DNA of 43,194 bases, taken from the IMG/VR virus record IMGVR_UViG_3300028829_004643, positions 1 through 43,194 of that record. The stretch is one strand, 5' to 3'. Numbering within the stretch: the first letter of the stretch is position 1; the number at the start of each line of letters is the position of its first letter. This stretch comes from a virus. A model generated the notes under the pieces. The model was not told the DNA's origin. It was given only the letters and a program-made list of their open reading frames with translations, and searched no databases. Below, piece after piece: positions 1 to 43,194 of this stretch. A program made the position numbers and the translations under genes.

Positions 1-2
1 CA

Positions 3-8
3 TATAAT
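3..8 (+). promoter_or_regulatory. -10 box of a truncated promoter
   Basis: TATAAT is present 26 bases before the first start codon, in the same context (TATAATAT) as the complete promoters elsewhere in the window. Its -35 element would lie just outside the left edge. It probably drives the gene starting at 34. Confidence 0.55.
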
Positions 9-33
9 ATGTACATCAAATGAGGAAAGACCT

Positions 34-357
34 ATGAAAGAAATCGTTGCTGTAACTTTTGACATCGCCGAGCAGAAGTGCGTAGCTTATAATGCACTAG
101 AGTGGCACAACTTTATTGCTGACACCCTTGAGATGTTGGAAACCGAAGTGTACTCCACCTTGGAAGAGCTGTTTGACTACGCTTACGGCGACGAGTTCTG
201 GTTCGAGGTTGTTCCTAACCCGTTCGCTGTCTACCAAGTTGGCTTTGGCCTTCGCACAGAAGAGTTTGTTCTGTGCCAAAACGACAGCGAGTGCGAGTTT
301 GTTCAGGCACTGCTTAAAGACAGCGGAGATCAAGAAGAATTCTTTTGGGCAGAGTGA
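34..357 (+). CDS. Hypothetical acidic protein, 107 aa
   Basis: I do not recognise this protein. It is strongly acidic, rich in Glu, Asp, Phe and Tyr, with no membrane segment or signal peptide; the middle (residues 35-75) is rich in aromatic residues and probably a small alpha/beta fold. The ATG follows an AGGAAAG ribosome binding site. It is the first gene after a truncated promoter at the left edge and is separated from the next gene by a new promoter at 368-396. Confidence 0.75.
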   Translation: MKEIVAVTFDIAEQKCVAYNALEWHNFIADTLEMLETEVYSTLEELFDYAYGDEFWFEVVPNPFAVYQVGFGLRTEEFVLCQNDSECEFVQALLKDSGDQEEFFWAE

Positions 358-365
358 AAAAAAGT

Positions 366-384
366 ACTTGACAAGTGGTCAAGT
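366..384. promoter_or_regulatory. Candidate operator: 7-bp inverted repeat over the -35 box
   Basis: ACTTGAC, five bases, then GTCAAGT forms a perfect 7-bp inverted repeat. The left arm contains the start of the -35 hexamer and the right arm lies in the spacer, so a bound dimer would block RNA polymerase. The downstream genes are HTH/SANT-like, so autoregulation is an inference. A shorter TTGAC-7-GTCAA repeat lies at the minus-strand promoter near 2278-2294. Confidence 0.45.
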
Positions 385-396
385 TTAGAGTATAAT
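368..396 (+). promoter_or_regulatory. Sigma70 promoter for the SANT-like gene pair
   Basis: TTGACA at 368-373, 17-bp spacer, TATAAT at 391-396: perfect hexamers at ideal spacing. The first gene starts 25 bases downstream of the -10 box, after AAGGAG. Confidence 0.92.
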
Positions 397-421
397 AATT
401 ACATTAACTAAGGAGAATTTT

Positions 422-733
422 ATGTCACAATACACAGAAAAAATGGTAGCAGAGCTAGAGCGTCAAGGTTCTTGGAACTTCGAGCAGGCAGCGGACTTCG
501 CCGCAACCCATGCTCTCACTACACGAAGCGTTATCAGCAAGATTAAGTCACTAGCAATTGCTTACACTCCAAAGGAGAAAGCACCTGCGAAAGCGGCAGG
601 CGAGCGAAAAAGCGACATCATCGCTGAAATTGCAAGAGGCTTAAAGATGAACATGGAACTCATCGAAGGGCTGAACCGCGCACCTGTATCTTCGCTGAAG
701 GAGTTGCGAAATGTACTCGCCCGAAGAGGTTGA
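422..733 (+). CDS. Small SANT/HTH-like DNA-binding protein, 103 aa
   Basis: The N-terminal half (residues 1-50) has the helical pattern of a SANT/Myb-type HTH, with a putative recognition helix reading TRSVISKIKSLAI followed by a basic Ala/Lys-rich linker. The C-terminal half ends in a short helical module (about residues 65-103). Both modules recur in the next gene, and the HTH signature recurs in the proteins at 22964 and 27033, so these look like paralogues. The ATG follows AAGGAG. It is the first gene after a perfect promoter and overlaps its neighbour by 23 bases. The regulatory role is inferred. Confidence 0.8.
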   Translation: MSQYTEKMVAELERQGSWNFEQAADFAATHALTTRSVISKIKSLAIAYTPKEKAPAKAAGERKSDIIAEIARGLKMNMELIEGLNRAPVSSLKELRNVLARRG

Positions 734-998
734 GTTTCTGCTCGAAGAGTATAATCGCCATGGAGATGTGCAACGCATCTCCGTGCTGCTCAACAAGTCG
801 CCAAGGTCGATTATTGGAAAGCTCAGCAGGCTAAAAGTGTACCGAAAGCGAGAGTACACAAACAAGGCTGGAAATACGCCAATTACAAAGCTCGAATATG
901 TAGCACGAATTGCTACGAAAATGGAAACCGACTTAGAGGGGCTAGAAAAAGCTCCGAAGAGTGTATTAGAAAAGTTAACAAACTACTTAGGGGCATAA
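711..998 (+). CDS. Small SANT/HTH-like DNA-binding protein, 95 aa
   Basis: Paralogue of the preceding gene. It opens with an acidic helix, then a signature RSIIGKLSRLKVY (residues 27-39) matching the recognition-helix position of the upstream gene, then a basic segment. The C-terminal part (EYVARIATKMETDLEGLEKAP) matches the upstream C-terminal module (IIAEIARGLKMNMELIEGLNRAP), so both proteins share a two-module plan. The start overlaps the previous gene and follows GAAGGAG seven bases upstream. Its stop codon lies inside a rho-independent terminator, ending the operon. Confidence 0.8.
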   Translation: MYSPEEVEFLLEEYNRHGDVQRISVLLNKSPRSIIGKLSRLKVYRKREYTNKAGNTPITKLEYVARIATKMETDLEGLEKAPKSVLEKLTNYLGA

Positions 999-1010
999 AG
1001 CCCCTTTTTT
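989..1010 (+). terminator. Rho-independent terminator of the left rightward operon
   Basis: AGGGGC, 5-base loop, GCCCCT, then a run of T. The stop codon of the preceding gene sits in the loop. It closes the plus-strand unit before the convergent minus-strand genes. Confidence 0.9.
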
Positions 1011-1012
1011 AC

Positions 1013-1040
1013 GCCTGCTCACTTCGGAGCACAGCTTTTT
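1013..1040 (+). terminator. Possible second, weaker terminator hairpin
   Basis: TGCTC, 6-base loop, GAGCA, then CAGCTTTTTG. The stem is short and imperfectly extended, but the position just after the main terminator fits a back-up terminator between convergent units. Confidence 0.4.
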
Positions 1041-1202
1041 GTTTTAAAACGGCTAGGGAAGGCCGGAACATTCGATGATATCTAGTGAAAGCTTTACCCC
1101 ACCAGAAAGAACTTGAGAAAAATCATCACGTTTTCTCTTCTCTTAGTTACATTAGTGCAAAAATTGTTATCCGATTTTTAAGTAGACTTTCCCCATTTAA
1201 GT
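1041..1202. other. Non-coding stretch between convergent units
   Basis: I see no credible gene here. There are small hairpins, for example GAGAAAA with TTTTCTC near 1112-1136 and AAAAAT with ATTTTT near 1161-1182. Read-through of the minus-strand RNA unit beyond its terminator would cross this stretch. Confidence 0.5.
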
Positions 1203-1259
1203 AAAAAACCTCCTTAAGAGTAGATTACATATGTTTGTAATCCAACTTGAAGGAGGTTT
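1203..1259 (-). terminator. Terminator of the minus-strand RNA unit
   Basis: On the minus strand AAACCTCCTT pairs with AAGGAGGTTT and the stem is followed by TTTTTT. The arms enclose a second perfect 7-bp hairpin (GATTACA with TGTAATC). The stem arms contain an anti-Shine-Dalgarno and a Shine-Dalgarno sequence, which may be incidental. Confidence 0.75.
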
Positions 1260-1486
1260 AGAGGTGTTCGCCACTACGTGGCGGGACTTAATTCTGTTAA
1301 AAGAAGTATATTTCTTCTCGCTCTTCGGAACTCAGAATAATTGTTACAATGGCGAACTTATGTCCCTACCCGTCTCCTCATGGAGATCCGACGGGGAAGG
1401 ACTAAACGTCGCCATATACTTATTCTTGGAGTTCCTCTCGTGAACTTAAGTTAAGAATTTATTTATTTAGACTATGCTAAATTATT
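1203..1486 (-). ncRNA. Candidate structured phage small RNA, about 284 nt
   Basis: A consensus minus-strand promoter (1493-1521) and a terminator (1203-1259) bracket a stretch with no convincing ORF but dense pairing. Stems in window coordinates: 1269-1274 with 1278-1283 (CGCCAC/GTGGCG); 1291-1296 with 1333-1338 enclosing 1302-1306 with 1314-1318; a long arm 1349-1355 with 1409-1415 (ATGGCGA/TCGCCAT) enclosing GTCC/GGAC and CCGTC/GACGG; and AGTTC/GAACT at 1430-1446. The nested perfect pairings suggest a folded RNA rather than a leader. I do not recognise a known RNA family. A 23-codon minus-strand ORF lies in the long arm but lacks a well-placed ribosome binding site. Confidence 0.65.
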
Positions 1487-1492
1487 TCATAT

Positions 1493-1521
1493 ATAATAGC
1501 AGACCGAGAGCAAAAAGTCAA
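1493..1521 (-). promoter_or_regulatory. Sigma70 promoter of the structured RNA
   Basis: On the minus strand TTGACT (1521-1516), 17-bp spacer, TATTAT (1498-1493), preceded by the AAAAAAGTTC context shared with other promoters here. Predicted start near 1486. No gene follows in this direction before the terminator at 1203. Confidence 0.82.
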
Positions 1522-1563
1522 GAACTTTTTTGACGTAGGTGAAGGACTACAAAGTACAGTACA

Positions 1564-1587
1564 GAAAAAAGCGGCCTTACGCCGCTT
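1564..1587 (-). terminator. Terminator ending the 2089-1577 operon
   Basis: On the minus strand AAGCGGC, GTAAG loop, GCCGCTT and a T run. The TAA of the last ORF lies in the loop. It separates this operon from the RNA unit. Confidence 0.88.
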
Positions 1588-1783
1588 CATAAAATACTTC
1601 CCAGTAGAGCCAGGCACCCCCGACTTGATAATTTCGACGACTTCGCGTCACCCATGTATCAGTCGATTTCCTTGCGAAAATCGTAGGTATGAGAAGCGCT
1701 TCCTCTCGACTTCTCGCTTCGATATTCTCGATAATAGTCCTCAAGCTCTCCAGTAATCTCTGCGCTCTTTGTACTACGGTCAT
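1577..1783 (-). CDS. Hypothetical protein overlapping in another frame, 68 aa
   Basis: This frame overlaps most of the 63-aa gene at 1659-1850. An internal ATG at 1783 has its own AAGGAG about 9 bases upstream, and the ORF runs to a stop inside the operon terminator. The C-terminal third is rich in Trp and Tyr and ends in EVFYEAA, which looks like real protein. No family is recognised. It could be a separate gene read from the overlapping mRNA, or the C-terminal part of the upstream gene reached by a +1 frameshift. Confidence 0.5.
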   Translation of the reverse strand: MTVVQRAQRLLESLRTIIENIEARSREEALLIPTIFARKSTDTWVTRSRRNYQVGGAWLYWEVFYEAA

Positions 1784-1850
1784 ATGCTGTTTTCTCCTTA
1801 AAAGCATAGGCTTTGTTAAATTTGTGTGCATGTTTTGCTACAAAGTTCAT
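1659..1850 (-). CDS. Hypothetical protein, 63 aa
   Basis: A small charged protein with Lys/His-rich N-terminus and a Glu/Tyr/Arg-rich helix in the middle; no family recognised. The ATG overlaps the stop of the upstream gene (ATGA) and follows GGGAG eight bases upstream, so this start is well supported. Most of its length is also open in a second frame with its own ribosome binding site. Confidence 0.65.
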   Translation of the reverse strand: MNFVAKHAHKFNKAYAFKEKTAYDRSTKSAEITGELEDYYREYRSEKSRGSASHTYDFRKEID

Positions 1851-2089
1851 ATTGTGCTCCCTAGATCTCCCACATACTCGAGAAGACCAATCTCTACATT
1901 GTCTAAGCCTACTCGCTTAACGTAGACTTTCATGTGCCAGTCATAAGTTTCCTGAAGCTGATCTGTAACTTCGAGTACATGATCCATCTCATTCTGATAT
2001 CTTTCTAAAAAGGTATAGGCAACTTCCAGAGCCGCTTTCATATCATGAAGATCCTTTTTTCTTCCAAACATCGGTGTCACATTCGACAT
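1847..2089 (-). CDS. Hypothetical helical protein, 80 aa
   Basis: Mostly alpha-helical by composition, with heptad-like spacing of hydrophobic residues around residues 15-60 and no signal peptide. No family is recognised. AGGAG lies six bases before the ATG. It is the first well-supported gene of a short operon from the promoter at 2266-2294 and is translationally coupled to the next ORF by an ATGA overlap. Confidence 0.78.
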   Translation of the reverse strand: MSNVTPMFGRKKDLHDMKAALEVAYTFLERYQNEMDHVLEVTDQLQETYDWHMKVYVKRVGLDNVEIGLLEYVGDLGSTI

Positions 2090-2130
2090 AATATCTCCTA
2101 TTTAATAAGTGTGGAGGCCCCAACCATGCC

Positions 2131-2256
2131 CTAACCACTGTCCTCCGAGTGTTCTTTTACCGAGCTAAACACAAAACTGCACGCCTTCGCTATTAACACC
2201 GGATTGAAGGAGTCGGCGGTGCCAGTAACCTCCGCGAGATCCGCGAACTCAAGCAC
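2131..2256 (-). CDS. Possible leaderless micro-gene, 41 aa
   Basis: A GTG at 2256 lies only about 3 bases after the predicted transcription start, opening a 41-codon frame that could encode two amphipathic helices. There is no ribosome binding site, so translation would be leaderless. A 9-codon ORF (2098-2127) follows before the AGGAG of the 80-aa gene. It may equally be a plain 5' leader of about 170 nt. Confidence 0.3.
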   Translation of the reverse strand: MLEFADLAEVTGTADSFNPVLIAKACSFVFSSVKEHSEDSG

Positions 2257-2265
2257 TTGGTAAAT

Positions 2266-2294
2266 ATTATACTACCTTTGACCTGAAAAGTCAA
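2266..2294 (-). promoter_or_regulatory. Sigma70 promoter, leftward
   Basis: Minus strand TTGACT (2294-2289), 17 bp, TATAAT (2271-2266). A TTGAC-7-GTCAA inverted repeat overlaps the -35 box (2278-2294), resembling the operator at 366-384. Confidence 0.9.
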
Positions 2295-2322
2295 GAATTT
2301 TTTTCCGCAACCTGGTCGTAGA

Positions 2323-2520
2323 TCATAGTGGTAGTTCGAGCTGACGCGGTGCAATATCGAAAGTAACTCCCCAACCACCATGCCCCACCTCAATAAAATC
2401 ATTATTTTTAAAAAGAAAGATATCATCTTCTATAATAAAAACTCGTCCATCAGACCATGTTGGGTTCTCTCTCAAACATACTTCTAGTAGATGAATTAAT
2501 CTGTCTGCGCAAATGTGCAT
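2323..2520 (-). CDS. Hypothetical protein, 65 aa
   Basis: A small protein with alternating hydrophobic strands (about residues 24-45) and a Gly-rich turn GHGGWGV; no family is recognised. The ATG at 2520 is preferred to a GTG two codons upstream because GAGGGG lies five bases before it. It overlaps the upstream gene by 25 bases and ends the operon started at 3294. Confidence 0.72.
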   Translation of the reverse strand: MHICADRLIHLLEVCLRENPTWSDGRVFIIEDDIFLFKNNDFIEVGHGGWGVTFDIAPRQLELPL

Positions 2521-2855
2521 TTCCACCCCTCAATAGTAATTTTTGCCACATAAGTTTTATAACCAAACCGGCAGACAAGTTCTTCAAAAACTTTATCCCA
2601 GTCGATCACACCTTTGTTACTACATTCCCACAACAAATCGCTCTCCCAGAGCTTCATAGTGTTTCCCTCTCTAAATAATAAAATGTTGAAATCGGAATAG
2701 TAAAATTCTGCAAACCTCGTTTCCGAAGGCTCATCAATAAAATAAAGATCTAAATCTTTCCAGCAATACTGAGAACCTTCTGGAAATATTTGCCTACAAA
2801 CTTTGAGGGCTATGTCCATGTTCTTTTGAGTTCTGAATGTCCATTGCTTGGTCAT
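2496..2855 (-). CDS. Hypothetical protein, 119 aa
   Basis: A soluble mixed alpha/beta protein rich in Trp, Phe and Asp/Glu, unrecognised. The ATG at 2855 is chosen over one at 2864 because AAGGA is nine bases upstream of the first and directly abuts the second. The chosen start also makes an ATGA overlap with the metallopeptidase stop. Confidence 0.75.
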   Translation of the reverse strand: MTKQWTFRTQKNMDIALKVCRQIFPEGSQYCWKDLDLYFIDEPSETRFAEFYYSDFNILLFREGNTMKLWESDLLWECSNKGVIDWDKVFEELVCRFGYKTYVAKITIEGWKCTFAQTD

Positions 2856-3271
2856 CTTCGCCATTCCTTATATAATTTTCTTTCAGATCGACGCGCTTCC
2901 TTCTCCCAAGGGCTTTCCCAATACTCTGTTCGGTATTCATCTCCACGAAAAAGAGCAGGGTTCTCACCACTATCCATTACGAGACCTTCATAGCAATACT
3001 GAAAAATATGAGTAAACTCGTGGAAAACTGTCTTTACAGTGCGTGAAACGCTCCTGCCTGCATGAATCCAAACTACAAAGTAGTCATCATCATAAGGACG
3101 AGCCACAGAGCCATACTCTGTTCCATAATCGCCAACAAGCCTGACTTGGACGTTGATCGGAAGTGGTCTTAGATCAAGGCGGTTTGCTACCCAAATTGAA
3201 GCATCTTTTATTAAGATACGGCGGGCCATATCCCACTGTGTTTTTGCTTTTACTTTCAAATTTAAACGCAT
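2852..3271 (-). CDS. Putative zinc metallopeptidase (HEFTH motif), 139 aa
   Basis: Residues 84-88 read HEFTH inside a hydrophobic helix (TVFHEFTHIFQYC), the HExxH zinc-binding and catalytic signature of gluzincin/SprT-like minimal peptidases; a possible third ligand lies in the acidic stretch after it. The C-terminal segment contains PWEKEA, a pattern I associate with small phage zincins. The frame extends upstream, but the ATG at 3271 has AAGGAG seven bases before it and lies just after a perfect promoter. Substrate unknown; head-maturation or host-protein cleavage would be guesses. Confidence 0.78.
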   Translation of the reverse strand: MRLNLKVKAKTQWDMARRILIKDASIWVANRLDLRPLPINVQVRLVGDYGTEYGSVARPYDDDYFVVWIHAGRSVSRTVKTVFHEFTHIFQYCYEGLVMDSGENPALFRGDEYRTEYWESPWEKEARRSERKLYKEWRR

Positions 3272-3293
3272 ACAATTCTCCTTGAATGAGTAT

Positions 3294-3322
3294 ATTATAA
3301 ATGCTGAAGCAAAAATTGTCAA
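3294..3322 (-). promoter_or_regulatory. Sigma70 promoter of the metallopeptidase operon
   Basis: Minus strand TTGACA (3322-3317), 17 bp, TATAAT (3299-3294), with AAAATTTC before the -35 box. It lies just past the stop of the upstream hydrolase gene. Confidence 0.92.
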
Positions 3323-3329
3323 GAAATTT

Positions 3330-3773
3330 TTAGTCCTGGGTATAAAAAATATGATCGTCAATTACTGTAGTAACCCGAAAAGACCATGACCAGTGTGGCC
3401 TTACATTTTTCGCATGATACCACAAAGCTCCTTCTGTAATGTCGAGAGGGCGTTGTTCTAGCAGATATTCAGAAAGTTTTACAGCCTTATCGTATGCAGC
3501 CTTGTCTGACACAAGCTCGCGAACTCCGTCGCAAAACCACGAGAACTGACACTTCCATCGAAGAGGAGGACTCTGTGTAGCCTGGTATACAACATCACAG
3601 ATAGTATTCGGAAACTTGCTGGACGCCACACGATTTAATGTAACATGACCCACAGCTAATTGACCCGCAACGCTTTCTCCACGACTTTCAAAGTAAATAT
3701 TCAACGCAAGACATTCGTTCGCCAATGAAAAAGGGCTCAAGAAGAGCCCTAAGATCAGTACCGCAATCTTCAT
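3330..3773 (-). CDS. SleB-type cell wall hydrolase with signal peptide, 147 aa
   Basis: The protein begins with a Lys, a hydrophobic core and an Ala-Asn cleavage region (residues 1-18), then carries the SleB/Hydrolase_2 signature: NIYFESRGES with the probable catalytic Glu at 29, VGHVTLNRV, FPNTICDVV and CQFSWFCDG. Members cleave peptidoglycan (lytic transglycosylase type), so with its export signal it is a likely endolysin or late lysis enzyme. The ATG overlaps the stop of the holin-like gene. A complete terminator structure lies inside the signal-peptide codons. A second lysozyme of a different family is at 14445. Confidence 0.85.
   Translation of the reverse strand: MKIAVLILGLFLSPFSLANECLALNIYFESRGESVAGQLAVGHVTLNRVASSKFPNTICDVVYQATQSPPLRWKCQFSWFCDGVRELVSDKAAYDKAVKLSEYLLEQRPLDITEGALWYHAKNVRPHWSWSFRVTTVIDDHIFYTQD
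3728..3750 (-). terminator. Terminator-like hairpin inside the SleB signal-peptide codons
   Basis: On the minus strand AGGGCTC, TTCTT loop, GAGCCCT followed by a T run. The 7-bp stem has no mismatch. It lies 23-45 bases into the gene and encodes residues LGLFLSPF. It could stop a share of transcripts between the holin-like gene and the hydrolase domain; ribosomes on the gene may counteract it. Confidence 0.6.
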
Positions 3774-3931
3774 TTTTCTGGAGTAAGTAACGTCCACACT
3801 CCGTAGAGCAGGCCAGCCGATGCAACTATCTTTGCGAGCTCTCCAAAGAGAATCACCGCTGCACAGCATCCACAAATAACAACACCGTCCCACGTACTTC
3901 TTTCTTCCAGTATCTTATTTAAATATTTCAT
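3770..3931 (-). CDS. Small membrane protein, holin-like, 53 aa
   Basis: A charged N-terminus ending in STWDG leads into a hydrophobic stretch with two Cys (about residues 15-30) and a second one (about 33-48), giving one long or two short membrane segments. AGGAGG precedes the ATG by four bases, and the stop overlaps the SleB start. Similar small peptides next to lysis enzymes are common in marine phages. Size, topology and position fit a holin or holin partner, but the function is inferred. Confidence 0.72.
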   Translation of the reverse strand: MKYLNKILEERSTWDGVVICGCCAAVILFGELAKIVASAGLLYGVWTLLTPEK

Positions 3932-3939
3932 TTATCCTC

Positions 3940-4515
3940 CTATAGCAGATGTGTTCCTGCTTTTTTGTGTTTATTCCAGGCTACAAAACCCGCGAGGGCG
4001 AGAGCCCAGTATGCTAAATAGTTCAATAATTTGAACCCGTTTACTTCGATACAGATATCTCGAAAGAGCTTATCTGCTTGGTTTTGGGTCATTTTCTCCG
4101 TATCTTCACCCGACTTGAGTTTCAAACATGAGTACTTATACGCATAGTCGTGTATAAGGCCTCCCATAAGCAACACCCCTACGGGTGATAGCCACATGGC
4201 GAGAAACTTCGGTACTGAAGCACCGTCAAATTGAAATCCACCCGGAATAATATAGTCAACTCCTCGAAGACTATAGTGAAAATCCGTACAAATTTCCCAG
4301 CGACGAACTCCTGTGAGCCACATCCAGATTCCTTTCCAGAATCCTTTACCAGCAGTGGCAATAGGAATCGGTTTCATAGTTGGCATCTGAGTTGCTACAA
4401 AGCCAACACGATCTTCGCCTTGTCCATCAAACTTACTAAAAATAAAACCTACACCTACAAGGCCCGCAAAGACCACCCACTGCCAAAAAGTCATGGCGAG
4501 TTCTAATACACTCAT
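3940..4515 (-). CDS. DUF1353-like membrane-associated protein, 191 aa
   Basis: An N-terminal membrane helix (about residues 9-27) is followed by a domain with the DUF1353 pattern: a strand ending FQFDGASVP (about 92-100), then LIHDYAYKY (about 120-128). A hydrophobic C-terminal segment (about 165-180) may be a second membrane helix. This domain is common in tailed phages near lysis or tail genes; its activity is unknown. AGGAGG precedes the ATG. It is coupled to the EF-hand gene by ATGA and precedes the holin-like gene by 8 bases. Confidence 0.72.
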   Translation of the reverse strand: MSVLELAMTFWQWVVFAGLVGVGFIFSKFDGQGEDRVGFVATQMPTMKPIPIATAGKGFWKGIWMWLTGVRRWEICTDFHYSLRGVDYIIPGGFQFDGASVPKFLAMWLSPVGVLLMGGLIHDYAYKYSCLKLKSGEDTEKMTQNQADKLFRDICIEVNGFKLLNYLAYWALALAGFVAWNKHKKAGTHLL

Positions 4516-4820
4516 TTTTTACCTCCTACGGCATCTGCGGCAAAAAATGCCGAAACTAGTACTGCTATTGAAGCGAAGTATGTCGGAGCAATATCCGCTA
4601 TTAAATTCGCTGCTGAATCAAGTCCGAAAAGACTCGTTAAGAAAATACCTAACGGATAGAGAAGAAGGCCACCCAAAGAAAACCAAGCCATCTTTCGAAT
4701 AGCATCTCTCTGAGCGTCCCTGTCCTCTAGCTCTTTGCGTTTGAACTCCATATACATCTTGTGTTCTTCTGGAGTGACTTTTCCGTCTCCATTAGTGTCT
4801 GCTGGGTGATAATCGCTCAT
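4512..4820 (-). CDS. EF-hand plus two-helix membrane protein, 102 aa
   Basis: Residues 8-19 form a canonical EF-hand loop, DTNGDGKVTPEE, with acidic or Asn ligands at positions 1, 3, 5 and 12. A basic/acidic helix follows, then two membrane segments (about 44-67 and 73-97). GGAGG lies five bases before the ATG. Context next to lysis genes makes a calcium-responsive holin, antiholin or anchor possible, but only calcium binding and membrane location follow from the sequence. Confidence 0.75.
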   Translation of the reverse strand: MSDYHPADTNGDGKVTPEEHKMYMEFKRKELEDRDAQRDAIRKMAWFSLGGLLLYPLGIFLTSLFGLDSAANLIADIAPTYFASIAVLVSAFFAADAVGGKK

Positions 4821-4981
4821 GTATCCTCCGATAAATACGCTATGGCTGACTTATTCAGCCTCACTTCCTTTCCTGAAGGTTGTATGAATGTGATAAATCG
4901 TTCAGGATTGTCAAGCTCTCTCAACTCGATTTCTCCATTCATACTTCCTCCACCTATAAGCCTTATTCTTACTTTTGTCAT
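4817..4981 (-). CDS. Hypothetical beta-rich protein, 54 aa
   Basis: A short soluble protein with a predicted beta-sheet pattern (VRIRLIGGG, then GEIELREL); no family recognised. The ATG at 4981 follows GGAG and overlaps the stop of the 43-aa gene; an upstream ATG at 5014 has no ribosome binding site. Its stop overlaps the EF-hand gene start (ATGA). Confidence 0.68.
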   Translation of the reverse strand: MTKVRIRLIGGGSMNGEIELRELDNPERFITFIQPSGKEVRLNKSAIAYLSEDT

Positions 4982-5109
4982 AATGCAACTCCAGTTGTAA
5001 ATGTTACCCAACATGCAAGAATAAAAAACAGCACAAGAAGTGTATTGCCTATGCAGTAATTTATTCTCTTTAGGGAAACTTTACTCAGTGCTCGTTCCCA
5101 CCAGCTCAT
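4978..5109 (-). CDS. Micro membrane protein, 43 aa
   Basis: A basic N-terminus (SWWERALSKV) precedes one hydrophobic segment (about residues 22-42). AAGGAG lies six bases before the ATG, and the stop makes an ATGA overlap with the next gene. A single-pass inner membrane peptide of unknown role in the micro-gene chain. Confidence 0.7.
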   Translation of the reverse strand: MSWWERALSKVSLKRINYCIGNTLLVLFFILACWVTFTTGVAL

Positions 5110-5275
5110 ATATTTCTCCTTTTAAAACGTCTAATACATCCAGCATTTGCTCCCAGCTTTGGGGAGTATTGCATGCCTCGCTGATTCGAGCTGCGTTTAG
5201 TAGTTTGCGCGTCATCAGCGTATACGCACGTCCACGAGTTGATATGGGTAGATACTCTGCATCTGATATAATCAA
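5081..5275 (-). CDS. Hypothetical protein with TTG start, 64 aa
   Basis: A soluble, helical, slightly acidic protein. The TTG at 5275 is preferred because it overlaps the upstream stop (TTGA) and has GGAG about six bases before it; the frame continues upstream to a GTG at 5320 without a ribosome binding site. It overlaps the following gene by 29 bases. No family recognised. Confidence 0.65.
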   Translation of the reverse strand: MIISDAEYLPISTRGRAYTLMTRKLLNAARISEACNTPQSWEQMLDVLDVLKGEIYELVGTSTE

Positions 5276-5388
5276 ATAAAACTCCAAAGTAATATAAAGG
5301 GAAAAAGAAGCGTAAACCACGCTGCGATTTGAAGCGTGCGTTTACGACGTTTGGGTGAAAGCTCTAACCAAGCAGAAGAGATATACAT
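5272..5388 (-). CDS. Micro membrane protein, 38 aa
   Basis: A short N-terminus with a basic patch (PKRRKRT) followed by one hydrophobic segment (about residues 20-38). TTAGGAG precedes the ATG by about seven bases, and the stop overlaps the next TTG start. Topology by the positive-inside rule places the N-terminus in the cytoplasm. Confidence 0.68.
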   Translation of the reverse strand: MYISSAWLELSPKRRKRTLQIAAWFTLLFPFILLWSFI

Positions 5389-5456
5389 ATGTATACTCCT
5401 AAGTAAGTACCGAGTGCATAAACCATAAATCGAACACTTTTATCGAAGAACTTCAT
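5364..5456 (-). CDS. Micro membrane peptide, 30 aa
   Basis: MKFFDKSVR then a hydrophobic run to the end (ALGTYLGVYICISLLLG). It overlaps both neighbours (17 and 25 bases) and has no clear ribosome binding site, so translation would be coupled to the coiled-coil gene upstream. Confidence 0.5.
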   Translation of the reverse strand: MKFFDKSVRFMVYALGTYLGVYICISLLLG

Positions 5457-5571
5457 TTTCAAGCCTCGACGTCTTTTGTTCTAATTGCTGCAAAGTTTCC
5501 ATAATCTTACTTAGCTTTTCCTCTATTGCCTGTAGGCGAATAAAGTTTAGGTCATTTTCATTTATCATCAT
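5440..5571 (-). CDS. Micro coiled-coil protein, 43 aa
   Basis: Heptad-spaced Leu/Ile/Met residues (IEEKLSKIMETLQQLEQ) over most of its length suggest a single coiled coil. AAGGAG precedes the ATG, which makes an ATGA overlap with the upstream gene. It may pair with the coiled-coil protein encoded just before it. Confidence 0.68.
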   Translation of the reverse strand: MMINENDLNFIRLQAIEEKLSKIMETLQQLEQKTSRLENEVLR

Positions 5572-5771
5572 AGTCTCCTTAATATTTCAATTGTATTCTT
5601 GTACTTTTCAATATCTGCTTGCATTCCGAGCTGTTCTAGCTCTAATCCATCTATTTGGGCACGTAGTTCACCTATCGTCTTGTAAGCAAACTCTAGCAGC
5701 TCTGCAAACTCTAGCAGATCTTTAAGATCTAGCACCTCTTTAAACTCTTCTTCTTTTTTCGAATATCCCAT
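5568..5771 (-). CDS. Coiled-coil protein, 67 aa
   Basis: A highly charged helical protein with a short internal repeat (LLEFAELLEFA, about residues 19-29) and heptads to the C-terminus. The start overlaps the upstream stop (TGATG), indicating coupling. Function unknown. Confidence 0.7.
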   Translation of the reverse strand: MGYSKKEEEFKEVLDLKDLLEFAELLEFAYKTIGELRAQIDGLELEQLGMQADIEKYKNTIEILRRL

Positions 5772-5971
5772 CAGAATGTAAATCTCACCTCTGTTTCTAG
5801 TTTGTGCTTTAAAGTATCATCATTCGACGATATTCCTTCCCATTTACCCTTGATTGTAAGACTGTCAAATTGGAACTTATACCCTGTTTCGGCTCCAAAC
5901 TTACCATCACTTACATATCCACCTTCCCAATAAAAGTTTTTGAATTTTACTCCAGGTCTCAAATGATTCAC
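5771..5971 (-). CDS. Beta-strand-rich small protein, 66 aa
   Basis: It reads as alternating amphipathic beta strands and ends in VRFTF, a terminal Phe pattern seen in outer-membrane barrel strands, but there is no signal peptide. The start is a GTG overlapping the stop of a 6-codon mini-ORF (GTGA) placed just after a promoter, with no ribosome binding site. The frame is also open upstream across the promoter, so a longer relative cannot be excluded. Confidence 0.6.
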   Translation of the reverse strand: MNHLRPGVKFKNFYWEGGYVSDGKFGAETGYKFQFDSLTIKGKWEGISSNDDTLKHKLETEVRFTF

Positions 5972-5995
5972 CGTTTTTTCATACGCATCGGGTAT

Positions 5996-6024
5996 ATTAT
6001 AATTGATTTTTAGAAGTTTGTCAA
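5996..6024 (-). promoter_or_regulatory. Sigma70 promoter of the micro-gene chain
   Basis: Minus strand TTGACA (6024-6019), 17 bp, TATAAT (6001-5996), with AAAAACTTC before it. The predicted start near 5989 precedes the GTG at 5971 by about 18 bases. Confidence 0.9.
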
Positions 6025-6049
6025 GAAGTTTTTAGAGGTATAAAACTCC

Positions 6050-6118
6050 TTATTCGTCATCCCACGGTGGATTTATTACTAATGCACAAAAAATAAGTAT
6101 TACCATGATTTCTATCAC
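6050..6118 (-). CDS. Micro membrane peptide, 22 aa
   Basis: A GTG overlapping the upstream stop (GTGA), with GGAG seven bases before it, opens a 22-codon frame: a hydrophobic segment (MVILIFCALVI) and a short acidic tail NPPWDDE. Too short for homology arguments, but the coupling and ribosome binding site match its neighbours. Confidence 0.5.
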   Translation of the reverse strand: MIEIMVILIFCALVINPPWDDE

Positions 6119-6585
6119 GACCTGTCTCCATTGCTTAGGGGATTGTCCAAGACTTGCTGTATCTTTTTATTCAGCCTATCCTCAAGAGCGGTAATTTTTA
6201 GCTCTGTATCATTATATAGACTATCCCTTTTGTTATCGAATCTTTCACTTGCATTGTCAATCATCTGACCTATTTCTTGCTCTTGGTCACGAACCATATC
6301 TTCTACACGATCAACATTCTTCTCCATTCTGTTAAAGTCATCGCGCAAGTCGTTTTTAATACTCCGAGAGTAGTTTATAGCTTCGTCTAACTTTGTTTCT
6401 ATTACATCATTTCGAGCAGCAATTGCATCAGTATCTATATTAGCAATTATCTCTTTCATATCAGTATAATCCTTATAAAACTCAAAAGCACCCCAGGTTG
6501 CTCCACCCAGAGTTGATAATGCGGTGAGAAGAATCATCATCTTCCCTCCCTTAAATGTCATACCCCCAAATTCTACTTCAGCCAT
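6115..6585 (-). CDS. Membrane-anchored coiled-coil protein, 156 aa
   Basis: One membrane segment (about residues 16-37) is followed by roughly 100 residues of charged helix with heptad repeats (about 40-145). This plan, a short cytoplasmic or periplasmic anchor with a long stalk, is frequent in marine phage genomes and is sometimes placed with lysis or spanin-like functions. No catalytic motif is visible. The ATG lacks a strong ribosome binding site. It is the last gene of the exported-protein operon. Confidence 0.72.
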   Translation of the reverse strand: MAEVEFGGMTFKGGKMMILLTALSTLGGATWGAFEFYKDYTDMKEIIANIDTDAIAARNDVIETKLDEAINYSRSIKNDLRDDFNRMEKNVDRVEDMVRDQEQEIGQMIDNASERFDNKRDSLYNDTELKITALEDRLNKKIQQVLDNPLSNGDRS

Positions 6586-6599
6586 CTTTCTGCACCATC

Positions 6600-7034
6600 T
6601 TAGCCATTATCATCTCCTTCAAACTGTAAATTTTTTAGATTTACCAGCTCTTGCCTAAGTCTTTGTAGTTCAATTTCTTTTTTCTCAAGCTCCAATTTAT
6701 ATAACGCATTACAGTTAATTCTTTCTTTAGGGGCACCTATTGGTATAGTAATCTTTCCATAAACTCCTATGTCCCGTATAAATTTATCACTTTCAAAGTT
6801 CGGCATCGTTGTGCCATACATAGGATCGTAGGGATTAGATTGGTTAAGAATACCAACTACACCAAATTCAACATTTGTAGCGCTTCCTATAGCATTACTA
6901 CAGTCAATATCACCAGCTCTTATCCTATCAGACTGGTATGTTCCTCTACTAGAAGGAAGATTTAAGTTTAAGCTGGAATTATCCGCAAAAACTTCGAAGG
7001 ATACAAAAACTAAAAGTAAAGTGAGTAGTCTCAT
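6600..7034 (-). CDS. Exported protein with C-terminal coiled coil, 144 aa
   Basis: A signal peptide with an Ala-type cleavage site (about residues 1-18, FVSFEVFADN), a variable region of about 80 residues rich in Asn, Gly and Pro, then a coiled coil (about 110-138). The ATG at 7034 overlaps the upstream stop (ATGA), favouring it over an ATG five codons earlier. Exported to the periplasm or outer surface; role unknown. Confidence 0.7.
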   Translation of the reverse strand: MRLLTLLLVFVSFEVFADNSSLNLNLPSSRGTYQSDRIRAGDIDCSNAIGSATNVEFGVVGILNQSNPYDPMYGTTMPNFESDKFIRDIGVYGKITIPIGAPKERINCNALYKLELEKKEIELQRLRQELVNLKNLQFEGDDNG

Positions 7035-7408
7035 TTTATTTTGGAACATATTCTAGAAGATACTGCGGGTCTATTCCCATCTTCTTTCAGAACCTTTGAC
7101 TTTGAGCATACATACTTTGCTTTTGAAGCTTCTCTTCGCCTCACAAAAATTTCTACATCCACGGTCTGTAGATGTTCAACATATATAACTTTCTTAGGAA
7201 CTGCGAAAACGACTTTATTCCAGTTTTCGTCGTAAACCCCAAATGTGTAGTAGTTTATATCCTCACGCTTATTGAATAGTTTCATGTCAAGCCTTAGAAG
7301 CTCAGGTACATGGGATATTTTAAATACCGGATAGGTAGGAGTAAATTGATGGGCACTTGCGTGCCCACCAAATAACAAAGTTATTATTATTATTAAATAG
7401 CGATACAT
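7031..7408 (-). CDS. Exported protein, fimbrial-chaperone-like, 125 aa
   Basis: A signal peptide (residues 1-19, GGHASAHQ) is followed by a beta-rich domain with strands LLRLDMKLFN, YTFGVYDENW and VFAVPKKVIYV, reminiscent of the N-terminal Ig-like domain of periplasmic pilus chaperones; two Cys near the C-terminus may form a disulfide. The match to chaperones is by overall pattern only. It follows and overlaps a pilin-like gene by 16 bases, which supports the reading. Confidence 0.6.
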   Translation of the reverse strand: MYRYLIIIITLLFGGHASAHQFTPTYPVFKISHVPELLRLDMKLFNKREDINYYTFGVYDENWNKVVFAVPKKVIYVEHLQTVDVEIFVRRREASKAKYVCSKSKVLKEDGNRPAVSSRICSKIK

Positions 7409-7890
7409 TCGGCATTTACCACGGCAGTATAGTTACCTGCAGGAAGAGACTTGTTAAAGCCATATTCAGCAGTACTTTCTATTTTAAACCAGGTGCTTCC
7501 TGCAATAGTCAACTCAAACTCAGTAGTATTATTATATTCTACTTTATTGGTATCGTATGCAGACATACCAGCATCACTTACTTGATCTGTACTAACAGAT
7601 CCAGTCCATGCAACTACATCGTCCAAGACAGGGCTTGTAGTAAACTCATTGGGATAGTCGATAACTGCTTTATAATAGTCAGCACTTACTACATCATAAC
7701 GAACAATAGGCAATACTCCACCGTCCGCTGCAGCAGCACTTAACTTATAAGGCACTGGGTTACCATAGACACCAGTAGTGTCTGTAGTAATTACACACTT
7801 TGACTCAACTACCCCCTCGATAGGGGCCTCCTCACTAAACGCAGGAGCCGCTATTCCACTACATACTAACAAAATAGCTAATTTTTTCAT
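7393..7890 (-). CDS. Exported fimbrial-subunit-like protein, 165 aa
   Basis: A clear signal peptide (residues 1-20, CSGIAAPAFSEE) precedes a Thr/Val/Tyr-rich beta domain opening with VESKCVITTDTTGVYGNP and ending NYTAVVNAECIAI. A Cys near the start and one near the end, and a beta-strand C-terminus, are typical of pilin/spore-coat-U-type secreted subunits. The ATG at 7890 has GGAG six bases upstream. Likely secreted or virion-surface; the fold assignment is inference. Confidence 0.65.
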   Translation of the reverse strand: MKKLAILLVCSGIAAPAFSEEAPIEGVVESKCVITTDTTGVYGNPVPYKLSAAAADGGVLPIVRYDVVSADYYKAVIDYPNEFTTSPVLDDVVAWTGSVSTDQVSDAGMSAYDTNKVEYNNTTEFELTIAGSTWFKIESTAEYGFNKSLPAGNYTAVVNAECIAI

Positions 7891-7902
7891 GGAGTTCTCC
7901 AA

Positions 7903-8760
7903 TTACTTTGTCTCAAATTGAGACTCTACCATCTTTTGGTGTAGCAAATCCTGGGCTAAACCAACTCTATTTGCCTTAGGATTTGTCGGTAGACTCGCAT
8001 CCTTCAGCTCCAAGGAATCGTTGTAAACTCCTCCCTTAAGTTTTTCATAATAGGTGGTAGGGAACATGTAGTAAGTTAGAGAAGCATATTTAGCTTCTTG
8101 TAGTGGGCTAACTAAAAGCTTATTAACTCCTCCTAAGAGTACTTCTAATCTAGACTGACCTTCTAAGCCAGCCATTTGTCTGCGTTCGCGTTCTTCCTCT
8201 TCATCTTCTTTCTCTCGCTGCTCTTGTTCTATTGCTGCGAGTATAAACTCATCCTCCAGGGGGTCTTTATAATCTATTGTAATATCTTGCACGAACTGTT
8301 CTTGTTGAAATCCAGAACACCTTGGATCACTTTGCGGATCGTAACAAGGATCGTACCTGTAGCTATAAACAACCAACGGCTCTGATACTGTACCTTCTCC
8401 TTCAACTTCTATTGAACCTGAACCCCAGTATTCCAAAGGAATACCGCCCACCGACACTAACTTACTGATAGTGTTACCTGGCTGCCCAGTCCAGTCATCC
8501 GTCTCTCGAAAGACATAGCCGGGCCCTTGTGCATTTTCATTCTGCACGTGTACTAACATAAAATCATCGGTTTCTTTTACTGTTGTGTACCGATAAAACA
8601 CTGAACCCACATCTAAGCCTGCTTGCTGTGGTAGTAAATTTTGCATTCCCCAAACTTGATTTGTTGCAGAGACTTGCCCGTAAACTATGTCTGGATTAGA
8701 GTAGGAGTAACAAGAGTAAAGCGCCAATCCCACCGCTGGCAATAGCTGTCTTAGTTCCAT
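7903..8760 (-). CDS. Exported protein with Cys-rich loop and charged helix, 285 aa
   Basis: A signal peptide (about residues 1-21), a beta-rich region to about 145, a Cys-rich loop DPCYDPQSDPRCSG, then a highly charged helix dense in Glu and Arg (about 180-200) and a C-terminal helical part. No family recognised. Its first 65 bases overlap the end of the upstream gene; AGAGGG lies about nine bases before the ATG. Codon and length quality indicate a true gene. Confidence 0.7.
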   Translation of the reverse strand: MELRQLLPAVGLALYSCYSYSNPDIVYGQVSATNQVWGMQNLLPQQAGLDVGSVFYRYTTVKETDDFMLVHVQNENAQGPGYVFRETDDWTGQPGNTISKLVSVGGIPLEYWGSGSIEVEGEGTVSEPLVVYSYRYDPCYDPQSDPRCSGFQQEQFVQDITIDYKDPLEDEFILAAIEQEQREKEDEEEERERRQMAGLEGQSRLEVLLGGVNKLLVSPLQEAKYASLTYYMFPTTYYEKLKGGVYNDSLELKDASLPTNPKANRVGLAQDLLHQKMVESQFETK

Positions 8761-9244
8761 TCTTCATACCCTCTTCTTCTGGCTCTTTTTCTGTTTCTGC
8801 CAGCCATGCGGCCTTCGCCGCGTCTCCAATAAGGCCATCTTTCGGACACGGAGTTCCCGCATCCATCATTGCATCAAATACTCTTTCGTCCTGACACATA
8901 ATACTCACTGCAGCAACTTTCATTCCCATATCATAAAGTGTTTTTGCATTTTTCAACTTTTCACAGTTCATATCTCGTACAGTTCTACCTGCCGAGATAC
9001 CTAAAATTTGGGTTTGTACTGCACCTGCTACACCCACAGTACATAAGTCACTGTTCGAATTGTTCATAGTAGGAATGATCGCGCTTGGAGGAGGCGATTT
9101 GAGAGTTGTTGTGCTAGTGCTATCTACCGTGCTCGTAGTAGTCGCTTCAGTTTTAATTGTATTTTCATCCTGAGCAAGCACCGGAAATGCTAAGAGCATT
9201 CCTAAAACTACTATAGCACATACTTTAGTTCTGTTTGCTACCAC
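8696..9244 (-). CDS. Exported, C-terminally anchored Thr-rich protein, about 182 aa
   Basis: A hydrophobic signal sequence (VLGMLLAFPVLAQ) leads to a Thr/Ser/Pro-rich linker, a region with four Cys (TVGVAG to GTPCP), an acidic linker and a C-terminal membrane anchor ending in a run of Leu. The start is uncertain: GTG at 9244, with a TTG at 9262 also possible. The C-terminal anchor codons overlap the signal peptide of the next gene in another frame. Confidence 0.68.
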   Translation of the reverse strand: MVANRTKVCAIVVLGMLLAFPVLAQDENTIKTEATTTSTVDSTSTTTLKSPPPSAIIPTMNNSNSDLCTVGVAGAVQTQILGISAGRTVRDMNCEKLKNAKTLYDMGMKVAAVSIMCQDERVFDAMMDAGTPCPKDGLIGDAAKAAWLAETEKEPEEEGMKNGTKTAIASGGIGALLLLLLL

Positions 9245-9543
9245 TTTACTTTGTCCGCCCAATAAGCTGCGCTCATTTTACCACGAGCTATATTACGCCT
9301 GTGCCTTGCTTTAAAAGAAGCTCTCTTTTTCTTCATACGATCGCTTTCTCCAGCTTTTGGTTTTCCAGCAGTCTTTGCGCCTTGTTGTCCAAAACGAATA
9401 GTCTTTACTTTGTCGCCAACTTTGGCAACAACAATGTGTGATTTCTTCGGATGTTTAGGAGTACGTCGAGGCTTGTTATATCCCGACACACGGGCTCTTG
9501 CCAGACGAGAATCTTTCTTTTTAACCCTTCTTTTTGCTGCCAC
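9238..9543 (-). CDS. Very basic conserved phage protein (DUF6321-like), 101 aa
   Basis: Lys/Arg-rich N-terminus, then VVAKVGDKVKTIRFGQQGA and KPKAGESDRMKKKRASFKAR, and a C-terminal YWADKVKW. I recognise this as a family widespread in marine phages (DUF6321 as I recall; the number should be checked). Its strong positive charge suggests nucleic-acid contact. GTG start with AGGA seven bases upstream, overlapping the previous gene by 23 bases. Confidence 0.75.
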   Translation of the reverse strand: MAAKRRVKKKDSRLARARVSGYNKPRRTPKHPKKSHIVVAKVGDKVKTIRFGQQGAKTAGKPKAGESDRMKKKRASFKARHRRNIARGKMSAAYWADKVKW

Positions 9544-9727
9544 GTTTCGTTCCTAGTCGTCGCCTCTCTGCTAACAGAGTTTTTGGCACACGCTTGCCCT
9601 CTTTATAGAGCTTTGCAATACGCTTGATGACACGGGCCAACTTCGCTCGTTTTCCACCTTTCGTACCGCTTAGGTATTTTTTATTGACTCCAGTACGCTT
9701 ATCCTTTACCGCCTTCCGTCTCTTCAT
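9521..9727 (-). CDS. Very basic conserved phage protein, 68 aa
   Basis: Almost a third Lys or Arg, with the pattern TGVNKKYLSG, RVIKRIAKLYKEGKRVP and LLAERRRLG, which I recognise as a small domain recurring in marine phages (perhaps DUF5872; not certain). The ATG at 9727 is used although a TTG directly precedes it. It overlaps both neighbours. A DNA- or RNA-binding or DNA-condensing role is inferred from charge. Confidence 0.7.
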   Translation of the reverse strand: MKRRKAVKDKRTGVNKKYLSGTKGGKRAKLARVIKRIAKLYKEGKRVPKTLLAERRRLGTKRGSKKKG

Positions 9728-9839
9728 CAAATTCTTCCCATTCTGGATGCTCGAGCGCTTTTCTCTCTAACTTTTCCAATCTTTTTAGTAACCCACTGAA
9801 CTTTTCATTGAGCTCTTCTAGTGCGAAGTCTATCTTCAT
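9699..9839 (-). CDS. Small acidic helical protein, 46 aa
   Basis: A charged amphipathic helix (LNEKFSGLLKRLEKLER) followed by an acidic tail. AGGTGG lies about six bases before the ATG, and the end overlaps the next gene by 29 bases. In contrast to its basic neighbours it is acidic, so it might partner them; that is speculation. Confidence 0.65.
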   Translation of the reverse strand: MKIDFALEELNEKFSGLLKRLEKLERKALEHPEWEEFDEETEGGKG

Positions 9840-9858
9840 CAATTCCACCTAAAGGACA

Positions 9859-9966
9859 TTACATATACGCCGCGCGCATTTTTTTCTTCTTTTTACCCTT
9901 CTTCTTCTTGCCTTTAATCATATAGGCCATCAGAGCTTTCGGTAACTTTTTCTTCTTGTGTTTCAT
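9859..9966 (-). CDS. Lys-rich micro-protein, 35 aa
   Basis: Nearly half of the residues are Lys (for example GKKKKGKKKKKMRAAYM). GAGGAAAG lies upstream, and the start makes an ATGA overlap with the preceding gene. Its composition points to nucleic-acid binding; no family can be assigned at this length. Confidence 0.65.
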   Translation of the reverse strand: MKHKKKKLPKALMAYMIKGKKKKGKKKKKMRAAYM

Positions 9967-10247
9967 TTTGCTTTCCTCTTGCGTCTAAGATCCAGATCGT
10001 GTTTCTTAGAACCACGGATGAACGAATTTACACGAGCATGAGCCCATCGGCTCATAGTCATGCCTGGTCGTGATCCGCTTGATAAAAATGCACCCTGTCC
10101 ACGTCGGTAGACTTTTTTGAGGGTTGTGAGGGACTTTCCGCTCTTCTTAGCCTTTGCAGCTAAAGATTTGTTAACAGCAGCAGAAAGGGGCTTTCTCTTG
10201 CGAGTAGCCTTTCGTTTGGTGGGGGTCTTTCTTCGTTTAACTGCCAT
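9963..10247 (-). CDS. Basic conserved phage protein (DUF5824-like), 94 aa
   Basis: A Lys/Arg-rich N-terminus (residues 1-20) is followed by LKKVYRRGQGAFLSSGSRPG and WAHARVNSFIRGSKKHD. The YRRG-x-G, RPG and W-x-x-x-R-V-N-S-F sequence is the signature I associate with DUF5824, a family spread through marine phages and large viruses. Function unknown, probably nucleic-acid associated. A run of basic proteins follows it. Confidence 0.75.
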   Translation of the reverse strand: MAVKRRKTPTKRKATRKRKPLSAAVNKSLAAKAKKSGKSLTTLKKVYRRGQGAFLSSGSRPGMTMSRWAHARVNSFIRGSKKHDLDLRRKRKAK

Positions 10248-10270
10248 AGGTTATCCCCTATCGCCCGAGG

Positions 10271-10426
10271 CTATAAAGCCTCTATTTTTCGTCTCCTCAT
10301 TCTACGGTTGTATATATTTTTAATTCTTTTTCTGTCACCTGGTTTCCAGAAGTAATATTCTTTTGCGTAAAAGGCATCCCATTCGTCGCCACTTTTACAT
10401 TTCACTCGTTCTTTCTTTCCTTTCAT
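10271..10426 (-). CDS. Small basic protein, 51 aa
   Basis: KCKSGDEWDAFYAKEYYFW followed by an Arg/Lys-rich helix (KRIKNIYNRRMRRRKIEAL). The second part looks like a nucleic-acid-binding helix. The ATG at 10426 follows GGAAAG; an ATG four codons upstream (10438) is also possible. The 3' end contains a hairpin (GAGGCT/AGCCTC). It overlaps the upstream gene by 32 bases. Confidence 0.65.
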   Translation of the reverse strand: MKGKKERVKCKSGDEWDAFYAKEYYFWKPGDRKRIKNIYNRRMRRRKIEAL

Positions 10427-10550
10427 AAGGCTTTCCATTCCAATCGTGAGTTGTCCAGAAGCTAGTAGCTTCTTCCCAGCGAAAGAGAGATCTCCTAATG
10501 TGACACCAAAAAAGGCCGTCAGTTACGGTATGTTTCTTTTCCTCCAACAT
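10395..10550 (-). CDS. Small hypothetical protein, 51 aa
   Basis: The first gene after a long structured leader. AGAGGA precedes the ATG. The sequence is Trp-rich (FWCHIRRSLFRWEEA, SFWTTHDWNG) and otherwise unrecognised. It overlaps the next gene. Confidence 0.65.
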   Translation of the reverse strand: MLEEKKHTVTDGLFWCHIRRSLFRWEEATSFWTTHDWNGKPYERKERTSEM

Positions 10551-10832
10551 AAAATCCTCTCTTAATTAAAATAGGGTCGGGGGCGGCCTAATAGGGCGCA
10601 TTAAGTCTACTTGGTAGGCGTCGTCAGAGCATGTTTCTTTTAACGACACTTAATTTGCTTTATCCTTTGTCTAAAGCGCTAGGTGTATGCGCTAACGGTC
10701 TCAAATTAGCAAACCTACAACACCCCCAGTGTGAACGGTCGAAAAGCTCATGCGGCTAAATATGAGTCTTACTCTCCTAGACACCGTTCGTTAACGACAA
10801 GTTGCTTGCCGTGAGCGCAATGCTCATCAATA
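10551..10832 (-). other. Structured 5' leader, about 280 nt
   Basis: From the predicted transcription start to the first ATG there is no convincing ORF. Visible pairings include TGAGC/GCTCA near 10817-10831, a GAACGGT/ACCGTTC pair (about 10733-10791) enclosing CTCAT/ATGAG, AGCGC/GCGCT near 10675-10695 and TTTGC/GCAAA around it. Such a leader could carry a regulatory or antitermination element; no known riboswitch is recognised. Confidence 0.5.
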
Positions 10833-10838
10833 TTGGAA

Positions 10839-10867
10839 ATTATATCAATAATAGACCAAAATGTCAA
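10839..10867 (-). promoter_or_regulatory. Sigma70 promoter of the basic/exported protein operon
   Basis: Minus strand TTGACA (10867-10862), 17 bp, TATAAT (10844-10839), with AAAAATAGTTC upstream. Confidence 0.9.
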
Positions 10868-10885
10868 GAACTATTTTTGCGGTAC

Positions 10886-11101
10886 TTAGCAATCTGGATC
10901 AAAATCGAACCATTCCTGCTCCCAGCTAGGCTGTCCGTCATCTTCGAAAGCAAGCTCCGCTTGAATACAGGCGTGCACGGTTTCTACAGCGTGCTCATAA
11001 GATATACTGAAGCGATTCATTACTTCGAGAGTAATTTCTTCTTCCGGTTCTCCCCACATAGCTAAAACAACGCTTTCAATTTCAGGGTCTAAATGTGTCA
11101 T
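10886..11101 (-). CDS. Duplicated small acidic protein, copy 2, 71 aa
   Basis: Shares the opening MTHLDPEIESV and a C-terminal DDGQPS-x-EQEWF with the gene just upstream, so it is one of two tandem copies. This copy has a longer middle section (about 15 extra residues). The ATG follows GGAGAG. The frame is open further upstream, but that extension is the duplicated 3' end of the preceding genes. Acidic and soluble; no family recognised. Confidence 0.7.
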   Translation of the reverse strand: MTHLDPEIESVVLAMWGEPEEEITLEVMNRFSISYEHAVETVHACIQAELAFEDDGQPSWEQEWFDFDPDC

Positions 11102-11344
11102 ATTTCTCTCCTGCTGGGACATAAATATCACCCCGCTTCAACCGCTTACTTTCGAACCATTCCTGCTCGCAGCTAGGCTGTCCGTCATCTTCTTGCTCCG
11201 GAGCCCTATAGGGCACTGAGAAGGGGTCTACTTCCTCTTCCTCTTCCGGTATTCCCCACAAAAGAAGAATAACGCTTTCAATTTCAGGGTCTAAATGTGT
11301 CATATTTCTATCCTGCCGGGACATAAATATCGTCCCGCATCATC
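11071..11344. repeat. Tandem duplication junction, period about 202 bp
   Basis: A stretch of about 39 bases around the start codon (from the ATTTCT upstream of ATG through the codons for MTHLDPEIES) is nearly identical at 11071-11109 and 11273-11311. The similarity extends through the upstream codons for GDIYVPAG, which also end the methyltransferase gene, showing that the duplicated unit included its 3' end. A second shared block covers the gene 3' ends near 10906 and 11153. Confidence 0.75.
11082..11306 (-). CDS. Duplicated small acidic protein, copy 1, 74 aa
   Basis: Tandem paralogue of the next gene. Its N-terminus matches MTHLDPEIESV and it also has DDGQPS-x-EQEWF, but after this it continues into GDIYVPAG, a tail homologous to the C-terminus of the upstream methyltransferase, and stops past the start of copy 2. 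That tail marks the duplication joint. AGGATAG precedes the ATG. Confidence 0.68.
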   Translation of the reverse strand, partial: NMTHLDPEIESVILLLWGIPEEEEEVDPFSVPYRAPEQEDDGQPSCEQEWFESKRLKRGDIYVPAGEKYDTFRP

Positions 11345-11970
11345 CGTGTTAGTTTTTTGTAGTTGAACTCTTCAGTGACCCACTTATCAAATTCAAGTGA
11401 GCCGTAAAGATTTCCACCAAACCCAGGAATGAGTCCTTTGTTTTCTACTACCAATACAGGTTTAAATGTCTCGATAGTCTCTTTTGCTCCTATAAGAGCT
11501 TTTTTCTCCATACCTTCTATGTCTAACCAAATAAGGTCACAGGCAGAGAAGTTACTCATAGCGTATACTTCATCAATAGATGTAAGTCGTAATTCACCCT
11601 CTGCATCTTCTGTAACAGCAGTAGCGCCGCAATTATGGTCTAAAACAACCTGTGCAGATCCGTTGCTCGGTACATCAGAAAGACCAGCGTTCTCCACCAT
11701 AATATTATGGTCATCCCCCAAGTAATCATGGATATTTCGCATCATACATTCATGGGTGTCATGAACTGGTTCAAAGCTAATAACCATATCAAATATGGGA
11801 GATAATTTAATGGGGAAGTAACCTAAGTTACCTCCTGCCTGCACTACCACTTTGTGTCCGTGGCAGAGATCAGTAATTTTATTACCTTTTTGTTCCCATT
11901 CATTAATATTAGCTGGAGCAGTTGTTCTATCCCCAACAGGTACCCACAACTTATCTTCAAACCGATCCAT
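11308..11970 (-). CDS. FkbM-family methyltransferase, 220 aa
   Basis: VVVQAGGNLGYFP (about residues 42-54) is the SAM-binding glycine motif I, followed by an acidic strand end (ISFEPVHDTHECM) and DLIWLDIEGMEKKAL, the characteristic FkbM D-x-E-G motif. FkbM enzymes usually O-methylate sugars or natural products. The ATG at 11970 is used; a TTG four codons earlier overlaps the upstream stop. A second FkbM-like gene lies at 13055 and a glycosyltransferase cassette is on the opposite strand, so methylation of phage or host glycans is a plausible role. Confidence 0.82.
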   Translation of the reverse strand: MDRFEDKLWVPVGDRTTAPANINEWEQKGNKITDLCHGHKVVVQAGGNLGYFPIKLSPIFDMVISFEPVHDTHECMMRNIHDYLGDDHNIMVENAGLSDVPSNGSAQVVLDHNCGATAVTEDAEGELRLTSIDEVYAMSNFSACDLIWLDIEGMEKKALIGAKETIETFKPVLVVENKGLIPGFGGNLYGSLEFDKWVTEEFNYKKLTRMMRDDIYVPAG

Positions 11971-11971
11971 T

Positions 11972-12253
11972 TTATTTCCCAATGTCCTTAATTTCTGATT
12001 TAGGTATTACCTGATATGCACCTTTGTTGAAGGCAATTGATACAGTGTAATTCTTACTAACCTCTGATTTGTAACTTGTGTCCTGCGGCGTCTTGTAAGG
12101 AGTCATACTAGCACTAGGATAGTAGACGTTCTCACGTCGTGGCCTGGGACTTTGCTCAAGAGGTTTAAATACCTGCTTGACTTTTTTAACTTTCCGAACA
12201 GTTTTTCTCTTTCGACCGCTCGGAGTATATCCGATGCTGCCTTGAACTATCAC
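11972..12253 (-). CDS. Conserved small basic protein, 93 aa
   Basis: GTG start overlapping the upstream stop (GTGA). The opening GYTPSGRKRKT is a motif I have seen in other marine phage proteins; a Lys-rich region and a Ser/Tyr-rich tail follow. Function unknown. Confidence 0.7.
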   Translation of the reverse strand: MIVQGSIGYTPSGRKRKTVRKVKKVKQVFKPLEQSPRPRRENVYYPSASMTPYKTPQDTSYKSEVSKNYTVSIAFNKGAYQVIPKSEIKDIGK

Positions 12254-12399
12254 TTACCTTGCCCTCGATATGCTTTATAGGATCTCTTCTTGTGTTTATT
12301 CATAGAAGAAAATTTTACCATCTTAGGGTCGCCACTAGAGCTTGTCTTCTTGACAACAGGTTCGTGAGCTACTTTTCCAAACGTAATTTTACGAGCCAT
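12250..12399 (-). CDS. Conserved small basic protein, 49 aa
   Basis: AGGAGG precedes the ATG. The C-terminus SSMNKHKKRSYKAYRGQGK is a conserved ending in short marine phage proteins. It is first in the operon from the promoter at 12443-12471 and coupled to the next gene by GTGA. Confidence 0.72.
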   Translation of the reverse strand: MARKITFGKVAHEPVVKKTSSSGDPKMVKFSSMNKHKKRSYKAYRGQGK

Positions 12400-12442
12400 T
12401 AACGATTCCTCCTTTCCTTATCTTTCTTAATCTTGAAAACAT

Positions 12443-12471
12443 ATTATAAGAGATAGAAGCTAATGAGTCAA
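12443..12471 (-). promoter_or_regulatory. Sigma70 promoter, leftward
   Basis: Minus strand TTGACT (12471-12466), 17 bp, TATAAT (12448-12443), preceded by ATAGTTC. Transcribes from the 49-aa gene through the second methyltransferase. Confidence 0.9.
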
Positions 12472-12479
12472 GAACTATT

Positions 12480-12761
12480 TTATTCAATACCTCTATGTTT
12501 TTTATCGTGGCAGTACAGCAGTAGTAGAGAGTAATGAAGATTCTTCATTAAATCCTTTCTAAACTCTACCTCAGTGCTACCTTTCTTCTCATACCTTTTT
12601 AGGTACTTAAAACTGTTGCTAATGCAAGCTCCAATACCGTGCCCAGCATCTACAGTTACTTCAAAAGCCTGTAGTTTATCCTGAGCATAGTGTTGGTTAT
12701 AGGTCTCATTCACATAGGTGCTGAGTTCTTGAATTAGCTCGTCTTCTCTAAATTTTTGCAA
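12480..12761 (-). CDS. DUF3310-like protein, 93 aa
   Basis: ETYNQHY near residue 19, GHGIGACISNSFKYLKRY and a following KKG...KDLMKNLHY match the DUF3310 pattern, a phage family often annotated as a nucleotide-kinase-like protein of unproven activity. The TTG at 12761 is chosen because AAGGAAG lies about six bases before it; the frame is open to a TTG at 12791. It overlaps the MazG-like gene by 14 bases, consistent with a shared nucleotide-related role. Confidence 0.75.
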   Translation of the reverse strand: MQKFREDELIQELSTYVNETYNQHYAQDKLQAFEVTVDAGHGIGACISNSFKYLKRYEKKGSTEVEFRKDLMKNLHYSLLLLYCHDKKHRGIE

Positions 12762-13062
12762 GATCTTCTTCCTTAACAAATATACCGTCAATCATTTTAC
12801 CTTTGCGGTCTTTGATATCGTTATAAGCAACTTCTAAACACTCTTCAAGAGTAATCTCATTGCGCTCTAGTATATTACTTAATACAACTAGTATGTCTCC
12901 AATGTCATCTCGAATGTCGCGTTGCTTACAAACATTGTCAGAAAGCTCGCCAACTTCCTGAATAAGTTTTAGCACTTGATCCTTGTCAGTGCTACCATCT
13001 ACAAGATTGCGGTCCCAATGCCAGGTTGCAATCTTGTCTAAATAATCATGTATACTATACAT
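12748..13062 (-). CDS. MazG-like nucleotide pyrophosphohydrolase, 104 aa
   Basis: IQEVGELSDNV (about residues 34-44) and RDDIGDILVVL (about 51-61) are the paired EExxE/ExxD-type metal-binding helices of all-alpha NTP pyrophosphatases, and DRKGKMIDGIFVKEED matches the family's C-terminal end. These enzymes hydrolyse (d)NTPs to monophosphates; phage versions may tune nucleotide pools or alarmones. GGAG lies nine bases before the ATG. Confidence 0.82.
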   Translation of the reverse strand: MYSIHDYLDKIATWHWDRNLVDGSTDKDQVLKLIQEVGELSDNVCKQRDIRDDIGDILVVLSNILERNEITLEECLEVAYNDIKDRKGKMIDGIFVKEEDLAKI

Positions 13063-13669
13063 CTTTTAAAACTCCATATAAATCGTCTTTTTCTTCCCAA
13101 ATGTGGTAATTTTTAGAAATGAGTAATTCTTTCAGTGGCTCTGTAACATAGTCTGGGTTATCCATTCTACGATGCTCAACCTTCAAAAATGGGGGCTTTA
13201 GTCTCCAACTGTACTCTGAGAAAATCTCTAGCTCACATCCTTCAGTGTCTGATTTGAGGAAATCAATATGAGTCATTCCCTCTATGACTTCATCCAATAA
13301 CATAGTAGTGATTACAGTATCTTCTATGTAAATACTTGGATCTAACCCTCTGGAATTGACTTGAGATTGTAAAGCACAAGTCATGCCAGGTCTGTCGAAG
13401 GTACCAATACCCTTCATCCACTGGTGTTCCGGACCCCAGTTATTTTCTATATCATCAATAAAAAACTCGCTAGGAAAGTAGCATCGTTGCTGCCTCTTCT
13501 GACCTGCGACGGCTCCTTGTATAACCTGACAAGAAGTTCCAATAAGCTGCTCTTGTAGTCTTTTACAGTAGAAGGGGATTGGTTCTACGATTCTACCCAT
13601 CCATCCCGCACGAGCGAGAGGGATTAGAGTATCAAAATCAGCTGCACCTACTTCAATAAATGTTTTCAT
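13055..13669 (-). CDS. FkbM-like methyltransferase, 204 aa
   Basis: Starts with FIEVGAADFDTL, a SAM motif I variant, followed by VEPIPFYCKRL (acidic ligand to the SAM ribose) and HIDFLKSDTEGCELEIF, an FkbM-type D-x-E-G motif, then PFLKVEHRRM. AAGGAA precedes the ATG. First gene of its operon and oriented divergently from the Hsp20/glycosyltransferase operon, so it may act on the same glycans. Confidence 0.78.
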   Translation of the reverse strand: MKTFIEVGAADFDTLIPLARAGWMGRIVEPIPFYCKRLQEQLIGTSCQVIQGAVAGQKRQQRCYFPSEFFIDDIENNWGPEHQWMKGIGTFDRPGMTCALQSQVNSRGLDPSIYIEDTVITTMLLDEVIEGMTHIDFLKSDTEGCELEIFSEYSWRLKPPFLKVEHRRMDNPDYVTEPLKELLISKNYHIWEEKDDLYGVLKDV

Positions 13670-13696
13670 TTAAAAATTCCTTTTTCATCAGTGAGT

Positions 13697-13725
13697 ATTA
13701 TAACTGACAATACCAAATTTGTCAA
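13697..13725 (-). promoter_or_regulatory. Sigma70 promoter for the leftward operon
   Basis: Minus strand TTGACA (13725-13720), 17 bp, TATAAT (13702-13697). Back-to-back with the rightward promoter 40 bases away. Confidence 0.92.
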
Positions 13726-13764
13726 GATTTATTTTTGCGTTGGAGACCTCTCGAAAAAAATTTC

Positions 13765-13794
13765 TTGACTCATGGATGTTATTAGTGGTATAAT
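13765..13794 (+). promoter_or_regulatory. Sigma70 promoter for the Hsp20/glycan operon
   Basis: TTGACT at 13765-13770, 18-bp spacer, TATAAT at 13789-13794, with AAAAAAATTTC upstream. About 95 nt of leader separate it from the Hsp20 gene. Confidence 0.9.
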
Positions 13795-13896
13795 ATCCTT
13801 GTAAATTGTACTAGTAATCTATGCAGTTTACGTAAAACGATTATTTAAAGTCGCTTCCGAAAGGGGCAATCAATCTAACTGAAAAGGAGATAGATT

Positions 13897-14292
13897 ATGT
13901 ATAAACCAGCAGAACTAGAAAAGTTTTTTGTGGGTCTTGACTCACTTTACACCTCACCGTTTTCTTTCGAGAAAACTGAGTACCCGCGTTATAATATTGG
14001 AAAATCTACAGAAGGCTATAATATTATGGTGGCGCTACCTGGGTGGTCTACTGAGTGCGTTTCAGTAGACTTTCATGACGGGGTACTTAGCGTAAAAGGC
14101 TTAAAACAAGAAACCGACGAAAAAGTAGAATGGGTACATAAGGGAATATCGGGAAAGAGCTTTCACAAAGTTTTCAAGATAGACTCTTCATTAGAAGTGA
14201 CTAGTGCCGATCTAAAAGATGGGATGTTATCAATTCAATTGGAATATACCCCCTCTAGCAAGCCCGTAAATATCCCAATTAATAAGGGATAA
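13897..14292 (+). CDS. hsp20: Small heat shock protein (Hsp20/alpha-crystallin), 131 aa
   Basis: The alpha-crystallin domain spans about residues 30-128: YPRYNI, YNIMVALPGW, VLSVKGLK, then GISGKSFHKVFKI and the A-D-L-K-DGMLSIQL strand typical of the family, ending in KPVNIPI. An ATP-independent chaperone of the IbpA type, often carried by marine myoviruses where it may assist virion protein folding. AAGGAG precedes the ATG. First gene of a rightward operon. Confidence 0.9.
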   Translation: MYKPAELEKFFVGLDSLYTSPFSFEKTEYPRYNIGKSTEGYNIMVALPGWSTECVSVDFHDGVLSVKGLKQETDEKVEWVHKGISGKSFHKVFKIDSSLEVTSADLKDGMLSIQLEYTPSSKPVNIPINKG

Positions 14293-14304
14293 TAAGGAGC
14301 AGAA

Positions 14305-14397
14305 ATGTTAGAGAAATTGAAAGTAGGTTGGGAGGTAGGTTTGCCATTATTGGCGGTCTTCTTACTACCATATTCAATCATAGTACTCGCAGCCTAA
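14305..14397 (+). CDS. Micro membrane peptide, 30 aa
   Basis: AAGGAG and a well-spaced ATG open a 30-codon frame: ten mostly polar residues, then a hydrophobic helix to the end (LPLLAVFLLPYSIIVLAA). It lies directly before the lysozyme, so a holin-type role is conceivable but unproven. Confidence 0.65.
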   Translation: MLEKLKVGWEVGLPLLAVFLLPYSIIVLAA

Positions 14398-14408
14398 GGC
14401 TGTACCTA

Positions 14409-14428
14409 GGGAGGCAGCAATGCCTCCC
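14409..14428 (+). other. Perfect hairpin before the lysozyme gene
   Basis: GGGAGGC, 6-base loop, GCCTCCC: 7 bp with no mismatch. No T run follows, so it is not a standard terminator; it sits 17 bases before the lysozyme ATG and could affect mRNA stability or translation. Confidence 0.55.
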
Positions 14429-14444
14429 GACCTTGGAGAAAGTA

Positions 14445-14891
14445 ATGAACAAAACAGCAGTTTATGAAACGCTAAAAGTTGACGAAGGAGTCGTCTATGA
14501 AATTTATTTGGACCATCTTGGGTACAAAACCTTAGGAGTGGGGCATCTCGTGCTTGAGTCAGATCCAGAGCACGCCTACGACGTCGGAGAACCAGTATCG
14601 GTTGAGCGCGTACAAGAGTGCTTTATCCGAGATCTCGATCTGGCTGTAGATGAATGTATGGCTCTTTATGGATTTGATATATGGTGTGGATTCCCTGGCG
14701 AAGTACAAGAAATACTCGTCAATATGATGTTTAACATGGGGCGCACTCGCCTTAGTAAATTTAAGAAAATGAATGCAAATCTTGTAAGTGGAAATTGGTC
14801 AGAAGCAGCACTAGAAGGTCGGGATAGTAGGTGGCATAAACAAGTCACAAACCGAGCAGAACGACTAATGGTACGACTAGAAAATGTATAG
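14445..14891 (+). CDS. T4-type lysozyme (GH24 endolysin), 148 aa
   Basis: Residues 14, 23 and 29 are Glu, Asp and Thr in the order and spacing of the T4 lysozyme catalytic triad (E, 8 residues, D, 5 residues, T), in DEGVVYEIYLDHLGYKTLGVGH-like context. The C-terminal lobe shows NMMFNMG and RWHKQVTNRAERL. No signal peptide, so it would need a holin. GGAGA precedes the ATG at 14445; the frame is open further upstream without a good start. It is the second lytic enzyme in the window. Confidence 0.88.
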   Translation: MNKTAVYETLKVDEGVVYEIYLDHLGYKTLGVGHLVLESDPEHAYDVGEPVSVERVQECFIRDLDLAVDECMALYGFDIWCGFPGEVQEILVNMMFNMGRTRLSKFKKMNANLVSGNWSEAALEGRDSRWHKQVTNRAERLMVRLENV

Positions 14892-14927
14892 AAAACTATA
14901 AACTAAACATAAATAGGTGTTTTTCCA

Positions 14928-15533
14928 GTGATACCAAAATTGTATAAAGGCTTTCCAATTATTATAGCTGGTATTGGTCCTAGTCTAACCCCAGACGTAA
15001 TAGAAATAATGAGAAAATACAGGGATACCCATGTTATCCTTGGGATTAATGACGCCTATAAGATTATTGATTTTATGGATGAGCACTATGCCTGCGATGC
15101 TAGGTGGTGGAAGGTGCATGGTGAAATAATAAATAAAAAGTACCCTGACTTGCGATTGTGGTGTCATGATGAAGAAGGTGAAAAATATGGAGCTATTAAA
15201 GTAACTGGTAAAAATGGTTCCGGTTTATCTACCGATCCAACATATATTCATACAGGTTTGAACTCAGGATTTCAAGCACTTAACTTAGCTTATCATTGGG
15301 GTTGTTGTAAAATAATACTTGTTGGTTATAACATGGGAGGACTCAATGGTAAGAATCATTTCTTCGAAGGCAGAGAGAAAACACTAAGTGTATCGAGCCC
15401 TTACCCTCAATTTGCCGAACAGTTTGGGAGGATACAACCAGATATAAAAGACATAGTTGTAAACTGCACTCGAAGAACCCAACTAAAAGCGTTCAGGATA
15501 GGGAACCTGGAGGAAGAATGTTCAACATACTAG
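14928..15533 (+). CDS. DUF115-like protein of the glycan cassette, 201 aa
   Basis: Opens with PIIIAGIGPSLTP (about residues 10-22), the glycine-rich GPSL motif of DUF115/MptE-like Rossmann proteins, then VILGINDAYK, a W-rich segment and NSGFQALNLAYHWGC-KIILVGYNMGG. Relatives occur in surface polysaccharide and flagellin glycosylation loci. GTG start with AGGTG upstream. Clearly a paralogue of the gene at 16245, with which it flanks a capsule-synthesis-like gene. Confidence 0.7.
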   Translation: MIPKLYKGFPIIIAGIGPSLTPDVIEIMRKYRDTHVILGINDAYKIIDFMDEHYACDARWWKVHGEIINKKYPDLRLWCHDEEGEKYGAIKVTGKNGSGLSTDPTYIHTGLNSGFQALNLAYHWGCCKIILVGYNMGGLNGKNHFFEGREKTLSVSSPYPQFAEQFGRIQPDIKDIVVNCTRRTQLKAFRIGNLEEECSTY

Positions 15534-16312
15534 CCAAATCGCAAATCCCATGGCAAAGAAACTTAGCTCCTATTATATTAACAGGCTTGAGATCAATCGG
15601 TATACGTGTTAACATTAATGGATCAGGAGGCATACCCATTATTTTAGGCCCAAATATGTGGAAAAAATATGAGGTAGAAGATTACTTATTTGTAAACAGA
15701 TATTTTGTTGGTACTAAAAAAGGGGCGGTCAATAAAACCGTAGCCATATCTTGGAACGGTTTTAATGGTTTAGGAGAGTTTTGTGTAGATGGTATAGATT
15801 ATCGACGGTTGTGGAAATTTATAGACCAGGAAGATATTAAGTCTTGGAAAGACGGGCATGATTACCTACTTTTCGATCAAGTGGATAATGGTAGATCAGA
15901 TAAGTCCTTAGCGTCTTGGAAAGAATCTATAAAAGTACCTTATAAAACTCGTAGACATATAAGCCAAAACCCAGGCCCGTTAAAGCAAGATTTAAACAAT
16001 GTGAGGGCAGCTTTAACTTTCAATACTACAGCCGGCATTGAGTGCTTGATGCACGGTGTTCCTGTAGTGGCGCAAGACCTAGGCAACCCACTCTACTCCG
16101 CTGTAGGCCACGACATAGATGATATCAAATATCCTAATAGGTTACCGATTTTGCATTACCTTGCAAACTGTCAGTGGACTTATGACGAGATACAATTTGG
16201 TAAATGGTATGAACGCCTAGAAACAAGAAGAGGACCAAAACTAAATGCAGTCAATTCCAGCGAAATATGTAGGCGAGACAGTTACCGTGCTAGCCACTGG
16301 TCCGAGCCTTAA
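15518..16312 (+). CDS. Capsule-synthesis/glycosyltransferase-like protein, 264 aa
   Basis: The C-terminal region has TFNTTAGIECLMHGVPVVA followed by YSAVGHDI, the pattern of KpsC/KpsS-type capsular polysaccharide enzymes that bind an activated sugar. The first about 70 residues contain IPIILGPNMWKKYE and FVNRYFVGTKK. It probably transfers or modifies sugars. It overlaps the previous gene by 16 and the next by 68 bases; the last twenty or so residues are in the overlap and look poorly conserved. Confidence 0.7.
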   Translation: MFNILAKSQIPWQRNLAPIILTGLRSIGIRVNINGSGGIPIILGPNMWKKYEVEDYLFVNRYFVGTKKGAVNKTVAISWNGFNGLGEFCVDGIDYRRLWKFIDQEDIKSWKDGHDYLLFDQVDNGRSDKSLASWKESIKVPYKTRRHISQNPGPLKQDLNNVRAALTFNTTAGIECLMHGVPVVAQDLGNPLYSAVGHDIDDIKYPNRLPILHYLANCQWTYDEIQFGKWYERLETRRGPKLNAVNSSEICRRDSYRASHWSEP

Positions 16313-16925
16313 TGAAGAACAAGTATCTATAGTAAGGGGGAAATGGTCGGAAGGTAAAACGAGAGTTTTAACATTAAATAATTCTTATATGCTTGCCCCG
16401 TGGTCAGACATCCACATTGCCTGTAATGATAACTGGTGGGATTACTACCACAGCGACCCCACCCTCGTGGGAATGTCTGCCGATAAGTGGACTCGATATA
16501 AGCATCAAGAAAAGTATGGGCTTAATTTTATAGAGTCTTTCGATAGGCCAGGGCTCTCAAAAGATCCAAACTATATACATATAAATAAAGGCTCCGGACC
16601 GATGGCTATAAACTTTGCTACCCTTTACGGGTTTACAAAAATTATTCTTCTTGGTCACGATATGAAATTTGCTAGTGATTATGAAGGAAAGACAAAAACA
16701 GTGGGCAGCACACCGAGACACTTCTTCGGAGAGTATCCCAAAGAGATGCAGCACTTTCCAATGAGTTCTCAATCCGTTGCTCCCGATGGCACATTGAGAG
16801 GGCTTATAGATGTATATAGCAACATGTTGCCAGACTTAGCAGGTATAGACGTAGTAAACTGTACACCAAATACTTCATTGTATACCTTTAGATTAGGAGA
16901 GTTGGAAAATGAACTTAGCCGGTAA
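16245..16925 (+). CDS. DUF115-like protein, paralogue of 14928, 226 aa
   Basis: VTVLATGPSLNEEQ (about residues 13-26) is the same GPSL motif, followed by LTLNNSYMLAPWSDIHIACNDNWW, GSGPMAINFATLYGF-KIILLGHDM, and a C-terminus ending VNCTPNTSLYTFRLGELE that parallels VNCTRRTQLKAFRIGNLEE in the gene at 14928. The 68-base overlap with the upstream gene is needed because the GPSL motif lies in it. Probably in glycan transfer or recognition; activity unproven. Confidence 0.7.
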   Translation: MQSIPAKYVGETVTVLATGPSLNEEQVSIVRGKWSEGKTRVLTLNNSYMLAPWSDIHIACNDNWWDYYHSDPTLVGMSADKWTRYKHQEKYGLNFIESFDRPGLSKDPNYIHINKGSGPMAINFATLYGFTKIILLGHDMKFASDYEGKTKTVGSTPRHFFGEYPKEMQHFPMSSQSVAPDGTLRGLIDVYSNMLPDLAGIDVVNCTPNTSLYTFRLGELENELSR

Positions 16926-16946
16926 AGATAAAAGAGAGAAAAGATC

Positions 16947-17669
16947 ATGATGGAAGTAAAAACTAAAGTAATTAATGGAGTAGAGCTTGCTCTTCAGACA
17001 TTCTTAAGCCCGCCGCCTCGCGCGGCAATCACAAAGTACCCTACAGAGTTATCTGTAGTTTGCGTATGGTGGGGAGAGCTTTATGGTCCCGAGTATGTAA
17101 GGCACCTGAGAGATTCTGTCGCTAGAAATCTCACTGTACCATACACATTCTATTGTATTACGGATAGGCTAGAAGCCCCTGAAGGTATGGTTCATATTCC
17201 TTGTGAAAATCAAACAGGCTGGTGGCAGAAGGTGAATCTTTTTAAGCCAGGTCTTTTTGAAGGCAGAGTTTTATATCTTGATCTCGATGTTGTTATCGTA
17301 AAGTCTCTTGACTCTCTTGTGAGTTCGGAAGGAGACTTTATAATGATTGAAAACTTTGGTCCGAACAAGTCTCAGTCTGCTTTCAATTCGAGTGTGATGC
17401 TCTGGACGCCCAACGAGACTTCAGAAAAGATATATACGTGTTTTACTGATGAAGTAATGAAGATACTTCATGGGGATCAATGTTGGGTATGGAGAGTGCT
17501 TGGCAATAGTATTCTTGCCTTCGAGAAATCCCTTGTAGAAAGCTATAAATATTCAGCATTCAATGAATGGCGCCGTTTTTCTATGAACACTTCCGTTATG
17601 GTATTTCATGGGTCTCCAAAACCTCATCAGGTTCAGGGTAATAAACTTATAGTTAGTAACTGGAGATGA
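16947..17669 (+). CDS. Glycosyltransferase (GT8/DxD type), 240 aa
   Basis: ELSVVCVWWGELYGPEYV begins the nucleotide-binding fold; RVLYLDLDVVIV (about residues 108-119) holds the DxD metal/nucleotide-sugar motif; FNSSVMLW and VMVFHGSPKPHQV near the C-terminus complete the pattern of GT-A fold retaining glycosyltransferases. Cytoplasmic. It overlaps the mini-ferredoxin-like ORF by ATGA. Confidence 0.8.
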   Translation: MMEVKTKVINGVELALQTFLSPPPRAAITKYPTELSVVCVWWGELYGPEYVRHLRDSVARNLTVPYTFYCITDRLEAPEGMVHIPCENQTGWWQKVNLFKPGLFEGRVLYLDLDVVIVKSLDSLVSSEGDFIMIENFGPNKSQSAFNSSVMLWTPNETSEKIYTCFTDEVMKILHGDQCWVWRVLGNSILAFEKSLVESYKYSAFNEWRRFSMNTSVMVFHGSPKPHQVQGNKLIVSNWR

Positions 17670-17761
17670 TACTTTGTGTTTGTCATGCAGTACGCTCTGG
17701 TGAGAAAGACAGATATCACTTGATTGGTACTAAGTGCGGAAAGTGTTTGGAGAAAAAATGA
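17666..17761 (+). CDS. BFD-like mini iron-sulfur or zinc peptide, 31 aa
   Basis: The start overlaps the upstream stop (ATGA) and follows TGGAG; the end overlaps the next gene by ATGA. Residues 4-7 read CVCH and 22-27 GTKCGKC, so Cys are at 4, 6, 24 and 27. C-x-C and C-x2-C with these neighbours is the hallmark of the bacterioferritin-associated ferredoxin (BFD) [2Fe-2S] domain, but the loop between the pairs is about half the usual length. A zinc knuckle is the alternative. Confidence 0.65.
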   Translation: MILCVCHAVRSGEKDRYHLIGTKCGKCLEKK

Positions 17762-18528
17762 TTGTAGTAGCAATACTTGCAAAGGATAAAGAATATTGTC
17801 TACCTTTCTATCTGACCTGTTTATTAAAACAAACTGTGAAGAAGAAAGACATAGCTCTTTATATTCGCACAAATGACAATAAGGATAATACCGAGGCGAT
17901 ACTAAAAAACTTTATAGATATGTATGGCAATGAGTATGCTTCTGTTTATTACGATGACTCCTCTATAGACGATACTTTGACTCAGTATGACGAGCACGAA
18001 TGGAATAGTCATCGTTTTTTGATTCTTGGAAAGATACGCCAAGATTCTATCGACTATGCAAATACTATGGGAGCAGACTATTTTACAGCAGACTGCGATA
18101 ACTTTATTGGTCCTTCTACGCTGAAGGATATGCAAGGAGATAAAGTTGTAGGACCAATGCTCTCCCTTCTGCCTACACTGAGTTATGCTTCGTTTCATTA
18201 CAAAGCATGTCCTCACGGATATTATGAACATACTCCTCAGCAGAATATGATACAGCAAGGAGAGATTAAAGGAATTATAGAGGTAGACACTGTTCACTGT
18301 ACCTATTTTATTCCTCATCATATTCTAAAAGAAGTTTCATATTATGATGGTACAGAGCGATATGAGTATGCTATTTTTAGCGATAATTTAAGAAGGAAAA
18401 AAATACCCCAATACATAGATAACAGAGATTTTTATGGTTTTCTGTATTTGAATGATCAAATAACTATTGGGTTCCCAAATTTCATAAAAAATTATTGGTA
18501 TGACCAATATACAAGGTTTATAAGATGA
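17758..18528 (+). CDS. Glycosyltransferase, procollagen-galactosyltransferase-like, 256 aa
   Basis: VVAILAKDKEYCLPFYLTCL, then LYIRTNDNKDNTEAIL, then DYFTADCDNFIGPSTL (a DxD motif near residue 111) match the pattern of GT-A glycosyltransferases of the PLOD/GLT25-like group. The ATG at 17758 has GGAG upstream and overlaps the previous stop; an in-frame upstream extension lies inside the mini-protein. It ends in an ATGA overlap with the next gene. Confidence 0.75.
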   Translation: MIVVAILAKDKEYCLPFYLTCLLKQTVKKKDIALYIRTNDNKDNTEAILKNFIDMYGNEYASVYYDDSSIDDTLTQYDEHEWNSHRFLILGKIRQDSIDYANTMGADYFTADCDNFIGPSTLKDMQGDKVVGPMLSLLPTLSYASFHYKACPHGYYEHTPQQNMIQQGEIKGIIEVDTVHCTYFIPHHILKEVSYYDGTERYEYAIFSDNLRRKKIPQYIDNRDFYGFLYLNDQITIGFPNFIKNYWYDQYTRFIR

Positions 18529-19085
18529 AAAATCAAGTCTATGTTATAGATGACTTCTACAGTAACCCCGACGATGTTCGAAACAATGCACTGTGCGCAG
18601 ATTATAATGTATCTGGGAACTATCCAGGAATGAGATCTGGTCCTCAGGAAGCATCACATTCTCTGTATTTAAAAAAGTTTTTTGAAGATAACATTATTCA
18701 TAACCATATTAGCCACTGGTCTCTTGACGATTACAACACCGCATTTCAATATACAGATAAGAATGACCATACATGGGTTCACCATGATTCTACGGAGTGG
18801 GCAGGAGTTCTTTATTTAAGTAAGGATCCCTTACCAGAAAGTGGCACCACAATATATTCGAGAATTGACAACGGAGTCTACGAACACGTCGACGAAGCGA
18901 CAGACTACAATACTGATTCAGACCTAATCGTTAATCTAGCGAACTGGAGACAGGAAGTATCTGTGGAAAACAGGTATAACAGGCTCATTCTTTATAGGGG
19001 CGCACTCTACCACCGTAGCACGAATCCTGGGTGGGGAGATGGTCCACACAACGGTCGTCTCTTTCAGGTATTCTTCTTCTCATGA
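18525..19085 (+). CDS. DUF6445-like 2OG-Fe(II) oxygenase, 186 aa
   Basis: VYVIDDFYSNPDDVRNNAL at the N-terminus, HTWVHHDSTEWAGVLYLS (about residues 79-96) with an H-x-D iron-binding pair, and RLILYRGALYHRS (about 150-162) with the distal His, followed by GRLFQVFFF. The jelly-roll order is that of prolyl-hydroxylase-type oxygenases; I relate it to DUF6445. It sits between two glycosyltransferases, so the substrate may be a sugar or protein-linked group. Confidence 0.75.
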   Translation: MKNQVYVIDDFYSNPDDVRNNALCADYNVSGNYPGMRSGPQEASHSLYLKKFFEDNIIHNHISHWSLDDYNTAFQYTDKNDHTWVHHDSTEWAGVLYLSKDPLPESGTTIYSRIDNGVYEHVDEATDYNTDSDLIVNLANWRQEVSVENRYNRLILYRGALYHRSTNPGWGDGPHNGRLFQVFFFS

Positions 19086-19969
19086 AAGTTTTAGTAACAC
19101 TTCTAACCTCACATGATATACGTCGTTTCTCTCGTCTAGTAAACTCCTGCGTGAAGATAGAGCCTGCTTATGGTATAAATCTAGTACCAATTATAGTTGT
19201 AAATACTACGAGCGACGCTTACTATAGAGAGGTGATTGCTTGCAAGTTTCCTTATCCCGTAATTCGCACAGAAAGTAATGGATGGCCTGGAAAGGGGAAG
19301 AACTCTTGTATGGACATCTTTCTAAAGTCGGACGCAGATTTTCTTCTTCAAATGGACGGAGATGACTTCTTTTACCCGTCTTGTGGAAAGTCTCTCGCAG
19401 GTATTTTAAGACGATATGGTAGATCGCTCGACGTACTAGGACTCTATCCCACCGACAAAGTCACTCTTGTCCCACTTAATTGTGGGTATGAGTTTGAGTG
19501 GGAGCACGCTATATATCCCAAGCTTCATGGAACTTGCTGGACAAGTTCAATTGTCTGGCCAGGAGACAAACAACCCGGCCCACGTAGGGGCGAATGGTGG
19601 GATGCAGAGATGCCCGTGAGTCAAAATACTATCTATATTCGTAGTAAGAAGTCATGTAAATATAGATTTCCAGAAGATATTCCTAACGGAGAAGATTCCT
19701 TTTTAGGAACAGTACTGCTTGCTGCACACCAGCAGGGAGATATAAATTACTTTGTGTCGATGTCTTCAGACTTCTATGTATATGATGAAGTTGTAGAGAA
19801 CTCTATACAAAAACAAGAACCTTGGAGAAACTGGGTAGGAACATGGAAAGAACGAGTAGAGAGTACTCTCAATGCAAATCGTTCTAACTTCCTAGAACTT
19901 CCAATAATCTACCAAGATTTACAAATAACAGGAGCCGAAAAAGAGGCTTGGATAAAGGAACATTACTAA
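19082..19969 (+). CDS. Family 2-like glycosyltransferase, 295 aa
   Basis: KVLVTLLTSHDIRRFSRLVNSC starts the fold; about residues 77-87 read FLLQMDGDDFF, containing the DGDD/DxD nucleotide-sugar motif; NGEDSFLGTVLLA follows near residue 200 where GT2 proteins carry the catalytic ED. The ATG at 19082 makes an ATGA overlap with the oxygenase gene. Likely inverting transferase acting on a surface or virion glycan. Confidence 0.75.
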   Translation: MKVLVTLLTSHDIRRFSRLVNSCVKIEPAYGINLVPIIVVNTTSDAYYREVIACKFPYPVIRTESNGWPGKGKNSCMDIFLKSDADFLLQMDGDDFFYPSCGKSLAGILRRYGRSLDVLGLYPTDKVTLVPLNCGYEFEWEHAIYPKLHGTCWTSSIVWPGDKQPGPRRGEWWDAEMPVSQNTIYIRSKKSCKYRFPEDIPNGEDSFLGTVLLAAHQQGDINYFVSMSSDFYVYDEVVENSIQKQEPWRNWVGTWKERVESTLNANRSNFLELPIIYQDLQITGAEKEAWIKEHY

Positions 19970-20364
19970 TGATCTCAGGAAAAATTTGGGGAACCACAGA
20001 ACTTATAGAACATAATGGAAGTCTAGAATTTCATAGAATAGAATTCAAAGCCAATCATTGTTGTAGCGAACACTATCATAGCACCAAGTGGAATGGTTTC
20101 TTCGTAGAAGAAGGTACTATGATGATTAAGACATGGACGGATAATATTGTAGATGTTACTTACCTACATGCAGGAGACTATTACAAAGTTCCTCCAGGGA
20201 AGTGGCATCAGTTTATAGGTGTAGATGATGGAATAGCTTTTGAACTTTATTGGTCAGAGTTTGACTCAGATGATATTGTTCGACGTACTCAGGGTTTTCG
20301 ACTGGATGAGCCGCCTACTGAGAGACATGTGGGTAACCCGCTAACAGATTTAAATGCTCGCTAA
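19969..20364 (+). CDS. Cupin-domain sugar isomerase-like protein, 131 aa
   Basis: HRIEFKANHCCSEHYHSTKWNGFFVEEG has the H-x-H-x(5-6)-E pattern of cupin motif 1, and YYKVPPGKWHQF that of motif 2. Its similarity is to mannose-6-phosphate isomerase-type or sugar-epimerase cupins. TAATG overlap with the upstream gene; AAGGA upstream. It closes the glycan cassette before the next promoter. Confidence 0.78.
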   Translation: MISGKIWGTTELIEHNGSLEFHRIEFKANHCCSEHYHSTKWNGFFVEEGTMMIKTWTDNIVDVTYLHAGDYYKVPPGKWHQFIGVDDGIAFELYWSEFDSDDIVRRTQGFRLDEPPTERHVGNPLTDLNAR

Positions 20365-20378
20365 TAGATAAAAATATC

Positions 20379-20407
20379 TTGACTCACTACCTTCTTGCCT
20401 GTATAAT
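20379..20407 (+). promoter_or_regulatory. Sigma70 promoter
   Basis: TTGACT at 20379-20384, 17-bp spacer, TATAAT at 20402-20407, with AAAATATC upstream. Starts the nucleotide-metabolism section. Confidence 0.92.
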
Positions 20408-20433
20408 ATTGTTTTCATCGTGAAGGAAGTTCC

Positions 20434-21033
20434 ATGAACTTATTTAATTTACATACAAACCTTGACAAGTGTGCCGAGTACCATGTAGACAAGCACGTCA
20501 ACAAGATGATACTTGAGTGTGCACAAATTATGTGTACGGTAGTATGGATAGATAAGTATCTGGGATTTACTCCGAGAGCTTTGGAGAAAGAAGAAAGATT
20601 ACACATTGATCTACTAAAGAGTGAGATCAAGCACCTTCCTCTAGAGAACAGACCACTAACCCCATACTTGCCTATGATGTACAATCATCCTAGCACTATA
20701 TGGGCCAGATCATCACTCGATAATTATGAGTGGACGTTCTGCTACGGACATGCCCTAGCAGAAGAATACAGGTATAGATATGGTAAAGAGCATAAATCGT
20801 TCTGGCAAGTCATCAACAAACTTCCCGATCTTGAGTCGATGGAACGAGTTGGACTTACCCCTTTCGCAATGGCAATGCCAGACGTGCTCAAAGATGAGAG
20901 CGACCCTATACAGTCTTATCGTAATTATTACATGCTGGACAAAGCTACTTTTGCCACTTGGACTGGTAGACCCAAACCACCTTGGTGGGATGAGGGTCTT
21001 GCAGACTACCAACAGAGGATTACTAGAAAGTGA
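20434..21033 (+). CDS. Conserved phage protein, 199 aa
   Basis: CAEYHVDKHVNKMILECAQ (about residues 13-31), a Trp-Ala-Arg-Ser segment near residue 90, EEYRYRYGKEHKSFW (about 110-124) and FAMAMPD with a C-terminal YRNYYMLDK. I recognise this as a family that recurs in marine phages but know no activity; the conserved His/Asp/Lys in the first motif could be functional. First gene of the ThyX operon. Confidence 0.72.
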   Translation: MNLFNLHTNLDKCAEYHVDKHVNKMILECAQIMCTVVWIDKYLGFTPRALEKEERLHIDLLKSEIKHLPLENRPLTPYLPMMYNHPSTIWARSSLDNYEWTFCYGHALAEEYRYRYGKEHKSFWQVINKLPDLESMERVGLTPFAMAMPDVLKDESDPIQSYRNYYMLDKATFATWTGRPKPPWWDEGLADYQQRITRK

Positions 21034-21095
21034 TCGGTAAAGAATTAGAACAGTGGGTAAGAAATAATTTAATAAAGGAAAATAAATATGAGTAA
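21030..21095 (+). CDS. Possible 21-aa coupling micro-ORF
   Basis: A GTG overlaps the upstream stop (GTGA) and the frame ends within the first codons of thyX. It would encode a short charged helix. Its main effect may be to couple translation; no independent evidence of expression. Confidence 0.35.
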   Translation: MIGKELEQWVRNNLIKENKYE

Positions 21096-21756
21096 GGTAA
21101 ATCTAGTAGGAATGACCAAGCCGTCGGCATACACAGAATGTCACAGTGCGGGAGACTTGATTGCTTACGCGGCTAGAGTGAGTAACCCAACGAATCAAAA
21201 CAACAGGAAAACAGCTGCAAAGTTGTTACGATATTTAATTAAAGAGAATCATTGGTCTCCTTTTGAAATGGTACACATTGCTATGGAAATCACAACCACT
21301 CGAGATATTTCTCGACAGATCTTGAGACACCGATCTTTCTCTTTTCAAGAATTCTCTCAGCGGTATGCAGTATCAGAGAGTTTTTTAACAAGGCGGGAAG
21401 CAAGAAAAGCACACCCGACAAATAGACAGCTAAGTATTAAGGAGGAAGATCCTGCTCGGCAAGCAAAAGCCAATGAAGTATTTAGTGAGATGCAAGCAGA
21501 AGTTTGTAGAGTAGCGAAAGATTATTACGAAATGGCATTGAACCAAGGTATAGCAAAAGAGCAGGCAAGAGCATTGCTCCCTGAAGGTCTTACAGAGACT
21601 ACGCTTTACATGGCAGGCTCACTTCGGAACTGGATTCATTACTGCGATCTTCGCATGGGTAATGGAACTCAAAAAGAGCACTCTTTAATTGCTGCTAAAT
21701 GCTGGGATATTATATCGGGACACTTTCCCGATGTGGCAGAGGCAATGTATAAATAG
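21088..21756 (+). CDS. thyX: Flavin-dependent thymidylate synthase ThyX, 222 aa
   Basis: Residues 80-92, RHRSFSFQEFSQR, are the ThyX signature (RHRxxSxxExSxR) that binds FAD and dUMP. It methylates dUMP to dTMP with methylenetetrahydrofolate and NADPH. WSPFEMV precedes it and a C-terminal ALLPEGLTETTLYMAGSLRNW segment is typical. It supports DNA synthesis together with NrdA at the right end. Confidence 0.93.
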   Translation: MSKVNLVGMTKPSAYTECHSAGDLIAYAARVSNPTNQNNRKTAAKLLRYLIKENHWSPFEMVHIAMEITTTRDISRQILRHRSFSFQEFSQRYAVSESFLTRREARKAHPTNRQLSIKEEDPARQAKANEVFSEMQAEVCRVAKDYYEMALNQGIAKEQARALLPEGLTETTLYMAGSLRNWIHYCDLRMGNGTQKEHSLIAAKCWDIISGHFPDVAEAMYK

Positions 21757-21833
21757 GCGTCGTGCTCTTCAAACGAGAATAGTTCTAACCCGAAGATCGG
21801 CCATTTACTTTCATACAAGGAAAAAAGACGAAG

Positions 21834-22484
21834 ATGCCCAGAGGAATCAAGCAAAAAGATCACGAAAATCTATCAGACGCTAACATCCGAAAAGTGATAG
21901 TAAAACTTAATAGCTCTCCTTCTATTACAAAGAAGGAGGCTTGTGCTATTTTGAATATCTCTTATAATACTTCGCGTCTATCAAAAATCATAGAAGAATA
22001 TAATGCAGCTCAGGATCTGATAAAGAAAATGAAAGCAAAGAAAAGAGGCAGACCTGCTGATGCCTCTGAAAAGGGGTATATTGTTTCCTCTTTTCTAGAA
22101 GGTGCGAGTCTTACTGATATCGCTAAAAGTAACTATAGGTCGGTTGCTTTTGTAAAAAACATAATTGACTCCGTTGGTGTGCCAGAACGCCCCAAAGGAG
22201 AAGAAAAAGCCGGAGTGCAATATTTGCCTGATGAATGTATGTCTGAGGAGTTTACTCCTGGAGAGGTAGCGTGGTCAGCAAAGTATCACTCATCTTGTAT
22301 AATTGTTAAACGTCTACCCGATGAGAAATACTTACCAAAATACGCATCCCCGTGTTATGACATATACATTAATGAAGATGGAGAAAGCACTATTAAAGGC
22401 GGATTCTACGCCTCCTCTATTGCTTATGACCTTGGAAAACTTGAGCATTTAAAGGAGTATGGAATTGACCTCAACAACGTATGA
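21834..22484 (+). CDS. HTH protein with AT-hook-like motif, 216 aa
   Basis: An N-terminal helical region (about 14-55) with an HTH-like pattern, a basic KKRGRPAD (about 69-76) that matches the AT-hook core GRP, then a second helical motif (SLTDIAKSNYRSVAFVKNIID) resembling an HTH. The C-terminal half (about 110-216) has a beta-rich domain of unknown fold. Likely a DNA-binding regulator of this operon. Confidence 0.75.
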   Translation: MPRGIKQKDHENLSDANIRKVIVKLNSSPSITKKEACAILNISYNTSRLSKIIEEYNAAQDLIKKMKAKKRGRPADASEKGYIVSSFLEGASLTDIAKSNYRSVAFVKNIIDSVGVPERPKGEEKAGVQYLPDECMSEEFTPGEVAWSAKYHSSCIIVKRLPDEKYLPKYASPCYDIYINEDGESTIKGGFYASSIAYDLGKLEHLKEYGIDLNNV

Positions 22485-22725
22485 TCTCGCAGCGCTGTAT
22501 GCGCTGTTCTGTCTAGCAACGATGTGTTGCATTTTTTTATTAAACGTATCTGCAATGAGAGTATCGGGAGTGAAGATGGGCTTTATAGGAGCGACTGTAT
22601 ACTTAGTATTTACTTCGGTTGCATCGTTTCTTTTTGCGCCTATCTTTTTCGCAGTATTTGTATTTTACTCAGAAGTTTATTTTAATAAAGTAGTACTCGC
22701 TATCATAAATAATTTTGAGGACTAG
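22465..22725 (+). CDS. Membrane protein with TTG start, 86 aa
   Basis: Two to three hydrophobic segments (about residues 9-28, 38-56 and 57-80). The TTG at 22465 is favoured because AAAGGAG lies seven bases upstream of it, whereas the ATG at 22459 is only one base from that site. Overlaps the regulator by 20 bases. Unknown role. Confidence 0.65.
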   Translation: MTSTTYDLAALYALFCLATMCCIFLLNVSAMRVSGVKMGFIGATVYLVFTSVASFLFAPIFFAVFVFYSEVYFNKVVLAIINNFED

Positions 22726-22738
22726 AGGAAAATAAATC

Positions 22739-22767
22739 TTGACATTTTACCTCGCAGCATCTATAAT
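22739..22767 (+). promoter_or_regulatory. Sigma70 promoter
   Basis: TTGACA at 22739-22744, 17 bp, TATAAT at 22762-22767, with AATAAATC upstream. Confidence 0.92.
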
Positions 22768-22794
22768 ATCTATATTGAAATTGAGGAGAAACCA

Positions 22795-22890
22795 ATGCAA
22801 GAATTATTAGTTACGGTAGGAGTTTTAGGCACTTGTGGTCTAATTCTTCAACTTTACGTCGCCGTAGTAGAAGATCACTTTGGGCGATAG
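22795..22890 (+). CDS. Micro membrane peptide, 31 aa
   Basis: GAGGAG precedes the ATG. A single hydrophobic helix (VTVGVLGTCGLILQLYVAVV) with an acidic/His-rich tail. First ORF after its promoter; function unknown. Confidence 0.68.
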   Translation: MQELLVTVGVLGTCGLILQLYVAVVEDHFGR

Positions 22891-22963
22891 ATTTTACCAA
22901 CAACAATTAGAGGCTACGGGCAACTGTCCGGGCTATAAAGGAAACCCTAAACGGAGAAGAAAA

Positions 22964-23314
22964 ATGGCGTGGGATGACGACAAAAAGGCACAAGCAGTAT
23001 CAATGTATGAAGAGGCTGAGCCTACTCCCGAGAACTCAATGGAGATCGTAAAAGAGATCGCTGATGAGTTAGAAGAATCACCTAACGGTGTTCGTATGAT
23101 TTTAACCAAAGCTGGCGTATATGTAAAGAAAGCCGCCGCAGCATCTGCCCCTAAAGCTGGTGGTGGTACGCGAGTATCAAAAGTTGCAGCAGCAAAAGCA
23201 CTTACTGATGCACTGACTGATGCAGGTCAGGCTGTTGACGAAGACATCGTTAACAAGTTGACAGGCAAAGCAGCACAGTACTTTACTGGCATTATTACTG
23301 CGCTCAACGCGTAA
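22964..23314 (+). CDS. SANT/HTH-like regulator, 116 aa
   Basis: AWDDDKKAQAVSMYEEA, then ENSMEIVKEIADELEESPNGVRMILTKAGVYVKK form an HTH whose recognition-helix signature (SPNGVRMILTKAGVY) parallels RSIIGKLSRLKVY at 711. An Ala/Lys-rich linker and a C-terminal module (KALTDALTDAG...VNKLTGKAAQYF) follow. GGAG lies about 8 bases before the ATG. The frame continues upstream to a TTG at 22880, encoding a basic extension ending NPKRRRK that also looks protein-like, so the N-terminus is uncertain. Followed by a terminator. Confidence 0.78.
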   Translation: MAWDDDKKAQAVSMYEEAEPTPENSMEIVKEIADELEESPNGVRMILTKAGVYVKKAAAASAPKAGGGTRVSKVAAAKALTDALTDAGQAVDEDIVNKLTGKAAQYFTGIITALNA

Positions 23315-23328
23315 GTAGCTTAAAGCCA

Positions 23329-23368
23329 ACCCCCTCGATGTAGCCTGTCTGCATCGGGGGCTTTTTAT
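23329..23368 (+). terminator. Rho-independent terminator
   Basis: CCCC-CT-CGATG pairs with CATCG-GGGG around an 11-base loop, followed by GCTTTTTATTA. Ends the transcript from 22739. Confidence 0.82.
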
Positions 23369-23425
23369 TACCTGCCCTCCTGGGTTGCGAAGAAAGAGGT
23401 TTCTTTCAAGGCTTCAGGAGTAAAA

Positions 23426-23692
23426 GTGAAAAAAGAAGAGCTGAGAAAGCAATTAGAAAAGGCCGGAGATGGTATTATTACCTATCGAAGTCCTAAGTCT
23501 AAGAAAGTAAAGTACAATATCTGTACTCTAGATTTCTCTACCCCTTACATTAAGGACAAGAGCAATCGAGCAAAAGAAGATGAAAACAGTCTCCTAATGT
23601 TTTGTTGGGATACGGATTCTTATCGTCTGATGAAACCTGAGAATGTAACCTCGGTCACACCCTTAGCTAATATACTGAGGAATGACGACTGA
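23426..23692 (+). CDS. DUF2693/SH3-like phage protein, 88 aa
   Basis: KKEELRKQLEKA then short beta strands and LLMFCWDTDSYRLMKPENVTSV, resembling the WDTD...R...V pattern of small SH3-like phage proteins (DUF2693). GTG start with AGGAG upstream. It overlaps the PC4-like gene by one base. Role unknown, possibly protein-protein or DNA contact. Confidence 0.65.
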   Translation: MKKEELRKQLEKAGDGIITYRSPKSKKVKYNICTLDFSTPYIKDKSNRAKEDENSLLMFCWDTDSYRLMKPENVTSVTPLANILRNDD

Positions 23693-23970
23693 TGGAGATT
23701 TATTCAAAAATTCTATACTCTAACAAAGACCGTCAAGTAAGAATGACTGTCTCTGAGTTTAACGGAGAAGAATATTTACATTTCAGGGAGTATTATTTAG
23801 ACTTTGATGAAGAATGGAAACCAACAAACAAAGGAACTCACTTACCTCTAGAAATAGACACTTCAAAGGAGTGTTTTAGAGGTATGTCAGAAATTCTTTC
23901 GCTTGCCGAAAGCAAGTCTGTTATTGAGGAATATTTCGCTGAAACAATTTGTGACATATACCAAAAATAA
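23692..23970 (+). CDS. PC4/p15-like ssDNA-binding coactivator, 92 aa
   Basis: HFREYYLDFDEEWKPTNKGTHLPLE (about residues 30-54) matches the PC4 core, R-x-YY, W-x-P-T-x-KG-x-x-L. PC4 domains bind single-stranded DNA and, in phages such as T5, are linked to transcription or replication. Just upstream of the ligase promoter. Confidence 0.75.
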   Translation: MEIYSKILYSNKDRQVRMTVSEFNGEEYLHFREYYLDFDEEWKPTNKGTHLPLEIDTSKECFRGMSEILSLAESKSVIEEYFAETICDIYQK

Positions 23971-23973
23971 TTC

Positions 23974-24002
23974 TTGACTTTTTAACTCAAACCTCTTATA
24001 AT
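23974..24002 (+). promoter_or_regulatory. Sigma70 promoter of the ligase adenylation gene
   Basis: TTGACT at 23974-23979, 17 bp, TATAAT at 23997-24002, preceded by AATAATTC. The first ATG is 26 bases downstream. Confidence 0.92.
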
Positions 24003-24028
24003 ATTGTTTCTTGAGTGAGAGAAATTAG

Positions 24029-24955
24029 ATGAAAAAACTTCTTGATGCCGCTTCAACCGCCTACTACCAAGGGATTCCGTTCATGTCTGACGCAGAATTT
24101 GATATTCTGTGTGCAGAGTGCAACTATAATCCTGTAGGGTACGAAGGAGACTTTGAGTTCGCTCATTTGTTTCCTATGTATTCTTTGAAAAAGGTATTTG
24201 TCGGTGACGAGCATCCTCCCTACGATCATAGTGGACACGAAACTGTCGTTAGTCCTAAACTGGACGGTGCTGCCGTATCCCTTAGTTACTATAACGGAGA
24301 ACTTATCCTTGCCCTAACACGGGGTGATGGAAGGCGAGGCCGCGATATAACTGACAAGATGCGACACCTTGTTCCAGAAGATATGCCATCTGTGGGTGCA
24401 GTACAGATAACTGGGGAAGTAGTAGCTCCGGACACTATTCCTAATTCTAGGAACTATGCGTCTGGTGCGCTGAACTTAAAGTCGCTAGAGGACTTTCTCG
24501 AAAGAGAAGTACGATTCGTGGCATACGATGTTCAGCCAGCTATTAACCAGTACTGGACTGATGACTTGGAAGGACTAGCGAAAGCTGGCTTTGATACGGT
24601 CATTCAGTCAAATTGGACTGGGTATCCTCAAGACGGGGTAGTATTTCGCACGAATGATCGTGTTAAATATGAAGAGGCGGGTTACACGTCCCACCATCCC
24701 CGAGGTGCATTTGCACTAAAAGAACGTCCAGAAGGTGTGGTAACACAGTTGTTGGACGTAACGTGGCAAGTAGGTAAATCAGGAGTAATCTCTCCCGTGG
24801 CCATACTTGAACCTGTAAAAGTTGGGGACGCTACGGTGTCCCGAGCTACCCTCCATAACATTCGTTATATTGAGGAATTACAATTAGAGATTGGTTGCAA
24901 TGTTGAGATAATTCGCTCAGGCGAAATAATTCCTAGGATAGTCAGGAGAGTATAA
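24029..24955 (+). CDS. NAD-dependent DNA ligase, adenylation and OB part, 308 aa
   Basis: K77-L-D-G (KLDG) is the adenylated lysine motif; RGDGRRGRDIT, ITGEVVAP, NSRNYASGAL and DGVVFR follow as nucleotidyltransferase motifs. The last about 70 residues (VTWQVGKSGVISPVAILEP ... EIIRSGEIIPRIV) form the OB fold. It lacks the zinc finger, helix-hairpin-helix and BRCT parts, which are encoded separately at 26278. The N-terminal Ia region (AYYQGIPFMSDAEFD) binds NAD. Together they resemble T5's two-subunit ligase. Confidence 0.9.
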   Translation: MKKLLDAASTAYYQGIPFMSDAEFDILCAECNYNPVGYEGDFEFAHLFPMYSLKKVFVGDEHPPYDHSGHETVVSPKLDGAAVSLSYYNGELILALTRGDGRRGRDITDKMRHLVPEDMPSVGAVQITGEVVAPDTIPNSRNYASGALNLKSLEDFLEREVRFVAYDVQPAINQYWTDDLEGLAKAGFDTVIQSNWTGYPQDGVVFRTNDRVKYEEAGYTSHHPRGAFALKERPEGVVTQLLDVTWQVGKSGVISPVAILEPVKVGDATVSRATLHNIRYIEELQLEIGCNVEIIRSGEIIPRIVRRV

Positions 24956-25245
24956 TGGATTTTGAAGATCAAAATATATTTATGGTTGGTGGAGTTATGT
25001 CAAACTCCGAAAGTTGGCTTGCAGCTATAGGCTTGTACGACTACTTTTGGGGCTTAACTCCCGAAGTTCAGCATAAAATGCTCGTCTCTTGGAGAGATAA
25101 TCTGGATCTTTTAATAGAAGATGCCGACCATCTAGCCAGAGCTGACCCTGCGGAGGTCGAAGGTAATCTAGTTATCATTGTTGATAAGGAGATTATTGAA
25201 GATCGAGAAGTAGCAGATAATGTTATACAATTTCCTCTCAAGTGA
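24955..25245 (+). CDS. Hypothetical acidic protein, 96 aa
   Basis: A soluble, acidic protein with a helical core (ESWLAAIGLYDYFWGLTPEVQ) and an acidic C-terminus. TAATG overlap with the ligase stop and GTGA overlap with the next gene. Not recognised; it belongs to the three-gene insert between the ligase halves. Confidence 0.7.
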   Translation: MDFEDQNIFMVGGVMSNSESWLAAIGLYDYFWGLTPEVQHKMLVSWRDNLDLLIEDADHLARADPAEVEGNLVIIVDKEIIEDREVADNVIQFPLK

Positions 25246-25610
25246 GCGGAGTATATAACTTAACGTACTTTAATAACCACCCTGATGAAAAGGACAGGGA
25301 CGGGGTTCTTTACTGCGTAGTGTTAGTCAATTTAAAAACTAATACTAGAGAGTGTCTGAAAATTGGAATTGCCTCTGGCAAGAATTGGAAAGATGTTCTC
25401 AAGCGCAGTAGAGGCTTCACCGGATACGATATACGAATTCAGAAAACGTATCACGACACACTTTACAATGTTTGGAGCCTAGAACAGGCTCTTCATGCCG
25501 AGTTTGCTGAGTATAGATACAAGCCAACTCAAAAGTTTGGAGGGCATACTGAGTGCTTCCAAATACGTAAAGAAATAGTTCAAAGTATACCTTCTAAGAG
25601 GCGTTATTAA
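25242..25610 (+). CDS. GIY-YIG-like nuclease-family protein, 122 aa
   Basis: VLYCVVLVNLKTNTRECLKIGIA (about residues 22-44) resembles the GIY-YIG strand pair with the KIG core, followed by an Arg region (DVLKRSRGF), and WSLEQALHAEFAEYRYKP with a Glu, then FGGHTECFQI. This is close to the T5orf172-type branch of the GIY-YIG superfamily. An active nuclease would need the Arg and Glu. GTG start by GTGA overlap. Confidence 0.65.
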   Translation: MSGVYNLTYFNNHPDEKDRDGVLYCVVLVNLKTNTRECLKIGIASGKNWKDVLKRSRGFTGYDIRIQKTYHDTLYNVWSLEQALHAEFAEYRYKPTQKFGGHTECFQIRKEIVQSIPSKRRY

Positions 25611-26194
25611 TGAATAATAATCAAGACACTTTCATTAGAGTTTATGAAAAGGCTCTAAGCCCTAAGTTCTGCAAAGATCTTATAAACTACTATGACCATG
25701 TTGAGAGGCAACAAAAAATACAACACCAGAATTCTGCTAACAGACGTGATGGTGCTGCTTTTGTTGATCCGGCCGCTTGTAGCCAAAACCATTTCTCAAT
25801 GGATAATGCTAACAAGTATTTAGAAGAATTTAATAATGTATTCTGGGATTATTATTCTAACCATTATTCCAATGAATACAACGTACTATTTGATGTAGGA
25901 CAGCACACTATATTCACTTATAAGGTGCAGAAGACTTTGCCTGGTGGTGGGTATCACGTATGGCACTGTGAGCAAGACAATATTGATAGGGCCAAGAGGC
26001 TTGCTGTCTATACTGTATACTTGAACACAGTCAAAGAAGGTGGTGAAACCGAGTACTTATATGTAAATACTCGAGTTCCTGCTAAGCAAGGGAGTCTTTG
26101 TATATTTCCAGCCGGATATACCCATACTCATCGAGGAAACCCTCCCTTGAGTGGGGTGAAATACATTCTTACAGGATGGGTTGAGTATAGATAA
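25610..26194 (+). CDS. 2OG-Fe(II) oxygenase (prolyl-4-hydroxylase-like), 194 aa
   Basis: YHVWHCEQDN (about residues 115-124) carries an H-x-E/D iron pair; AVYTVYLNTVKEGGETEYLY and KQGSLCIFPAGYTHTHRG (distal His near residue 175) with a following Arg-type 2OG contact complete the double-stranded beta helix. Likely hydroxylates a protein, nucleic acid or small molecule. Lies in the insert between the ligase halves. Confidence 0.8.
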   Translation: MNNNQDTFIRVYEKALSPKFCKDLINYYDHVERQQKIQHQNSANRRDGAAFVDPAACSQNHFSMDNANKYLEEFNNVFWDYYSNHYSNEYNVLFDVGQHTIFTYKVQKTLPGGGYHVWHCEQDNIDRAKRLAVYTVYLNTVKEGGETEYLYVNTRVPAKQGSLCIFPAGYTHTHRGNPPLSGVKYILTGWVEYR

Positions 26195-26220
26195 ATTACT
26201 CACCATCGGAAAAATAGTTC

Positions 26221-26249
26221 TTGACTTTTCAGCTCGAATCACTTATAAT
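26221..26249 (+). promoter_or_regulatory. Sigma70 promoter of the second ligase gene
   Basis: TTGACT at 26221-26226, 17 bp, TATAAT at 26244-26249, preceded by AAAATAGTTC. The second ligase part therefore has its own promoter. Confidence 0.92.
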
Positions 26250-26277
26250 AATTGTTCTTTCAGTGGAGTTACAAATT

Positions 26278-27027
26278 TTGGAAATCTTAGCCCCGTCACA
26301 TTGCCCCTCCTGCTCCTCAGAGTTGGTATGGGAAGGTGATCTTCTTTACTGCCGCAGTTTAGACTGTGGTGAAGTAAAGCAGGCTAAGGTTATCCATTTT
26401 GCGAAGACGCTAAAGATTAAAGGGCTGGGTCCAGCAGCCGTAGCGAAGCTGAACCTAACTAACATTATTGATATTTATAACTTGAGCTTGTCAGATATCT
26501 ATGTTGGACTTGGCTCTACCAAGCTGGCGGATAAGCTGTACAATGAAATTGAAGATTCCAAGAAAGCCGCACTACAGAATGTGCTACCTGGATTTTCTAT
26601 TCCGTTAATCGGAAGATCCGCAACTGATAAACTGTGTCGAGTGTTGAATCACTTATCCGAACTATCAGTAGAGATCTGTGAGCTGGCGGGTTTAGGCCCA
26701 AAAGCTACATCCAACTTAATGGATTGGTTTGCAAACGAGTATCCTCTAGTAGCAAATCTACCCTTTAGTTTTTCTGCAACAGTTGCTGATGCAGCCAGTA
26801 CGTCATCTATGGGTATAGTTTGCATTACAGGCAAATTGGTTTCTGTAAAGACTAAATCTGAAGCAGAGAAGCTATTAGTTGCTCAGGGGTATAGTATTAA
26901 ATCTAGTCTTACGAAAGACGTTACTATCCTTGTCAACGAAAGCGGAATAGAGTCCGCTAAAACTAAAAAAGCTAGAGACGCAGGTGTCTCTATTATTACT
27001 AATCTTAACGAACTTTTAGGAGTTTAA
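26278..27027 (+). CDS. NAD-dependent DNA ligase, zinc finger/HhH/BRCT part, 249 aa
   Basis: CPSC and CRSLDC near the N-terminus form the four-Cys zinc finger; KIKGLGPAAVAKL (about 42-54) and further helix-hairpin-helix repeats (PLIGRSATDKL, ELAGLGPKATSNL) follow; the end (IVCITGKLV...EKLLVAQGYSIKSSLTKDVTILV) is a BRCT domain. It completes the ligase whose adenylation part is at 24029. The TTG at 26278 with GTGGAG about ten bases upstream is chosen: ORFs reaching 26221 would start inside the promoter. Confidence 0.87.
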   Translation: MEILAPSHCPSCSSELVWEGDLLYCRSLDCGEVKQAKVIHFAKTLKIKGLGPAAVAKLNLTNIIDIYNLSLSDIYVGLGSTKLADKLYNEIEDSKKAALQNVLPGFSIPLIGRSATDKLCRVLNHLSELSVEICELAGLGPKATSNLMDWFANEYPLVANLPFSFSATVADAASTSSMGIVCITGKLVSVKTKSEAEKLLVAQGYSIKSSLTKDVTILVNESGIESAKTKKARDAGVSIITNLNELLGV

Positions 27028-27032
27028 TTACT

Positions 27033-27749
27033 ATGGCACAGCCAAAATGGACTGAGGAGCGCACAGCCGCACTCGTATCTTTTGTAGGCGACGAATCACC
27101 CGTCTCTTACGCAACAGTTGTAGAAGCCGCCGATCAACTCGACACTTCTCCAAAATCAGCAGCAGCAAAACTCCGCAAGATGGAGTATGAAGTACAATCT
27201 TCAGCTGCTGCTACCGCTCGTGTTTTCTCTGACGATCAAGAAAACACTCTGCGTACCTTCGTAGAAGACAACAGCGGTGGGTTCACTTATGGACAAATCG
27301 CAGAAGCCTTCGAAGACGGTGCGTTCTCTTCCAAGCAAATTCAGGGCAAGTTGCTTTCTATGCAACTGACTCAGCACGTTAAGCCTACCCCTAAGGTAGA
27401 AGCTCAGCGTACTTTCTCTGAGTCTGAAGAAGCAACCTTCGTATCTATGGCCACTAGTGGCGCATTCCTCGAAGACATTGCAGACGCTCTAGACCGTTCT
27501 GTAAATCAGATTCGTGGTAAGGCACTAAGTCTCCTACGTACGCAAGCCATCGAAGCTATTCCTGCTCAGCGCGAGAGCAAAGGTTCTACTCGAGTAGATC
27601 CACTGGAAGGCATTGATGTCGCTTCTATGACCGTAGAAGAAATTGCAGAGTCAATCGGCAAGACTGCTCGTGGTGTTAAAACCATGCTCACTCGTCGCGG
27701 TTTGACTGCTTCTAACTACCCTAAGGCTAGTAAGAAAGCAACTGCTTAA
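27033..27749 (+). CDS. Four-repeat SANT/HTH protein, 238 aa
   Basis: Four related units of about 50 residues: about 5-55 (WTEERTAALVSFV ... SPKSAAAKLRKMEYEV), 65-115 (FSDDQENTLRTFV ... SSKQIQGKLLSMQL), 125-175 (FSESEEATFVSMA ... SVNQIRGKALSLL) and 190-238 (TVEEIAESIG ... TARGVKTMLTRRGL). Each ends in the S-x-x-x-x-x-K-x-x-x-x recognition-helix signature shared with the single-unit proteins elsewhere. Strong codon bias and a terminator after it suggest high expression. A multi-site DNA-binding or DNA-organising role is inferred. Confidence 0.78.
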   Translation: MAQPKWTEERTAALVSFVGDESPVSYATVVEAADQLDTSPKSAAAKLRKMEYEVQSSAAATARVFSDDQENTLRTFVEDNSGGFTYGQIAEAFEDGAFSSKQIQGKLLSMQLTQHVKPTPKVEAQRTFSESEEATFVSMATSGAFLEDIADALDRSVNQIRGKALSLLRTQAIEAIPAQRESKGSTRVDPLEGIDVASMTVEEIAESIGKTARGVKTMLTRRGLTASNYPKASKKATA

Positions 27750-27769
27750 TTAATTTGTTTGCACCAAGG

Positions 27770-27806
27770 GCGGGGGAAGACTGTCATAAGTCTTCTCCTG
27801 CTTTTT
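27770..27806 (+). terminator. Rho-independent terminator
   Basis: GCGGGGGAAGACT and AGTCTTCTCCTGC pair (with G-T pairs) around a 6-base loop, followed by TTTTTC. Confidence 0.85.
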
Positions 27807-27838
27807 CTTGCTCCGTAGTTTGTACGAGGAACCTATAA

Positions 27839-29191
27839 GTGAACCTGTCTAGTATTCTGCTTAAATCTGTAATCGCGTTCAGCGATATGGATGTGTGGTC
27901 AGAATGCGAGCAGCACTACTTTCCCGCTGAATACGCAGCAATGTGGAAGGTTTTGAACAAATATGTTCAAGATCACAACTCTCTCCCCTCCTTTGAAGCG
28001 CTTAGTCTTTCCGTTAGAGATGGTCACCTTCGTGACAAATTCTCTGCACTTGAAAGAGTAGAGCTTGTAGAAGACGTAGATTCCGCCACCCTGTTGGAGT
28101 ACTTAAAGAATGAGTACGCGCAGATAGAGATTATGCGACAGCTTGATAAATATCTTGATAATACTATTGCTATGGAGTCAGCCGTAGAGAGTATTGAATC
28201 CCTACAAGAAATTGTATTGCATATGGAAGAGAAAGTCGAAACCCGACCTCGTTCCGAGAATATGCAAAAGATTGAACTTATTAGTTCTCAAGATGACCTA
28301 CTGCGAAATGTCGCTTTGGGTTTGAATTCTGATTATGATGAGACACAGAAGTTTGCCCCCAGTGATTTAATTCTCATTGGTGGTAGGCGTGGCGGAGGTA
28401 AGTCTATTACTTGTGCTAATATGGCTGTGAATGCATTTGCGAATAATCAATCTGTTATGTATTTTACTATCGAGATGGACAGTCAAGCCATCCTGCAGAG
28501 ATGTTGCTCTATAGCAACCGGAGTACCCGCCGCCGCTTTACGGAATGGAAACTTATCCATTTCTGAATGGCAGTTAGTTGCTCAGTGGTGGTCTTCTCGT
28601 TTTGAAGACGGAGAGAGGAATCTACACAACTATCTTTCCCATCGAGACTTCAGAAAATTACAGAGCGATCTTTCTGAGAATCCTCTTCGTGAAGTTCAGT
28701 TGGATGTTATATACAATCCTTCTCTTAGTCTTGCGAATATTCGTACAGAACTGGATAAAAAGATTAATCGTCTTAATCCAAGCGTAGTGATTGTTGATTA
28801 TATCAACCAGGTGAAAAGAGGAAGTGTTGCTAGTAATCGTATGGGACAATACGATTGGACTGAGCAAATCGAGGTTAGTAAAGCTCTGAAAACATATGCT
28901 CAGGAGTATAATGTTTTAATGGTATCCCCTTACCAAATTGACGCAACGGGAGAGGCAAGATTTGCTAAGGGTATTTTGGATGCGGCAGATGCGGCATTCA
29001 CGCTTGATCCGCACAGTAAAGAACAGAATATTATGACGTTTAACTGTGCGAAGATGCGTAATAGTGAAGAAGTTAATTTTACTTCTAGAATGGATTGGAC
29101 TTCTCTGCGTGTTGGCCCCGAGTCAGCTGTAGTAGAAGAGGTTGAGGTTGAGGACGAAGAGGAGGATGTTCCATGGAACAGGGCAATCTAG
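27839..29191 (+). CDS. DnaB-like replicative helicase, 450 aa
   Basis: A helical N-terminal part is followed by a RecA-like core: Walker A GGRRGGGKSI (residues 181-190), VMYFTIEMD (about 205), Walker B VVIVDYINQV (about 320-329), and MVSPYQ sensor region. The C-terminal tail is acidic. The hexameric helicase unwinds the replication fork with the primase at 30272. GTG start, after a terminator. Confidence 0.88.
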   Translation: MNLSSILLKSVIAFSDMDVWSECEQHYFPAEYAAMWKVLNKYVQDHNSLPSFEALSLSVRDGHLRDKFSALERVELVEDVDSATLLEYLKNEYAQIEIMRQLDKYLDNTIAMESAVESIESLQEIVLHMEEKVETRPRSENMQKIELISSQDDLLRNVALGLNSDYDETQKFAPSDLILIGGRRGGGKSITCANMAVNAFANNQSVMYFTIEMDSQAILQRCCSIATGVPAAALRNGNLSISEWQLVAQWWSSRFEDGERNLHNYLSHRDFRKLQSDLSENPLREVQLDVIYNPSLSLANIRTELDKKINRLNPSVVIVDYINQVKRGSVASNRMGQYDWTEQIEVSKALKTYAQEYNVLMVSPYQIDATGEARFAKGILDAADAAFTLDPHSKEQNIMTFNCAKMRNSEEVNFTSRMDWTSLRVGPESAVVEEVEVEDEEEDVPWNRAI

Positions 29192-29718
29192 AGGCTCCTT
29201 ACTTAACTTTTGATAATGTTTTCAACCCTCAAGAGTTGGGAATGATTAAAACAATTCTACATAACTGTGACTGGCAAGTGTCTACTACAGAAGATCATGG
29301 TGCTGCTCAAGTTGGTCAAAAGAAGGGTATGTCTTGCAATCTTGGGTTGCTTTATCCAGACGCCACCTTTACTTTTCCCACTAATCCTTTAGTGGGAATT
29401 CAACAGAGCATTTTAAATGGTGATGTAGGCGAAGGACACTGGGCTTGGAGATACTTTAATTCTAAAAATGTTATGTCAGTAATAGCAGCTAAGTATTCAG
29501 AAGGGGATTATTATGAACCTCATTTTGATCACTCTATGCTTACTATACTATGCTTTTTTGCTGACGACTATGTCCTAGGTGGAGACCTAGTGTTAGAGAA
29601 GTCTCATAAAATTAATTTTAAACACAACCGTGTTGTAATTATTCCAGGGGTCATCATACATGAAGTGACTCCTGTATTAGCGGGTAATAGGTACTCGATA
29701 ACGATGTTTATAGCATGA
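29173..29718 (+). CDS. 2OG-Fe(II) oxygenase A, 181 aa
   Basis: GDYYEPHFDHSML (about residues 112-124) has the H-x-D pair, GGDLVLE follows, and NRVVIIPGVIIHEV (about 153-166) holds the distal His, then RYSITMFI with the 2OG-binding Arg. Overlaps the helicase by 19 bases and the paralogous oxygenase by 4. Location inside the replisome genes suggests action on DNA, nucleotides or replication proteins, but no substrate can be deduced. Confidence 0.8.
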   Translation: MEQGNLEAPYLTFDNVFNPQELGMIKTILHNCDWQVSTTEDHGAAQVGQKKGMSCNLGLLYPDATFTFPTNPLVGIQQSILNGDVGEGHWAWRYFNSKNVMSVIAAKYSEGDYYEPHFDHSMLTILCFFADDYVLGGDLVLEKSHKINFKHNRVVIIPGVIIHEVTPVLAGNRYSITMFIA

Positions 29719-30275
29719 AAATAGAGTATGTAAACGGTATGCCACTCGTCATTATTGACGATTTCTTTGCCGCCGCAGAGAGGTGGTTCACACTGAGTCT
29801 AATAGCACAGCATGATCTTGCAAAAGACACTGAGGTTACTGGATCAGCGGCGGAAAATGGCAGGTTATTAAGAAACAATAGTGGGGCTTGGGCTGGTGTT
29901 ATTGCTCCCACTAATACTTCTAAATTACCACTTCGACCATACTGGGCAGCCCAGGATGAACTCATAGCTAGTGACCATTGGTTTTGGCGGTATATCCGCA
30001 AAGATAGGGGGAATGTAATGTACTCTCACTATGCTGATGGTGACAGCTATGGGGCTCATTTTGATGAAGCAAAAATTACTTGGCTTACTTGGCTTACACG
30101 AGATCAAGAGCCTCTCTTTACTGGAGGTAATTTAATCCTAGAGGAAGAGAAAATAGTAGAATTTAAAGACAATAGAACAGTAATATTTCCTTCTTGCATG
30201 ATACACGAAGTGGACGAAGTAAAGTTTACTGGAAATAGTAAAGGAAGATATACAGTAACGGTATTCCAACAATGA
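29715..30275 (+). CDS. 2OG-Fe(II) oxygenase B, 186 aa
   Basis: Tandem paralogue of the previous gene: GDSYGAHFDEAKI (about 109-121) with H-x-D, GGNLILEEE, NRTVIFPSCMIHEV (about 154-167) with the distal His, and RYTVTVFQ. The matching order of motifs shows gene duplication and divergence. It overlaps the primase gene by 4 bases. Confidence 0.8.
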   Translation: MKIEYVNGMPLVIIDDFFAAAERWFTLSLIAQHDLAKDTEVTGSAAENGRLLRNNSGAWAGVIAPTNTSKLPLRPYWAAQDELIASDHWFWRYIRKDRGNVMYSHYADGDSYGAHFDEAKITWLTWLTRDQEPLFTGGNLILEEEKIVEFKDNRTVIFPSCMIHEVDEVKFTGNSKGRYTVTVFQQ

Positions 30276-31099
30276 GCGCAGTAGAAGACATTTTACAAGA
30301 AAGAAAAATACCTTTTCGTGTTTCTGGAAAGGATTTGACTATACCTTGTTTAAACCCCAATCACGAGGATCGTAATCCTTCTATGCGTATAGATAGAGTG
30401 TTGGGTATATTTAATTGTTTCTCTTGTGGTTACAAGGGCAACATATTTAAGTTTTACGGAGTAGAAGCAAGCGAAGTAGGCTTGAAAAGAGAAAGATTAA
30501 AGAGAAAGATGGACGATATTCGTAGTGCTGGAGTTGGTCTTGCGATGCCTGATAATACTACACCTTTCCTTCGAGACTGGAGAGGGATTTCAGCAAGTAC
30601 ATATGAGAAGTTTGGTGCGTTCTATCATATTCATTCAGACTTCAACGGGAGAGTGAACTTTCCTATTAAAGATGCTAGTGGTAGAATAGTTTGTTTTCAA
30701 GGTAGAGATGAGACAGGTACTCTACCTCAAAAGTATATGTTTACTCCGAGCGGTTCAAAGCCACCAATGTTTCCTATGGCAGAACCAGTTCGAGGTAAAA
30801 TTATGTTAGTAGAAGGTATATTTGATATGCTAAATCTACATGACAAAGGTATGACAAATGCAATATGTATCTTTGGTGTAAATAACTTTTCGGAAGAGAA
30901 GTTAGGATTACTTAAAATCTCTGGAGTAACTGGCATTGATGTAGCCTTTGATGGTGACGATGCTGGAAGAAAAGGAGTAGAGAAGGTAAAGGAAATATGT
31001 GGGGATTTTCCTGTGAGAGATATTAAACTTACAAAGGGAGATCCTGGTGATTTAAACAGACAACAAGTAGAAGGATTGTGGAGAAGGCTTTATGGCTAA
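30272..31099 (+). CDS. DnaG-like primase, 275 aa
   Basis: A CHC2 zinc finger (C26, H31, C49, C52) is followed by the core with FPIKDASGRIVCFQGR and the Toprim domain (MLVEGIFDMLNL, then AFDGDDAGRKG about residues 227-237). Smaller than bacterial DnaG because the helicase-interaction domain is missing. Synthesises RNA primers for the neighbouring helicase and polymerase. Confidence 0.87.
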   Translation: MSAVEDILQERKIPFRVSGKDLTIPCLNPNHEDRNPSMRIDRVLGIFNCFSCGYKGNIFKFYGVEASEVGLKRERLKRKMDDIRSAGVGLAMPDNTTPFLRDWRGISASTYEKFGAFYHIHSDFNGRVNFPIKDASGRIVCFQGRDETGTLPQKYMFTPSGSKPPMFPMAEPVRGKIMLVEGIFDMLNLHDKGMTNAICIFGVNNFSEEKLGLLKISGVTGIDVAFDGDDAGRKGVEKVKEICGDFPVRDIKLTKGDPGDLNRQQVEGLWRRLYG

Positions 31100-33419
31100 T
31101 GTTGCGGTTATAGAAAAAGTTTCGATGGGGTATGATTATTCAAGGCACTTTAACTTTGAATTCGATACCTTTGCTCTTTGCTCAGATAGAGGCAAGGAAA
31201 AAATACTCAAGAGTGATGTTGATATTAATATCGACACGGATGCTTATGAGTGGGTGGTCCTAATAGGTTCGGAAGCGCTCAAGCACTTTACGAAAGCTAC
31301 AAAGATTACCGAATATAGTGGTACTGTTCTGGAAGACAAGTTCTTACCAGCAATTAGTCCTGCTATGGCGAAGTTCCGTCCAGAGGCGAAAGCTGTATGG
31401 AAAAAGACAGAGGATAATATCAATGCCTATGTCTCTGGTTCTAAGCAAATTGCAACTGTAGATGAATCAGTAGCAGTAGGTATTCAAGACACTGAAGAAG
31501 CAAACAACTTCATTCGTGCCGCAATAGCGCATGATTGTGATTATGTTGCTCTTGATAGTGAAACAACGGCTCTGTACCCTCGAAACGGATATATGCTAGG
31601 AATTAGTATATGTTACGATGGTAAGACTGCTGTATATATTGATACTGACTGCTTCTCAGAAGAGACTGAAGCTCTTCTACAGAGGCTATTCAATGTGAAG
31701 CGAGTTATATTTCATAATGCTAAGTTTGATATTCCATTCTTTGAGTATCACTTCAACTTCGAGTTTCCGAACTTTGAAGATACGATGTTGATGCACTATG
31801 TGATGGAAGAGAGACCTGGCACTCATGGACTAAAGCAACTTGCTATGCAACTTACTCCTTATGGTGACTATGAGAAACCAATGTATGATTGGATGGATCA
31901 ATATAGGAAAGAACACGGCGTACTAAAAGATGATTTCAAGTGGGAATGGATTCCTTTTGACATCATGAAAACTTATGCAGCTATTGATGCACTAGTAACT
32001 TTTCAAGTATACGAGCAACTTGCGGCCGTATTGAAGAAAGGAAACCCCTGTCTATCAAACTTGTATCAGAATATTCTGATACCTGCTTGTAGATTCTTGA
32101 TGAATATTCAAGATAACGGGGTTCCTTTCGACATGGATAGGCTTGTCAATGGTCAAGGTTTGATGAGCGAGCAGATCTCCCAAGCAGCCGCGATTCTCGC
32201 GGAAAATGAGGCGATTCGTGCGTTTGAAGAAGATTCTGGTAAAACTTTTAATCCCAATAGTGTAGTGCAACTCCGAAAAGTACTCTTTGATTACTGTGAA
32301 CTTCCTCCAACTGGAATTAAAACAGCAAAGGGTGAGTTCTCTACAAATGCGGAAGTACTAGAAATCCTCTCGTCATTACACGAAGTGCCTGCACATATTC
32401 TCAACGTGAGAAAGAAGGGAAAGATTAAGAATACTTATCTTGATAAGATTATTCCTCAGCTTGACAAAGACGGACGACTCCGTACTAACTTTAACTTGCA
32501 TGGTACTACTTCTGGACGACTATCTAGTAGTGGGAAACTTAACATGCAACAGATTCCACGAGATGATCCTATCATCAAGGGATGTATAAAAGCAGCCCCC
32601 GGACACAAGATTGTAGCGATGGACTTAACAACTGCCGAAGTTTATGTAGCGGCTGTCTTAAGTAATGATGTGGAGTTGCAAGAAGTGTTTAAGTCCGGAG
32701 GAAACTTTCATAGTACAATCGCACACAAAGTATTTAACTTGCCCTGCGGTGTAAGTGAAGTTGCTGAAAAGTTCTCGGAGAAGAGACAAGCAGCAAAAGC
32801 TGTAACTTTCGGTATTATGTACGGTGCTGGTCCAAAGAAGATCTCTGAGCAGGTCACAAAAGACGGTGGTACTATGTCTATGAAAGAAGCTCAGATTGTT
32901 ATTCGTGATTACTTCGCCGCCTTCCCAGGTCTTAGTGATTGGATTGAAGATCAAAAAGCACACATTGCTCGATATGGTGAGTTGTACTCTCTTTATGGTA
33001 GAAAGCGTAGACTTCGTGACGGCATAGAAACTCAGCAGATAAGAGATATTCGAAAGAAGAAGAACTGGATGATTAGTGATGATGAGAAAGCTATGCTTGG
33101 AGCACAGGCAGGAGCCGTAAGGTCAGGACTCAATTTTCTTGTTCAATCAAGTGCCTCTGACATTAATCTTCTTGGAGCAGTAGACGCAGAGCAGCATATA
33201 CGTAAACGTGGTATGAAGTCTCGTATTTTTGCATTAGTGCACGACTCGGTTCTTGCCGAAGTGCCTCTTGATGAAATTGACGACTACTGCCTTCTGCTGA
33301 AGACTTGTATTCAAAAAGATAGAGGTATTATGATTGAAGGATGTCCAGTAGGCTGTGATTTTGAAATAGGCGATGACTATTCTATGGGTAAGTTTGATGC
33401 TAAGTACGCTAACCTATAG
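31092..33419 (+). CDS. Family A DNA polymerase with 3'-5' exonuclease, 775 aa
   Basis: The exonuclease motifs are YVALDSETTALYP (about 152-164), FHNAKFDIPFFE and TYAAIDALVTFQVY. Polymerase motif A is DLTTAEVY (about 511-518) with the catalytic Asp and Glu; motif B is R565..K569..F573 in RQAAKAVTFGIMYG; motif C is VHDSV (about 716-720). F573 corresponds to Phe762 of E. coli Pol I. There is no 5' nuclease domain; the flap exonuclease is a separate gene at 40333. Confidence 0.92.
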   Translation: MANVAVIEKVSMGYDYSRHFNFEFDTFALCSDRGKEKILKSDVDINIDTDAYEWVVLIGSEALKHFTKATKITEYSGTVLEDKFLPAISPAMAKFRPEAKAVWKKTEDNINAYVSGSKQIATVDESVAVGIQDTEEANNFIRAAIAHDCDYVALDSETTALYPRNGYMLGISICYDGKTAVYIDTDCFSEETEALLQRLFNVKRVIFHNAKFDIPFFEYHFNFEFPNFEDTMLMHYVMEERPGTHGLKQLAMQLTPYGDYEKPMYDWMDQYRKEHGVLKDDFKWEWIPFDIMKTYAAIDALVTFQVYEQLAAVLKKGNPCLSNLYQNILIPACRFLMNIQDNGVPFDMDRLVNGQGLMSEQISQAAAILAENEAIRAFEEDSGKTFNPNSVVQLRKVLFDYCELPPTGIKTAKGEFSTNAEVLEILSSLHEVPAHILNVRKKGKIKNTYLDKIIPQLDKDGRLRTNFNLHGTTSGRLSSSGKLNMQQIPRDDPIIKGCIKAAPGHKIVAMDLTTAEVYVAAVLSNDVELQEVFKSGGNFHSTIAHKVFNLPCGVSEVAEKFSEKRQAAKAVTFGIMYGAGPKKISEQVTKDGGTMSMKEAQIVIRDYFAAFPGLSDWIEDQKAHIARYGELYSLYGRKRRLRDGIETQQIRDIRKKKNWMISDDEKAMLGAQAGAVRSGLNFLVQSSASDINLLGAVDAEQHIRKRGMKSRIFALVHDSVLAEVPLDEIDDYCLLLKTCIQKDRGIMIEGCPVGCDFEIGDDYSMGKFDAKYANL

Positions 33420-33897
33420 GGCTGTATTGAATAGAATTGAGTTTCCAGTATATGCTGTAGCAAATTTGGAAGACTCATGGACAGAAGATGGTCTAGTATT
33501 TCATAATGAACTTGTACTAGACGACAGGAATCAACCTTTTGATACTCTTGGTCTCAGAAGGTTGCATACCCCACATAAGAAAAAACGCCTTTCAAAGGCA
33601 TATTTTGATTTTATAGAATTAATAAAGGCAAAAGACCATCAGTTTATTGATAGTAATGGAATACTATTTGAGTATGAAAAAACATTGTTTTGTGAAATAA
33701 AATCTTATAAAATCAATAAAAAATTCGCAAAGGATACCTATAGTGTTATATTTTGTAAGGGTGTAAATAGCCCTTATATACTAAAAAGATATCCTCATGC
33801 GGAAGAATGGGCACAGATTTTGTGTTATAAATCACTGCCCTGGAAGTTGTATAGTCTTTCAGAAGACGAAATAGACACTTTTAAAAGGAAGATTTAA
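33397..33897 (+). CDS. Conserved phage protein of unknown function, about 166 aa
   Basis: FPVYAVANLEDSW, LVLDDRNQPFDTL and CEIKSYKINKKFAKDTYSV, with a C-terminal YPHAEEWAQIL. It recurs in marine phage replication regions but has no known role to me. The start is uncertain: ATG at 33397 overlapping polA by 23 bases, or a TTG at 33427 after AGGG. It ends one base into the PhoH gene. Confidence 0.65.
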   Translation: MLSTLTYRAVLNRIEFPVYAVANLEDSWTEDGLVFHNELVLDDRNQPFDTLGLRRLHTPHKKKRLSKAYFDFIELIKAKDHQFIDSNGILFEYEKTLFCEIKSYKINKKFAKDTYSVIFCKGVNSPYILKRYPHAEEWAQILCYKSLPWKLYSLSEDEIDTFKRKI

Positions 33898-34562
33898 TGG
33901 GTCGCAGACGAAGCGATGTACTCCAGAAAAATAATTTTGTATTACAAGAGATGGAACCACTCACCAAATCCCAGCTTGAAGTATGGGAATCTAGTAAGCA
34001 TATGATGCTTCATGGGTGTGCCGGAACCGGCAAGACTTTTATATCTCTTTACCTAGCTCTTGATGACATAGAGAAAGGTAAGTACAAAAAAGTTACAGTA
34101 ATAAGAAGTGTGGTACCTACCCGAGAAATGGGTTTCTTACCTGGTACAGAGCGAGAAAAAGCAAAAGTATACGAACAACCTTATGAGAGTATATTTTGTG
34201 AGCTATTTGGAAGGGGAGACAACCCCTACGATCAATTAAAAACAAAAGGAGTTGTAAACTTTATTACCACCTCACATGTTAGGGGTATTACCATTAGCAA
34301 TAGCGTAGTAATAATAGATGAGTGTCAAAATATGACATTTCATGAACTAGACAGTGTTATGACTAGAATTGGCCAAAATTGTAGAGTTATATTTTGCGGA
34401 GATTTTTTTCAGTCTGATCTGAAAGATAGTGGTATTAATAGGTTTATGAAAATACTAAAGAAAATGGACGAGTTTGACTTTGTTGAGTTTGGAATACAAG
34501 ACATTGTTAGAAGCGATCTAGTTAAAAGTTACTTAATAACTAAGTACAAGGAGGAGTTATGA
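33897..34562 (+). CDS. phoH: PhoH-like P-loop NTPase, 221 aa
   Basis: Walker A GCAGTGKT (residues 40-47), RSVVPTREMGFLPG (about 76-89), Walker B VVIIDECQNM (about 139-148) and IFCGDFFQSD. PhoH is an ATPase/helicase-like protein widespread in marine phages; its role in infection is not settled. It is coupled at both ends. Confidence 0.88.
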   Translation: MGRRRSDVLQKNNFVLQEMEPLTKSQLEVWESSKHMMLHGCAGTGKTFISLYLALDDIEKGKYKKVTVIRSVVPTREMGFLPGTEREKAKVYEQPYESIFCELFGRGDNPYDQLKTKGVVNFITTSHVRGITISNSVVIIDECQNMTFHELDSVMTRIGQNCRVIFCGDFFQSDLKDSGINRFMKILKKMDEFDFVEFGIQDIVRSDLVKSYLITKYKEEL

Positions 34563-34597
34563 ATATTTACAAGACTTTATTTGGAGAGCAAGCATGA
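34559..34597 (+). CDS. 12-aa micro-ORF between phoH and the next gene
   Basis: A GGAGG-like site precedes an ATG that overlaps the phoH stop (ATGA), and the 12-codon frame ends by ATGA overlap with the next start. Its product, MNIYKTLFGEQA, is too short to classify. It may serve as a translational relay. Confidence 0.4.
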   Translation: MNIYKTLFGEQA

Positions 34598-34800
34598 TAC
34601 TTTCAGCAGTTAAAACATCTGCACTTGCGGCTATTAATCGACACAATGTAAACATTAAAACAATGCTAGAAAATCCTCAGAGTATTCCCGAGCATACTGA
34701 TATTGTTCAAGCTGTTGAAGAGGAATTGCTGAAAGTAGCCCATCAAGTAGATATACTAGAATCTATAAACCAGTATGACGACTGGGACATGTCTGAATGA
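34594..34800 (+). CDS. Hypothetical helical protein, 68 aa
   Basis: A soluble helical protein with a heptad-like centre (VEEELLKVAHQVDILES) and acidic C-terminus. GGAGAG lies before the ATG; the end overlaps the helicase start by four bases. Not recognised. Confidence 0.68.
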   Translation: MILSAVKTSALAAINRHNVNIKTMLENPQSIPEHTDIVQAVEEELLKVAHQVDILESINQYDDWDMSE

Positions 34801-36092
34801 AAAAAGCTCTGATCTCCAATAGAATTTATTTAGAGCCAGAAAACCCTGACCATCTTATGCTCATGGAAAAAGCTCTAACATATAGAATAGACCCGTATAG
34901 AAGGGATATGCCTCCTACTGTTATTAAAAACATAAGGAAAATTCGTTCTAATCTATACTCTATTCCTATTGGACGATCAGATCTTATACCAGATAATTAC
35001 GAGAAAGTAGACCAGAGAAATATAGTTCCTGTAGACTTTCCTAAATTTAAATTTGATTTAAGAGCAAGCCAAGAGGAGGTATACGATGATATCGAAGATA
35101 ATGCTATTATTAACGCGTTTGTGTCATGGGGTAAGACGTTCACGGCTTTGGCAATCGCAGCTAAACTTGGTCAGAAGACTTTGGTTATTACTCATACAGT
35201 GGCACTCCGAACGCAGTGGGAAAAAGAAGTACAAAAAGTCTTCGGAATATCGGCCGGACGAATCGGAAGCGGACAGTTTGATACGGAAAGCCCTATCGTA
35301 ATAGGAAACGTACAAACACTGTATAAGAATAAAGAAAAAATTGCTAAGACCTTTGGAACTCTTATTGTAGATGAGTGTCACCATATACCAGCAAATACTT
35401 TTAACAGGTTAATAGATTCTAGTTATGCTCGGTATAAAATAGGTCTATCGGGTACTGTGGAGAGAAAAGATGGTAGGCATATACTTCTGCCCGACTATTT
35501 TGGACAAACAAAGTATACTCCGCCAAAAGAAAACTTTATGATGCCTTCAGTAGACCTTATAAAGACTACTATAAGATTCATGGACGGAGCAAGAATTCCT
35601 TGGGCTAACAGGATAAATGATCTTGTAAACCAAGAAGATTACGGTAAGTTAGTAGGTATACTAGCTGCCGCTTATAGAAAGAAAGGACACAAAATACTTT
35701 TAGTTTCGGATAGGGTTAATTTTTTAAATAGACTACATCGAACCCTTGGAGATGTCTCTGAGCTTGTTACCGGAGCTACCGATTTAGATGAAAGAGATAA
35801 AAAGATACAAAGAATCCTAGACGGTAAAAGTGATATACTTCTAGGCACTCAAAGTATTTTTTCAGAAGGAATAAGTGTTAATAATTTAAGTTGCCTAATA
35901 CTAGCTACGCCTGTTAGTAATGCACCTCTTCTTACGCAATTAATAGGGAGAGTTATACGCAAATTTGAAGGTAAAATAGATCCAGTAATTGTAGATATAA
36001 ATCTGAAGGGCAAAACTGCTGAAAGACAAGCTCAACTGAGAGCAGGGGTATATCTCCAAGAGGGTTACACAATGAATCAGGTTGAGATGTGA
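34797..36092 (+). CDS. SF2 DNA helicase (UvsW/T5 D10-like), 431 aa
   Basis: Q/Walker A region FVSWGKTFTA (SWGKT at 110-114, a departure from the usual GxGKT), TLVITHTVALRTQWEKEV (motif Ia), IVDECHH (motif II), GLSGTVER (motif III), VTGATD, and LIGRVIRK (motif VI, about 397-404). UvsW and D10 promote branch migration and rescue of stalled forks. The Gly-poor P-loop may still be functional. Confidence 0.85.
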   Translation: MKKALISNRIYLEPENPDHLMLMEKALTYRIDPYRRDMPPTVIKNIRKIRSNLYSIPIGRSDLIPDNYEKVDQRNIVPVDFPKFKFDLRASQEEVYDDIEDNAIINAFVSWGKTFTALAIAAKLGQKTLVITHTVALRTQWEKEVQKVFGISAGRIGSGQFDTESPIVIGNVQTLYKNKEKIAKTFGTLIVDECHHIPANTFNRLIDSSYARYKIGLSGTVERKDGRHILLPDYFGQTKYTPPKENFMMPSVDLIKTTIRFMDGARIPWANRINDLVNQEDYGKLVGILAAAYRKKGHKILLVSDRVNFLNRLHRTLGDVSELVTGATDLDERDKKIQRILDGKSDILLGTQSIFSEGISVNNLSCLILATPVSNAPLLTQLIGRVIRKFEGKIDPVIVDINLKGKTAERQAQLRAGVYLQEGYTMNQVEM

Positions 36093-36102
36093 AAAATAAT
36101 TC

Positions 36103-36131
36103 TTGACAACACAAGGTATTTGTAGTATAAT
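36103..36131 (+). promoter_or_regulatory. Sigma70 promoter abutting a start codon
   Basis: TTGACA at 36103-36108, 17-bp spacer, TATAAT at 36126-36131. The ATG of the next gene begins two bases after the -10 box, so RNA from here would start inside that gene. It may mainly feed the ssDNA-binding protein gene downstream. Confidence 0.88.
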
Positions 36132-36133
36132 AT

Positions 36134-36526
36134 ATGATTATATTCGATTGGACAAAGGTTTATCAGACATCAGGTGGTAGTAGTAGTAATATTATAAATA
36201 TTATTGCCTACTTGACACTTAAACCGCTTCCGTTAAATAACTATGACCATAAAATTAAAAGGCTATCTCAAATAGATTGGTCGGGAAATTCTTACCTCTT
36301 AAATCCTATGCCCGTAATAACCGCCAGGAGGGACATAGGAGTACACGAGCTTGCACAGTACGTGGCGCTTGCAAGTTTTCGTAATCTGGCGGAATATAAG
36401 ACCACTAAACGAGCGACTCTAAGGACAATTGAAAGTCCAGTTGACTTGGAGTTATTAAAAAGCAATGAGTTACTTACAATAGTTGACGATCAAATCTTCT
36501 TCTGTTGGGAAGAAACTAAATACTAA
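36134..36526 (+). CDS. Conserved phage protein, 130 aa
   Basis: IIFDWTKVYQTSGGSSSNIINI starts it; RLSQIDWSGNSYLL (about 55-68) and the rest fit a small helical family in phage replication regions that I recognise only in outline. The ATG at 36134 has no upstream ribosome binding site and sits at the -10 box; read-through from the helicase operon could translate it. A truncated leaderless version from the promoter is possible. Confidence 0.7.
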   Translation: MIIFDWTKVYQTSGGSSSNIINIIAYLTLKPLPLNNYDHKIKRLSQIDWSGNSYLLNPMPVITARRDIGVHELAQYVALASFRNLAEYKTTKRATLRTIESPVDLELLKSNELLTIVDDQIFFCWEETKY

Positions 36527-36538
36527 GGAAAACAAACT

Positions 36539-37183
36539 ATGGGAATTAAATTTACTAATGCAGCAGGATCAGCAAAACGACGACAAATCGACCAGTACAC
36601 GTACAAGAATGGTTCTAATTCTGTTCGTATCTTTGGTGATTTGCTTCCTCGCTATATCTACTGGGTAAAGGGCGAGAACGACAAGAACCTTCCAATGGAA
36701 GATCTGTCTTTTAGCAGAGAAACTGAGCGTCGAGACACTAACGAGAAAGATTGGGTAAAAGTATACTACCCTGATCTTCAAGCTAGTTGGTCTTACTCTA
36801 TTCAATGTATTGACTTGCAAGACGGCAATGTTAAAGTATTGAATCTAAAGAAGAAGTTGATGGAGCAGATCCTTCAGGCAGCAAAAGAATTGGGCGATCC
36901 TTGTGATCCCGATGCTGGCTGGGAAGTACATTTTGAGCGAAAGAAGAACGGTCCTCACGTATACAACGTAGAGTACACTCTCGACCAAATTAAGTGCTTC
37001 AAGAATACTAAGCCTATGACTGATGCTCAGAAAGAGGCTATGGGTGCTGCAACTCCTATTGACGAGCTTCTACCACGACCAAGTGAAGATGCTCAGAAAG
37101 AACTGCTTGAGCGTATTACTACTGGTGCTAAGCCAGAAGAAAATACTGATGACACTGTTGACGCGATGTTCGATGTATCATGA
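36539..37183 (+). CDS. gp32-like single-stranded DNA-binding protein, 214 aa
   Basis: NSVRIFGDLLPRYIYWVKGEND and WVKVYYPDLQASWSYSIQCIDLQDG (about 75-100) match marine phage gp32/SSB relatives, and the C-terminus is an acidic DDTVDAMFDVS tail like those that recruit replication proteins. Coats unwound DNA for replication and recombination. AAGGA lies upstream. ATGA overlap with SbcD. Confidence 0.78.
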   Translation: MGIKFTNAAGSAKRRQIDQYTYKNGSNSVRIFGDLLPRYIYWVKGENDKNLPMEDLSFSRETERRDTNEKDWVKVYYPDLQASWSYSIQCIDLQDGNVKVLNLKKKLMEQILQAAKELGDPCDPDAGWEVHFERKKNGPHVYNVEYTLDQIKCFKNTKPMTDAQKEAMGAATPIDELLPRPSEDAQKELLERITTGAKPEENTDDTVDAMFDVS

Positions 37184-38139
37184 TACTGTTCACAGCAGAC
37201 TGGCACATTAAGTTAGGACAAAAGAACGTACCTATAAACTGGGCACGTAATCGCTATAATATGTTCTTTGAGCAGATTAGAGGTCTTGAAAAAATGTGCA
37301 ATATGCACATCATAGGGGGCGATTTATTTGATCGCCTACCTAATATGGAAGAGCTAGAAATTTACTTTAAGTTTATTAGGGACGTAAAAATCCCTACTAT
37401 AATTTATGATGGTAATCACGAAGCTACAAAGAAGAATAAAACCTTCTTTACTAGTCTTAAACAGGTATCGAGGGATATAAATCCTTTAGTACATATCATA
37501 GACGTTTCTTACGTAGATGAAGACTATGGTTTCGGAATTCTTCCGTACGCAGATTTGCATAGAAAAGAATCTGTAGAAAAGTTTGATTTTAGTAATCCTT
37601 TGTTTACTCATGTTAGGGGTGAAATACCTCCTCACGTGACAGCAGAGGTTGACTTAACGAGATTTGAAGATTTTCCTGTAGTATTTGCAGGAGATCTTCA
37701 TTCTCATACTAATACTCAAAGAAACATTGTTTATCCAGGTAGTCCTATGACTACTTCTTTTCATAGAAGTAAAGTAACTACTGGATACATACTGATAAAT
37801 CCCCATACTTGGGGATGGCAGTGGGAACCTTTCGATCTTCCCCAATTACTCAGGAAAACTATTAGTTCTCCTGATGAAATGATAGCAGGAGACTATGACC
37901 ATATAATCTACGAGCTAGAGGGAGATTTAGGAGATTTGGCAAATGTTAAAGCTACTGAATTACTTGATAAGAAAGTAGTAAAAAGAAGTTCTGAGGCAGC
38001 ACTCTTACTTAATAAAGAGATGACTATAGGACAGGAGTTAGTAGAATATCTAACTTATATTCTAGAGATACCAGAGAGTAAAATACCAGACGTTATAGGG
38101 ATATTTAATGATTACACTAAAGACCTTGAAATGGAGTAA
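37180..38139 (+). CDS. SbcD/Mre11-like nuclease subunit, 319 aa
   Basis: Metallophosphoesterase motifs in order: FTADWHIK (D6, H8), IIGGDLFDR, YDGNHEA, a His in THVRGE and VFAGDLHSH. These bind two Mn2+ ions and cleave DNA ends or hairpins with the SbcC ATPase encoded next. T5 D12 and T4 gp47 are the phage parallels. Confidence 0.9.
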   Translation: MILFTADWHIKLGQKNVPINWARNRYNMFFEQIRGLEKMCNMHIIGGDLFDRLPNMEELEIYFKFIRDVKIPTIIYDGNHEATKKNKTFFTSLKQVSRDINPLVHIIDVSYVDEDYGFGILPYADLHRKESVEKFDFSNPLFTHVRGEIPPHVTAEVDLTRFEDFPVVFAGDLHSHTNTQRNIVYPGSPMTTSFHRSKVTTGYILINPHTWGWQWEPFDLPQLLRKTISSPDEMIAGDYDHIIYELEGDLGDLANVKATELLDKKVVKRSSEAALLLNKEMTIGQELVEYLTYILEIPESKIPDVIGIFNDYTKDLEME

Positions 38140-39910
38140 CTGCTTCTCTTATGGAGCAGATAACTCTGTAGACTTGTCTGACCAAAAAATTACTCAAATC
38201 TTGGGGACTAACGGGGTGGGCAAATCGTCCATCCCGTTAATTCTTGAAGAAGTATTGTTTAATAAAAATTCTAAAGGTATTAAGAAAGTAGATATACCGA
38301 ATAGAATGTTTAATGATGGGTACTCCATAAACCTAACATTTTATAAGAATACTGATCGCTATGAGATTGATTTGCATCGGAAAGCATCTATCAAAGTAAA
38401 ACTATTGAAAAATGCAGAAGATATAAGTAGTCATACAGCGACCAATACTTACAAGACTATAGAAGAAATTTTAGGAATTGACTTTAAAACATTTTCGCAG
38501 ATTGTATATCAAAATACAAATGCCAGTTTAAACTTCTTAACAGCAACAGATTCTAACAGAAAGAAATTTCTTATAGATTTGCTGGGCTTAGAGAAGTACA
38601 TACATATTTTTGATTTGTTTAAAGGTGTTTCACGAGAAGTAGATGCTGAGTACGCAAGGATTGAAGGTAAGGTAAATACCATTGAAAAATGGTTGCAAAA
38701 TAACCGACTGACCGATACTACCCCAAAGGGTATCGAAGATTTACCTAAAATGTCGGAAGAAGAACAGGATGAAATCAGTCATCTTATAGCTGAAATTAAA
38801 AATATTTCGACTTCAAATAGAAAAATTTCCACCAATAATAAATACAAAGAAATGCTAAAAAGTATTGACGTGGATAAGGCTAGAGAAAACGTAGCTGATA
38901 AAGAGTTACAAAGCTATGATTCTTTACAAAGCGAGGTTGGCTCTCTAAATGCGCAGATTAATATCGCAAAAGATGCGATAAACAAGTTTCTTAGTCTAGG
39001 AAATGAGTGCCCTTCCTGTGGGCAAGAGGTACAAGAAGGCTTCAAGGATTCTCATATCACAAAACATAAAGCTGATATTTATACATGGCAAGTGCAGAGG
39101 GACAAGCTAGGAAAGAATATCACTTCTATTAGAGAAGATAATGCTGTATTTACTAACAGTACAAATACTATTAAAGAATGGGAAAGACTGTTTAGTCAAA
39201 TAGATAGACAAATAGGGTCAGAACTGTTAGATGAGTATGAGTTACAGTCAAAACTAACAACTTTGCAAGATAAAGCTAGAGAAAAGCAGGAACAGATAAA
39301 TGCTATTGTTAAGTTAAATCAGGCGTCTGTGGCACATAATGCTAAGATTAATGTTATTAGTGAACAAACAAAAGAGTTTGAAGAGCAACTGGCAGCTATC
39401 CAAGATTCCTTCGTAAAAGCAGATGCTCTAAGAAGCAATTTGGAAATTCTTAAAAAAGCATTTAGTACAAATGGACTTATCGCTTACAAGATAGAAAATC
39501 TAGTAAAAGAACTAGAAGTAGTAACTGGCGATTACTTAGCGGAACTTTCCGATGGAAGGTTCACACTCAATTTTACAGTATCAAATGATAAGTTAAATGT
39601 TGAGATAACTGATAACGGTAATACAGTAGATATTCTAGCACTTTCTTCTGGGGAACTAGCACGAGTAAATACAGCTACTCTGCTGGGTATTCGTAAGATT
39701 ATGAATAGTTTATCATCAAGTCAAATAAATGTGTTGTTTCTTGATGAAGTTATTACTGTGTTGGATGATCAAGGCAGAGAAAAATTAGTAGAGGTATTAT
39801 TAGAAGAAGAACTTAATACTTATTTAGTAAGCCATGGATGGTCTCATCCCTTACTAGAAAAGCTCGAAGTTCAGAAGTATGATAATATTAGTAGGTTAGT
39901 AAATGGTTGA
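38108..39910 (+). CDS. SbcC/Rad50-like ATPase subunit, 600 aa
   Basis: Walker A GTNGVGKSS (about 33-41), Q-loop region SQIVYQNT, coiled coils either side of a zinc hook CPSCGQ (Cys 301 and 304), ABC signature LSSGELA (about 512-518) and Walker B VLFLDEVITVLDD. Overlaps SbcD by 32 bases. The complex processes double-strand ends in phage replication and recombination; T5 D13 and T4 gp46 are parallels. Confidence 0.91.
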   Translation: MITLKTLKWSNCFSYGADNSVDLSDQKITQILGTNGVGKSSIPLILEEVLFNKNSKGIKKVDIPNRMFNDGYSINLTFYKNTDRYEIDLHRKASIKVKLLKNAEDISSHTATNTYKTIEEILGIDFKTFSQIVYQNTNASLNFLTATDSNRKKFLIDLLGLEKYIHIFDLFKGVSREVDAEYARIEGKVNTIEKWLQNNRLTDTTPKGIEDLPKMSEEEQDEISHLIAEIKNISTSNRKISTNNKYKEMLKSIDVDKARENVADKELQSYDSLQSEVGSLNAQINIAKDAINKFLSLGNECPSCGQEVQEGFKDSHITKHKADIYTWQVQRDKLGKNITSIREDNAVFTNSTNTIKEWERLFSQIDRQIGSELLDEYELQSKLTTLQDKAREKQEQINAIVKLNQASVAHNAKINVISEQTKEFEEQLAAIQDSFVKADALRSNLEILKKAFSTNGLIAYKIENLVKELEVVTGDYLAELSDGRFTLNFTVSNDKLNVEITDNGNTVDILALSSGELARVNTATLLGIRKIMNSLSSSQINVLFLDEVITVLDDQGREKLVEVLLEEELNTYLVSHGWSHPLLEKLEVQKYDNISRLVNG

Positions 39911-40343
39911 TTCTAGAGCTAAAGGTGCACGAGGAGAATACGCAGTAAGAGACTTGCTTCGAGAAAAAACAGGTCATAAGTTTGAACGAGTACCTAGCTC
40001 TGGTGCTCTTTCTTACCTTAAAGGCGATCTATATGTACCTAATAAAAGAAATCACTTCTGCATAGAAGTTAAAAACTATGATAAAAGTCCAATGTCAGAT
40101 AAAATCTTTACTAATAAGACTAATCATTTGATCGGATGGTGGACTAAGATAGTAGAACAAGCAACTGCAAGAGATTTATCTCCTCTGTTGTTTTTTAAAT
40201 ACACTCGATCTAAAGTTTTTGTGGTTGCTCCCGAGAAGCCAGAAAATACTAGATATACTTATATATCATGGCTTGATTGCTACGTTATGTTAGCCGAAGA
40301 GTGGTTAGATAATGAGACCCAGGAGTGGATATATGAACTTTAG
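39903..40343 (+). CDS. PD-(D/E)XK nuclease, Holliday-junction-resolvase-like, 146 aa
   Basis: RAKGARGEYAVRDLL (conserved Glu near residue 12), FERVPSSGALSYLKGDLYVP (Asp near 42) and FCIEVKNY (E-x-K near 54-56) give the catalytic order of Hjc/RecB-like endonucleases. Cleavage of branched DNA fits the neighbouring SbcCD and flap exonuclease. ATG overlaps sbcC by 8 bases. Confidence 0.78.
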   Translation: MVDSRAKGARGEYAVRDLLREKTGHKFERVPSSGALSYLKGDLYVPNKRNHFCIEVKNYDKSPMSDKIFTNKTNHLIGWWTKIVEQATARDLSPLLFFKYTRSKVFVVAPEKPENTRYTYISWLDCYVMLAEEWLDNETQEWIYEL

Positions 40344-41184
40344 TAATAAAATAATAGGGAAAGACAATAACAATGTTCTAGTTGTCGACTCTATGAATTT
40401 AGCTTTTAGATGGAAACACCAAGGCAAGACAGACTTTGAATATGAGTATCTAAGAACCGTGGAGAGTTTAGCTCAGTCTTATGATTGTGGCAACATTATA
40501 ATCACAGCTGACCAAGGTAAAAGCTCTTACAGGTTAGATTTATGCTCAGAATACAAAGCAAATAGAGCAGAGAAATATAAGGACCAAACAGAAAAAGAAA
40601 AAGAAGAAATGAGGAAGTTCTTTGAAGAATATGAACAAACTCTAGAGGCTTTATCTAAAGAATATTTGGTTCTTAGACGCGCAAAGGTAGAGGCAGACGA
40701 TATAGCTGCTTATATATGCAAACACCGAGAAAAATTTGGTATAGAAAATATTTGGCTAATATCTAGTGATAGAGACTGGGACTTAATGATAAATGAATAT
40801 GTCTCAAGATTTTCTACAGTTACTCGGAAGGAAACAACTTTATATAATTGGGACGAGTTTTTCGATTTTCCAATAGAAGACTATATTAGTTTTAAAGTTT
40901 TGACTGGAGATAAAGGAGATAATGTAGAAGGTATCCCTTCTATTGGCCCGAAGAGAGCTACTGATTTATTAAATCAGTATAAAACTGCTTTTGATATTTA
41001 TGATAACATTCCGATACCCGGAAGTTATAAGTTTATTCAGAATCTCAATGCAAACAAAGAAAGATTATTGTTAAATTATGAATTAATGGATTTGTTGGGG
41101 TATTGCGAAGAAGCAATTCAACATCCAGGACACTCTCTACAAGAAGTAGACGGTGAAATAGAGGGTTATTTGAATGGAAGTTAA
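40333..41184 (+). CDS. 5'-3' flap/exonuclease (T5 D15/RNase H-like), 283 aa
   Basis: VLVVDSMNLAFRW (first Asp), VEADDIAAYI, ISSDRDWDLM and LTGDKGDNVEGIPSIGPKRA, the last combining metal ligands with the helix-hairpin-helix (H3TH) that grips DNA. Removes RNA primers and flaps, a job the polymerase here lacks. The ATG at 40333 follows GGAG; the frame is open upstream. Confidence 0.87.
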   Translation: MNFSNKIIGKDNNNVLVVDSMNLAFRWKHQGKTDFEYEYLRTVESLAQSYDCGNIIITADQGKSSYRLDLCSEYKANRAEKYKDQTEKEKEEMRKFFEEYEQTLEALSKEYLVLRRAKVEADDIAAYICKHREKFGIENIWLISSDRDWDLMINEYVSRFSTVTRKETTLYNWDEFFDFPIEDYISFKVLTGDKGDNVEGIPSIGPKRATDLLNQYKTAFDIYDNIPIPGSYKFIQNLNANKERLLLNYELMDLLGYCEEAIQHPGHSLQEVDGEIEGYLNGS

Positions 41185-42949
41185 GGTAGATCTCAGTAGA
41201 GACAAACTGCTATCAGAGTTCAGTTTTAAAACTCTGAAAGATAGATATTTAATAGAGGGAGAAACATCCCCTCAGCACGCTTTCGCACGTGCGGCGAAAG
41301 CATTTGCTTCAAACGAAGAACACGCACAAAGATTGTACGACTACGCTAGTAACTTATGGTTTATGTTTTCCACACCAGTATTATCGAACGGTGGAACAGA
41401 TAGAGGTTTACCTATATCCTGCTTTCTCAACTATGTCGATGATTCTAGGACTGGTATCACAGACCATTATACGGAAAACGCCTTTCTATCTTCCGTTGGG
41501 GGAGGAATTGGAGGAAACTGGTCAAATCTTAGGTCTGTAGGAAGTAAAACTTCTCGGGGATCAGAAAGTACCGGAGTAATTCCTTTTTTGAAGGTTGTAG
41601 ATGCAGAAATGTTAGCGTTCTCACAAGGAATAACACGAAGAGGTAGTTATGCGGCATATTTGGACATATCTCACCCAGAGGTCGAAGAATTTCTCGATGT
41701 TCGTAAGCCTACAGGCGGCGACATTAATAGAAAGTCTACTAATTTGCATCATGGTATCGTTGTTAGCAATAAATTTATGGAGCTAATAGAAGCCGCTACT
41801 AAAATAGAAGGGTTCGACGATAGCTGGGATCTTATTGATCCTCACTCGAAGCAAGTAAAGAAAACAGTTTCAGCAAAAACACTGTGGGTAAAACTAATAC
41901 AGAACAGAGTGGAGACAGGCGAACCTTATATTATGTTCGGAGATACCGTACAAGATAGCTTGCCTGATTTTCAGAAAGAGATGGGCCTTAAAGTTCATCA
42001 CTCTAACCTTTGTTCTGAGATTACTCTCGCAACAAACGAAGAAAGAACAGCAGTATGCTGTCTATCAAGCGTAAATTTAGAGGAATTTGATACATGGTCA
42101 CAAGACCCTATGTTTATTAGTGATCTTGTTGAAATGCTAGACAATGTATTAGAATATTTTATTAACAATGCACCGCCCGAGTTAGAAAAGGCTATAAGGA
42201 GTGCGGTGAACGAACGGTCCATCGGACTAGGAGCTATGGGATTCCATGCGTATTTACAAAGAATCAATATTGCTTTTGAAAGCCCTATGGCAAAAGGTCG
42301 CAATCTTCGTATTTTTAGGCATATTAAAGAGCACGCTGTGGCTGCTACAAAGCGGCTTGCGAGTGAGCGAGGCGATGCCCCCGATGCGGAAGGTCATGGG
42401 ATACGTAATAGTCATCTTTTGGCTATTGCTCCTAATGCCTCTAGTAGCATTATCTGTGGCAACACTAGCCCTAGTATTGAGCCTTACAGGGCTAATGCAT
42501 TTGCTCAAAAAACTAAGTCAGGTACTAGTCTACAGAAAAACGAATACTTAGAAGCTATGTTGCAAGAAATTGACATGGATACAGAAGAAGTTTGGAAAGA
42601 TATTACGACAAATGGTGGATCTGTTCAACACCTTGATTTTCTTGACGACTGGACAAAAGAAGTGTTTAAGACAGCTGTAGAAATAGACCAGCGATGGATT
42701 ATTGAAATGGCAGCGGATCGGCAGGAGTATGTCTGTCAAAGTCAGTCTTTAAATGTGTTTTTCCCCGCTAATGTCTCAAAAGCAGAACTTCATTCTATAC
42801 ATATGATGGCTTGGAAGAAGAAAGTAAAAACCCTTTACTATCTACGAAGCGAAGCATATCGAAGAGCAGAAACTGTATCTGATGAAGTTCTTAGACAAAG
42901 AATTTTTGAATCTATGGATGATGAGGGGTGTTTAGCTTGTGAAGGATAA
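41174..42949 (+). CDS. nrdA: Class I ribonucleotide reductase large subunit, 591 aa
   Basis: Redox Cys at 83 (PISCFL), NLCSEI with the thiyl Cys 280 (N278, E282), redox Cys at 295 or 296 (AVCCLSSV), radical-transfer Tyr 555 and 556 (TLYYLR), and a C-terminal CLAC (586-589) for reduction by thioredoxin or glutaredoxin. At 591 residues it is shorter than E. coli NrdA because the N-terminal ATP-cone is missing, so overall-activity inhibition by dATP would be absent. The NrdB partner is not in the window; it may lie to the right. Confidence 0.9.
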   Translation: MEVKVDLSRDKLLSEFSFKTLKDRYLIEGETSPQHAFARAAKAFASNEEHAQRLYDYASNLWFMFSTPVLSNGGTDRGLPISCFLNYVDDSRTGITDHYTENAFLSSVGGGIGGNWSNLRSVGSKTSRGSESTGVIPFLKVVDAEMLAFSQGITRRGSYAAYLDISHPEVEEFLDVRKPTGGDINRKSTNLHHGIVVSNKFMELIEAATKIEGFDDSWDLIDPHSKQVKKTVSAKTLWVKLIQNRVETGEPYIMFGDTVQDSLPDFQKEMGLKVHHSNLCSEITLATNEERTAVCCLSSVNLEEFDTWSQDPMFISDLVEMLDNVLEYFINNAPPELEKAIRSAVNERSIGLGAMGFHAYLQRINIAFESPMAKGRNLRIFRHIKEHAVAATKRLASERGDAPDAEGHGIRNSHLLAIAPNASSSIICGNTSPSIEPYRANAFAQKTKSGTSLQKNEYLEAMLQEIDMDTEEVWKDITTNGGSVQHLDFLDDWTKEVFKTAVEIDQRWIIEMAADRQEYVCQSQSLNVFFPANVSKAELHSIHMMAWKKKVKTLYYLRSEAYRRAETVSDEVLRQRIFESMDDEGCLACEG

Positions 42950-43101
42950 AACATTAAAATTAATGATACTTATAGGCATTGGACTAGGTCTTGTGCTTTC
43001 CGCGTGTCAAACGACAGATCCAGAACCTTTTATTCTGGGAGACGAAGTGGAGCCACCTCGTGGGTGTGTAGAAGCTCGTAAAAGAGGAGTAGATTGTTGA
43101 G
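42939..43101 (+). CDS. Small lipoprotein with apparent one-base shift near its end, about 53 aa
   Basis: GTG start overlapping the nrdA stop. A hydrophobic signal (MILIGIGLGLVL) ends in a lipobox LSAC, so the mature protein would start at Cys 23. The frame passes an A5 run (43080-43084) and then has no stop before the window edge. Reading one base ahead after the run gives RGVDC and a stop at 43099-43101 in a TTGA overlap with the next gene. Ending RKRGVDC fits the Cys-ending tails I recall of such phage lipoproteins, so a one-A indel or real frameshift is likely. Confidence 0.6.
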
Positions 43102-43194
43102 AGAAGATTTAAAAAAGATACTAGTAGGGGTATTAGCACAGGCTCATGCAGAGCATATTTACATACCAGATAAAGAGCAGTACGGGCTAAGAGA
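43098..43194 (+). CDS. Start of an unidentified gene, cut by the right edge
   Basis: A TTG start with GGAG seven bases upstream overlaps the expected lipoprotein stop (TTGA). The visible 32 residues are helical (REDLKKILVGVLAQAHAEHI) and unrecognised; too little to classify. Confidence 0.5.

Follow-up and report, generated by a model that had tools for sequence, protein, structure and literature searches.

A predicted rod-shaped non-coding RNA at conserved loci of T5-like phages

The window analysed here, a virus record of 43,194 bases, contains between two convergent operons a stretch of 284 nt that is framed by a promoter and a terminator. Its presence raises the question of whether a structured RNA is encoded at this locus, whether it belongs to a known family and what it might do. 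The DNA polymerase encoded in the window is 41% identical to that of the T5-like Aeromonas phage AhSzq-1, and the phage also encodes a D5 regulator, an SbcCD-like nuclease, a NAD-dependent ligase and PhoH. The phage is T5-like and belongs to a lineage for whose marker, a small HTH gene, the cultured collection yielded no counterpart. A search for the HTH family among cultured phages gave no match at 1e-5 and only chance matches with E-values of 4-7, and none was found in bacterial genomes. No relatives were found for the neighbouring gene at 422-733. The features of the locus are compiled in Table 1.

Table 1. Features of the RNA locus and its flanking operons in the window.
Feature	Position	Strand	Basis
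Gene for a small HTH/D5-like DNA-binding protein, convergent neighbour and locus marker in relatives	711..998	+	
Terminator of the plus-strand operon	989..1005	+	
Predicted ncRNA transcript, 284 nt	1203..1486	-	Predicted start (about 7 nt past the -10) and predicted end
Intrinsic terminator, long interrupted stem followed by six U	1203..1259	-	Sequence and fold
Small 3' hairpin CGCCAC-GUA-GUGGCG	1269..1284	-	Fold
Small 3' hairpin	1301..1319	-	Fold
Main rod, imperfect, 41 pairs over 126 nt, longest uninterrupted helix 7 bp	~1320..1445	-	Fold
Rod apex CCCGUC-GGAUCUCCAUGAGGA-GACGGG	1369..1395	-	Sequence and fold
5' mini-hairpin	1465..1482	-	Folds
Sigma70-type promoter, TTGACT-17-TATTAT with extended -10 TG	1493..1521	-	Motif match and conservation in relatives
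A-tract and TTC immediately upstream of the -35	1522..1534	-	Recurs at other strong promoters of these phages
Terminator separating the minus-strand operon from the RNA promoter	1568..1588	-	
DUF7230 gene, upstream of the RNA promoter	1659..1850	-	

The initial annotation described an autonomous structured phage RNA, located between convergent operons and devoid of a convincing open reading frame, and this description is borne out by a conserved promoter of its own, a strong fold and the lack of a conserved ORF. The plus-strand genes end at 998 and the minus-strand genes near 1659/1577, each with a terminator, and the RNA promoter is located 497 nt downstream of the HTH gene. A plus-strand frame of 70 amino acids (1231-1443) is without counterpart in the relatives, and among 84 homologous rod regions only nine have even one of the six frames open. 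A conserved ORF had been named as a possible objection to an RNA, and none was found among the relatives.

The promoter is conserved in relatives and is retained here, but its description as near-perfect was generous. It agrees with the consensus at 10 of 12 positions and has an extended -10, and a consensus match alone is not significant, with 12 sites in 5 kb versus 8.5 +/- 3.2 expected. Its evidential value derives instead from its conservation, which amounts to 90% over 41 nt in L064 and to 72-86% in about ten further relatives, most of which share its place and orientation; the corresponding values for L002, L003 and L004 are 73-82%. Strong promoters at 368-396 (+), 2294-2266 (-) and 3322-3294 (-) exhibit the same context of an A-tract and a TTCTTGAC-like -35, and they apparently represent a promoter class that is used across the window phage and its relatives. 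The proposed terminator has arms (1206-1229 and 1236-1259) that are 79% complementary and precede TTTTTT on the minus strand. Its stem contains, on the minus strand, UAAGGAGGU, a nine-base perfect complement of the usual 3' end of 16S rRNA, which was not seen conserved in relatives.

The predicted minus-strand RNA has a minimum free energy (MFE) of -92.9 compared with -57.9 +/- 4.9 for shuffled sequences (z -7.17), a value reached by none of 200 shuffles; the plus strand of the unit has a z-score of -5.90. The long arm that had been proposed at 1349-1415 is real, but it is not perfect (26 nt, 77% complementary) and it forms only the tip of the longer rod given in Table 1, whose largest internal loop measures about 4 x 8 nt. 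A GGA-rich apex as in the window rod is common among relatives, and a small 5' hairpin occurs at the matching position in individual folds of several relatives and of coliphage T5.

More than 400 relatives of the HTH gene were found among viral contigs, and at nearly all of these loci with enough sequence a promoter faces the gene from downstream and is followed by a structured non-coding stretch. The folds of 89 non-redundant units, taken as the 220 nt past the promoter, have a mean z-score of -3.65, with 77 of them below -2, whereas 55 other strong promoters on the same strand, which served as a control, gave a mean of -1.35. The automatic choice of promoters took a secondary site inside the RNA in about ten units (e.g., L047, L049, L065 and L170), which weakens the z-scores rather than inflating them. 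When the two strands are compared by z-score, the better fold is that of the minus strand in 64 of 84 units; raw MFE alone favours the plus strand in 64 of 89 because the minus strand is A-rich in composition, and this preference is reversed by the z-scores. The marine rods span about 98 nt with a median of 34 pairs, and their longest uninterrupted helix has a median of 9 bp and a maximum of 15. The apex takes one of two forms: some rods end in a GGAAUUAAAGGA-type loop of 12 nt, others in an internal loop of purines that is closed off by a mini-hairpin of the GCGUAAGC type. Rod length, interruptions every 6-10 bp and the GGA/GA-rich apex persist while the sequence drifts freely.

In six relatives a SleB-like cell wall hydrolase gene separates the RNA from the HTH gene (L002, L003, L004, L007, L034 and L062), and the window harbors a similar gene at 3330-3893 on the minus strand. 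Downstream of the RNA, near the end of the hydrolase gene, L004, L002 and L007 have a conserved minus-strand segment, AGCCGAACAGGTGGACCGGCCCCGC. On the upstream side, a bS21 gene is found on the same strand within 1.5 kb in 49 of 84 units (e.g., L075:5958-6191, L110:4826-5053 and L149:5555-5779), and the DUF7230 gene of the window recurs upstream of the RNA in L062. The frequency of bS21, which has been reported as a component of the OLE RNA complex (PMC12054373), brings up the idea that the RNA is the ribonucleoprotein partner of a small basic protein encoded upstream (bS21 or, in the window, DUF7230) and possibly acts on translation. We consider this improbable, given that 27 of the 84 marine units have neither gene nearby, that the T5 unit described below lacks both, and that the RNA has its own promoter.

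Compensatory substitutions in related phages, an earlier suggested check of the stems, proved to be abundant in three alignments of relatives. In alignment A3 (17 members, MAFFT) 97.6% of the cells are paired and seven pairs have changed on both sides, in a total of 34 cells. None of 500 shuffles reached the paired fraction, the number of two-sided changes or the covariation score, and pairing drops to 31-41% when the partner is slid by one to three columns. The independent subgroup A6 (n=11) has two-sided changes in eight of 29 pairs. The larger alignment A5 (36 members), which was fitted to the structure, has them in 31 of 37 pairs with 93.2% of the cells pairing. Among single mismatches in columns with a Watson-Crick majority, read on the minus strand, GU exceeds AC by 40 to 12 in A5 and A6, on which this count rests (A7, with a mis-sized structure string, was ignored), and GU-free folds gave 42 versus 24 cells. 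This excess is expected of an RNA from the minus strand. A mixed alignment of 23 sequences yielded only a weak RNAalifold signal because it was misaligned, and the subgroups were used instead.

A covariance model built from one marine subgroup (R1) matched the RNA locus, on the RNA strand and once per genome, in all 38 loci that it reached; the window, L064 and T5 (1-50 kb) were not reached. An R1 match with an E-value of 0.0013 in the L002 genome fell within a gene for a nuclease and was a false positive; R1 E-values near 1e-3 therefore carry little weight unless synteny backs them. From promoter, fold and covariation we conclude that the unit very probably is a structured non-coding RNA. Its constant position at the convergent junction in the marine loci would also suit a spacer without function in trans, whose strong antisense transcription and hairpins would only insulate the two operons. 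This explanation has a low probability, because the window already possesses separate terminators on both sides, and because a terminator would require neither the long-range covariation of the rod nor its conservation as a single copy in T5-like genera.

The presence of a comparable unit in a cultured phage was revealed by a search of T5 (1-50 kb) for rods located behind a strong promoter, in which a 56-pair rod behind a minus-strand promoter ending at 10850 was the one outlier and the next best rod had 21 pairs. The T5 unit (L189; AY543070, 10640-10900, minus strand; fold z -6.06) is not annotated and lies between the left terminal repeat, which ends at 10219, and T5.018; its predicted transcript would start at about 10843 and end at about 10630. 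It is present in 138 phages, mostly unannotated, and in 13 aligned examples all rod pairs are kept, three of them with two-sided changes. Homologues of T5.018 lead to Klebsiella phages and to a second coli/Salmonella group, which have the unit at the same place, with the same type of promoter and the same first nucleotides, and mostly with different rods (z -2.2 to -5.2). The cultured T5-like phages thus resemble the marine ones in that place and shape persist while the sequence turns over. The annotated stable RNAs of T5 (RNAI, RNAIII, RNAIV, RNA1, RNA2, RNA2H, RNA3 and RNAX; AY543070) are likewise non-coding RNAs without assigned function, but they are located at 30-41 kb in the tRNA cluster and not beside the terminal repeat, and RNAI, RNAIII, RNAIV, RNA1 and RNA2 have z-scores of only -0.7 to -2.9 and branched or tRNA-like folds.

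The first RNA nucleotides common to T5-like phages, AACUCUAUGAG, are shared despite the differing rods, and within the marine groups conservation is higher in the 5' leader than in the rod. Both observations would agree with a base-pairing regulatory sRNA, whose single-stranded 5' part (e.g., GUCAAUACAAACUACC in one marine group) pairs with host or phage mRNAs and is stabilised by the rod. Such an sRNA nevertheless appears unlikely to us: the leader differs between groups, the rod as the largest part is what selection keeps, and the shared first nucleotides may merely serve the promoter.

The location of the T5 unit 0.4-0.6 kb outside the terminal repeat and near the injection stop signal, in a region known for inverted repeats (PMC13250531), brings up a cis element whose inverted repeat would act as DNA in halting or initiating DNA transfer, in duplicating the terminal repeat or in replication, with incidental transcription. 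The unit lies, however, outside the annotated signal (9140-10149), and the marine units are not known to adjoin a terminal repeat; the orientation of the promoter and the bias of GU over AC indicate a minus-strand RNA. We therefore rate a DNA element as distinctly unlikely.

Homologues of the T5 pre-early genes 011-017 and of T5.018 are absent from the marine loci, and no neighbouring gene is common to both. The T5 and marine units are linked by architecture and setting rather than by sequence or neighbouring genes, so their descent from one ancestor is no more than plausible. The class as a whole is defined across subgroups by place and shape. The copy in the window is convergent to the HTH gene, has the conserved extended -10 promoter and shows a mini-hairpin followed by a rod, whose 41 pairs are within the class range of about 25-58 bp. 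No close sequence relative of this rod was found by blastn of cultured phages or with the promoter-spacer pattern. Synteny, promoter conservation and architecture, rather than rod sequence, lead us to infer that the window copy belongs to the class; the covariation accordingly is evidence for the class and bears on the window copy only through this assignment. Blastn of the entire window unit among cultured phages gave no match, and the promoter-spacer pattern retrieved known relatives only. The pattern GATTTTGGCAACAAAGTC occurs at four true loci; its seven other matches are unrelated and lack a promoter-rod unit.

The earlier impression that the RNA is not a member of a known family also stands. 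Rfam 15 gave no match in the whole window at the gathering threshold, and relaxed searches gave chance-level matches only (E up to 10 for the window, L047 and L002; E up to 5 for T5). The phi29 pRNA, GOLLD and ROOL are structured RNAs of phages or prophages as well, but they differ in size and architecture and no Rfam match links them to the rod RNA. The 6S RNA is a stable rod-like bacterial RNA, and an interrupted rod that would be expected early in infection could in principle act as a 6S or promoter-DNA mimic that sequesters the host RNA polymerase. This possibility is very remote, as the large symmetric central bubble of 6S RNA is absent from the folds of the window and T5 and no Rfam 6S match was obtained even at relaxed thresholds.

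A counterpart in mode of action may be the adenovirus VA RNA I, a eukaryotic RNA polymerase III product that targets PKR and serves as a decoy by virtue of its shape. It resembles the rod RNA as a short viral RNA with a long imperfect stem and a fast-changing sequence, and the comparison concerns the way of working and claims no relationship. We tentatively propose that the rod RNA, too, may be a decoy or scaffold that is recognised by its shape and binds protein, and we rank a protein-binding role above a base-pairing sRNA as the most likely function. The host RNA polymerase would transcribe the RNA from its strong promoter, and the 5' mini-hairpin together with the terminator or terminal hairpin would protect its ends, allowing a stable RNA of about 200-300 nt to accumulate. 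The rod would then be recognised by shape, because its sequence drifts freely while length, interruptions and apex persist, although DNA elements or rapidly evolving sRNAs could drift in the same way. The RNA would bind a protein of the host or the phage as a decoy or as the scaffold of a ribonucleoprotein, comparable to the occupation of PKR by VA RNAs. The helices may be kept too short for efficient cleavage by RNase III, given that their lengths (see the marine rods above) predict a poor substrate, which would suit a binding platform or decoy.

Taken as a whole, the statement that the unit belongs to an undescribed class of ncRNA in T5-like phages and is stable, read by shape and protein-binding has in our estimation somewhat less than an even chance of being right. 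A more far-reaching version, according to which an ancient and fast-evolving rod RNA of T5-like phages blocks a host protein by its shape, as a counterpart of VA RNA that has remained unannotated in T5, appears doubtful to us.

The case that the rod RNA represents a real and hitherto undescribed class of phage ncRNA is strong, and no report of it was found in the open-access literature. Structured ncRNAs supported by covariation are few in lytic phages, and the rod RNA is found at one spot in many uncultured marine phages. Because T5, which has served as a laboratory model since the 1940s, possesses a similarly designed unit, the question can already be put to the test: E. coli K-12 is a host for T5 and for its relatives from the BASEL collection (TrudiGerster and GreteKellenberger), and RNA-seq data taken at 20 min from the T5-like phage Bas33 are public (ENA PRJEB101990; PMC13250531). 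The persistence of the rod's shape while its sequence changes suggests that the target is a protein engaged in an arms race.

Follow-up and report, generated by a model that had tools for sequence, protein, structure and literature searches.

Organization of the small-gene chain

The window in this study is the whole 43,194-nt stretch of IMG/VR virus record IMGVR_UViG_3300028829_004643; it comes from a marine virus of bacteria and has a compact array of tiny genes, many of them for membrane peptides, that viruses apparently swap gene by gene. On the minus strand, a chain of 12 open reading frames (ORFs) occupies positions 6118 to 3770 and is followed by a gene for a SleB-type cell wall hydrolase (3330–3773) with an N-terminal signal sequence. 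Eleven of the ORFs are small (22–102 aa): B22, C66, D67, E43, F30, G38, H64, I43, J54, K102, and M53. The same interval contains L191 (191 aa). Upstream lies the conserved gene A156 (6115–6585), whose product has a membrane helix and a coiled coil and whose stop codon overlaps B22.

B22 (6050–6118) encodes a 22-aa single-helix peptide and begins with a GTG in a GTGA overlap. Single-helix peptides are also encoded by F30 (5364–5456, with its ATG at 5456), G38 (5272–5388), and I43 (4978–5109), and coiled-coil-like peptides by D67 (5568–5771) and E43 (5440–5571). H64 (5081–5275), which has a TTG start in a TTGA overlap, encodes a soluble peptide, and J54 (4817–4981) a small soluble protein whose gene lies directly upstream of L191 in some relatives. 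K102 (4512–4820) has a canonical EF-hand loop, a charged helix, and two membrane helices; L191 (3940–4515) combines an N-terminal membrane helix with a DUF1353 domain (PF07087); and M53 (3770–3931) is a conserved small membrane protein and the partner of L191. Membrane segments, assigned by hydropathy only, were found in B22, F30, G38, I43, K102 (two), and M53, in agreement with the at least six counted by a sequence-only reading of this DNA, and in L191 as well. That reading also named two coiled coils; the heptad pattern exceeds shuffles in D67 and E43, where 15 and 1 of 1000 shuffles, respectively, reached it.

Thirteen junctions separate A156 from SleB, and eight have an overlap of 1 or 4 nt (ATGA, GTGA, or TTGA at seven, TGATG at one). 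The others are three overlaps of 17–29 nt, one 8-nt gap, and one 78-nt gap. GGAG or AGGAGG precedes most of the starts; C66 (5771–5971) and SleB are the exceptions, and C66 has no ribosome binding site. The longest coupled chain led by ribosome binding sites in this region had nine members, including four tight overlaps. In 300 dinucleotide shuffles the maxima were four chained ORFs and two tight overlaps, and none equaled the real chain; in nine other stretches of the window (eight starting from 9300 to 37300, on both strands, and the plus strand opposite the chain) they were four and zero. The earlier description of eleven overlapping ORFs of 22–102 codons, most with a ribosome binding site, was thus borne out, and the chain of coupled micro-genes is beyond chance. 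A coding-potential model set the chain overall apart from other frames, with negative values for G38 and I43; because even conserved genes such as L191 scored near zero, these scores were not taken as proof.

The 78-nt gap contains a perfect sigma-70-type promoter motif, TTGACA-17-TATAAT (5996–6024), which precedes C66, and the next perfect motif (3294–3322) begins the following unit. The window contains seven such motifs where 0.04 are expected. They serve genes on both strands and are therefore silent on the timing of expression. None of 15 SleB relatives has the terminator-like hairpin seen in the SleB frame (3750–3732), which is probably incidental.

We conclude that the chain is two joined things, a variable micro-gene array and a conserved core of K102, L191, M53, and SleB.

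Exchange within the variable array

The variable array was common to only two other IMG/VR contigs (L154 and L155), and most of it was missing from all 146 loci of the first retrieval. In L154 and L155 the blocks E43-F30-G38, H64-I43, and B22 recur in a different order with 95–98% nucleotide identity, B22 being exchanged as a 79-nt unit; the C-terminal 52 aa of D67 are 73% identical in L154, where TTGACT-17-TATAAT likewise precedes the array. Each exchanged block ends no more than about 10 nt from a stop/start junction. Wherever genes are shared the overlaps are preserved, and the reading frames are intact despite the changed order. Comparison of the shared blocks revealed no indels within frames and pN below pS. 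Seven array genes of the window, taken with one gene of L154/L155, had a pN/pS ratio of about 0.45 (p = 0.005); for six genes alone the test gave p = 0.11. These values suggest that purifying selection acts on the array genes, and the pattern as a whole indicates that the tiny genes are exchanged as units, one or a few at a time. In a count of 591 breakpoints, made per locus against a null of random positions, breakpoints fell preferentially at gene edges; some contigs were counted under two locus identifiers, so these are not independent, and selection against broken genes would mimic targeted recombination.

A degenerate DNA pattern for B22 matched three stretches, of which only L157 was additional to the two known array contigs; that match falls in an unrelated antisense frame and was dismissed as chance. 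The match of C66 is to the C-terminal portion of longer signal-peptide (outer-membrane-like) proteins, a family of ~107–110 aa, and the gene is probably a remnant. A156 was considered as a spanin and is not favored, because in locus L010 it coexists with spanin-family members.

Taken by themselves, the micro-genes from C66 to I43 show few ties to lysis. It is conceivable, though rather unlikely, that the array represents a common type of hotspot for small accessory genes of host takeover or exclusion, expressed early or midway through infection, with membrane peptides that modify the host envelope or keep other phages out; its adjacency to SleB would then be incidental. The strong host-type promoter would permit early expression, and the array genes are rare; on the two contigs that share them, K102, L191, and M53 were not found. 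However, the motif occurs on both strands and does not speak to timing, and the L154 and L155 arrays again share a contig with SleB, a GH24-like lysozyme, and a GTA-type 3TM holin.

The EF-hand membrane protein K102

With the EF-hand defined as a 12-residue loop having acidic or amide ligands at positions 1, 3, and 5, Gly at 6, and Glu at 12, the K102 loop fits the pattern through D8, N10, D12, G13, and E19. Among 120 unique homologues, six were without the EF-hand segment. In the remaining 114, D8 and E19 were invariant, 107 had N and 7 had D at position 10, and D12 was present in 112. A K102 family profile matched EF-hand proteins in the PDB from 2.9e-7, whereas the single sequence scored below the Pfam EF-hand cut-off, so that the EF-hand loop claimed by the sequence-only reading is clear at the level of the family.

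Four basic residues stand ahead of the first membrane segment and two behind the second. The structure prediction (pLDDT 80, pTM 0.50) placed helices at 17–64 and 78–99. No PDB fold matched this model at E 0.001 or better, which is weak evidence either way. Class II holins such as S21 have two membrane helices in an N-in/C-in arrangement, and K102 is like them in length, number of helices, and predicted topology, with the EF-hand predicted to be cytoplasmic. It is unlike them in its EF-hand loop, its invariant charged helix, and its strong conservation. No holin family in PHROGs or Pfam matched it by sequence. Holins are usually far less conserved than K102, and this difference was counted against a lysis reading. 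Calcium control, which the sequence-only reading had raised, is possible; the evidence for it is the conserved loop.

L191 and its DUF1353 domain

Residues 73–171 of L191 matched DUF1353 with 47.7 bits (cut-off 22.5; 1.2e-12), and a second search gave 48.5 bits. H122, D123, D148, and D97 were invariant in all 106 unique homologues, and the catalytic-type residues also hold in nine diverse phage DUF1353 proteins. TtaP, a DUF1353 protein, is reported as an experimentally shown phospholipase A2 with a catalytic His/Asp and a neighboring Asp (PMC11525133). L191 shares with it the Pfam domain, the His, the neighboring Asp, and the second Asp. Unlike TtaP, it has an extra membrane helix at the N-terminus, has a longer segment leading up to the second Asp, and occurs in phages. 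The correspondence of H122/D123/D148 to H70/D71/D85 of TtaP was judged from the motif and not from an alignment with TtaP. From these features L191 is probably a membrane-anchored phospholipase A2-like enzyme.

A profile of these phage DUF1353 proteins had as its best PDB match the phospholipase A2 7ygk, with the HD site aligned, at a nonsignificant E of 0.78, and the DUF1353 protein of phage Carin1 had no sensible match in the PDB. The L191 model (pLDDT 73.5, pTM 0.63) found no fold in the PDB at E 0.001 or better, again weak evidence either way, and in a second fold comparison no Z reached 5. Phospholipases were not among the fold matches listed. A search of the window with the group XIV phospholipase A2 profile (PF09056) gave no match.

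In Carin1, FNU4, Fnu1, Funu2, FNU_1P, and FNU2 an annotated amidase, autolysin, peptidase, or endolysin gene is found no more than about 2 kb from the DUF1353 gene, which in two of the six adjoins a "holin family" gene. In Francisella phage KIRK, DUF1353 is reported to sit among structural genes (PMC7924643), an observation counted against a lysis role. In the literature searched, mostly open-access, four papers name DUF1353; work combining phage, phospholipase A2, and spanin revealed nothing on this family, and the titles listed for EF-hand, holin, and phage were on endolysins, phage genomics, and related topics.

Neighbors of the core genes

SleB was identified with 92 bits against a PF07486 cut-off of 27, and it matched a PHROG endolysin at 1e-20; related genes are annotated as either "endolysin" or "cell wall hydrolase", depending on the record. 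The sequence-only reading had taken it as the lysis enzyme. It does follow the chain, but it is not the sole muralytic enzyme, as a GH24 lysozyme is encoded elsewhere in the window (14433–14891). This lysozyme was also counted against a lysis reading.

Conservation of the overlaps, a point on which the sequence-only reading had depended, holds for the core and for the genes shared with L154 and L155, but not for most of the array, which the 146 loci lack. The K102/L191 gap was within 4 nt in 39 of 55 relatives' junctions, and L191/M53 overlapped by 4 nt in 20 of 38. M53 had no match in 50,697 phage records. A recognized lysis gene lay within 3 kb of L191 in 39 of 124 unique loci (18 of 43 when 2.5 kb was available on both sides), and an i-spanin in 31 of 124. 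No recognized lysis gene was seen within 3 kb of L191 in 85 of 124 loci or of K102 in 106 of 134, many of these loci being fragments. In some relatives the K102-L191-M53 triad directly precedes i-spanin and o-spanin genes, with PHROG Rz-like matches of 1.6e-11 and 1.7e-14. Spanins, lysozyme, or SleB are thus neighbors of the core in a substantial minority of relatives' loci. The unit in the window, which is a fragment, shows no spanin pair such as the Rz/Rz1 of spanin and endolysin cassettes in tailed phages, and inspection of its translated chain by eye found no lipobox protein.

In CRP-810 the K102 homologue is next to holin and GH108 genes, and in CRP-207 next to a lysozyme gene. In HTVC008M and Melnitz-3, K102 has a gene for baseplate hub assembly on one side and a large gene on the other (in HTVC008M a tape-measure candidate), with L191 far away near DNA primase, and the same neighbor families recur in loci L134 and L139. 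This position beside tail genes in T4-like marine phages keeps alive an alternative in which K102 and L191 help to assemble the virion or to bring its DNA into the cell, acting when tail assembly or ejection involves the membrane. The strong conservation of K102 and the PHROG and RefSeq label of the L191 family, "tail assembly chaperone", would agree with such a role. We consider it improbable, since the label comes without a stated basis, DUF1353 has an experimentally shown phospholipase member, and both genes adjoin lysis genes in other phages.

Discussion

That the micro-ORFs are untranslated chance frames is very hard to credit: the negative coding scores of G38 and I43 and the remnant-like C66 would fit, but the chain is beyond chance, pN is below pS, shared-block frames have no indels, and frames are kept though gene order changes.

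We favor, with confidence that is evenly balanced, an operon for lysis or envelope disruption that includes a probable membrane-anchored phospholipase and has an exchangeable micro-gene array in front. Of the lysis or membrane role proposed earlier for the whole chain, the part that stands concerns K102, L191, M53, and SleB, through their neighbors and the link of DUF1353 to phospholipase. A strong host-type promoter of its own would drive the operon as one polycistronic unit, with translation coupled through start/stop overlaps. L191 would be a phospholipase A2-like enzyme whose single helix anchors it at the inner membrane; SleB would be exported by its signal sequence and then cut peptidoglycan; and K102, with its two helices, predicted class II holin topology, and predicted cytoplasmic EF-hand, may form or regulate a membrane lesion. 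The 5' array would supply interchangeable membrane and coiled-coil micro-genes exchanged from phage to phage at stop/start overlaps.

A more specific form of this operon, which we regard as quite improbable, is calcium-gated, phospholipase-assisted lysis by marine phages. Seawater calcium, admitted through an initial membrane leak, would bind the EF-hand of K102 and activate L191, which would dissolve the inner membrane from within, while SleB would deal with the wall and, in relatives, spanins with the outer membrane. K102 would then be the missing holin of pelagiphage-like viruses, and the array a set of exchangeable modules for timing or host fit. For Melnitz, a single lysin-like gene has been reported and a curli pore proposed as a pinholin-like device (PMC9004378).

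The patatin-based lytic cassette proposed for Wolbachia phage WO likewise places a phospholipase A2 beside a small membrane protein (PMC9203015). Its patatin belongs to a different enzyme family, and here a peptidoglycan hydrolase is kept, with spanins in relatives. Single-gene modules joined near gene boundaries are also described for phage mosaicism (PMC3029335); the units here go down to a 22-codon gene (79 nt) and are joined at start/stop overlaps within one operon.

If L191 is an active phospholipase beside the lysis enzymes, marine phage lysis would add lipid hydrolysis to holin, endolysin, and spanin, and the "tail assembly chaperone" family would need renaming. Both genes are common, as relatives of K102 and L191 are encoded in at least 587 and at least 527, respectively, of the 600 matched IMG/VR stretches listed in each of two scans. 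The array itself is a clear example of genomes exchanging single tiny genes.

Layout of the Chain

The linear virus record of 43,194 bases carries on its minus strand a packed chain of 12 ORFs, named here by length in amino acids, from B22 to M53 (6118 down to 3770), directly followed by a gene for a SleB-type hydrolase (3773−3330, minus). The 13 junctions from A156, a conserved gene upstream of the chain, to SleB were tallied: seven have a 4-nt overlap and one has the form TGATG; three have overlaps of 17, 25, and 29 nt, and there is one gap each of 8 and 78 nt. Nine coupled ORFs with a ribosome site were found in the chain, compared with at most four across 300 shuffles; thus the chain exceeds chance. 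The packed micro-gene chain proposed in the sequence-only reading stands, more firmly than the sequence alone could tell.

A perfect TTGACA-17-TATAAT promoter lies inside the 78-nt gap and another at 3322, the end of the unit; the window contains seven perfect sites vs. 0.04 expected. This group of phages has many near-perfect TTGAC[A/T]-TATAAT promoters: 1.33 Mb contained 211 of them, and 117 of the 146 loci L001−L146 had at least one; they occur on both strands of the window. A terminator-like (intrinsic) hairpin within the first SleB codons (3732−3750, minus) is absent in 15 SleB relatives.

Upstream of the array (6600−9262, minus) are five consecutive conserved genes, most with signal-like N-termini of secreted or periplasmic proteins, whose order is shared by many relatives; the four scanned had no Pfam family, and PHROG matches were to entries without an assigned function. 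Small, very basic, Lys- and Arg-rich histone-like proteins are encoded at 9521−9766 and 9963−10250 (minus), and small basic proteins are also frequent near the TerL gene in relatives. By eye, the ORFs at 24029−24955 and 26221−27027, with two others intervening, are candidates for the two parts of an NAD-dependent DNA ligase.

Exchange in the Array

Among the 146 loci first fetched, a sample obtained via K102 or L191 and biased to their carriers, C66 and J54 were each present in 10, and B22, D67, E43, F30, G38, H64, and I43 in none. Two joined queries gave two more contigs with array genes, L154 and L155. The E43-F30-G38 block (5568−5267) is 98% identical to L154, the H64-I43 block (5267−4966) is 95% identical to L154 and 97% to L155, and a 79-nt block comprising B22 and 8 nt upstream matches with 96−97% identity. 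Gene order in L154 differs from that in the window: G38 and H64 are separated by two other ORFs, D67 and E43 by one, and B22 comes after I43 and an ORF of 45 codons rather than after A156. In L154 (4298−4330), and likewise in L155, a hairpin that resembles a terminator and has a T run lies immediately 3′ of B22, which closes its unit there.

At the six junctions examined, aligned blocks ended no more than about 10 nt from a stop/start junction. Among 591 identity breakpoints between loci, which are not independent of one another, 51% were at most 10 nt away from a gene edge vs. 6.9% of random positions. Targeted exchange would account for this placement, and selection for intact genes explains it equally well. 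Across seven genes of the window and one of L154/L155, substitutions affected 22 of 221 synonymous and 36 of 802 non-synonymous sites (p 0.005), a pattern that favors coding; the p value for the six genes of the 95−98% blocks alone was 0.11. C66 is the counterpart of the C-terminal part of a signal-peptide family of approximately 107−110 residues, matches a cyanophage outer-membrane family in Pfam weakly, and is probably a remnant. We conclude that the array is an exchange region with only a putative function.

The K102-L191-M53 Core

In K102, half an EF-hand leads into a charged helix and then a pair of membrane helices. The EF-hand segment is missing in six of 120 unique homologues; in the 114 that have it, the ligand positions of the loop are almost fully conserved: D8 and E19 are invariant, position 10 is always N or D, and D12 is kept in 112. 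The family profile matched EF-hand proteins in PDB (best E 2.9e-7). The genomes of 84,980 species yielded 16 K102 loci, nearly all of them in records whose titles name marine contigs that were metagenome-assembled or binned; K102 therefore seems to be a phage family.

L191 has a DUF1353 domain with an extra N-terminal helix. Enzyme and lipid assays identified the DUF1353 protein TtaP as a phospholipase A2, and its authors expect the same activity of other DUF1353 proteins (PMC11525133). All 106 unique L191 homologues keep D97 and the motif-based counterparts of the TtaP active-site residues (H122, D123, and D148), and so do nine diverse phage DUF1353 proteins, which makes L191 a probable phospholipase. 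PHROG 1158 and the RefSeq record of the T4-like marine phage HTVC008M label this family (window 3940−4515; 4992−5597 in L152) "tail assembly chaperone"; because a DUF1353 protein has experimentally shown phospholipase activity, our analysis suggests that the label is wrong. K102 and L191 are within 4 nt of each other in 39 of 55 pairs; M53 follows L191 in most loci, with a 4-nt overlap at 20 of 38 junctions.

Lysis-Gene Neighborhood

Loci such as L010 and L016 have the order K102-L191-M53-f23-f24-TerL, and representatives of f23 and f24 match PHROG Rz-like spanins. Of the unique L191 loci, 39 of 124 had a recognized lysis gene within 3 kb; the figure was 28 of 134 for K102 loci and 29 of 65 for M53 loci. 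Among loci flanked on either side by 2.5 kb, the counts were 18 of 43, 17 of 66, and 13 of 26, respectively. These counts demonstrate that the link between core and lysis genes is real, though in a minority of loci. DUF1353 genes lie near annotated wall-cutting enzymes in six other phage records (Carin1, FNU4, Fnu1, Funu2, FNU_1P, and FNU2, with FNU3 and a second Fnu1 record left out), five of them from Fusobacterium phages, some closely related; in two of the six the gene adjoins a holin-family gene. Against the link, K102 adjoins tail genes, with L191 far off, in HTVC008M and Melnitz-3, and the DUF1353 gene of Francisella phage KIRK is among structural genes (PMC7924643). Besides SleB, the window encodes a GH24 phage lysozyme as its second muralytic enzyme; this gene (14433−14891, plus) lies behind an Hsp20-like gene on the strand opposite to the array.

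Proposed Mechanism

A single transcript from a host-type promoter would be translated with coupling via the ORF overlaps. SleB would be exported via Sec and cut peptidoglycan, L191 would cleave phospholipids at the inner membrane, and K102 and M53 may open or regulate the membrane. The positive-inside rule would place both the EF-hand and the L191 domain on the cytoplasmic side, where calcium levels stay low as long as the membrane does not leak; a calcium trigger is therefore conceivable. The lysis or membrane-remodeling system proposed earlier for the whole chain is supported in part: the core likely serves lysis or acts on the envelope, and a probable phospholipase belongs to it. The array would be a source of exchangeable membrane peptides, and our guess is that these may act in lysis timing or host fit.

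Follow-up and report, generated by a model that had tools for sequence, protein, structure and literature searches.

A conserved six-gene cassette of mostly exported proteins is common to unrelated tailed phages and may remodel the surface of the infected cell

Why would a tailed phage carry a run of consecutive genes whose products are predicted to leave the cytoplasm? This question is raised by a virus record of 43,194 nt from IMG/VR (IMGVR_UViG_3300028829_004643), which was analysed at its full length and is referred to here as the window. Its plus strand carries replication genes, among them a DNA polymerase whose best match is to T5-like phages at ~41% identity, and positions 5000-12000 gave no nucleotide match in the phage collection. 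A sequence-only reading had placed five consecutive genes with signal peptides at 6600-9244. All five ORFs (P1-P5) were found there on the minus strand, but the unit proved to be larger, as a sixth conserved gene, P6, lies outside this range (Table 1).

Table 1 Coordinates and main features of the cassette in the window.
Feature	Position	Strand	Description
P1	8696-9244	minus	182 aa; GTG start; predicted signal peptide, T/S/P-rich linker, four-Cys module, hydrophobic C-terminal tail
P2	7903-8760	minus	285 aa; predicted signal peptide, conserved N-terminal region, E/R-rich helix, conserved C-terminus
P3	7393-7890	minus	165 aa; predicted exported Ig-like β-sandwich, pilin-like; invariant C32 and C162
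P4	7031-7408	minus	125 aa; predicted exported single-domain PapD-like fold; invariant C101 and C121
P5	6600-7049	minus	149 aa; predicted exported; mature N-terminus SSSLNLNLP and two short β-like stretches, all conserved; C-terminal charged helix
P6	6115-6585	minus	156 aa; predicted N-terminal membrane segment, long coiled coil, C-terminal DNPL
P1/P2 overlap	8696-8760	minus	65 nt, 3' end of P1 and 5' end of P2 in different frames

Each of P1-P5 begins with a positively charged n-region and a hydrophobic h-region that lead to an AxA-like site. As the crude rule used to score signal peptides was also positive for 12 other ORFs among the 71 tested in the window, the evidence for them is their conservation across relatives rather than the rule itself. 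A signal peptide was scored in 47/47 aligned relatives of P1, 66/67 of P2, 70/72 of P3, 71/71 of P4 and 70/70 of P5, and the predicted signal peptides are beyond chance. A lipobox was not seen in the P1-P5 sequences. All 71 sequences of P4 have a histidine, H20, directly behind the predicted cleavage site, a placement that points to metal binding or to an N-terminus that is fixed; no further conserved histidine was seen in this alignment.

Scans of viral contigs with the individual proteins returned relatives of P3 on 34, of P5 on 356 and of P1 on 546 contigs. When profiles of all six proteins were run over 202 sequences, comprising the loci and the window, the complete series P1-P2-P3-P4-P5-P6 was found in that order in 149; the rest mostly retained part of the order, and many of them were cut by contig ends. 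Removal of duplicates left 103 distinct full cassettes. Among the 22 larger records tested, three encode a T4-type gp23 capsid protein, five (the window included) a family-A DNA polymerase as in T5-like phages, and three a phrog_1216 portal. The cassette of the window shows 57% identity to that of a T4-like record versus 50% to that of another T5-like record. Judging from sequence, P1-P6 are one cassette in fixed order that is common to several unrelated types of tailed phage; its relationships cut across phage type, and it appears to move between types.

Relatives of P1 occur in isolated pelagiphages and in one roseophage, and profile searches recovered relatives of P6 in pelagiphage HTVC115P (E 5e-40) and roseophage CRP-810 (E 3e-14). 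In several isolate phages, P1 is followed by longer exported P2-like proteins and by P6-like proteins, the latter recognised by eye. P2 matches a longer pelagiphage P2-like protein weakly and at the C-terminus only (prob 10), and the gene order agrees. By tblastn, none of P2-P5 matched any of the 50,697 phage records, the phage collection likewise gave nothing for P6 or for a P4 consensus, and P2 was also unmatched in plasmids. One scan of genome contigs with P3 returned three short contigs in MAGs. These are probably misbinned phage, and a bacterial source of P3 was thus not found. The top matches of P4 in BFVD are all uncharacterised phage proteins, one of them from Klebsiella phage Eowyn (E 3e-4). 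P1 matches phrog_20531 (E 4e-13) and P5 phrog_37374 (E 2e-6), the aligned P2 members have no consistent Pfam match, and profiles of P1-P5 gave nothing better than E 0.06 against the sequences of solved structures. No description of the cassette was found in the openly accessible literature, and apart from the unnamed PHROGs, the P1-P6 protein families appear to be undescribed in the libraries searched.

P1 contains a conserved four-cysteine module, CTVGVAGAVQTQILGIS...MGMKVAAVS.MCQD...AGTPCP, and ends in a hydrophobic tail that had been taken for a C-terminal membrane anchor. The tail is present, but it lies entirely within the overlap with P2, where the other frame encodes the P2 signal peptide. 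In 98 of 100 distinct loci, the two genes overlap by 62 nt or more and fall into the same frame class. The tail is hydrophilic in five relatives of P1 without that overlap, namely those of HTVC023P, Mosig, HTVC202P, CRP-810 and an uncultured autographivirus; in the autographivirus, the P1- and P2-like genes overlap by 8 nt only. HTVC115P has a hydrophobic P1 tail beside a P2-like gene whose annotated start, which is probably too late, yields no signal peptide. Since the tail falls within the P2 signal-peptide DNA and the five overlap-free relatives end hydrophilic, a real membrane anchor in P1 is doubtful, and the hydrophobic tail may be a by-product of overprinting. The charged helix that had also been proposed was found in P2 and P5. 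For the conserved N-terminal region of P2, a β-rich structure is likely.

P4 had been compared to the N-terminal domain of a pilus chaperone, and its AlphaFold model (pLDDT 90.7, from an alignment of 71 sequences) bears this out at the level of the fold. The top Foldseek matches were FaeE (E 2.6e-5), DraB (6.4e-5) and PapD (1.3e-4), and VIA aligned residues 19-125 to FimC and DraB with a Z of 10.7 (rmsd 2.5-2.6 over 99-101 residues). The model thus supports a PapD-like fold as in the N-terminal domain of fimbrial chaperones; as MSP domains come next by VIA with a Z of 9, this fold is broader than the chaperone family. The two cysteines, invariant in 71/71 sequences, lie in strands 99-105 and 119-123, which model and alignment identify as the F1 and G1 equivalents. 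An F1-G1 disulfide is a feature of FGL chaperones (PMC4133393, Table 2), which P4 shares by the position of its cysteines, the disulfide itself being predicted. In chaperones, a G1 lysine and an A1 arginine anchor the C-terminus of the pilin (PMC4133393). Position 123 in the G1 strand of P4 is K or R in 71/71 sequences, and the A1 position, with the register set by eye, is Tyr26 (70/71), so that the arginine is absent and no basic residue takes its place. Of the donor positions before G1, 116 and 120 are always hydrophobic, 118 is Ser in 68/71 and 114 is mostly polar. P4 ends at the G1 strand, and a second, C-terminal Ig domain is absent from the family (median 129 aa, maximum 162 aa). PF00345 (PapD_N) does not appear in the list of 25 Pfam families for the 71 P4 members, and when mature sequences were compared with K-12 chaperones by HHalign, column shuffling reached a score as high in 20 of 60 cases.

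For P3, the proposal was a pilin-like domain with cysteines at its ends. The cysteines stood: C32 lies in the first strand and C162 in the last strand of an Ig-like sandwich modelled by AlphaFold with a pLDDT of 91.2 (alignment of 72 sequences). The pilin-like fold fared less clearly. The top Foldseek matches include CfaB, FimF, the pilin domain of PapG and CsuA/B, with E from 7.5e-4 and a TM of ~0.4, whereas VIA ranks other Ig-like adhesins first (Z 7.7) and nothing stands out. The models support a pilin-sized Ig-like sandwich, and the pilin reading of P3 is weaker than the chaperone reading of P4. Pilins carry a disulfide between strands A and B (PMC5625045), which is absent here. In the shown sequences and the family consensus, ~11 residues separate the predicted cleavage site from C32, and there is no N-terminal donor extension. 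No Pfam pilin match was present among the families listed for ~70 P3 members. HHalign of P3 with K-12 pilins gave a P of 1.7e-4 when signal peptides were included; with mature sequences, shuffling of the columns gave a score as high in 7 of 60 trials. As significance was lost once the signal peptides were removed, sequence homology of P3 and P4 to these proteins was rejected as a signal-peptide artefact.

How close does this bring the cassette to chaperone-usher pili? Like these, it pairs adjacent genes for a PapD-like N-domain, with FGL-like invariant F1/G1 cysteines and a basic G1 residue, and for an Ig-like sandwich whose best Foldseek matches are pilins. Unlike them, P4 is a single domain without the A1 Arg and without a clear donor motif, and P3 has no donor extension and carries its cysteines in the first and the last strand rather than in A and B. 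Moreover, sequence homology is not detectable, and the usher family PF00577 is absent from 37 cassette records, although these may be fragments and a usher of the host is possible. We therefore do not class P3 and P4, which resemble pilin and chaperone in their modelled fold, as members of a chaperone-usher system. The fimbria suggested at the outset is not supported, given the lack of an usher in the 37 records, of Pfam or profile homology and of a donor extension in P3.

Among the neighbouring genes with a named match, those upstream of the cassette mostly encode tail-fibre, tail-fibre-assembly and virion proteins, and the small and large subunits of terminase are commonest downstream. As the cassette sits between these two groups, its late expression is likely. 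Lysis genes are also found near it, namely holin phrog_3427 and endolysin phrog_181. In the window itself, 3330-3893 (minus) encodes a Hydrolase_2 cell-wall hydrolase (PF07486), apparently with its own signal peptide, which suggests that this endolysin is exported.

Several further features of the window were observed. Immediately upstream of the cassette, 9238-10247 (minus) holds a run of small, very basic proteins, e.g. KSHIVVAKVGDKVKTIRFGQQG...GKMSAAYWADKVKW; this family occurs in the flank of 52/151 full-cassette loci and also after P6 in roseophage CRP-810. A short ORF at 5771-5971 (minus) is weakly similar (E 0.045, below the cut-off) to the C-terminal part of PF24653, a cyanophage outer-membrane-like β-barrel, and its cluster is present in the flank of 16/151 full-cassette loci. 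Beside the cassette on the opposite strand, a gene cluster at 14928-19969 (plus) resembles glycosyltransferases or other surface-sugar genes, which would fit a modification of the envelope. The neighbouring, overlapping ORFs 10886-11131 and 11082-11324 (minus) have the motifs MTHLDPEIESV... and DDGQPS.EQEWF in common and apparently represent a tandem duplication. The NAD-dependent DNA ligase is apparently split into two genes, 24029-24955 and 26221-27027 (plus), and the same split is found in T5.

Five exported proteins together with a coiled coil at the inner membrane argue for an assembly that is sited either in the periplasm or on the outer membrane. Late in infection, P1-P5 would be exported by Sec into the periplasm, P6 would be anchored in the inner membrane by its predicted segment of about residues 16-34 with the coiled coil in the periplasm, and P4 may hold or pair with P3 and possibly other members. 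Assembly at or on the outer membrane would change the surface of the infected cell. In the use that we favour, receptors would be masked or jammed, and the dying cell and its fragments would not absorb sibling or rival virions. It is probable that phages with the cassette rebuild the cell surface of their host during infection; to the full reading, a modular phage cassette for an exported envelope assembly that remodels this surface, with adsorption control as its favoured use, we assign a tentative probability of about 0.4. Of the earlier suggestion that these proteins form a surface structure or alter receptors and superinfection, export to the envelope and a role at the surface of the infected cell remain plausible.

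Adsorption control is favoured by analogy with Llp of T5 (PMC9586334) and with the proposals made for pelagiphage curli (PMC9599517, PMC7029224). The phage lipoprotein Llp is exported, binds the receptor FhuA from the periplasmic side and abolishes adsorption (PMC9586334). The cassette resembles it in directing phage proteins to the envelope, and the phage of the window has T5-like replication genes; Llp, however, is a single small lipoprotein, whereas the cassette comprises six proteins without a lipobox. Pelagiphages carry a multi-gene exported curli system (PMC7029224, PMC9599517), and curli/type VIII secretion genes are also known from methylophage Melnitz (PMC7029224, PMC9599517, PMC9004378). 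Both phage-borne exported multi-gene sets and single exported exclusion proteins are hence already known. Phage curli and the cassette alike are multi-gene exported sets of conserved order that are common to unrelated marine phage types, and for the function of which exclusion, sibling capture and lysis are under debate. The cassette differs in its protein families and in its genomic place, from tail fibre to terminase. Membership in the curli system was rejected, as neither P1-P6 of the window nor the families listed for the P2-P5 alignments gave a CsgG, CsgF or curlin-repeat Pfam match. Against an envelope assembly speaks the position of the cassette among late genes, whereas exclusion proteins are usually made early (PMC9586334), as do the missing lipobox in P1-P5 and the unmatched P2-P5 in the phage collection.

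Egress is the strongest rival to adsorption control, given that the cassette lies ahead of the terminase genes and given how P6 is laid out. At lysis, the exported proteins and P6 would then help to open or break the outer membrane, either alongside classical spanins or in their place, which we consider possible but somewhat unlikely. With its N-terminal membrane segment and coiled coil, P6 is laid out like the inner-membrane spanin of an Rz/Rz1 pair, and the holin, the endolysin and the exported Hydrolase_2 enzyme are encoded nearby. In pelagiphage HTVC023P, the P1/P2-like pair adjoins an M15 peptidase, and T7-like phages have their lysis genes between the tail fibre and the large terminase. 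Yet true Rz-like (phrog_739) and Rz1-like (phrog_812) genes were each found in the fetched flank of 11/151 full-cassette loci, and as they coexist with the cassette in some loci, it is not simply the spanin of its phages. Spanin membership of P5 and P6 was rejected, since neither matched a spanin PHROG and P5 has no Cys after its signal peptide. Further exported partners set the cassette apart from Rz/Rz1, and pilin- or chaperone-like folds are not known in lysis.

A surface fibre, in which P3 would polymerise with P4 as a minimal chaperone into a pilus-like appendage for capturing siblings or for aggregation, in the way suggested for the curli of pelagiphages, appears quite improbable. It would account for pilin-like and PapD-like folds from adjacent genes and for the invariant F1/G1 Cys pair and always-basic K/R123 of P4, as in FGL chaperones (PMC4133393), and one may speculate that the conserved β-like mature N-terminus of P5 donates a strand. 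It is at odds with the ~11 residues before C32 of P3, with the usher-free 37 records and non-significant sequence profiles, and with a P4 that lacks domain 2, has Tyr26 for the A1 arginine and shows no clear alternation of hydrophobic residues (Ser118). Less probable still is, in our view, a display of the proteins on or near the tail fibres as components of the virion, in which case the signal peptides would be used for assembly at the membrane. The upstream tail-fibre and tail-fibre-assembly genes would fit such a role, as would the P1 relatives that in some cases lie beside tail-fibre genes, but with five conserved Sec signal peptides, the proteins would be expected to leave the cytoplasm, the site of tailed-virion assembly, and the conserved Cys pairs would suit the oxidising periplasm.

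A bolder proposal, which we hold to be unlikely, is a phage-borne Ig-fold assembly system, independent of an usher, of a minimal PapD-like chaperone, a pilin-like subunit and four partners, which would form a new structure on the surface of infected marine bacteria and pass as a whole from one type of tailed phage to another, T4-like and T5-like phages among them. Six genes that are kept in order across tailed-phage types and on hundreds of viral contigs must pay for themselves, and despite this spread their proteins are unnamed, with P2-P5 unmatched among the phage records searched. If the remodelling of the envelope holds true, the cassette would join curli as a second surface system carried by phages, and would be relevant to superinfection, the aggregation of cells and release in the ocean. 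The cassette also offers a concrete test of whether Ig chemistry of the chaperone/pilin type works without an usher.
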